Positions 1 to 33,570 of a stretch of DNA of 33,570 nucleotides are shown here, piece after piece. The DNA lies in the NCBI GenBank assembly GCA_015904055.1, contig JABMDE010000079.1, forward strand, positions 26,201 through 59,770, in the 5' to 3' direction. Every line of letters starts with the position of its first letter. The stretch's first letter is position 1. Made by a program: the position numbers and the translations under genes. Origin of the DNA: Nitrospira sp. (GTDB taxonomy: Bacteria; Nitrospirota; Nitrospiria; Nitrospirales; Nitrospiraceae). The notes under the pieces were generated by a model that made no database searches, had not been told where the DNA came from, and worked only from the letters and a program-made list of their open reading frames with translations.

Positions 1-1338
1 TATGGGCCGCACGTGAACGCTCCGATGGATGCGGCGAGCGGAGTTGCGGCATATGCGGCAGTACAGACAGCATTGTCCCTTCAATCGCATGCGACAGTGC
101 CTGAGCGTGCCTACATCAAGGCACTCGCGCAACGCTACGAGGCCGATTCGCCTGCCGATCGTACCCGGTTGGACACGATGTATTCGAGTGCCATGGGTAA
201 CGTAGCGAAGACCTATCCGAAAGATCTTGATGCCGCGACCCTGTACGCTGAATCGCTGATGGACCTTCGCCCGTGGAATTACTGGCGCCCAGACGGGACT
301 CCGTACCCCGGCACGAACGAAATCGTACACCTGCTTGAAAGCGTCCTCACTCGCAATCTCAATCATCCCGGCGCATGTCATTACTACATCCACGCGGTTG
401 AGGCAGTGAATCCGAAGGACGCAGTCCCGTGTGCCGAGAGGCTCGCGAGGCTCATGCCGGGTGAGGGACATATGGTCCACATGCCCGCACACATCTACAT
501 CCGTGTCGGACGCTGGAACGACGCCATAAAGGCCAACCAACATGCGATCCATTCCGATGAGGTGTTTATCGAAGGGCAGCACCCGATGGGTGTCTATCCG
601 CTCGCATACTACCCGCACAACATCCATTTCCTCGCCTTCGCCTCCACGATGGCTGGCCGCAGTGTCCAGGCGATCGAGGCAGCCAACACCCTCGCCTCCA
701 AGGTGAACCTCGACGCTGCGCGTCAGGTCGGGATGTTGCAGGAGATGCTGCCGTACCATGCGCTCACGCTCACGACGTTCGGGAAATGGGACGAGGTGCT
801 GGCTCAACCGCTTCCGCCCGAGGACATCCGCTTCTCATACGCCATGGCCTCCTATGCGCGCGGCGTGGCGCATGCTGCCAAAGGAGAATGGTCGGAAGCG
901 CAGGCTGCGCTCGACCAGGTGACGACAGTCGACGCTGCGACGCCCGGAGGTGCTGAAGGGAAGACGGCGCTCGCAATCGCGGTGCACGCGTTGTCCGGTG
1001 AGATTGCGACTCGCCGTGGCGATCTCGACATGGGCATCACTCACTTCAGGGAGGCAGCCACGATTGAAGATGCGGGACTCTACTTCGAACCACCGAAGTG
1101 GTATTACCCAATCCGACACTCGCTCGGCGCTGCGCTGCTGAAGATGGGACAACATGCCGAGGCCGAGAATGTGTATCGCGAGGACCTACGTCGCTTCCCA
1201 GAGAATGGCTGGTCCCTGTTTGGGCTTGCGCAGGCACTCCGGGCACAGGGGAAGAAGAAGGAAGCGGACACTGCGGAAGCGCGCTTCAGCCGTGCGTGGG
1301 CGGACACAGATGTGATGCTGACGGCGTCGAGATTCTAG
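1..1338 (+). CDS. TPR-repeat protein, 5' end outside the window
   Basis: The reading frame is open from base 1, so the gene begins upstream. The GTG at 13 sits inside a likely conserved stretch (YGPHVNAPMD) and is probably not the true start. The visible 445 residues are helical with tetratricopeptide-like repeats. Examples are the HPGACHYYIHAVEA and VGRWNDAIKANQHAI segments, and a C-terminal repeat ending in ENGWSLFGLAQALRAQGKKKEAD. TPR arrays are protein-interaction scaffolds; no catalytic motif is visible. The gene is followed by a hairpin and converges with the leftward ECF operon. The family assignment to TPR is firm, but the cellular role is unknown. Confidence 0.8.
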   Translation, partial: YGPHVNAPMDAASGVAAYAAVQTALSLQSHATVPERAYIKALAQRYEADSPADRTRLDTMYSSAMGNVAKTYPKDLDAATLYAESLMDLRPWNYWRPDGTPYPGTNEIVHLLESVLTRNLNHPGACHYYIHAVEAVNPKDAVPCAERLARLMPGEGHMVHMPAHIYIRVGRWNDAIKANQHAIHSDEVFIEGQHPMGVYPLAYYPHNIHFLAFASTMAGRSVQAIEAANTLASKVNLDAARQVGMLQEMLPYHALTLTTFGKWDEVLAQPLPPEDIRFSYAMASYARGVAHAAKGEWSEAQAALDQVTTVDAATPGGAEGKTALAIAVHALSGEIATRRGDLDMGITHFREAATIEDAGLYFEPPKWYYPIRHSLGAALLKMGQHAEAENVYREDLRRFPENGWSLFGLAQALRAQGKKKEADTAEARFSRAWADTDVMLTASRF

Positions 1339-1362
1339 TGGCTGGAGAATGACCGAAAAGAG

Positions 1363-1403
1363 AGGTTGGAAGCCTGAGGTCGGATCGGCCTGAGCTTCCG
1401 ACC
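1363..1403. other. Hairpin after the TPR gene, terminator-like but without a T-run
   Basis: Two mutually exclusive stems share the right arm. GGTCGGA (1378-1384) pairs perfectly with TCCGACC (1397-1403). GGTTGGAAGC (1363-1372) pairs at 9 of 10 positions with GCTTCCGACC (1394-1403). No T-tract follows, so intrinsic termination is uncertain. The rest of the 1339-1643 gap shows no convincing gene. Confidence 0.3.
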
Positions 1404-1643
1404 CCTTGGTCGCGCCTGTGGCTGAAGAGCGGTAGCCCTCCCGCTTTTGGGTACAGGATGCCGGAAGTTCTAATCATCAGGCGATAAGTAAAGAGCGAAT
1501 CGGAGAGGGAAAACCGGGACATTCTACTTTTAGGACCTTGCCTGGTCGCCGATCGAGGTAAGCTGGGCTCATCAATTGGTTCAGGTGAGACAGTGGCAGT
1601 TGCGGATGCGGAGGAGATAGGAATAGGCGGTATACCTACCGTT

Positions 1644-2897
1644 TCAATCCGGCAGTTCACTCAGCCGTTTCTCCAGAAACCGTCGTTCTGGTTCTTGCTT
1701 CGCGAGGGCAAGCGCACGCTCGTACGAGGCGCGGGCTTCGACTTTCCTCCCTATTCTTCGTAAGAAGTCGGCTCGTGTGGCATGGGCCAGATGATACTGG
1801 GCTAGCTCACCGCGCTCCAGAAGTGCATCGACCAACTCCAAGCCTTTAGCTGGGCCATCGCGCATAGCAACGGCGACTGCTCGGTTCAGTTCGATGATCG
1901 GCGATGGTTCTGCTCGTAAAAGGAGATCATACAAGGCGACGATTTGTGTCCAGTCCGTTTCTCCAGCACCGGGGGCTTCCGCATGGACGGCGGCGATGGA
2001 AGCTTGCAGGGTATAGGGGCCGATGCGTTTCGATGCGAGTGCCTGTCCGACCAGGGCGGTTCCTTCTCTAATGAGATCTTGGTTCCACAATGACCGGTCC
2101 TGCTGCTCCAACAGCACGAGATCGCCGCTGGCCGAGGTGCGTGCTAGTCTTCGCGATTCGTGCAAGAGCATCAAGGCGAGCAGTCCCATGGCTTCAGGAT
2201 CAGGGAGCAATTGTACGAGGAGTCTTCCCAGTCTGATTGCTTCACTGGAGAGATCTACTCTGGTGAGTGATGTGCCGAATGACGCGGAGTACCCTTCGTT
2301 GAACACCAAATACATCACGCGAAGAACGGCTTCGATGCGCTCTGGCAACTCTGATGGGGAAGGAATTTCGTAGGGGATGCGCGCATCACGGATTTTTGCT
2401 TTGGCTCGGACAATTCGTTGGGCAATGGTCGCCGGTTTAGTGAGGAAGGCGCGGGCGATCTCTTCCGTCGTCAAGTTACAGACCTCGCGGAGTGTCATTG
2501 GGACTTGGGCTTCCGGTGACAGGGCGGGGTGGCAACAGGTGAAGATCAGACGCAGGCGGTCATCCTCGATGGGTTGGTCCGTCTGTTCTAATGGATCACT
2601 GGTGGTGGTCTCAATGTGTTTGGCGAGTTCGTGTAATGACGCATCGTAGCGAGTGTGCCGTCTCATACCGTCGATGGCCTTGAACCGCCCGGTAGAGACG
2701 AGCCAGGCGCGTGGATTGGCCGGGACCCCATCACGTGGCCATTGTTCCATCGCGACAGCGAACGCTTCCTGTAGCGCCTCCTCAGCCGCGTCGAAATCGC
2801 CGAGCAGGCGGATCAAGGTGGCGAGGACTTGCCGCGATTCAGAGCGGTAGACCTCGTCAACATTGCCGCGGGCATCTTGTGCCGTGTCTTCACTCAT
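1644..2897 (-). CDS. ECF sigma factor, ECF42 type (sigma2-sigma4 plus C-terminal extension)
   Basis: At 417 residues this is much longer than a minimal ECF sigma factor. Region 2 lies near residues 15-85 and includes the AEEALQEAFAVAMEQWP and NPRAWLVSTGRFKAID motifs. Region 4 lies near 120-175 (LRLIFTCCHPALSPEAQ, then LTTEEIARAFLTKPATIAQRI). The rest is the helical, TPR-like DUF6596 extension typical of ECF42 sigma factors, which are known to sit beside YCII/DGPF proteins. Here the DGPF gene ends 8 bases upstream. ECF42 members usually lack a classical anti-sigma factor and are thought to be controlled through the extension; none is visible here. The protein directs RNA polymerase to a stress regulon, probably including its own operon. 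Confidence 0.93.
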   Translation of the reverse strand: MSEDTAQDARGNVDEVYRSESRQVLATLIRLLGDFDAAEEALQEAFAVAMEQWPRDGVPANPRAWLVSTGRFKAIDGMRRHTRYDASLHELAKHIETTTSDPLEQTDQPIEDDRLRLIFTCCHPALSPEAQVPMTLREVCNLTTEEIARAFLTKPATIAQRIVRAKAKIRDARIPYEIPSPSELPERIEAVLRVMYLVFNEGYSASFGTSLTRVDLSSEAIRLGRLLVQLLPDPEAMGLLALMLLHESRRLARTSASGDLVLLEQQDRSLWNQDLIREGTALVGQALASKRIGPYTLQASIAAVHAEAPGAGETDWTQIVALYDLLLRAEPSPIIELNRAVAVAMRDGPAKGLELVDALLERGELAQYHLAHATRADFLRRIGRKVEARASYERALALAKQEPERRFLEKRLSELPD

Positions 2898-2905
2898 GGA
2901 GACCG

Positions 2906-3268
2906 TTAGTCGGCACAGCCCAACTCCTTCATCGGCCGGACTTCCACGCTGCCGAAGCGGGCGGCTGGAAACTGCGCAGCTACGCGAATGGCATCGTTCA
3001 GGTCCGGGACATCGATCATGAGAAATCCGCCCAACTGCTCCTTCGTTTCGGCAAACGGTCCGTCGGTGGTCGACGTTTTGCCCTCTCGGACCCGCACGGT
3101 CGTGGCGCTCTCCACGGGATGAAGCGGGGAAGCGGCGAGCAACTGACCGGCTTTCTGCAACTTCTCGCAGTACGACATCGCTTCATCCGAGATTGCGCGC
3201 CGCTCATGGCTTGGGAACGCATTCAAGACCCGTTCTTCGAGGTACACGAGGCAGAGGTATTTCATCAT
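2906..3268 (-). CDS. YCII-related (DGPF) protein
   Basis: This small 120-residue protein has the MKYLCLVYLEE start and the TTDGPFAETKEQLGGF motif that define the DGPF branch of YCII-like proteins. These have a ferredoxin-like fold and are genetically linked to ECF42 sigma factors. Their biochemical role is unsettled. Two adjacent ATGs exist (3268 and 3265), and GGAGG lies just upstream of them on the minus strand. It lies between the VOC gene and the sigma gene on the same strand with 8- and 47-base gaps, so co-transcription is likely. Confidence 0.92.
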   Translation of the reverse strand: MMKYLCLVYLEERVLNAFPSHERRAISDEAMSYCEKLQKAGQLLAASPLHPVESATTVRVREGKTSTTDGPFAETKEQLGGFLMIDVPDLNDAIRVAAQFPAARFGSVEVRPMKELGCAD

Positions 3269-3315
3269 GGCCTCCAGGGTGAGGGGTGTGCTATGCGATC
3301 GACATCGAGCGTCAG

Positions 3316-3729
3316 CTACTTGGCTCGATCAGTCATCTCCCATAAGGCAAAGGTGTTTCCTTCGGTATCCAGGCAAATGGCGAAGTAGCCCATCCCGGGA
3401 ACGGCCGTTTTGGACTTGCACACGGTTCCGCCGAGTTTCTCGACCTTCGCCGCTGCTTTGGTGACTGACGGAACGCTGACGTAGTTCGTGATCGGTTGGT
3501 GAGGATGCATCCGTGGCATCAGGCCGCCATCGGGCGACGCGTCGTTGCCGCCGGTATCGATGTGCCAATAGTCCTGGACCGCAGCCGGCAGTTTGGCAAA
3601 CTTCCAGCCGAACAATGACCCGTAGAATTTCTTGGCGCGTCCGAGATCATCGGCCGGTACTTCGAACCAGCAGATACTGGCCGGCATCTTCGAGTTCTTT
3701 GCCTTTCGCTTCTGAGTTTTCTTTGCCAT
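3316..3729 (-). CDS. VOC-superfamily (glyoxalase/bleomycin-resistance-like) protein
   Basis: The protein has 137 residues. A Lys-rich start (MAKKTQKRKAKNSKM) precedes a single VOC-type unit: ICWFEVPADDLGRAKKFYGS, then WKFAKL, and at the end GMGYFAICLDTEGNTFALWE. The terminal motif places a probable metal-ligand Glu or Asp in the usual VOC position. Proteins of this type are often found with DGPF and ECF sigma genes and may be small-molecule-binding or detoxifying proteins; the substrate is unknown. A strong GGAGGAG site precedes the ATG, making it the probable first gene of the three-gene operon. Confidence 0.88.
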   Translation of the reverse strand: MAKKTQKRKAKNSKMPASICWFEVPADDLGRAKKFYGSLFGWKFAKLPAAVQDYWHIDTGGNDASPDGGLMPRMHPHQPITNYVSVPSVTKAAAKVEKLGGTVCKSKTAVPGMGYFAICLDTEGNTFALWEMTDRAK

Positions 3730-3895
3730 GGTCTCCTCCTATCTTTGATGCCCTCTGCTCCTGTTATGACCCATTAGCCTAAGCTATCGGCTTTTCAGCT
3801 GTCTTGTAAGATAGTCGTTGGGGCAGGCCAAAATCGACATCGGGTGGTCTATACCGCAGTTTGGCAATTGACACGCTTTTGTAAGTCAGGAAATT

Positions 3896-3969
3896 GGGGT
3901 CAGCGTGTTATTGTGATCGCGGAGGCCAAAATGACGTGAGCCGTTCTCTCAAAATTGCACGCTGCCCCC
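3896..3969. repeat. REP-like hairpin element
   Basis: GGGGTCAGCGTG (3896-3907) and CACGCTGCCCCC (3958-3969) are inverted copies matching at 11 of 12 positions. They enclose about 50 bases, and the similarity partly extends inward. A direct repeat, CCCGATCTTTG/CCCCGATCTTTG, follows. This looks like a REP/BIME-type sequence or the remnant of an element mobilised by REP-associated transposases. No transposase gene is present. The gap 3730-4147 contains nothing else I can call. Confidence 0.4.
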
Positions 3970-4147
3970 GATCTTTGCCCCGATCTTTGTTCGAAGTAGG
4001 TGTGACCGGCGGTTTGCTGGCTCACGGCACGCAGTTGCCTATCTGCGAGAACCGGACACCTTGGTGTCTAACAGATCGCAACGCGCCGGGAAATACACGT
4101 TGGCTAGAGCATCAGTTGACCGCGGTTTCGGGTGGGCGTAACATCAA

Positions 4148-4170
4148 AACGTGACCGTTCCGGTCACGTT
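4148..4170. promoter_or_regulatory. Perfect 10-bp inverted repeat before the DUF2630 gene
   Basis: AACGTGACCG and CGGTCACGTT are exact inverted copies separated by TTC. The repeat ends 5 bases before the GGAGG ribosome-binding site of the next gene. It could be a repressor operator or a 5'-UTR hairpin controlling access to the ribosome site. There is no T-run after it, so it is not a typical terminator. Confidence 0.5.
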
Positions 4171-4187
4171 GCGCTGGAGGATTCAGC

Positions 4188-4433
4188 GTGGACAATCAAG
4201 TCGAAGATCAGCCGGTCCTCAATCATATTCAACGCCTTGTCGCAGAAGAACACCGATTGCACGAGCAAAGGGCACACTCCAAAGCCGATCGCAAGCGGCT
4301 CGATCAAGTCCAGGTTGAGCTCGATCAATGCTGGGACCTCTTGCGCCAGCGACGCGCCCTCCGTGAGGTCGGCCTTGACCCGGACGACGCGGAAGTTCGC
4401 CCGCCACAGGTTGTTGAGAATTATGAGCAGTAG
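4188..4433 (+). CDS. DUF2630 family small protein
   Basis: The protein is 81 residues and almost entirely helical and charged. It contains HIQRLVAEEHRLHEQ and the hallmark LDQCWDLLRQRRALRE followed by GLDPDDAEVRP, a pattern I recognise as the DUF2630 family. Its function is not established; the family is a short coiled-coil-like cytosolic protein. The start is GTG at 4188 with GGAGG 7 bases upstream. The gene sits alone behind the inverted repeat and has no clear operon partner. Confidence 0.85.
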   Translation: MDNQVEDQPVLNHIQRLVAEEHRLHEQRAHSKADRKRLDQVQVELDQCWDLLRQRRALREVGLDPDDAEVRPPQVVENYEQ

Positions 4434-4537
4434 GGATTGAGACGGGGTGACCACGAACCAAGCAAGCTCGACCGACATGCGCTACGAAATGGGTTTCGGC
4501 GCCGGTTTATTTCCAGAAATTCAGAAAGAGCGTATTC

Positions 4538-4666
4538 ATGAGGACCATGGCTAAACATAAATCCGATGACCTCAAGAGTTTCCTCGAAATTCCGTATGAC
4601 GAGCTCGAGGAAATGAATCTCAAGGCGGCGGAGCGCGCGGTGTTCCGTGAGCGCCCCCTGTCTTAA
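4538..4666 (+). CDS. Small ORF resembling a glutamine synthetase N-terminus (possible remnant)
   Basis: The ORF encodes 42 residues starting ATG at 4538, or the in-frame ATG at 4547. It reads MAKHKSDDLKSFLEIPYDEL then EEMNLKAAERAVFRERPLS. From memory, the IPYDELEEMNLKAKEQR pattern occurs at the N-terminus of some bacterial type I glutamine synthetases, where the catalytic domain follows. Here a stop follows at once and nothing catalytic is downstream. I read it as a decayed or duplicated 5' fragment, or as a free small protein. The ribosome site (AAAGAG) is weak. Confidence 0.4.
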   Translation: MRTMAKHKSDDLKSFLEIPYDELEEMNLKAAERAVFRERPLS

Positions 4667-4794
4667 CAGCCGAGGCGTAATTTTCTCACCCACCCCGATC
4701 TTCGCGCTGCAGAATGATACAGCTTGAACAGGCTTGCCTCGCTCATGCTGATGGAGGTATTATTCGTCCATTCCTGCCTCATTGAGGAGGTGCC

Positions 4795-5565
4795 ATGGCC
4801 ACGACGCGCACCCTTCCCAAATCGACACGGATCTCCCTCGACCGCAGCATCGAACGGATGCGGAAGCAGTTGGCTGAATTGGCCCAGTTTCTGGGCAAAG
4901 GGAAGCCAACCCGCAGTCTGGAGGAATTCGATCTGGAAACTGAACGGCTGATCAGCGATTTGCTGGGGCAGGCCTCCGACTTGCTGCATGCGTATGAATA
5001 CGCCGAACTGGGCGAGGCCGCCGGGTTGGTGAATATGACGGACGAGGCGCCGGAAGGCACCGGTATGGACAGTCATCGGCAGAGTCTCTTGCAACGATAC
5101 CGGGTGTTGGAAAGCTGCGTGTCGGAGCTTGAAGCGCGTCGGGCTGCCGAGCCGAAACAGAAGAAAGTCGGGCGGACTCTCATCGGCCCGCAAATCGCCG
5201 AGCATATGTCGCCGGAAGTCCGGAGTCTCTCGCAGGAGGCCACTCTGCGCGAAGCGGGGCAGCTCATGCAACAGTGGAAGCTCGGCTCACTCCTCCTGAC
5301 CGACAACCAGTCCTATGTCGGCTTCATCACGGATTCGGCGCTGGCACGTGAGGTCGTGGCCAACGGGATGAATCCCAACACCACTTCTGTCAAGACATGC
5401 ATGCGCAAGCCGGTCGTGGCCATCGAAGGCGATCGTCCGATCATTGATGCCGTGCGCATGATGAAAGACCAAGCCACCCGGCACCTGGCCGTGACGCAGG
5501 ACGGCCAGATTATCGGTGTGATTTCCGTCTCCAATATTCTCCGCTACTATTCAGGTGTGGTCTAA
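4795..5565 (+). CDS. CBS-domain protein with N-terminal helical region
   Basis: The protein has 256 residues. The first 120 or so form a charged helical region (SIERMRKQLAELAQFLGK; LQRYRVLESCVSELEARR). A pair of CBS domains follows at about 135-190 (IAEHMSPEVRSLSQEATLRE; LGSLLLTDNQSYVGFIT) and 195-256 (VKTCMRKPVVAIEGDRPIID; RHLAVTQDGQIIGVISVSN). CBS pairs bind adenine nucleotides and regulate partner proteins. The start has GAGGAGG 5 bases upstream. The gene appears complete, but its stop codon lies right at the join with the truncated RND gene on the other strand. Confidence 0.9.
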   Translation: MATTRTLPKSTRISLDRSIERMRKQLAELAQFLGKGKPTRSLEEFDLETERLISDLLGQASDLLHAYEYAELGEAAGLVNMTDEAPEGTGMDSHRQSLLQRYRVLESCVSELEARRAAEPKQKKVGRTLIGPQIAEHMSPEVRSLSQEATLREAGQLMQQWKLGSLLLTDNQSYVGFITDSALAREVVANGMNPNTTSVKTCMRKPVVAIEGDRPIIDAVRMMKDQATRHLAVTQDGQIIGVISVSNILRYYSGVV

Positions 5566-8044
5566 CCAGTTCGAGCACCGCAAGCCCTTCTTCCTTCGTA
5601 AAGCCGGGCTTCATGCCTCCGAAGATGCGGACGGCATTGCGCTGTTGGAAGCGGTTCAATGCACGTGGGGCGGTACTCGTTTCGATATGGGTAAACGTGG
5701 ACACCGGCACCAATTGGCCGCCCGGCGTCTTGATTTTTAAGTCCAGCAACGGATCGACCGTCGCACGGTCTTTATCACCCAGTTGCGGGATGACCTTATA
5801 GCTGCGGTCGAAATAGTTGAACCGGTTGACGTAAGCCCCGCCGAGCATCGTGCCCAGCTCGCGGCCAACTCCTGCGAGGTCAAATCCTAAGTCGGCCAGC
5901 CGTTCACGATCCAACACGACTCTGGCCTGGGGGAGGTCAATCTTGAGGTCCGTATCCACGTAGAGAAACTTGCCGCTTTGCCAGCCGGCCCCCAGCACGG
6001 TCCAGACAATTTCGAGCATCTGCTCAGCCGGCATGTCACTCTGGAGGATCAGCTCCACATCGTATTGGCCCGGTGTGGGGAGGGGGGGATCGAGTCGTGG
6101 AAACACCCGCAGTCCCGGCACTTGCAGCACGGCGCCATAGACGTCGTCGTACATCTTCTCGGTGGAGCGAGCTCGATCATGCCAATCCTTCGGAACGATC
6201 CCACCGAATCCGCCCCATGCAGTGATGAGTGCCCAGGTGTAGTCAGTTTCAGGAATGGCCGCGATGGCTTTGACGATCTGGAAATGTTGGCGATTGGTGG
6301 CTTGGACTGTGGAGTCCGGTGATGCTTCGAAGAAGAGGCTGATGTGGTTTTGGTCCTCCACAGGGGCCAGCTCCTGACGTGAAAAGTGATAAAGCGGCCA
6401 GGAGGCGATCACAATGAAGAAGGCGGCTGCCACGATACCCCAATGCATGGTGAGGGCAGTATCGAGCAGCGTGGCGTAGACTCCTCGCGCTTCTTCGAAC
6501 CGTCGGTTGACGAACATGGTCAAGCGACCTTCTTTGCCTCGAGGATGGACGAATCGGGAACTCATGACCGGCGACAATGTGATGGCCACGATTCCTGATA
6601 GGACTACGGAGACGGCGAGTGTCATGGCAAATTCCAAGAACAAGGAACCGGTGAGCCCACCTTGGAAACCGATGGGAGCGTAGACGGTGGCGAGTGTAAT
6701 CGTCATCGCGATGATCGGACCAAGGAGCTCGCGGGCGGCGGCTTGGGCCGCCTCGATGCGGGATTGGCCCATGCGTACATGCCGTTCCACGTTCTCAACG
6801 ACGACGATGGCGTCGTCCACGACCAAGCCGACCGACAGCACGATGGCGAGCAGCGTCAGAAGATTGAGACTGAAGCCGAACGCGGCCATGAAGAGGGCGG
6901 TGCCGATTAACGACACCGGAATGGCGACCAGCGGGACGAGGGCGGTGCGGACCGAGCCCATGAAGAGGAACACGACCAGCGCCACGATCAGGATCGTCTC
7001 CGCCAATGTTTTGGTAATCTCCGTCAGCGCGTTCCGGATGAACATCGTGCTGTCCCAAACGAGTTTCATGTCGATATCGTTCGGCAGGGTCGGCCGGATC
7101 CGGTCGATCTCATCGCGGAGCCGGTGCCCGACGTCGATTTCGTTCACGCCGGGCACGGCCCAGATGCCGAGGTAGACGCCTTCTGTTTCGTCGTACTTGG
7201 CGATCATGGTCGCTTCTTCGGCGTCCCGTTCAATCCGTGCCACGTCCTTGAGCCTCACAATGGCGCCGCCCCGGTCGGCCACAATCAGCTCCTCGAACTC
7301 ACCGGTCGAGCGAAGATCCGTATTGGCCAGGAGGTTGACCTGAACCAGATTGCCTTTCGTGCGTCCAACCGCAGCCAAATAATTGTTCCGCCGAAGCGCA
7401 CCCTGCACGTCGCCTGGTGAAAGATTGAAGGACGCGAGCCGGTCAGGATCGATCCAGATGCGCATCGCGACCTGTCGCTCACCTTCGAACGTGACTCGTT
7501 GCACACCGGGTAGCGTCGAAATCTGGGGCTGCAACGTACGCAAGAGCCAATCGGTGACCGCCGGGACGGTCCGTTCGTGAGAACTGAAGCTGAGATAGAA
7601 CGAGGCATAGGGACGGTCGGCTCGTTGGATTTCAATCGAGGAGGGTTCGGCCTCCGGTGGAAGTTCCGACTTCACCTGTTGCAACCGGGCCGTGACTTCT
7701 GCCAGGGCCGCCGTGCTGTTGTGGTTCAATTTCAAGTGGACGGTGACGGTACTGACGCCGGAACGGCTGGTGGACTCCACGTAATCGACGCCGCTGATGG
7801 CGGAGACGACCCGTTCGATCGGGGTACTGATGAATCCTCGAATCGTTTCCGCGCTGCCTCCGTAGTAGATGGTCGTGATGACCACCATGGAGTTTTCAAT
7901 CGTGGGATATTGCTGTACCGGCAGGGCCGTCATGGCCCGCCATCCGGCGAGCAGAATGACGAGATTGACGACGATGGCCAGGACCGGATGTTTAATGAAG
8001 ACATCGGTGAACGATGTCCGGGTTGTGTCCTGTGGCATGGCCAT
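5510..8044 (-). pseudogene. RND efflux pump copy A, C-terminus missing
   Basis: This is an HAE1-type RND inner-membrane pump. It shows TM1 (FIKHPVLAIVVNLVILLAGW), the PN1/PN2 porter region, TM2-6 with the proton-relay pair in GLVVDDAIVVVE (about residues 410-411), and then the second periplasmic loop. About 825 native residues remain, up to KEEGLAVLE. The frame then runs about 19 residues into the antisense of the CBS gene and stops at 5510. TM8-12, including the TM10 lysine of the proton relay, are absent against a usual length near 1030, so it should not pump. The preferred start is 8044, 4 bases after the adaptor stop. An in-frame ATG at 8122 overlaps the adaptor and is less likely. Confidence 0.85.
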
Positions 8045-8048
8045 GGGC

Positions 8049-9176
8049 TTACGGTGTAACGGCTGGACGATGCGTTTGTGTCGAGTGTTCTGCAGTGCCT
8101 GCAATAGCGACGAGGACTCCATCGCGAAGCTTAAAGGAGCCGAGCGCGGCGACCTGCTCGCCGGCCGCCAGTCCGGTATGGATCACAATCTCATCGCCGA
8201 ACATGGAGCCGCTGTGGACCTGACGGCTCTGGGCTCTCGTCCGGCCGTCTTTGTCCGTGGCGATGACGAACACCTGGTCACCCCCTGGTCCCTTACGGAG
8301 GGCGCTGACCGGGATGGCAATAACTGTTTGAGATGAGCCGACCGGTACCCGCACACGTACTGATGCGCCGGGTGTCGGGATATATTGGGTCTCCTCGATT
8401 CTGGCACGGACCATCGCATTCCTGGTCGTCGGGTCGACCCGTGAATCGAGTGCGATGATTTTCGCTGGGATCATCGGGGAATCACCGGCTGCAAAGACCT
8501 CCACGACTTCGCCGACGTGTAAGCCCGCCGCAATCTGTTGGGCGACAGAAAAGTCGACATGGACTGCGTCGCCGACGCCCTGCAGGGTCGTCAGGAGCGT
8601 ACCTTCGTCCAGATATTGGCCGGGATGGACATCGGCCATGCCAATCCTCACGCGGAATGGAGCACGGATTGTCTTTTTGGCGATGAGTGCTTTGGTGCGG
8701 ACAATCTGGGCTTGGGCGACATCCAGGTCTGCGCGTGCACGATCGACTTCTTCCTGCGTGGTGGCGAGTTCCTGATTGAGACGCTGTCTGCGATTGAGGA
8801 CGGTTTTAGCAAGTGCCACCTGCGCTTCTTGGGCTTGGAGATCAGCTTCCTCGACCGACACGTCGAGAGCGACCAACAGGGTCCCTGCCTCGACGATGTG
8901 CCCGGGCGTCAAGTAAACGTCGTGGACTGTCCCGGCCAGTTCGTTCTTCAGCGTGATTGAACGCAACGCCAGGACCGTTCCAATTGATGTCGTGGTCTGA
9001 CGATGGTCGATTGCCCGCGCGACGGCGACGGTCACCGACTCCATTGGCTCAGGCTGATGGGACGAAGCGGCCTGTTCGCCTTGGACCGATTCGTATTTCC
9101 ATGCGGCCAGACCGAGGCCTACCAGGAGTATGAACAGGACCAGGAAGACCGATCCGAGTCGATTCTGACGATTCAT
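8049..9176 (-). CDS. RND periplasmic adaptor (HlyD/AcrA family), copy A, full length
   Basis: The protein has 375 residues from the ATG at 9176. It has an N-terminal membrane anchor (SVFLVLFILLVGLGLAAW), a lipoyl half-motif (LKNELAGTVHDVYLTPGHIV) and a helical hairpin (VALAKTVLNRRQRLNQELATT). The second lipoyl half is IRAPFRVRIGMADVHPGQYL, followed by beta-barrel and membrane-proximal domains. It links the inner-membrane pump to an outer-membrane channel. The frame is open to 9329, but the upstream part looks non-native. The pump gene follows after 4 bases, indicating translational coupling, but that partner is truncated and no channel gene is adjacent. It is divergent from tag. Confidence 0.9.
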   Translation of the reverse strand: MNRQNRLGSVFLVLFILLVGLGLAAWKYESVQGEQAASSHQPEPMESVTVAVARAIDHRQTTTSIGTVLALRSITLKNELAGTVHDVYLTPGHIVEAGTLLVALDVSVEEADLQAQEAQVALAKTVLNRRQRLNQELATTQEEVDRARADLDVAQAQIVRTKALIAKKTIRAPFRVRIGMADVHPGQYLDEGTLLTTLQGVGDAVHVDFSVAQQIAAGLHVGEVVEVFAAGDSPMIPAKIIALDSRVDPTTRNAMVRARIEETQYIPTPGASVRVRVPVGSSQTVIAIPVSALRKGPGGDQVFVIATDKDGRTRAQSRQVHSGSMFGDEIVIHTGLAAGEQVAALGSFKLRDGVLVAIAGTAEHSTQTHRPAVTP

Positions 9177-9385
9177 AGGAAACACCGCGAAGTGTGTGAC
9201 ATGGGAACCCGTGGCCGTGACGGTCTCAATTGCATAGGGCGTAGCCGAACACTCCGTCTCATCCCCGCCTTCTTGCCGTCGAAACGACACCGACATGGGC
9301 TGGGTGCTGGAACGGGTACGCCGGATCATGTTATCAAATTGTTGGACTCGATAGCTCTAGCCAGATGGAAAGGACGGAACTGTCT

Positions 9386-9976
9386 ATGCCGAGGACATTT
9401 ACACAACCGGCAGCTATTCCGATCCGTTGCGCATGGGTCGGCGATAAGCCGCACATGATCCGCTATCACGATCGGGAGTGGGGCAAGCCCGTGCATCGTG
9501 ACCGGAAGCATTTCGAGATGCTGTTGCTTGAAGGCGCGCAGGCCGGGCTGACGTGGGACACGATCTTGCGGAAGCGTGAGGGATATCGAAAAGCGTTTGC
9601 CGGCTTCGATCCGAAAAAAGTGGCGCGGTTCACGGCCAAGACGAAGGCTGAGTTGCTGCAGAATTCCGCCATTGTTCGGAACCGGCTCAAGATCGATGCC
9701 GCGATCACCAACGCCAAGGCGTTTCTCGCCGTCCAACAAGAGTTCGGGTCATTCGATGCGTATGTGTGGTCGTTTGTGGCGGGAGAGCCTATTGTCCAAC
9801 GTTGGAAGCGGATGACAGATATTCCAGCGACCAACCCCGTGAGCGACACGTTATCCAAGGACCTCAAGCAGCGAGGCTTTCGCTTTGTCGGCAGCACGAT
9901 TCTCTATGCCTACATGCAGGCAGTCGGTCTGATCAACGATCACATGGCGGATTGTTTTCGGTCATCCTGTCGGTGA
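9386..9976 (+). CDS. tag: DNA-3-methyladenine glycosylase I
   Basis: This enzyme excises 3-methyladenine from alkylated DNA. From the ATG at 9386 it has 196 residues, close to E. coli Tag. The zinc-snap ligands match the family: Cys15 (RCAWVG), His28 (YHDREWG), and His186 and Cys190 (NDHMADC, four apart as in E. coli). The substrate-pocket segment LEGAQAGLTWDTIL and the KRGFxFVGST-like motif are present. An in-frame ATG at 9365 exists, but AAGGACGGA sits better for 9386. It is divergently transcribed from adaptor A across about 200 bases. A 3' fragment of a paralogue lies at 21275-21490. Confidence 0.95.
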   Translation: MPRTFTQPAAIPIRCAWVGDKPHMIRYHDREWGKPVHRDRKHFEMLLLEGAQAGLTWDTILRKREGYRKAFAGFDPKKVARFTAKTKAELLQNSAIVRNRLKIDAAITNAKAFLAVQQEFGSFDAYVWSFVAGEPIVQRWKRMTDIPATNPVSDTLSKDLKQRGFRFVGSTILYAYMQAVGLINDHMADCFRSSCR

Positions 9977-9994
9977 ACGGTGTCTCTCTCCACC

Positions 9995-10145
9995 ATAGAG
10001 AGCGGCTTGAGACGTGAGTAGGTATTTGCCTTCACTTCTACACTTCGCATCATTCAGCAGATCCCGTGTTTCTTCGAAAACAGCGAGTGGCAACATCGGC
10101 ATGGCTCTTGCCGTTATCGGCAATCCTGAGTCCTGGCAGGGAACT
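9995..10145 (+). repeat. Conserved leader of PilZ-like gene 1 (copy also at 33217)
   Basis: This stretch matches 33217-33384 closely, starting at ATAGAGAGCGGCTTGAG and running into the start codon. The second copy carries an extra block of about 17-20 bases, so upstream frame is not conserved. This argues for a noncoding leader and for starts at 10146 and 33385. CTCTC/GAGAG just before it can form a small hairpin. Confidence 0.65.
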
Positions 10146-10520
10146 ATGGCGAGTCGTCTCGATGAGATGGAACCACCGTCACGATTGGAGCGTGATACGT
10201 CGTTCTCCAATCGTCGCCAGGAAGCTCGGGTCGAGGATCGCCATTGGTACACCTACGAGATCTATGAATCGCACCTCGATGGGGCCGAAGCAGTTGTGGA
10301 AGGCAGGTTGCTGAGCATGAATCGAAGTGCACATGGCATCCTTCTCTTGATGAGAGAGTCGCCACAGGCCCGGCAATTGATCGGTTTGTACAATCCCCGG
10401 CTTGGATGGCAACGGGCAACGATGATGTATGAAGTATGTTGGGTGCGGGCATTGCCGATCGATTCCGATGGCGGCCAGTTTCTGGTCGGGTGCCGGCTCA
10501 CCACAGCCATGTCACGATAG
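10146..10520 (+). CDS. PilZ-like domain protein 1
   Basis: The protein has 124 residues. The c-di-GMP-binding signature of PilZ domains appears as an Arg-rich element (NRRQEAR) and, about 35 residues later, an [D/N]xSxxG match (NRSAHG). Strands typical of the fold follow ([28 protein letters not shown]). The start at 10146 is preferred over an open frame to 10014: AGGGA sits well, and homology with the copy at 33385 shows indels upstream. PilZ proteins act as c-di-GMP effectors or adaptors. No motility or synthesis genes are nearby, so the target is unknown. Confidence 0.75.
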
Positions 10521-10639
10521 TATTTCTCCTGCCTCATTGATTCCAGTGTTGAGTTCCCTTTCGTTCGACCACAACAGAAGTGCTCTGCGGTAACGTGCAG
10601 GGAATTTCACTTGCCCCAACATGATTTCTAAGGGGACCT

Positions 10640-10747
10640 GTGCCATATTTGCAGAAGGCAATCAACGGTGCGTTCATCAAAGAGAGCGAACGAGACGCCA
10701 TGAGTCTGGCGAGCGCCATCCATTTCCATGCAGGGGCTGAGGGATGA
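10640..10747 (+). CDS. Small ORF coupled to the monooxygenase gene
   Basis: The ORF encodes 35 residues from GTG at 10640, with AAGGGG about 5 bases upstream. It reads VPYLQKAINGAFIKESERDA then MSLASAIHFHAGAEG. Its stop overlaps the monooxygenase start (ATG at 10744, TGA at 10745-10747), the classic arrangement for translational coupling. I do not recognise the peptide. It may be a leader peptide or a small protein, or the match may be chance. Confidence 0.35.
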   Translation: MPYLQKAINGAFIKESERDAMSLASAIHFHAGAEG

Positions 10748-11901
10748 TGCCGGAGACGATGCCGGTCCAGTGCTGTATTGCCGGCGGGGGACCAGCCGGT
10801 ATGATGCTGGGCCTGCTATTGGCTCGCGCTGGAGTCTCGGTACTGGTGCTTGAAAAGCACGCCGACTTCCTCCGCGACTTTCGTGGAGATACGCTTCACC
10901 CTTCGACATTGGAGATCATGCATGAGCTGGGGGTACTCGAACGATTTCTCCGATTGCCGCATCAGAAAGTGTCTCGTATCAACGGGCGGTTCGGAGATTT
11001 GGAGTTCACCGTAGCGGACTTTTCGCATCTGCCGACGCAGTGCCGCTATATCGCCTTCATGCCGCAGTGGGATTTCCTGAACTTTCTCGTCGAAGCAGGA
11101 AGCCAGTATCCTACTTTTCAGATTCGTATGAATGCAGAGGTGACGGATCTGATTGAAGAGGGAGATTCGGTCGTCGGGCTTCACGCCAAGACCCCGAACG
11201 GACCGTTGGAGGTTCGGAGCACGCTGGTTGTGGGAGCCGATGGCCGGCATTCGGTCGTCCGTGCAAAGGCGGGGCTGTTCGTAGATGAATTCGGCGCGCC
11301 CATGGATGTTTTATGGTTCCGGCTTTCACGCAAACCGCAGGATCCAATCGATCCGATGGGCCGGTTCGATATCGGTCGAATTTTCATCATGTTGAATCGG
11401 GGTGAGTACTGGCAATGCGGTTTCGTCATTGCCAAGGGGTCGCTGGGGGAGGTTCAGGCTAAGGGACTGGCGGCTTTTCGAGACAGTGTGGCTGCGGTGG
11501 CGCCTTTTGCCGCCGACCGGGTCCATGAGCTGCGAGAGTGGGACCCGATCAAACTTTTGACTGTGCAGGTGGATCGGTTGCGACGATGGTATCGGCCGGG
11601 CTTGCTCTGTATCGGCGATGCCGCGCATGCCATGTCGCCGGTCGCCGGGGTGGGGATCAATTTGGCGATTCAGGATGCCGTGGCGACTGCCAATCTACTG
11701 GCCAGTGCGCTACGCGACAATCGATTGACGGTTGAGGATTTGCATCGCGTACAGGCACGGCGGGCCTGGCCTACGGACATGACGCAGCGAGTGCAGCTTC
11801 TGATCCAGAATCGCATCATCAAGTCAGTGCTCACGACGTCAGCCCGGTTACAGTCTCCTCTCCCGCTTTTCCGTTTCTCCAACGGTTCCCCGCCAGGCTG
11901 A
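10744..11901 (+). CDS. FAD-dependent monooxygenase/oxidoreductase, apparent frameshift at 3' end
   Basis: The gene belongs to the PHBH/UbiH-like flavin hydroxylase group. It has the GxGxxG dinucleotide fold at residues 14-19 (GGGPAG), the DG motif near 164-167 (GADGRHS), and the GD motif near 290-295 (IGDAAHAMSP, then GVGINLAIQDA). The native substrate is probably a hydrophobic or aromatic compound but is unknown. The frame ends in FRFSNGSPPG. The next frame reads LQRFPARLIGMGFLPEH then IQTPAV, stopping at 11946-11948, which is the expected family C-terminus (PARLxGxGxxPEH). One extra C near 11876 would restore it. Loss of the last 20 or so residues might be tolerated, or it may be a sequencing error. 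Confidence 0.85.
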   Translation: MMPETMPVQCCIAGGGPAGMMLGLLLARAGVSVLVLEKHADFLRDFRGDTLHPSTLEIMHELGVLERFLRLPHQKVSRINGRFGDLEFTVADFSHLPTQCRYIAFMPQWDFLNFLVEAGSQYPTFQIRMNAEVTDLIEEGDSVVGLHAKTPNGPLEVRSTLVVGADGRHSVVRAKAGLFVDEFGAPMDVLWFRLSRKPQDPIDPMGRFDIGRIFIMLNRGEYWQCGFVIAKGSLGEVQAKGLAAFRDSVAAVAPFAADRVHELREWDPIKLLTVQVDRLRRWYRPGLLCIGDAAHAMSPVAGVGINLAIQDAVATANLLASALRDNRLTVEDLHRVQARRAWPTDMTQRVQLLIQNRIIKSVLTTSARLQSPLPLFRFSNGSPPG

Positions 11902-11948
11902 TCGGTATGGGATTCCTGCCCGAACATATACAAACCCCTGCCGTCTGA

Positions 11949-12278
11949 TTCTGTGCAGTAGCCCGTCTTTTCATCCGGTTCATGCGGCTGTTTTGTGGAG
12001 GGGGGTGTGAAGGCTACACCATTCTTTTTGTAGGCTGCCAAGTACGAATAGGAATGGCCTTGTAAATCATATGGATAGGACATGCTGGACGATGGGGATG
12101 AAGCCCTGTCCCTTCATAGTGGCGGAACATGGCTGCGTGATTTGAGCGAGATTTCAAAGAAATCATCAGGAATTCCGTACATGGCATAGTGGACTATTCC
12201 AACGGTACGACACTTGCTCACACATTGTGTACTGTGTAGGAACTTCTCCAGCCGCTGTCTTGATGGGAGGTGAGCCCG
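11949..12278. other. Intergenic stretch without a supported gene
   Basis: I see no convincing coding frame here. A small perfect hairpin, GATTTC-AAA-GAAATC, lies near 12149-12163. Just before 12279 there is a strong GGGAGGTGAG ribosome site. Promoter elements cannot be named with confidence. Confidence 0.4.
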
Positions 12279-12706
12279 ATGAGAATTGGAACTCGCGAGG
12301 TTGTTCATATATCCCACTCCTATGTTGCGGAGTATGTGCAAGCCGGGATTCAGATGGGGATGTTGAGCGGATCTGTCACCGCTCCGTTTCCAACTCGTCG
12401 GCGAGAAGAACGGGTCACGGAGCAGAGGGTCTGCACGTATGAGCTCTGTGAAGCGATCGACGAGGCAGGGGTGACGATCCAGCAGGGTGAAGCCTATAGC
12501 CTCAATCGAAGCTCACACGGCATTCTCTTATTCATGGGCGCGGTCCCCCGCAAACAACAGCTTCTCGAAATTCATGCAACTGGCGTCGGTCGCTGAATTT
12601 ATATGAAGTGCAATGGACGAAGCCTGTGACTGTGGATTCCCGCAATCACCTCTTTCTCGTAGGATGCCGGTTGATGTTTGGGCCTTCCCGATACTGGGCC
12701 TTCTAG
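12279..12706 (+). pseudogene. PilZ-like domain protein 2, interrupted by a one-base frameshift
   Basis: The start is ATG at 12279 with GGGAGGTGAG upstream. The frame reads to TGA at 12594-12596 and carries the PilZ signature: TRRREER and the [D/N]xSxxG match in NRSSHGILLFM. The next frame continues from 12596 to TAG at 12704-12706 as NLYEVQWTKPVTVDS then FLVGCRLMFGPSRYWAF. This aligns with the C-terminus of PilZ-like protein 1 (YEVCW...FLVGCRL). One extra G in CGCTGAATTT (about 12594) restores a single 142-residue protein. It is either a young pseudogene or a sequence error. Confidence 0.75.
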
Positions 12707-13009
12707 TCCGCATTCTCACGAGACTGTCGGTGTTGACTAGCGCCATTGCGGTCGACGGCATCAATTGGTGCTCGACTTTCCCTTCCTCCTCATCGCCCGC
12801 TCGTGCGGAGGCCTTCTCAAACCAGCCTGATAACTAGGTGGCATAGCACCTCCATTGTCCCTATCAACCGTGTGAAGTCGGCTTCGAAAAGGCAACGGAA
12901 TAAAATACAATACAATAGAATGTAAGCATGCTCGCGGTACCCTGGGAATTGTAGAAGATAGAGGACACGTACCCTAGAAGTTCATTGTGCCTAGAGAGGA
13001 GGATGTTGT
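12707..13009. other. Intergenic region with AT-rich tract upstream of secreted protein gene
   Basis: No gene is supported. An AT-rich run around 12898-12924 contains repeated AATACAAT units that could supply a -10 element, but no matching -35 hexamer is clear. AGGTG-GCATAG-CACCT near 12836-12851 forms a short hairpin. The 3' end holds the GAGAGGAGG ribosome site of the next gene. Confidence 0.35.
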
Positions 13010-13447
13010 ATGTACCGTGTGTCGATGCAAGGTTTAGCGCTGATGATGGCGTTGGCCTTCAGTGTATCCACGTTTGCGCAGGTTCCGGCGTCCGATCCTA
13101 CCGCGCTATCCCCGGCTGTTCCTGCTTCCGTGCCTTCGACAGCCCCGGCTCCTCCGATGCCTTCTTCGATACCCGATGAGTCCTCCGGTGCGACGAAGGG
13201 TGAAGGCGAGAAACGTATGAAGGGCGATCGCCACCCCGACAAGTCTCAGCGGAAAGCTGAAAAGGAGCGTCGGAAGGCTGAACGGAAAGCCGGAAAAGAG
13301 CGCCGGAAGGCCGAGCGGAAAACGGAGAAAGACCAGCGGAAATCCGATAGGAAAGATCGGAAGCATGACAAAGATGACGACGACGACGAGGATGATGACG
13401 ATTATGACAAGAAGGACCGGAAGCGTGGAGGTCAGGGACGCCGTTGA
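13010..13447 (+). CDS. Exported, highly charged low-complexity protein
   Basis: The protein has 145 residues. Residues 1-23 are a signal peptide with probable cleavage after TFA (A23). A Pro/Ala/Ser linker covers about 25-60. Lys/Arg/Glu-rich repeats follow (variants of ERRKAERK and EKDQRKSDRK, about 75-122), then an acidic block (DDDDDEDDDDYD) and a basic tail. No enzyme motif is visible. Such polyampholyte periplasmic proteins may bind metals, nucleic acid or envelope polymers; that is inference. GAGAGGAGG precedes the ATG, and a good terminator follows, so it is a single-gene unit. Confidence 0.8.
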   Translation: MYRVSMQGLALMMALAFSVSTFAQVPASDPTALSPAVPASVPSTAPAPPMPSSIPDESSGATKGEGEKRMKGDRHPDKSQRKAEKERRKAERKAGKERRKAERKTEKDQRKSDRKDRKHDKDDDDDEDDDDYDKKDRKRGGQGRR

Positions 13448-13472
13448 TCAGTGAACGATGACTCGTCATGCA

Positions 13473-13513
13473 GCGAGGCTATAGTTCTCAAAGCCTGTAG
13501 CCTCGCGTTTTTC
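13473..13513 (+). terminator. Intrinsic terminator of the charged-protein gene
   Basis: GCGAGGCTA (13473-13481) pairs perfectly with TAGCCTCGC (13498-13506). The loop is 16 bases, and GTTTTTC follows directly. It lies 26 bases after the stop codon at 13447. Confidence 0.85.
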
Positions 13514-13581
13514 ATTGATCTGCTCCTCCCATTGCTCCCTGCCCTAAGCCCCGTTAGAATCCGCCCGCCAGTGTTGTGATG

Positions 13582-13773
13582 AGCCCGCATTATTCATGAA
13601 CACTTCTGCTGCAATCGCCGATCCGCTGTTCCGACAAGCCTGCGGCCGGCGGGCTCGCCCCTCGGACCTTCGACATACTGAACGAGTATGCCTTAGGTCC
13701 TCCGGGCTCCGCGCGCCGTTCTCACGACGCGGCTTGGCGATTTCGCGACGAACTGCCATGAATAATGTGGGCT
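13582..13773. repeat. 192-bp imperfect palindrome with 17-bp terminal inverted repeats (MITE-like)
   Basis: The left end agcccgcattattcatg (13582-13598) and right end catgaataatgtgggct (13757-13773) are inverted copies matching at 16 of 17 positions. The interior is also roughly palindromic. AATCGCC-type blocks recur on both arms, and the centre folds as CATACT (13674-13679) with AGTATG (13685-13690) inside GGACC/GGTCC. No coding capacity is evident. The shape suits a non-autonomous mobile element or large intergenic hairpin. It ends 13 bases before the symporter start, so its right end abuts the ribosome site GGGTGGAG. Confidence 0.7.
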
Positions 13774-13786
13774 AGGGTGGAGCCGC

Positions 13787-15202
13787 ATGCTGCTTAGTTT
13801 TGTCATTCTCTATCTCCTTATCTCTGTCGGTATCGGGCTGTTTGCTGCGACTCGTGTAAAAAGCTCTAAGGATTTCGCCGTGGCGGGGCGCAGTTTGCCC
13901 TTGCCCATCGTCACAGCGACTGTTTTCGCAACCTGGTTCGGTGCCGAGGCCGTGCTCGGTATCTCGGCGACATTCGTCAAGGAAGGATTGCGCGGGGTCG
14001 TTGCCGATCCGTTCGGGTCGAGCATGTGTCTCATTCTGGCAGGACTGTTCTTTGCGCCGCGGTTATACCGCCTGAACATTCTCACGGTGGGCGACTACTA
14101 CCGGCTGCGCTATGACCGTCGCATTGAAGTGCTCTGCACGCTTGCCGTCGTCGTGTCGTATCTGGGATGGGTCGCAGCCCAGTTCAAAGTGCTTGGATTG
14201 GTGCTCAATGCTGTGACGGATGGCGCAATCAGCCAGTCCGTCGGCATTATGATCGGCGCGGCAATCGTCCTGCTGTACACGACTTTCGGTGGGATGTTTT
14301 CTGTGGCCATTTTGGATTTCGTCCAGATTTCCGTGATCATGGGAGGGCTGCTCTACATTGCATCCGTCGTGAGCGGGCTGGCCGGCGGAGTAGGCACTGT
14401 GATCGATCATGCGGCCGCCGCGGGTAAGCTGAATCTCTTTCCACCGGCGACACTGACGGCCTGGATTCCCTTCATCGGCGCCTGGATGACGATGATGCTG
14501 GGATCGATTCCTCAACAGGATGTGTTTCAACGCATCACCTCGGCGAAGGACGAGCGTACGGCGGTGCGCGGGTCGCTGCTCGGCGGAACACTCTACTTCG
14601 GGTTTTGTTTCGTGCCGATGTTTCTGGCCTATGCGGCGACGTTGGTGGATCCGGCGAAGTTCGGCGCGTTGTTGGAGCAGGATTCACAGCTGGTATTGCC
14701 GACATTGATTTTACAGCACACGCCGATGGCGGCGCAGATCGTATTCTTCGGGGCCATTCTCTCTGCGGTCATGAGTTGTTCCAGTGCGACGCTGCTGGCG
14801 CCGTCGGTGGCGCTAAGCGAGAATGTCATTAAGCCGATGCTCTCGCATGTGAATGATTCGGAGTTTCTCCGTCTGATGCGGGTCGTACTGGTCGGATTTG
14901 CCGGAGTGGTGTTGGGTATTGCCCTCTGGTCGGATGCCTCGATCTATAAAATGGTGGTGAATACATACGAAGTGACGCTGGTTGCCGCGTTTGTCCCGCT
15001 GTGTGCGGGACTCTACTGGAAACGCGCCACGACGCAAGGCGCCCTATGCTCTATCGTCGCAGGCCTGACCGGCTGGCTGGCGCTGGAATTGTTCGCCTCG
15101 CCTGATTCCATCTGGCCGCCGCAGCTTATTGGATTCTTCATGGCCGGCGCCGGCATGATCGCGGGATCACTGTGGCCGTCTCAAGTATCTGCTGCGAAGT
15201 AA
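13787..15202 (+). CDS. Sodium:solute symporter (SSS) family transporter
   Basis: The protein has 471 residues and about 12-13 hydrophobic segments. The N-terminus shows the family pattern: VILYLLISVGIGLFAA, then SSKDFAVAGRSLPLPIV and ATWFGAEAVLGIS. Other typical SSS segments are VGDYYRLRYDRRIEVL, TTFGGMFSVAILDFVQ (sodium-site helix region), and GSIPQQDVFQRITSAKDERT. The substrate cannot be told from sequence; family members carry sugars, amino acids, organic acids or vitamins. Translation likely starts at ATG 13787 behind GGGTGGAG. The palindromic element directly upstream must contain or displace the promoter. The gene converges with the ABC-F fragment. Confidence 0.92.
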   Translation: MLLSFVILYLLISVGIGLFAATRVKSSKDFAVAGRSLPLPIVTATVFATWFGAEAVLGISATFVKEGLRGVVADPFGSSMCLILAGLFFAPRLYRLNILTVGDYYRLRYDRRIEVLCTLAVVVSYLGWVAAQFKVLGLVLNAVTDGAISQSVGIMIGAAIVLLYTTFGGMFSVAILDFVQISVIMGGLLYIASVVSGLAGGVGTVIDHAAAAGKLNLFPPATLTAWIPFIGAWMTMMLGSIPQQDVFQRITSAKDERTAVRGSLLGGTLYFGFCFVPMFLAYAATLVDPAKFGALLEQDSQLVLPTLILQHTPMAAQIVFFGAILSAVMSCSSATLLAPSVALSENVIKPMLSHVNDSEFLRLMRVVLVGFAGVVLGIALWSDASIYKMVVNTYEVTLVAAFVPLCAGLYWKRATTQGALCSIVAGLTGWLALELFASPDSIWPPQLIGFFMAGAGMIAGSLWPSQVSAAK

Positions 15203-15241
15203 CGTGCCGACGCGAGCTGACGTGGATCGTGGGCGGTACGA

Positions 15242-16336
15242 CTATTGCTGCACGCCTGTAGGTTGCACGCGTTTTTGCTCTAATTCAGCCCATCGTGCGT
15301 AGAGTTGCTCGACGATCGCCTGCGCGGCTTCAAGTGCGGCATAGCGGGTGCGCAGTGCCTCGGCATCGGCTACGATCGCGGGATCGTTGGCTGCGGCCTG
15401 GCAGGTTGCGACGGTCGATTCTGCCTTGGCGATCTTTTGCTCAATCGTATCCCACTCCTTTTGTTCCCGATAGGTCAGTCCCTTGCGTTTCGGAGCGGAC
15501 GACGGGGTCTCGATATCTGCCTTGGCAGAGCGGTTCTGCGTTGGTCGGCGAGTAGCTTGTTCGTTCCGCGCTTGGGCCGCTTCCCATTGCGCATAGTCGG
15601 CAAACCATTCGGCGCGGCCGTTGCCGTCCAGGGCCAGCAGCATGGTGGAGACGCGATCCAGCAACCACCGGTCATGGGTTACCAGCACCAGCGCGCCGGG
15701 AAACTCCATCAAACTGTCTTCGAGGACATCCAACGTCGGGATATCCAGATCGTTAGTGGGCTCGTCCAGGATCAAGAGGTCAGCCGGTTGGAGCATGAGC
15801 CGCGCGATGAGCAAGCGGGCCTGTTCGCCGCCTGACAATCGAGAGACCGGCAGATCCAATTGTTCAGGTTTGAATAAAAACCGTTTAGCCCATGAGACAA
15901 GATGTACTGACCGGTCCTGGTACACGACGGCGTCGCCATGGGGGGCGAGCGAGCGGCGGAGCGTAGCCTGCTGGTTCAGCGAATCACGGTGCTGTTCGAA
16001 TGTGACGACACGAAGTTTGTCTGCGCGTGTGATGGTCCCGGTATCCGGCTCGAGCGTTCCAGCCAACAGCTTGAGCACCGTTGTTTTGCCGCTTCCGTTG
16101 GGGCCCAGCAATCCGAGCCGCTGCCCCGGCCCCAGGCACAACTCGAGATCGCGGATAATCGGTTTGCCGCCTAACGAGGTGCCGAGCTCCGTGGCCACAA
16201 CCAGTTGCTTCGAGCGCCGTCCGGATGAGGTAAAGTCGATGCCTGCTGTTCCCTGTTCCCGCCGCGCTTCGATGTCGCTCAATTCGTCGATCAATCGTCC
16301 CGCTGAATCGATCCGCGACTTGGCCCACCAATTGGC
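15242..16336 (-). pseudogene. ABC-F ATPase (Uup-like), N-terminal half missing
   Basis: This is the C-terminal half of an ABC-F protein, normally about 600 or more residues with two ABC domains. It keeps the second ATPase domain: Walker A (GPNGSGKTT), signature (LSGGEQARLLIARLML), Walker B (LLILDEPTNDLD) and the His switch (LVTHDRWLL). The Uup-type C-terminal coiled coil follows (LTYREQKEWDTIEQKIAKAE). Upstream, the frame runs through WAKSRIDSAGRLIDEL. At 16334-16336 it meets RND copy B, where an in-frame stop closes it. Only a TTG at 16294 could initiate. ABC-F proteins act on ribosomes or in genome stability; this fragment is probably non-functional. Confidence 0.85.
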
Positions 16337-18662
16337 CGCCCGGCGTTTTGATTTTTAAGTCCAGCAACGGATCGACCGTCGCACGGTCCTTGTCGCCCAG
16401 TTGCGGGATGACTTTATAGCTGCGATCGAAATAGTTGAACCGGTTGACGTAGGCCCCGCCGAGCATCGTGCCCAGTTCACGGCCAACTCCTGCGAGGTCG
16501 AGTCCCAAGTCGGCCAGCCGCTCACGATCCAACACGACTCTGGCCTGGGGGAGATCGATCTTGAGGTCTGTATCCACGTAGAGAAACTTGCCGCTTTGCC
16601 AGCCGGCTCCCAGCACGGTCCAGACAGTTTCGAGCATCTGCTCAGCCGGCATGTCACTCTGGAGGATCAGCTCCACATCGTATTGGCCCGGTGTGGGGAG
16701 GGGCGGGTCCAGTCGTGGGAACACCCGCAGTCCCGGTACTTGTAGCACGGCGCCATAGACGTCGTCGTACATCTCCTCGGTGGAGCGAGATCGATCATGC
16801 CAATCCTTTGGAACGATCCCACCGAAGCCGCCCCACGCGGTGGTGAGTGCCCAGGTGTAGTCGGTTTCAGGAATGGCCGTGATGGCTTTGACAATCTGGA
16901 AATGTTGACGATTGGTGGCCTGGACCGTGGAGTCCGGCGATGCTTCAAAGAAGAGGCTGATGTGGTTTTGGTCCTCCACAGGGGCTAGCTCTAGGCGTGA
17001 AAAGTGATAGAGCGGCCAGGAGGCGATCACAATGAAGAAGGCTGCCGCCACGATGCCCCAACGCATGGTGAGGGCAGCGTCGAGCAGCTTGGCATAAATC
17101 CCTCGCGCTTCTTCGAACCGTCGGTTGACGAACATGGTCAAGCGACCTTCTTTGCCTCGGGGATGGACGAATCGCGAACTCATCACCGGCGACAGTGTGA
17201 TGGCTACGATTCCCGATAGAACTACGGAGACGGCGAGTGTCATGGCAAATTCTAAGAACAAGGAACCGGTGAGTCCACCTTGGAAACCGATGGGGGCGTA
17301 GACGGTGGCGAGTGTAATCGTCATGGCGATGATCGGACCAAGGAGCTCCCGGGCGGCGGCTTGGGCTGCCTCGATCCGAGATTGGCCCATGCGCACATGC
17401 CGTTCCACGTTCTCAACGACGACGATGGCGTCGTCCACGACCAGGCCGACTGATAGGACGATGGCGAGCAGCGTCAGGAGATTGAGGCTGAAACCGAACG
17501 CGGCCATGAAGAGGGCCGTGCCGATTAATGATACCGGTATGGCGACCAGCGGGACGAGGGCGGTGCGGACCGAGCCCATGAAGAGGAACACGACCAGCGC
17601 GACGATCAGGATCGTTTCCGCCAATGTCTTGGTAATTTCCGTCAGCGCGTTCCGGATGAACATTGTGCTGTCCCAGACGAGTTTCATGTCGATATCGCTC
17701 GGCAGGGCCGGCCGGATTCGGTCGATCTCATCGCGGAGCCGGTGTCCGACGTCGATTTCGTTTACGCCGGGCACTGCCCAGAGGCCGAGGTAGACGCCTT
17801 CCGTCTCGTCGTACTTGGCGATCATGGTCGCTTCTTCGGCGTCCCGCTCAATCCGTGCCACATCCTTGAGCCGCACAATGGCGCCGCCTCGGTCGGCCAC
17901 AATCAGCTCTTCAAACTCACCGGTCGAGCGAAGATCCGTGTTCGCCAGAAGGTTGACCTGAACCAGATTGCCTTTCGTGCGTCCAACCGCAGCCAAATAA
18001 TTGTTTCGTCGAAGCGCACCCTGCACGTCGCCTGGTGAGAGATTGAAGGACGCGAGCCGGTCAGGGTCGATCCAGATGCGCATCGCGACCTGTCGCTCAC
18101 CCTCGAACGTGACTCGTTGCACACCGGGTAGTGTCGAGAGCTGGGGCTGCAACGTACGCAAGAGCCAATCGGTGACCGCCGGGACCGTCCGTTCGTGAGA
18201 ACTGAAGCTGAGATAGAACGAGGCGTAGGGTCGATCGGCTCGTTGGATTTCAATCGAGGATGGTTCAGCCTCCGGTGGAAGTTCCGACTTTACCTGTTGC
18301 AACCGGGCCGTGACCTCTGCCAAGGCCGCCGTGCTGTTGTGGTTCAACTTCAAGTGGACGGTGACGGTGCTGACGCCGGCACGGCTGGTTGACTCCACAT
18401 AGTCGATGCCGCTGATGGCGGAGACGACCCGTTCGATCGGGGTACTGATGAAGCCTCGAATTGTTTCCGCGCTGCCTCCGTAGTAGATGGTCGTGATCAC
18501 CACCATGGAGTTTTCAATTGTGGGATATTGTTGTACCGGCAGTGCCGTCATGGCCCGCCATCCGGCAAGTAGAATGACGAGATTGACGACGATGGCCAGG
18601 ACCGGATGTTTGATGAAGACATCGGTGAACGATGTCCGGGTTGTATCCTGTGGCATGGCCAT
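16334..18662 (-). pseudogene. RND efflux pump copy B, C-terminus missing
   Basis: This is a paralogue of copy A with roughly 17 amino-acid changes over about 776 shared residues (for example GIDY for GVDY, and RPALPSDID for RPTLPNDID). It is intact from MAMPQDTTR (18662) to LKIKTPGGQLV. It then joins the ABC-F fragment at CCAATTGGCCGCC, and the frame reads about 115 meaningless residues to 15984. The DD proton-relay pair in TM4 is present; TM8-12 and the TM10 lysine are absent. There are no internal stops or frameshifts before the break. It starts 4 bases after the adaptor-fragment stop, as in copy A. Confidence 0.85.
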
Positions 18663-18666
18663 GGGC

Positions 18667-19075
18667 TTAGGGTGTGGCGGCTGGACGGTGCGCTTGTGTC
18701 GAGTGCTCTGCAGCGTCTGCAATGGCGACGAGGACTCCATCGCGAAGTTTAAAGGAGCCCAGCGCGGCGATCTGTTCGCCGGCCGCCAGTCCGGTATGGA
18801 TTACAATCTCATCGCCGAACATGGAGCCGCTTTGGACCTGACGGCTCTGGGCTCTCGTCCGCCCGTCTTTGTCCGTGGCAATGACGAACACCTGGTCTCC
18901 TGCTGGTCCCTTGCGGAGGGCGCTGACCGGGATGGCAACGACTGTGTGAGATGAGCCGACCGGTACTCGCACACGGACCGATGCGCCGGGCGCCGGGATA
19001 TATTGGGTCTCCTCGATCCTGGCGCGGACCATCGCATTCCTGGTCGTCGGGTCAACCCGTGAATCGAGCGCGATG
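18667..19075 (-). pseudogene. RND adaptor fragment, copy B (last 135 residues)
   Basis: The fragment matches residues from IALDSRVDPTTRNAM to the end of adaptor A (IPAPGASVRVRVPVG; FGDEIVIHTGLAAGEQ). The anchor, lipoyl and hairpin parts are gone. The break is at GCGATG (19070-19075), directly after the codons for IALDS read leftward. Upstream the frame enters RND copy C out of phase, giving a spurious start at 19149. No working adaptor can be made. Confidence 0.85.
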
Positions 19076-19076
19076 A

Positions 19077-20863
19077 GCCGCGATCGCTTTGACGATCTGG
19101 AAGTGTTGACGATTGGTGGCCTGGACCGTGGAGTCTGGCGATGCTTCAAAGAAGAGGCTGATGTGGTTTTTGTCCTCCACAGGGGCTAGCTCTAGGCGTG
19201 AAAAGTGATAGAGCGGCCAGGAGGCGATCACAACGAAGAAGGCTGCCGCCACGATGCCCCAACGCATGGTGAGGGCAGCGTCGAGCAGCTTCGCATAAAT
19301 CCCTCGCGCTTCTTCGAACCGTCGGTTGACGAACATGGTCAAACGACCTTCTTTGCCTCGGGGATGGACGAATCGGGAACTCATGACCGGCGACAGTGTG
19401 ATGGCCACGATTCCCGACAGGACTACGGCGACGGCGAGTGTCATGGCGAATTCTAAGAACAAGGAACCGGTCAGCCCGCCTTGGAAACCGATGGGGGCGT
19501 AGACGGTGGCGAGTGTAATCGTCATCGCGATGATCGGACCAAGGAGCTCACGGGCGGCGGCTTGGGCTGCCTCGATGCGAGATTGGCCCATGCGCACATG
19601 CCGTTCCACGTTCTCAACGACGACGATGGCGTCGTCCACGACCAAGCCAACCGACAGCACGATCGCGAGCAGCGTCAGGAGATTGAGACTGAAGCCGAAC
19701 GCGGCCATGAAGAGGGCGGTGCCGATTAATGACACCGGTATGGCGACCAGCGGGACGAGAGCGGTGCGGACTGATCCCATGAACAGGAACACGACCAGCG
19801 CGACGATCAGGATCGTCTCCGCCAACGTTTTGGTAATTTCCGTCAGCGCGTTCCGGATGAACATCGTGCTGTCCCAGACGAGTTTCATGTCGATATCGTT
19901 CGGCAGGGTCGGCCGGATCCGGTCGATCTCATCGCGGAGCCGGTGTCCAACGTCGATTTCGTTCACGCCGGGTACTGCCCAGAGGCCGAGGTAGACGCCT
20001 TCGGTCTCGTCATACTTGGCGATCATGGTCGCTTCTTCGGCGTCCCGCTCAATCCGTGCCACGTCCTTCAGCCTCACAATGGCGCCGCCTCGGTCAGCCA
20101 CAATCAGTTCCTCAAACTCACCAGTCGAGCGAAGATCCGTATTGGCTAGGAGGTTGACCTGAACCAGATTGCCCTTCGTGCGTCCAACCGCAGCTAAATA
20201 ATTGTTTCGTCGAAGCGCACCCTGCACGTCGCCTGGTGAGAGATTGAAGGACGCGAGCCGGTCAGGGTCGATCCAGATACGCATCGCGACCTGTCGCTCC
20301 CCCTCGAACGTGACTCGCTGCACACCGGGTAGCGTCGAGAGCTGGGGCTGCAACGTACGCAAGAGCCAATCGGTGACCGCCGGGACCGTTCGCTCGTGAG
20401 AACTGAAGCTGAGATAGAACGAGGCGTAGGGTCGATCGGCTCGTTGGATTTCAATCGAGGAGGGTTCGGCCTCCGGTGGAAGTTCCGACTTCACCTGTTG
20501 CAACCGGGCCGTGACCTCTGCCAAGGCTGCCGTGCTGTTGTGGTTCAACTTCAGGTGGACGGTGACGGTGCTGACGCCGGCACGGCTGGTTGACTCCACG
20601 TAATCGATGCCGCTGATGGCGGAGACGACCCGTTCGATCGGGGTGCTGATGAAGCCTCGAATCGTTTCCGCGCTGCCTCCGTAGTAGATGGTCGTGATAA
20701 CCACCATGGAGTTTTCGATCGTGGGATATTGCTGTACCGGCAGTGCCGTCATAGCCCGCCATCCGGCGAGCAGGATGACGAGATTGACGACGATGGCCAG
20801 GACCGGATGTTTGATGAAGACATCGGTGAACGATGTCCGGGTTGTGTCCTGTGACATGGCCAT
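19077..20863 (-). pseudogene. RND efflux pump copy C, truncated after TM7 region
   Basis: About 595 residues remain, from MAMSQDTTR (20863) to QHFQIVKAIAA, near the start of the second periplasmic loop. It then runs seven residues into adaptor-fragment B DNA and stops at 19052. It keeps TM1-6 and the DD pair. It shares most substitutions with copy B (GIDY, SRAG, GIYAKLLDAALTMRWG) but agrees with copy A at RPTLPNDID, so it looks mosaic. Private changes include EDKNH and FFVVIAS. The frame is undamaged up to the break. Confidence 0.85.
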
Positions 20864-20867
20864 GGGC

Positions 20868-21275
20868 TTAGGGTGTGGCGGTTGGACGGTGCGTTTGTGT
20901 CGAGTGCTCTACAGAGCCTGCAATGGCGACGAGGACTCCATCGCGAAGTTTAAAGGAGCCGAGCGCGGCGATCTGCTCACCGGCCGCCAGTCCGGTGTGG
21001 ATCACAATCTCATCGCCGAACATGGAGCCGCTTTGGACCTGACGGCTCTGGGCTCTCGTCCGGCCGTCTTTGTCCGTGACAATGACGAACACCTGGTCTC
21101 CTGCTGGTCCCTTGCGGAGGGCGCTGACCGGGACGGCAACGACTGTTTGAGATAAGCCGACCGGCACCCGCACGCGTACCGATGCGCCGGGCGCCGGGAT
21201 ATATTGGGTCTCCTCGATCCTGGCGCGGACCATCGCATTCCTGGTCGTCGGGTCAACCCGTGAATCGAGCGCGAT
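20868..21275 (-). pseudogene. RND adaptor fragment, copy C (last 135 residues)
   Basis: This is the same C-terminal portion as fragment B, and it is cut at the same base: GCGATG at 21271-21276 corresponds to 19070-19075 and to 8452-8457 in copy A. Beyond the cut lies the 3' part of a tag gene on the other strand. The coding part is free of stops and has the usual 4-base gap to RND copy C. Confidence 0.85.
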
Positions 21276-21490
21276 GGTCGTTTGTGGCGGGAGAGCCTAT
21301 CGTCCATCGTTGGAAGCGGATGACAGACGTTCCGGCCACTAATCCCATCAGCGACACGTTATCCAAGGACCTCAAGCGGCGGGGGTTTCGTTTCGTCGGC
21401 AGCACGATTGTCTATGCCTACATGCAGGCAGTCGGCTTGGTCAACGACCATACGGAGGAGTGTTTCCGAAAGCTCACGCCAATTAGCTAG
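21275..21490 (+). pseudogene. tag: 3' fragment of a second tag gene
   Basis: The fragment encodes WSFVAGEPIVHRWKRMTD onward through GFRFVGSTIVYAYMQAVG and NDHTEECF, ending at TAG 21488-21490. About 70 residues align with the C-terminus of the intact tag gene, with a different tail (RKLTPIS). The zinc His and Cys of the C-terminus persist, but the N-terminal Cys/His pair and the active-site region are missing. The open frame back to 21182 runs through adaptor antisense and is not native. A roughly 1.3-kb deletion relative to locus A would create this join. Confidence 0.85.
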
Positions 21491-21722
21491 CGCGGGGGAA
21501 GTAACGACGTGGTTCCGCTCCCTATACGTTCTTTCCGGCCGATCGACGTGAGAGCCTAACCAAAAGTACACCTGCTTGCGCGGCTCGCGGATGAGAACTG
21601 GACTGACGAGTAGAAAGGAGGATGGCTTAGGCATCTCTCGGCGTCGAGTGGCGCTATAGCCATTGAAAAAACAGCTCCAGTGAGCGAATAATGGGTGCCT
21701 TGTCGCTCTGGGGAGAATGCCA
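21491..21722. other. Intergenic region upstream of the sigma54 activator
   Basis: No gene is supported. The only clear signal is GGGGAG at about 21710-21715, the ribosome site for the activator. No confident promoter hexamers were found. Confidence 0.4.
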
Positions 21723-24317
21723 ATGTCTGTTACCGATCCCCTGGCTGAACAGTACCGTGCTCTCCTGGAAGTGTCCGAATCCATTGCCACGCATCACGAC
21801 CTGACCGAGTTATTTCGCGCCCTCGCTCAACGACTCCCCCGAGTACTCACGTTCTCGTCCTTGGTTCTTGGGTTGCACGACCCGAGCAAGAATGTCATGC
21901 GTCTGCATGTGCTGGAGGACCCACGGCCGCTGCCTGTGTCACTAGGTCTCGAGTTTCCAGTTGGAGACGTTCCGGGCGGGTGGGTGTGGCAACATCAGCA
22001 ACCCTTAGTCTGCAAGAATCTCGAACAAGAGACCAGATTTCCCAAGGTGATGCCGATGATCCGCCAGGCTGGTATCCGGTCATTGTGCATCGTTCCTCTC
22101 ACATCAGCGCGTCAGCGCCTTGGCGCGATGGGCGTCGGAAGCCTGGAAGCCCATCACTACGGGCAGGCCGAGATCGACTTCTTGCAACAGGTTGCCAGGC
22201 AAGTCGCCGTCGCGGTCGAGAACGTGCTCAACTTCGAGCGCGCACATCAGACTGAGCAGGAAATAAGATGCCAGTTTGAACGCGAGCGCCTACTGCTGGA
22301 AATCACCAACGCTGTCGTCTCGCATCTCGACCTGCGTGAGCTTTTCAAAGCGATTGCCGCCTGTCTTCGCCGTGTCATTGCACATGACTCCGCCCGTCTG
22401 ACCCTGTTTGATGCCGCAAGCAATCAGTTGCAGGTCCTCGCGCTTGACTCGGAGATGACCAACCCATGGCTGGTTTCATCCGGCGAGTTGGTGCCTATTG
22501 AAGGCACGCCCGCCGGGTTGGCGTTCATGGAGCGACGGACGCTACTGGTCGGCAGCAGCGAACTCGAGAAGTTCGCTTCGCCGATTCCTCAGCACCTGGT
22601 CACCAAAGGCGTGAAATCCTTCGTCAGTGCACCGCTGATCTCACACGGGTCCACACTCGGAACGCTCGACTTGGTCAGTTTCAAAGACGTTGCCTTTTCT
22701 GAGTCAGATGTGAAGCTGATCACACAGGTCGCTGACCAAGTCGCCATTTCCGTTGAAAACGCCCTGAACTTCGAACGGGCACGCCAGGCAGAGAAGGAAG
22801 CAAGACGCCGGTTCGAGCGTGAGCGCCTGATGCTGGAGATCAACAACGCCGTCGTTTCGCACCTCGACTTGGGGGAACTTCTCACGTCAATCTCGGCGTG
22901 CCTCCGTCGCGTCATCCCGCACGATCTCGCAGGATTTTGCATCTATGATGCCGCTACAAACCGGTTGTTGGCCCATTCGCTGGACTTTCCGAGCAATCAA
23001 GAGTTTGGCGGGATTGGCGACCCAATTCCGTTAGAAGGAACCCCGGAGGGGGTGGCCTTCACGTCTCAAAAGACGGTTCTGATCAAGAATCTGCATCTTG
23101 CCGAGTTTTCCGCTGAGATCATACAACGAGGAGCAGCGGCAGGGCTGAAATCCGGCTGCGCAGTCCCTCTCATCGCACATGATCGAGCATTGGGCACGCT
23201 CAGTGTGGTGAGTCTCCGTGAAAATGCCTTCAGCGAGGACGATGCAGAGTTGCTCGGCAATATAGGCAGGCAAGTTGCCATCGCCATCGAGAACGTACTT
23301 GCGTATCAAGAGATCGCGAACCTGAAAGACAAACTGAACAGAGAGAAGCTTTACCTTGAAGACGAAATCCGGAGTGAACTGAACTTCGAGGAAATCATTG
23401 GCGAGAGCGCCGCGATCAAGCAGGTGTTGAAACAGGTCGGGATTGTCGCACCCACTGACTCCACGGTGCTGATTTTTGGTGAGACGGGCACGGGGAAAGA
23501 ACTGCTGGCCCGCGCCATCCACGACCGGAGCAAGAGACGCGAACGGACCTTTGTGAAGCTGAACTGCGCGGCGATTCCCACCGGATTGATCGAGAGCGAG
23601 TTGTTCGGTCACGAACGAGGAGCGTTTACCGGCGCGATTGCCACCAAAGTGGGACGGTTTGAACTGGCGGATGGGGGCACCCTCTTCCTCGACGAAGTGG
23701 GAGAAATTCCCCTCGAACTCCAGTCGAAGCTGCTTCGCGTTCTACAGGAACAGGAGTTTGAGCGGCTCGGCAGCACCAGAACCATCAAGGTCAACGTGCG
23801 GATGCTCGCGGCCACGAATCGCGATCTTTTGCAGATGGTAGAAGGGAAACAGTTCCGCAGCGACCTCTACTATCGGCTCAATGTGTTTCCGATCATGAGC
23901 CCATCGCTTCAAGATCGAGCCGGAGATATTCCGCTCCTCGTCCGCTACTTTACGCAGCAGTTGGCTCGTCGAATGGAAAAGCGAATCGAACGAATCCCCT
24001 CGGACGCCATGGATGCCCTCTGCCGATATCCATGGCCTGGGAATGTCCGAGAACTGGAGAATTTCATCGAGCGAGCCGTGATTCTGTCTCAAGGGATCGA
24101 GTTGAGAGTTCCGCTCGGTGAACTGAAAACCACGGTGCGCGATGGGCCTCAATCGGTGACAACCCTCCAAACAGCAGAGCGTGACCATATCCTGCGCGCC
24201 CTCGAAAAAACCAATTGGGTCATCGCCGGTCCTACCGGGGCGGCAACGCTCCTCGGCATGAAACGCTCCACCCTCCAATCGAAGATGGTCAAGCTCGGAA
24301 TCTCTCGGCGATCCTAG
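21723..24317 (+). CDS. Sigma54-dependent activator with three GAF domains (FhlA-like)
   Basis: The protein has 864 residues from the ATG at 21723 (GGGGAG eight bases upstream; the ATG at 21717 is too close). Three GAF sensor modules lie at about 20-165, 195-345 and 370-520. Repeated linkers ([20 protein letters not shown] and similar) show internal duplication. A short coiled coil leads into the AAA+ domain: Walker A GETGTGKE near 586, the sigma54-contact loop GAFTGA near 633, and Walker B ([10 protein letters not shown]) near 652. The C-terminus is a Fis-type HTH ([18 protein letters not shown]). It activates sigma54 RNA polymerase after ligand or redox sensing by GAF. Position and nearby sites point to the downstream efflux operon as target. 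Confidence 0.95.
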
Positions 24318-24351
24318 TGCCGACATTTCGGTAATTACCGACATCTCGGCA
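24318..24351. promoter_or_regulatory. Tandem dyad, candidate enhancer sites for the sigma54 activator
   Basis: CCGACATTTCGG (24320-24331) and CCGACATCTCGG (24338-24349) are near-identical 12-mers, each a CCGA-N4-TCGG dyad, separated by TAATTA. The whole block TGCCGA...TCGGCA is itself palindromic about CGGTAATTACCG. It begins right after the activator's stop codon and lies about 110-140 bases before the candidate -24/-12 promoter, a usual distance for enhancer-binding protein sites. Binding by this activator is inference. Confidence 0.6.
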
Positions 24352-24378
24352 TTCCCATCATCGGCACCAATCTCATCT

Positions 24379-24398
24379 CCCGCACGTCCTCTTGCGGG
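24379..24398. other. Short hairpin between enhancer and promoter
   Basis: CCCGCA (24379-24384) pairs with TGCGGG (24393-24398), loop 8. No T-run follows. It may be a weak terminator of the activator transcript or have no role. Confidence 0.3.
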
Positions 24399-24460
24399 AT
24401 CAAGCTGCATTCACTTTGTATTTCAACAATTTGGATTAAGTCATGGCTGAGTCGACGGAC

Positions 24461-24476
24461 TGGAATGGTCCCTGCT
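24461..24476 (+). promoter_or_regulatory. Candidate sigma54 (-24/-12) promoter
   Basis: TGGAATGGTCCCTGCT fits the sigma54 pattern TGGCACG-N4-TTGCW, with GG and GC exactly ten bases apart and three mismatches in less critical positions. It lies about 96 bases upstream of the first operon gene and downstream of the tandem dyad. The coupling with a sigma54 activator gene makes it more credible than sequence alone. Confidence 0.6.
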
Positions 24477-24571
24477 CACTGGCATGGCCAACGACGATTT
24501 GACGAGGGGATTAGAGCTGAGCGGAAAGCAGCAAGAAGACAACGAGGAATCAACCAGTGAAGGAGGGTGTC

Positions 24572-24769
24572 ATGCGATGCAAATGTGGTCACGAAGTCAT
24601 GAGGGGTGGAAAGAGCAGAACGGTGCTGGACAGCGACGGGTCATTGGGAATCACCGCCTGGTGGTGCCGACGCTGCAACGGGGTCACGCAGCAGGTGTTC
24701 ATGTTGTCGGGCCAAGGGGTGGCACGTTTCCACAAAGCCCACTATGCCCGATTGGGTGGACGCGCATAA
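24572..24769 (+). CDS. Small zinc-ribbon protein
   Basis: The protein has 65 residues from the ATG at 24572, with AAGGAGG six bases upstream; the in-frame GTG at 24557 precedes that site and is unlikely. Cys3 and Cys5 (CxC) and Cys32 and Cys35 (CRRC) form a probable zinc ribbon. No other domain is seen. It is the first gene after the candidate sigma54 promoter and may modulate expression or protein assembly, but this is unproven. The frame starting at 24484 overlaps it and looks like a shadow. Confidence 0.65.
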   Translation: MRCKCGHEVMRGGKSRTVLDSDGSLGITAWWCRRCNGVTQQVFMLSGQGVARFHKAHYARLGGRA

Positions 24770-24826
24770 CGGAGAACAAGTTCATCATCCAAATTGAAAT
24801 GAATCAACTGCAAAAGGAGACATCAC

Positions 24827-25531
24827 ATGGGGCGCTACCAAATCATACTCTTCGGTCTACTTATCGCGTTGCTGACCGGCTGTTCGACGACCATGCAGGG
24901 GAGACAGGCTCAGCCATCCGGTTTTCTTGGTGAAGAGCGCTCGCGGCTCCAGCCTGGTCCAGAGGGTAGAGCCCTGTTGGCATACACAAAACCTACGGCG
25001 AATTGGGCGGCGTATAAGAAAGTTGTTCTCAAGCCGGTCATCGTCTGGGACGGATTGTCGTCCAAGCTCGACCACCAGCAGCGCCACCAGCTCAAGCGGC
25101 TCGCCGGTTCCTTTAAAGACCAGCTCCACATGAAGTTGTCGAAGGACTATGAAATGGTTGAGCAATCGACGGTAGGGGCGATGGTGATAGAGGTGGCGCT
25201 GACAGATGCCGAGGAGTCCTGGGTCGTGCCGGCGTTCCTATCCAAAACAGTCCCGCAAGTACAGCCGGCATCCATGCTCTGGACCCTTGGCAGCGGCAAG
25301 GGTCCGTTCGCCGGAGAGATCACGGCTGAGTTCAAGATCCATGACGCGCAAACGGGCGAACTCCTTGCTGCAGGAATCGACAGGCGAGTAGGAGGCCGAA
25401 CGCCCATAGACGGGGAAATTCTCAATTCTTGGGGCGATGTCAAAAACAGCCTGGAATTCTGGACGGATGCTGCGGTCTACCGGCTCTGTACTCTCCGCGG
25501 TGGAGCAGGTTGCGTTGAACCAACGGCCTGA
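24827..25531 (+). CDS. DUF3313-family lipoprotein
   Basis: The protein has 234 residues. Its lipoprotein signal peptide has the lipobox LLTGC (Cys19). After a short linker come SGFLGEERSRLQPGPEG and YKKVVLKPVIVW, the usual DUF3313 pattern. The later part (EITAEFKIHDAQTGELLAAG) has the look of a periplasmic beta-rich domain. It is probably outer-membrane anchored; the molecular function of the family is unknown. AAAGGAG precedes the ATG. It lies 57 bases after the zinc-ribbon gene in the efflux operon, so a role in envelope support of the pump is plausible. Confidence 0.85.
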   Translation: MGRYQIILFGLLIALLTGCSTTMQGRQAQPSGFLGEERSRLQPGPEGRALLAYTKPTANWAAYKKVVLKPVIVWDGLSSKLDHQQRHQLKRLAGSFKDQLHMKLSKDYEMVEQSTVGAMVIEVALTDAEESWVVPAFLSKTVPQVQPASMLWTLGSGKGPFAGEITAEFKIHDAQTGELLAAGIDRRVGGRTPIDGEILNSWGDVKNSLEFWTDAAVYRLCTLRGGAGCVEPTA

Positions 25532-25569
25532 GTGTTTTGTCAGGTGGAGAGAACTTCAAGGAGAAGACC

Positions 25570-26556
25570 ATGGAACTGAAAATGCCGACTCACGAACAAG
25601 CCTATTGGGGATTTCGCGCGATCAAGACTGTCACGCTGGCGGATGGAGAGATGACGGCCTCGGAACGAAACCTGCTGGAATCAATCCAACGGATGCACGG
25701 GACGACTTATTCGATTGAGGAGCTTGAACCCATCACCCCTGAAGAGCTGGCGCGAGAGATTTCCGATCCGCAACTAAGGCAACAACTGGTGCAGGGCTTC
25801 ATCGTCATGTCCCTCATCGACGGGAAGCCCAATGCACAGGAGACCGATCTCGTTGAGCAATTTGCGCAGGCGCTGGAGGTCAGCGTTCCTGAAGTGAAGA
25901 ACTTGCGGCATGTCCTGAAGGGAGAAATTCTCCAGCTTCGACTCGATTTGGTACGTCGTGTTTGGTTGAGGCCTAAAGTAAAGGAGATCTGGAACGGGGA
26001 AGGCATCCGAGGACTCTTCAAGTTCGTACGCGGGATGATGGGACGGTATGAGAACAAGGAGTTAGCGGCCCGCTACCAGGCCTTGGAGCACTATCCAGTT
26101 GGTTCTCTAGGACGGTCCTATTGGGAATATTGCCGAAAGAACGGCTTTGCCTTGCCAGGGGAAAAGGGTGGCGCACCCGAACAGATTCTGTTTCATGATT
26201 GTGCGCACATCCTATCCGGTTACGGAACGGCTCCAGAAGAAGAGGTCCAGGTGGCCTGCTTCAGTGCAGGCTTTCAGCGTCGCGACCCCTTTACCTTTGT
26301 CCTGTTCGTGTTGCTGCAATTCCATGTGGGTGTTCGCATGACGCCTATCACGGAGGCCAGAACCGGATTCTTCGATCCTGAGAAAGCGATGATCGCGCTG
26401 CGACGGGGAGCGGCGATGAACATAGACCTGAACGACGGCTGGGACTACCGGCCTGTGATGGGCGAGCAGGTTGAGGACCTCCGTCGGCGGTACAACATCC
26501 TGCCGGTCGAGGCCTTTCTGCCGGCAAGTCGACAGGCAATTGGAAGTGCCGCGTAA
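25570..26556 (+). CDS. TerB-like/COQ4-like fusion protein
   Basis: The protein has 328 residues from the ATG at 25570 (AAGGAGA upstream). The N-terminal 130 or so residues resemble TerB/DjlA-type helical domains: TVTLADGEMTASERNLLESI and IVMSLIDGKPNAQETDLVEQ. The second half carries the COQ4 zinc signature HDxxHx11E exactly: His209-Asp210, His213 and Glu225 (HDCAHILSG). COQ4 proteins bind hydrophobic isoprenoid-type ligands and act in ubiquinone synthesis in eukaryotes. Here, beside an efflux pump and a STAS protein, a lipid- or quinone-related role is inferred. TerB proteins are tied to membrane stress and metal binding. Confidence 0.75.
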   Translation: MELKMPTHEQAYWGFRAIKTVTLADGEMTASERNLLESIQRMHGTTYSIEELEPITPEELAREISDPQLRQQLVQGFIVMSLIDGKPNAQETDLVEQFAQALEVSVPEVKNLRHVLKGEILQLRLDLVRRVWLRPKVKEIWNGEGIRGLFKFVRGMMGRYENKELAARYQALEHYPVGSLGRSYWEYCRKNGFALPGEKGGAPEQILFHDCAHILSGYGTAPEEEVQVACFSAGFQRRDPFTFVLFVLLQFHVGVRMTPITEARTGFFDPEKAMIALRRGAAMNIDLNDGWDYRPVMGEQVEDLRRRYNILPVEAFLPASRQAIGSAA

Positions 26557-26592
26557 GAACGAGAGCAAACCGAGCAGGGAGATACACACAAC

Positions 26593-26898
26593 ATGCTCAA
26601 GATCACGATGCAGACTGATGCCGGAACAACAGTCTTGAAACTCGACGGCAAGTTGACGAGTCCCTGGACGGAGGAACTGGATCGCTACTGGCAAGATGTC
26701 CCCGGTTCGCAACGAAAAAGCATGTTGGTCGATCTGACGGGCGTAACCTTCATCGGTTCTGAAGGTAAGGCGATCCTGGCTCGGATGTGGCAGCAAGGGG
26801 CGAGGTTTCGTGCGGCTGGCTGCCTCAACACCTCCATCCTGGAGGAGATTACGGACGTTGATCGAGACGCATCGCGGAGTCGAACGGCAGGCACATAA
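26593..26898 (+). CDS. STAS-domain protein (anti-sigma-antagonist-like)
   Basis: The protein has 101 residues with a single STAS fold: VLKLDGKLTSPWTEELDRYW, then SMLVDLTGVTFIGSEGKAIL and GARFRAAGCLNTSILEEI. The segment VDLTGVTFIGSEG carries the usual position for the phosphorylated serine (FIGSEG). No partner kinase or phosphatase is in the window, so it may act as a cytosolic scaffold or with lipid-transport-like systems, where STAS proteins also occur. The adaptor gene follows within 13 bases. Confidence 0.8.
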   Translation: MLKITMQTDAGTTVLKLDGKLTSPWTEELDRYWQDVPGSQRKSMLVDLTGVTFIGSEGKAILARMWQQGARFRAAGCLNTSILEEITDVDRDASRSRTAGT

Positions 26899-26911
26899 AG
26901 GAATGACGATC

Positions 26912-28126
26912 ATGATGAATGGAATACGCACCATGAATATCTCTCCCGTCACGCGATTGGTTACGTGCAGCATGTTGGTTTACGCAGGACTCACGGGTCT
27001 GGTGGGATGCAAGAAAGAGGAGGCGGGAGCCGTTACCCAGTCTCTGCTGAACGTCCAAGTGGTGACGGTTGAGCAGAAGGATGTTCCGATCTATTACGAA
27101 TGGGTTGGGACCACAGACGGTCTGGTGAATGCGAAGATCCGGGCGCAAGTGACCGGGTACCTGCGCAAGCAGCACTTCCGGGAAGGGGCCTCCGTTAAGA
27201 AGGGCGACCTCCTCTTTGAAATCGATCCACGAAAGTTTCAGGCCTCTCTGGATCAAGCATCAGGCGAGCTCAAGCGTGCACAGGCACAACGAGCGAAGAC
27301 GGAACTTGATGTTGAGCGAAACGAGCCGCTGGCCAAGGAAGGCGCGATCAGCCAAAAGGAACTCCAAGACTCCGTCCAGATGAATCTGGTCGCTCAAGCG
27401 ACGGTGGAGTCTGCGAGGGCTCAGTTGGAACAGGCGAAACTGAATCTTGAATGGACCAAGGTCATTGCACCGATCGACGGTGTCGTCGGGATTGCCAAGG
27501 GGCAGATCGGTGACCTCGTCAATTCCAACGATGAGCTGACATCCATGTCCCAGCTTGATCCGATCCGGGTCTACTTTCCGGTCAGCGAACAACAATATCT
27601 AAAGTTCGCGAAGAGGGTGCAGGAGCGTTATCGGGAGGAAGGAGATCCGACGAAGGTGCGGGGAGACGGTCTGATCGAAATGGTCTTAAGCAATGGAGAG
27701 CGCTATCCTCACAAGGGATGGTTCTTCCTTGCCGATCGGCAGGTGGACCCCAAGACGGGTACCATCCGTGTGGCCGCGCTCTTTCCTAACCCAGGTAATA
27801 TCCTCCGGCCAGGCCTCTACGCCAAAATTCGTACCCCACTCGAGCTCCATCAGGGCGCTCTGTTGGTGCCGCAACGTGCCGTCAGTGAACTGCAGGGTCG
27901 GTACCAGGTCGCCGTTGTCACGCCTGATCACAAGGTTGAGCTCAGGACGGTGACCACCGGTGAACGAGTCGGCTCTCAATGGATTGTCACGCAGGGGCTT
28001 GAGTCTGGTGAGCACGTCATCACCGAGGGACTCCAGAAGCTGGAAGCTGGAGCTCTCGTCCATCCCATTCCGTTTGGAACGGAGCAGTCCGCCACGCAGG
28101 CGGCCTCTCTCCCGAGGAGGAGCTAA
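26912..28126 (+). CDS. RND periplasmic adaptor lipoprotein (AcrA/MexA type)
   Basis: The protein has 404 residues from the ATG at 26912; an earlier frame start at 26810 overlaps the STAS gene and lacks a ribosome site. It has a lipobox LVGC (Cys33). The lipoyl half LVNAKIRAQVTGYLRKQHF is followed by a hairpin of about 60 residues and the second lipoyl half VIAPIDGVVGIAKGQIGDLV. The beta-barrel and membrane-proximal domains complete the fold (DPIRVYFPVSEQQYL; RPGLYAKIRTPLE). It bridges pump and channel in the periplasm. Its stop overlaps the pump start in TAATG. Confidence 0.93.
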   Translation: MMNGIRTMNISPVTRLVTCSMLVYAGLTGLVGCKKEEAGAVTQSLLNVQVVTVEQKDVPIYYEWVGTTDGLVNAKIRAQVTGYLRKQHFREGASVKKGDLLFEIDPRKFQASLDQASGELKRAQAQRAKTELDVERNEPLAKEGAISQKELQDSVQMNLVAQATVESARAQLEQAKLNLEWTKVIAPIDGVVGIAKGQIGDLVNSNDELTSMSQLDPIRVYFPVSEQQYLKFAKRVQERYREEGDPTKVRGDGLIEMVLSNGERYPHKGWFFLADRQVDPKTGTIRVAALFPNPGNILRPGLYAKIRTPLELHQGALLVPQRAVSELQGRYQVAVVTPDHKVELRTVTTGERVGSQWIVTQGLESGEHVITEGLQKLEAGALVHPIPFGTEQSATQAASLPRRS

Positions 28127-31100
28127 TGGCCAGATTTTTTGTCAATCGACCGATCGTGGCGATCGTCATCTCGATTCTGATGACGCTGGTCGGCGTTGTC
28201 GCGATGATCCAACTTCCCATTGCGCAGTTTCCGAACATCGCGCCGCCGGAAATCCAGTTGCAGGCGACCTATGTCGGTGCGGATGCCGTCACGCTCGAAC
28301 AGTCGGTCGCCACACCGATCGAACAGCAGATGAACGGTGTCGATAACATGCTCTATATGTATTCGGTGAATGCGAGTGATGGACGCTCGACGCTGCGCGT
28401 GAACTTCGACGTCGCGACGAAGCCGAACGACGATCAAATTCTTTCGCAGATGCGATACTCGCAGGCAGAAGCGCAGTTGCCGCAAGAAGTGAAGAATTAC
28501 GGCGTCACGGTCAAGAAATCCACCACGAGTCCGCTGGCGCTGTTCTCTCTCTACTCCCCCAACGGAACCTATGACAATGTGTGGCTGGCCAATTATGCCT
28601 ACATCAATGTCAACGACCCCATGACGCGAGTACCAGGCATAGGGCAAGTGACCATCTTCGGCGCCGGGCAATACGCCATGCGGTTTTGGGTGCGGCCGGA
28701 TATGCTGACGAAGCTCAACATTACCGTGCCTGAAATCCTGGATGCTGTGAAGAAACAGAACACGGTCAACCCGGCCGGGCAGATCGGCGCCGAGCCGATT
28801 CCGGCAGGCCAGGAGTTTACCTATTCGGTGCGAGCCCAAGGCCGGTTGCTCACCCAGGAAGAATTTGAATCGATCATCGTCCGAGCGAACGAAGACGGGT
28901 CGTTGGTGCGGCTGAAGGATGTCGCCCGAGTCGAACTGGGGGCGCAGTCGTACAACATGATCGGCCGCATGAATAGCAAGCCGTCCGCTATTGTTGCGAT
29001 CTATCAATTGCCAGGCTCCAACGCCATTCAGACGATGGATCAAGCGAAGCTGCTGATGGAAGACCTGAAGCGGCGTTTCCCGGCCGACTTGGACTATGTG
29101 ATTTCGCTGGATACCACCCTCTCGGTCCGTGAAGGGCTCAAAGAGATTGTGCATACCTTGTGGGAAGCGCTCCTGTTGGTCGTCATCGTGGTGTTCATAT
29201 TTTTGCAGGGGTGGCGGGCCACGCTGATTCCGTTGCTGGCCGTTCCAGTTTCGCTTGTGGGGACTTTTATGTTGTTTCCACTATTAGGATTCTCAATCAA
29301 CACCCTGTCGTTGTTTGGTTTGGTTTTGGCGATCGGCTTGGTCGTGGACGACGCGATCGTGGTCGTGGAGGCCGTTGAGCACCATATCGAACAAGGACTC
29401 TCTCCCAAGGACGCGACGCTCAAGGCGATGCAACAGGTTTCGGGACCGGTCGTGGCCATCGCCCTGATCCTGGTCGCAGTCTTCTTGCCGACGGCCTTCA
29501 TCCCGGGGATCACCGGCCGGCTCTACCAACAGTTTGCCATTACGATCGCTGTGTCGGTGATCATCTCCGCTTTCAACGCACTCACGCTCAGTCCCGCGCT
29601 TTCGGCGATGCTCCTGCGCCGTAGAACAGAGAGCAGCGGCCCGCTGGGCTGGTTCTTCGGATGGTTCAACCGCATCTTTGGCCACGCCACCGACTGGTAT
29701 GTGCGGATTTGTGGAGGACTGATCCGCAAGGCGACCTTGTCGATGCTGTTCCTCCTGCTGGTCTCTGTGGGTGCCGGCTGGTTCGGGTCTAAGTTGCCCA
29801 GCGCATTTCTCCCAATGGAGGACCAGGGCTATCTCTTCTTGAACGTTCAGTTGCCGACTGCTGCGTCACTTCAACGAACAGATGAGGTGTGCAAAAAGAT
29901 CGAGGCCATGTTGCGAGAGACGCCCGGCGTCCAATACACGACAACCGTTGCAGGCTTTAGCCTCTTGAGCACCGTCAGCACCTCCTACAATGCGTTCTTC
30001 TTCGTCACGCTCGCACCCTGGGAAGAGCGCAACAAGCCGGAGGAACAACTCCTCTCGATCTACCACCATATTAAGGATCGATTGGACGGACTCTCCGAGG
30101 CACGGGCATTCGCGTTCCCGCCGCCTGCTATTCCCGGTGTGGGGACGTCGGGAGGTGTGTCGTTCATCCTGGAGGACCGAGTCGGCAAAGACGTGGCCTT
30201 CCTTGCCCAGAACATCGACACATTTATGACGGCTGCTCGCAAGCGTCCAGAGATCGCCAGGGTGGATACCACCTTTATCCCCAGTGCTCCGCAGTTCTTC
30301 GCAAAGGTGGATCGGGAAAAGGCCTTGAAGCAGGGAGTCAATCTCGGCGATGCCTACCAAACACTTCAGGCCTTCATGGGCGGCGTGATGGTCAATTACT
30401 TCAATCGATTTGGCCGTGTCTGGCAGGTCTATGTGCAGGCGGACGGCGAGTTCCGAACGAATCCGGACAACATCGGACAATTCTATGTGCGGAATGCATC
30501 GGGCGACATGGTGCCGCTGTCCACTCTTGTCTCCATGGAGTCAGTCAGTGGGCCGGAGTTTACGATGCGGTACAACGGCTACCGGAGCGCGCAACTGTTT
30601 GTCGCCGCGGCGCCCGGTTACAGCTCTGGACAGGTGATGCAGGCGCTCGAAGACGTGTTCAAGGACACGATGCCCAGCGAGATGGGGTACGACTATATTG
30701 GGATGTCTTTTCAGGAGAAGGTGGCTGCGCAGGGGGTACCGGCCAGTGTGATATTCGGATTCTCCTTCCTATTCGTCTTCTTGATTCTCGCGGCACAGTA
30801 CGAGAGCTGGGCCTTGCCTTTCAGTGTGTTGTTGGGGACGCCGATTGCCGTGTTCGGCGCGTTTGGCACCTTGTGGCTCTTCAAGTTGGTAGCGCCGCAA
30901 GCAAGTGAGAACGATGTATTCGTCCAGATCGGTTTAGTCATGCTGATCGGTCTTTCCGCCAAGAACGCAATTCTGATCGTCGAATTTGCAAAAAATGAGC
31001 GAAAGCAGGGACAGAGCATCGTGAATGCCGCGCTGGCCGCAGCTCGTGTACGCCTGAGGCCGATTCTGATGACGGCCTTTGCGTTCATTCTCGGGGTCGT

Positions 31101-31305
31101 GCCGCTGATTCTCTCATCCGGCTCCGGTGCCCATGCGCGTATCCTGCTTGGTCTCACGGTGTTCGGCGGCATGACCGCGGCGAGCTGGATCGCCATCTTT
31201 ATCATCCCCGTTTCGTTCTACGTGGTGGAGTCGTTCGCCCAGCGAAGGGAAGTGCGCTCCCTTCCTGTAGGATCTGTTGTGCCTCAGACATCGGGAGGGC
31301 ATTAA
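28126..31305 (+). CDS. RND efflux pump, AcrB/MexB type, full length
   Basis: The protein has 1059 residues, the normal HAE1 length. TM1 is FFVNRPIVAIVISILMTLVG. Proton-relay residues match AcrB: Asp408-Asp409 in GLVVDDAIVVVE (TM4) and Lys946 in GLSAKNAILIVEFAK (TM10). Two large periplasmic porter loops are present (GADAVTLEQSVATPIEQQ; GVGTSGGVSFILEDR). It exports hydrophobic compounds from the inner membrane or periplasm using the proton gradient. It has its own GAGGAGGAG site and overlaps the adaptor gene by one base. Only about distant-family similarity is visible with copies A-C, so the broken copies did not derive from it. Confidence 0.97.
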   Translation: MARFFVNRPIVAIVISILMTLVGVVAMIQLPIAQFPNIAPPEIQLQATYVGADAVTLEQSVATPIEQQMNGVDNMLYMYSVNASDGRSTLRVNFDVATKPNDDQILSQMRYSQAEAQLPQEVKNYGVTVKKSTTSPLALFSLYSPNGTYDNVWLANYAYINVNDPMTRVPGIGQVTIFGAGQYAMRFWVRPDMLTKLNITVPEILDAVKKQNTVNPAGQIGAEPIPAGQEFTYSVRAQGRLLTQEEFESIIVRANEDGSLVRLKDVARVELGAQSYNMIGRMNSKPSAIVAIYQLPGSNAIQTMDQAKLLMEDLKRRFPADLDYVISLDTTLSVREGLKEIVHTLWEALLLVVIVVFIFLQGWRATLIPLLAVPVSLVGTFMLFPLLGFSINTLSLFGLVLAIGLVVDDAIVVVEAVEHHIEQGLSPKDATLKAMQQVSGPVVAIALILVAVFLPTAFIPGITGRLYQQFAITIAVSVIISAFNALTLSPALSAMLLRRRTESSGPLGWFFGWFNRIFGHATDWYVRICGGLIRKATLSMLFLLLVSVGAGWFGSKLPSAFLPMEDQGYLFLNVQLPTAASLQRTDEVCKKIEAMLRETPGVQYTTTVAGFSLLSTVSTSYNAFFFVTLAPWEERNKPEEQLLSIYHHIKDRLDGLSEARAFAFPPPAIPGVGTSGGVSFILEDRVGKDVAFLAQNIDTFMTAARKRPEIARVDTTFIPSAPQFFAKVDREKALKQGVNLGDAYQTLQAFMGGVMVNYFNRFGRVWQVYVQADGEFRTNPDNIGQFYVRNASGDMVPLSTLVSMESVSGPEFTMRYNGYRSAQLFVAAAPGYSSGQVMQALEDVFKDTMPSEMGYDYIGMSFQEKVAAQGVPASVIFGFSFLFVFLILAAQYESWALPFSVLLGTPIAVFGAFGTLWLFKLVAPQASENDVFVQIGLVMLIGLSAKNAILIVEFAKNERKQGQSIVNAALAAARVRLRPILMTAFAFILGVVPLILSSGSGAHARILLGLTVFGGMTAASWIAIFIIPVSFYVVESFAQRREVRSLPVGSVVPQTSGGH

Positions 31306-31306
31306 G

Positions 31307-32770
31307 ATGTGGAACGTAATCGCTGTGATCCTGCTCGTGAGTTCACTGTCCGGTTGCCTGATGGGACCGGATTATAAGAGGCCTGATACGCCCCAGTCCG
31401 ATTCCTGGCGGCTGCCATCAGGAGCTTCCGGTTCGATTGCGAATTTGCCTTGGTGGGAACTGCTTAAGGACGAAGCGTTGCAGCAGCTCATCCGCACGGC
31501 ATTGGAAGAAAACTTGGATCTACAGATGGCGGCCGCGAACATCGATGAATATCAAGCCCAGCTCACGATCGCCCAATACGATCTGATTCCCTCACTCTCC
31601 GCATCGGGCACCGCATTCGGGTTTCGAAACACGAATGGCAATGTTCTCTCGATACCGGGCGGCGGGGCGGTTCCCATTTCACAACGTGATGGCACCACGC
31701 TGTCTCAGCTATCGGGGGACGTCGGTCTGAAGTGGGAAGTCGATCTGTGGGGACGGATTCGCCGTTCAGTTGAGGCCAGTAGAGCACAGTTGCTGTCGAA
31801 GCAGGAAAATCAGCGGGCTGTGGTTCTGAGCCTGGTTGGCAACGTAGCGGAGAGCTATCTCGACCTGCGGGCACTGGATCTTCAGATCGACATCACTACA
31901 CGAACGTTCAAGGCCTGGGATGATTCCGTTCGACTTTCCAAGCTTCGTTATCAGAAAGGCGATATTCCGAAACTTGACCTCGACCGCTTCGTGGCGGAAC
32001 GGGCAGGCACGGCGGCACAACTGGCCGATCTGGAGCGGCAGGTGGTTCAGCGTGAGAACCAGATCAGCGTGTTGCTCGGGCACAAACCCATGGCGGTGTC
32101 ACGAGGGCGGCTGCTTACGGAACAGCCGATGCCTCCGGAAATTCCACCGGGCCTGCCATCCGAGTTGCTCCAGCGGCGGCCTGACATCGTACAGGCCGAA
32201 CAGGAGCTGGTTGCCGCAACGGCCAACATTGGTGTGGCACAGGCTATGCGTTTTCCTCAATTGGCCCTCACCGGGCAAGCGGGAGGTACTCAGCTCAACA
32301 TCTCTGACATGTCTTTCAATCCGTATGCGACGTTCATGGGTGCCGCAGCCTTGACTGCTCCCCTCTATAACGCCAGCGCACTTGGTTATCAGGTGAAGGT
32401 TTCGGAGGCGAAGGGTAATCAGGCGATTGCACGGTATCGAAAAACCATTCTTCAAGCCTTTCAGGAAGTGGAAGATGCGCTGGTCTCTGTGCAGAAAACC
32501 AAAGAGCAACAGGAGGCGCAAGAACAGCAAGTCCAAGCTCTGGAATCGTCGCTGCATCTCGCTGAACTGCGTTACCAGGGTGGGCGGGCTAGCTATCTCG
32601 ATCTCCTGACCGCCAAACGAACCCTGTTCGATGCGGAACTGGCGCTGGCCAAGACGCGCCGCAATCAGTTAGTGTCGATGGTCAAGCTCTACAAGGCGCT
32701 CGGCGGCGGCTGGTCACCAAAGAATGCTAAGGAACAGAGGGCAGCTTCAACAGCACAGGAAGCAGGATAA
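31307..32770 (+). CDS. Outer-membrane efflux channel lipoprotein (OprM/NodT family)
   Basis: The protein has 487 residues from the ATG at 31307 (GGGAGGG upstream, one base after the pump stop). The lipobox LSGC gives Cys17, followed by MGPDYKRPDTPQ, typical of OprM-like channels. Two repeats of long helices and strands follow (LPWWELLKDEALQQLIRTAL; VEASRAQLLSKQENQ; LPSELLQRRPDIVQAEQEL; ILQAFQEVEDALVSVQ). It forms the trimeric exit duct for the adaptor-pump pair. All three parts of the pump are therefore encoded together. Confidence 0.96.
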   Translation: MWNVIAVILLVSSLSGCLMGPDYKRPDTPQSDSWRLPSGASGSIANLPWWELLKDEALQQLIRTALEENLDLQMAAANIDEYQAQLTIAQYDLIPSLSASGTAFGFRNTNGNVLSIPGGGAVPISQRDGTTLSQLSGDVGLKWEVDLWGRIRRSVEASRAQLLSKQENQRAVVLSLVGNVAESYLDLRALDLQIDITTRTFKAWDDSVRLSKLRYQKGDIPKLDLDRFVAERAGTAAQLADLERQVVQRENQISVLLGHKPMAVSRGRLLTEQPMPPEIPPGLPSELLQRRPDIVQAEQELVAATANIGVAQAMRFPQLALTGQAGGTQLNISDMSFNPYATFMGAAALTAPLYNASALGYQVKVSEAKGNQAIARYRKTILQAFQEVEDALVSVQKTKEQQEAQEQQVQALESSLHLAELRYQGGRASYLDLLTAKRTLFDAELALAKTRRNQLVSMVKLYKALGGGWSPKNAKEQRAASTAQEAG

Positions 32771-32787
32771 AACAGTGGGGTGCATTT

Positions 32788-33183
32788 ATGGAGAAGTCAC
32801 ACTTCGGACGTTATGGCGCCTTCATCGTACTGGTGGTCGTGATGAATGCGGCAATAGTCTGGGGGCAGTCGAATGCCATGGCGACTGCCGACGCGGCATT
32901 GCCTGCGGAGATGACCGTGGCCTTCAAAGATATGACCGCAGTGTGCGGCAGATTCCTGAGGTCGGAGTATCAGTATAAGGGTGATGTTAATGAGCAACGA
33001 CCATCGATCAATGGGGTGATGGTGGCTGAAGTTATGAGATGCCCGCAGTGCCGGGGCAAGTGCAAGGCGGAGGATCTGAGGTGTCGGAGTCAGTGCGCGG
33101 GCGAAGGCGCCTGTCTGGCCCATTGTGAAGAGCGGTCGAGTAAGTGCGAGACGATGTGCAAACAGATCTTTCAGTGTGAGTGA
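32788..33183 (+). CDS. Exported Cys-rich protein
   Basis: The protein has 131 residues with an N-terminal signal or anchor (AFIVLVVVMNAAIVWG). Eleven cysteines are present, ten of them in the last 50 or so residues: CPQC, CRGKC, CRSQC, CLAHC and CETMC, mostly in CxxxC spacing on charged helix-like segments. Such twin CxxxC patterns suit disulfide-linked helical hairpins or metal binding. I do not recognise the family. It follows the channel gene after 17 bases and is probably the last gene of the efflux operon. Confidence 0.75.
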   Translation: MEKSHFGRYGAFIVLVVVMNAAIVWGQSNAMATADAALPAEMTVAFKDMTAVCGRFLRSEYQYKGDVNEQRPSINGVMVAEVMRCPQCRGKCKAEDLRCRSQCAGEGACLAHCEERSSKCETMCKQIFQCE

Positions 33184-33216
33184 CCTCTGTAGACTGGAAT
33201 GTAGTCGAACCAATCA

Positions 33217-33384
33217 ATAGAGAGCGGCTTGAGGTGTGAGTAGGCATTTGCCTTCACTTCTACACTTCGTTTCATTCAGCAACACCGTGATTCTTTGAAA
33301 ATAGCGAGCGAGCCATGTCGGCATGGCTCTTGCGCTTAGGCGATATCCGAAGTTATCGGCAATCCTGAGTCCTGGCAGGGAACT
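33217..33384 (+). repeat. Conserved leader of PilZ-like gene 3 with perfect hairpin
   Basis: This is the second copy of the leader seen at 9995-10145. It contains a perfect 8-bp stem, GAGCCATG-TCGG-CATGGCTC (33310-33329), which is only partly kept in the first copy. An extra block GCGCTTAGGCGATATCCGAA (about 33331) is absent from the first copy. It ends with AGGGA in front of the start codon. No other element was recognised in 33184-33216. Confidence 0.6.
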
Positions 33385-33570
33385 ATGGCGAGTCGTCTTG
33401 ATGAGATAGAACCACCGTCACGCTTGGAGCGTGACGCAGCGCTCTCCAATCGTCGTCAGGAAGCTCGGGTCGAGGATCGCCATTGGTACACCTACGAGAT
33501 ATATGAATCGCGCCTCGAAGGGGCCGAAGCCGTTGTGGAAGGCAGGCTGCTGAGCCTGAATCGAAGCGCA
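33385..33570 (+). CDS. PilZ-like domain protein 3, 3' end outside the window
   Basis: The visible 62 residues ([20 protein letters not shown] onward) are nearly identical to PilZ-like protein 1. They include the Arg-rich element NRRQEAR and [20 protein letters not shown]. The window ends in the middle of the NRSA(HG) signature. The start is at 33385 behind AGGGA. It lies downstream of the efflux operon with its own leader, so it is probably separately expressed. Confidence 0.75.

Follow-up and report, generated by a model that had tools for sequence, protein, structure and literature searches.

Three truncated copies of one RND pump-adaptor locus in a Nitrospira contig

The stretch of DNA analyzed here (hereafter the window; 33,570 bases, 57.6% G+C) resembles Nitrospira DNA and carries three minus-strand copies of a single adaptor-pump locus, at 93.6–95.2% identity in self-comparison, with each of the three pump genes cut short at its C-terminal end. 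The broken pumps have low dN/dS, their joins are absent from the other genomes searched, and loss of this pump with retention of its adaptor is found elsewhere in the genus. We lean slightly toward a chromosomal reading over an artificial one, and give somewhat less than an even chance to amplification of a pump operon and its recent inactivation through non-homologous deletions.

A relative, Nitrospira sp. bin.260 (genome G001), has the genes in complete form and for the most part in the same order. At its locus L001 the complete pump orthologue has 1034 amino acids and 96% identity to the window pump at the protein level, and it served as the reference for copies A, B, and C. Colinearity with G001 extends from window position 1662 to 16324, through genes for a sigma factor, the pump, the adaptor, tagI (DNA-3-methyladenine glycosylase I), a PilZ-like protein, an FAD enzyme, a second PilZ-like protein, an SSF transporter, and an ABC-F protein, the pump being complete in G001 and the ABC-F protein complete at 614 amino acids. 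G001 differs from the window in lacking a CBS gene after the pump and in having 4.8 kb of extra DNA between adaptor and tagI. At a further locus, L068, the SSF and ABC-F genes adjoin the adaptor and pump. Because the colinear order includes the place of copy A, that copy occupies the ancestral position, and copies B and C, with a tagI fragment, represent part of the ancestral segment in a second, diverged version. A PilZ-like stretch on the plus strand at 33217..33570, a second copy (86%) of 9995–10331, may belong to the same second segment; 11.7 kb of other genes separate it from the tagI fragment.

Pump copy A (5570..8044, minus strand; ORF 5510–8122) retains codons 1–825, and its homology ends 4 nt past the stop codon of an intact, antisense CBS-domain gene (4795..5565, plus strand), whose 3′ end thus meets the break. 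Adaptor A (8049..9329, minus strand, 426 amino acids) is the only complete adaptor of the three and is followed by a complete tagI (9365..9976, plus strand). Copy B (16326..18662, minus strand; ORF 15984–18740) retains codons 1–779 and ends inside a Uup/EttA-like ABC-F gene (15242..16325, minus strand) that has lost its own N-terminal part. Adaptor B is reduced to a C-terminal fragment (18667..19075, minus strand) cut at a point that we call q, and copy C (19075..20863, minus strand; ORF 19052–20863; codons 1–596) ends inside adaptor B at q. Adaptor C, also a C-terminal fragment (20868..21276, minus strand), is broken within a base of the same point and is joined to the 3′ third of a tagI gene (21277..21490, plus strand).

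In the self-comparison, A (5708–8458) aligned with B (16326–19076) at 93.7% over 2751 gap-free nucleotides, and C (19073–21276) aligned with B (16873–19075) at 95.2% and with A (6255–8457) at 93.6%, each time with a single gap, at the join. Homology to the L001 pump stops at 5570 in A, 16326 in B, and 19073–19075 in C. Self-comparison and alignment to L001 thus bear out the preliminary description of three partial copies of one RND/adaptor locus; its figure of 825 pump residues for A stands, and its 776 and 595 for B and C become 779 and 596 in the L001 alignment. Its different break points into different neighbors (antisense CBS gene, ABC-F gene, adaptor fragment) were all recovered, to which the break of adaptor C into tagI is added. 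The clean reading frames that it noted hold as well: the frames are open, and the stretch common to the three copies aligns without a single indel.

The four joins lie at about 5569–5570, 16325–16326, 19075, and 21276, within about 10 nt of the positions first proposed (5565, 16334, 19076, and 21275), and the sequences overlap there by only 0–3 nt. The joins between B and C and between C and tagI use the same adaptor base, q; the 99 nt before it are identical in adaptors B and C, the longest identical run between these two copies. The break in A looks like a deletion, because the CBS gene lies downstream of a complete pump in six relatives (L003, L005, L009, L012, L042, and L075). Of the relatives that are colinear over a long distance, G001 is the closest, and since the CBS gene is absent after its pump, a deletion in A requires an ancestor resembling the other relatives. 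We also considered a foreign origin of the CBS segment, which is ∼93% identical to relatives whose pumps are ∼82% identical, and dropped it, as in most comparisons among those relatives, too, the CBS gene is more strongly conserved than the pump. A gene for Ku, an end-joining protein that could have made such joins, was found in 10 of 79 Nitrospira genomes, G001 among them.

All three pump fragments match the ACR_tran model (Pfam; 596, 573, and 521 bits, cut-off 28), and the alignment of the complete L001 pump with AcrB chains runs from residue 13 to residue 1011, features shared with HAE-1 RND permeases of the AcrB/MexB type. Among the NCBI models matched by the complete pump, all of them below their curated cut-offs, the best was RND_permease_2 (NF033617; 993.6 against 1250). 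In L001 the Asp pair of TM4 lies in a motif at 406, motifs of TM7 and TM8 are at 533 and 855, and the lysine of TM10 is at 921, the helices being named on the assumption that the AcrB topology applies. On that assumption the fragments, ending at codons 825, 779, and 596, all stop before the TM8 motif, and thus fall short of the 12 helices in two halves that define an HAE-1 pump. They retain the TM4 Asp pair and, as the preliminary description had also stated, none includes TM8–12 or the TM10 lysine. Proton-driven RND pumping uses an Asp-Asp-Lys relay, according to a review (PMC8277102), and the truncated ORFs, having no TM10 lysine, cannot work as proton-driven pumps through that mechanism. 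They are most likely dead as pumps, and would be fresh pseudogenes. Adaptor A scores above the cut-off of TIGR01730 (RND_mfp; 174.6 against 94.9) and may remain in use, perhaps alongside a different RND permease, for instance a paralogue. The ABC-F fragment has one ABC domain instead of two and reaches 256.2 against the Uup cut-off of 900.

The pattern of substitutions is that of genes under purifying selection. Pairwise dS and omega were 0.247 and 0.040 for A and B, 0.241 and 0.041 for A and C, and 0.196 and 0.027 for B and C. Changes private to one copy were identified over codons 1–595 by comparison with L001 and both remaining copies, and over codons 596–772 of A and B by comparing these two copies and L001. 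Synonymous changes predominated in each copy (synonymous:nonsynonymous 40:6 in A, 44:2 in B, and 25:4 in C), whereas under neutrality a nonsynonymous share of ∼0.71 is expected (P = 3e-16, 7e-22, and 2e-10, respectively), and neutral evolution can account for no more than about 6% of the private branch of B and 15% of that of C. The broken ABC-F gene shows the same degree of constraint as its intact relatives, with a ratio of 37:10 vs. 39:9 and 28:6, and the four private changes of the tagI fragment are all synonymous. The adaptor fragments are short; B and C differ by 19 changes (10:9, P = 0.02 under neutrality), and their private changes taken together (3 synonymous, 6 nonsynonymous) are compatible with neutrality. 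By this pattern the copies would have diverged while intact and broken recently, and the pumps and the ABC-F protein look like genes that worked until recently. The earlier view that this is not ordinary slow decay therefore holds; its "serial truncation" was right as to truncation and too simple as to the series, because copies that diverged while intact have young breaks that need not be serial, and A looks like a plain deletion.

In a tree, the three window copies cluster to the exclusion of L001 and L068 (support 94), B and C being sisters within the cluster (95), so that amplification within the lineage is possible. The copies are arranged head to tail in the same orientation at offsets of 10618 (A/B) and 2201 (B/C). 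The complete outer copies that tandem duplication leads one to expect at both ends of an array are absent, pump A and adaptor C/tagI being broken at the outer ends. The head-to-tail copies and the 0–3 nt overlaps resemble bacterial tandem duplications followed by deletion through illegitimate recombination; unlike fresh duplicates or old pseudogenes, the window copies are ∼5% diverged and yet constrained.

Probes of 200 nt across the four joins gave no spanning match in 79 Nitrospira genomes, with at most 10 candidates scored per genome. They matched 51, 50, 42, and 31 genomes, every match being one-sided and extending at most 7 nt past the join, with the exception of a weak match (73%) to an adaptor in G066 that reached 16 nt beyond. 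Strict patterns for the B–C and C–tagI joins were likewise found in none of the 79 genomes. In protein searches, among the best 120 of about 8000 scored matches, the sole match above 96% was P0001, which is copy A of the window itself; no other listed protein shares its tail. The best of the complete pumps in the list had 94–96% identity, and among the shorter proteins listed P0071 (819 amino acids) is labeled partial. Complete alleles could hide in the clusters of P0001 (9 members) or P0002 (38 members), and because the database is clustered at 90% identity these searches cannot show the absence of such alleles.

Under the deletion reading, an HAE-1 type adaptor-pump operon would have been amplified in this Nitrospira lineage, and its copies would have stayed intact and under selection until they were ∼5% diverged. 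Recent non-homologous deletions would then have removed the C-terminus of each pump, running into the CBS gene in A, the ABC-F gene in B, and the neighboring adaptor in C; in B and C they would also have taken away the N-terminus of the adaptor. One complete adaptor would remain, as in other Nitrospira in which the pump was deleted and the adaptor kept. On this account the joins would be chromosomal and probably made by end joining, and loss of the pump would have been favored or tolerated. Purifying selection in the broken pieces and joins with 0–3 nt, as in end joining or illegitimate recombination, support it. Counting against it, four recent breaks in 16 kb are many, a real chromosome does not predict a shared base q after 99 identical nucleotides, and no join has a spanning match in the 79 genomes. 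The geometry of the B–ABC-F and B–C joints, which is that of head-to-tail tandem-duplication joints, also counts against it; if these joints were scars of the copies' birth, the truncations would have the same age as the copies themselves, contrary to the low omega.

Nearly as probable, in our judgment, is a chimeric metagenome contig, in which pieces of the same locus from at least three co-occurring strains were joined during assembly into an arrangement found in no cell. All of the pieces come from one locus and are like alleles of different strains (∼5% apart, omega 0.03–0.04), and two joins fall on one adaptor base after 99 identical nucleotides, 99 being a usual assembler k-mer size. The lack of spanning matches among the 79 Nitrospira genomes fits as well, as does the fact that the same pump is broken by an assembly gap of N in a relative (L035). 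Against assembly error, the sequences share only 0–3 nt at the joins, and k-mer assembly does not normally give joins with so little overlap. Nor do the break points lie in unusually conserved DNA: the idea that specially conserved sequence had tangled the assembly graph was rejected, since conservation on the retained side of the breaks stood at percentiles of 0.12–0.83 across 70 loci. Copy A is joined to a gene that is its neighbor in six relatives, and the three copies cluster together without L001 and L068, although the same grouping is expected for strains of a single species.

A chromosomal origin of another kind is improbable: nested tandem duplications, with units of 10.6 kb (A/B) and 2.2 kb (B/C), would have truncated the copies at birth, and selection would be keeping proteins of TM1–7. 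The head-to-tail geometry with its two offsets, the branching order A,(B,C), and the strong purifying selection on the truncated ORFs agree with such a history. It is opposed by the missing proton-relay lysine and TM8–12, by the need for selection also on half an ABC-F gene (constrained like intact ones) and on leaderless adaptor fragments, and by the far end of the second segment, which breaks in tagI instead of running on. Ordinary old pseudogenes, decaying neutrally since one duplication, would account for broken genes whose relatives are intact, but are very improbable given the open frames, the indel-free shared stretch, and a substitution pattern that rejects neutral decay of pumps A, B, and C and of the ABC-F gene.

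We inspected pump places in the relatives for other C-terminal truncations and rejected these as instances of the same phenomenon. In a search scoring at most 10 candidates per genome, 60 pump places were found at ≥81% identity, 51 of which extend to residue 1005 or beyond. Seven of the nine shorter ones run off a contig end. At L004 (G010) the pump sequence gives way after residue 906 to other DNA that contains a stop and looks IS-like by eye; the pump at L061 (G032) is split between two overlapping frames, and the gap in L035 mentioned above lies in genome G011.

Loss of the pump with the adaptor kept was recovered by an adaptor survey covering 72 places at ≥65% identity in 53 Nitrospira genomes. 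A pump lies within 500 bp at 56 of these places and not at the other 16; of these 16, ten were read, each in a different genome, and among the other six several start or end at a contig end. Thus 10 of the 53 adaptor-carrying genomes (10 of 72 loci) have one adaptor locus devoid of the pump save at most ∼30 N-terminal codons, and beyond that remnant no orthologous pump was found in the 3.8–10 kb downstream. Nine of the ten orphan adaptors are uninterrupted and the tenth (L129, in G058) is split by a frame change. L123, L124, L128, and L129 show a clean 3.1-kb deletion relative to L005 (L005 positions about 10171–13309), from pump codon 29 to past the stop; L120 breaks slightly earlier, and visual inspection of the alignment places the break of L125 near codon 13 and shows L121 to resemble L120. 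Median omega was 0.16 in seven orphan adaptors vs. 0.11 in eight paired ones.

The nine uninterrupted orphans fall into three groups in an adaptor tree with weak backbone support (37–68), and the tree and the AU test speak against the orphans being one clade: a single origin of all nine was rejected (AU p = 0.02, SH p = 0.024). For pairs of orphan groups, two were rejected by AU (0.014, 0.048) and not by SH (0.22, 0.17), and one was allowed (AU 0.38). The trees thus indicate at least two pump losses, unless the adaptor gene moved between lineages, and with a single origin rejected pump loss with adaptor retention seems to recur. Of the nine genomes whose orphan adaptor is uninterrupted, eight have a related pump (84–85%) elsewhere; none was found in the ninth, G059. 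The end state of the window matches that of the orphan loci, with one intact adaptor and this pump in no intact copy. Orphan adaptor structures and TriA/TriB receive mention in the review cited above (PMC8277102). Like the two-adaptor TriABC systems, the Nitrospira adaptor genes are not matched one to one with a pump; unlike them, the orphan state here arose by pump deletion, apparently more than once in one genus, for which we found no report in the literature searched.

If the window arrangement is real, it represents an amplified efflux operon caught being switched off, its broken genes still in the condition in which selection had kept them. If the window is chimeric, it offers a useful caution, namely that a metagenome contig can concatenate alleles of one locus even where they share no k-mers. 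Of greater weight is the pattern across the genus. Tentatively, the adaptor may have a pump-independent role or serve another pump, its own pump being repeatedly discarded (in at least two independent losses by the AU test and in the three copies of the window) while the adaptor stays intact under selection. With an adaptor left without its pump in several lineages, sharing of the adaptor between pumps and another function for it become alternatives that can be tested.

Ten Nitrospira loci (L120–L129, from genomes G067, G068, G066, G059, G057, G036, G054, G055, G027, and G058) are orphan adaptor loci, in which the adaptor is present and the pump absent, and at several of these the initial codons of the deleted pump are still legible.

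At window positions 9359–9364, the adaptor and tagI (DNA-3-methyladenine glycosylase I) are divergent, with start codons ∼35 nt apart; the adaptor-to-tagI interval in the relative genome G001 is 4.8 kb. Between the tagI fragment and the second PilZ-like stretch, whose counterparts are adjacent at window positions 9960–9995, lie 11.7 kb (21490–33216). This segment includes a second RND operon, which is complete and has an outer-membrane factor, along with a TerB-like gene and a GAF/sigma-54 regulator. Because G001 too has a second copy of the tagI 3′ end (L093, contig C5:178549–178673; 125 nt, 82%), located beyond PilZ on the far side, this stretch may have been duplicated on an earlier occasion.

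Pump homology at L004 (G010, contig C15) stops at residue 906, followed by other DNA with a stop codon, which we take by eye to be IS-like. The pumps of L061 and L062 are each divided over two frames, and the differing identities of their first and second parts (73 and 89% for L061, 75 and 85% for L062) suggest mosaic genes.
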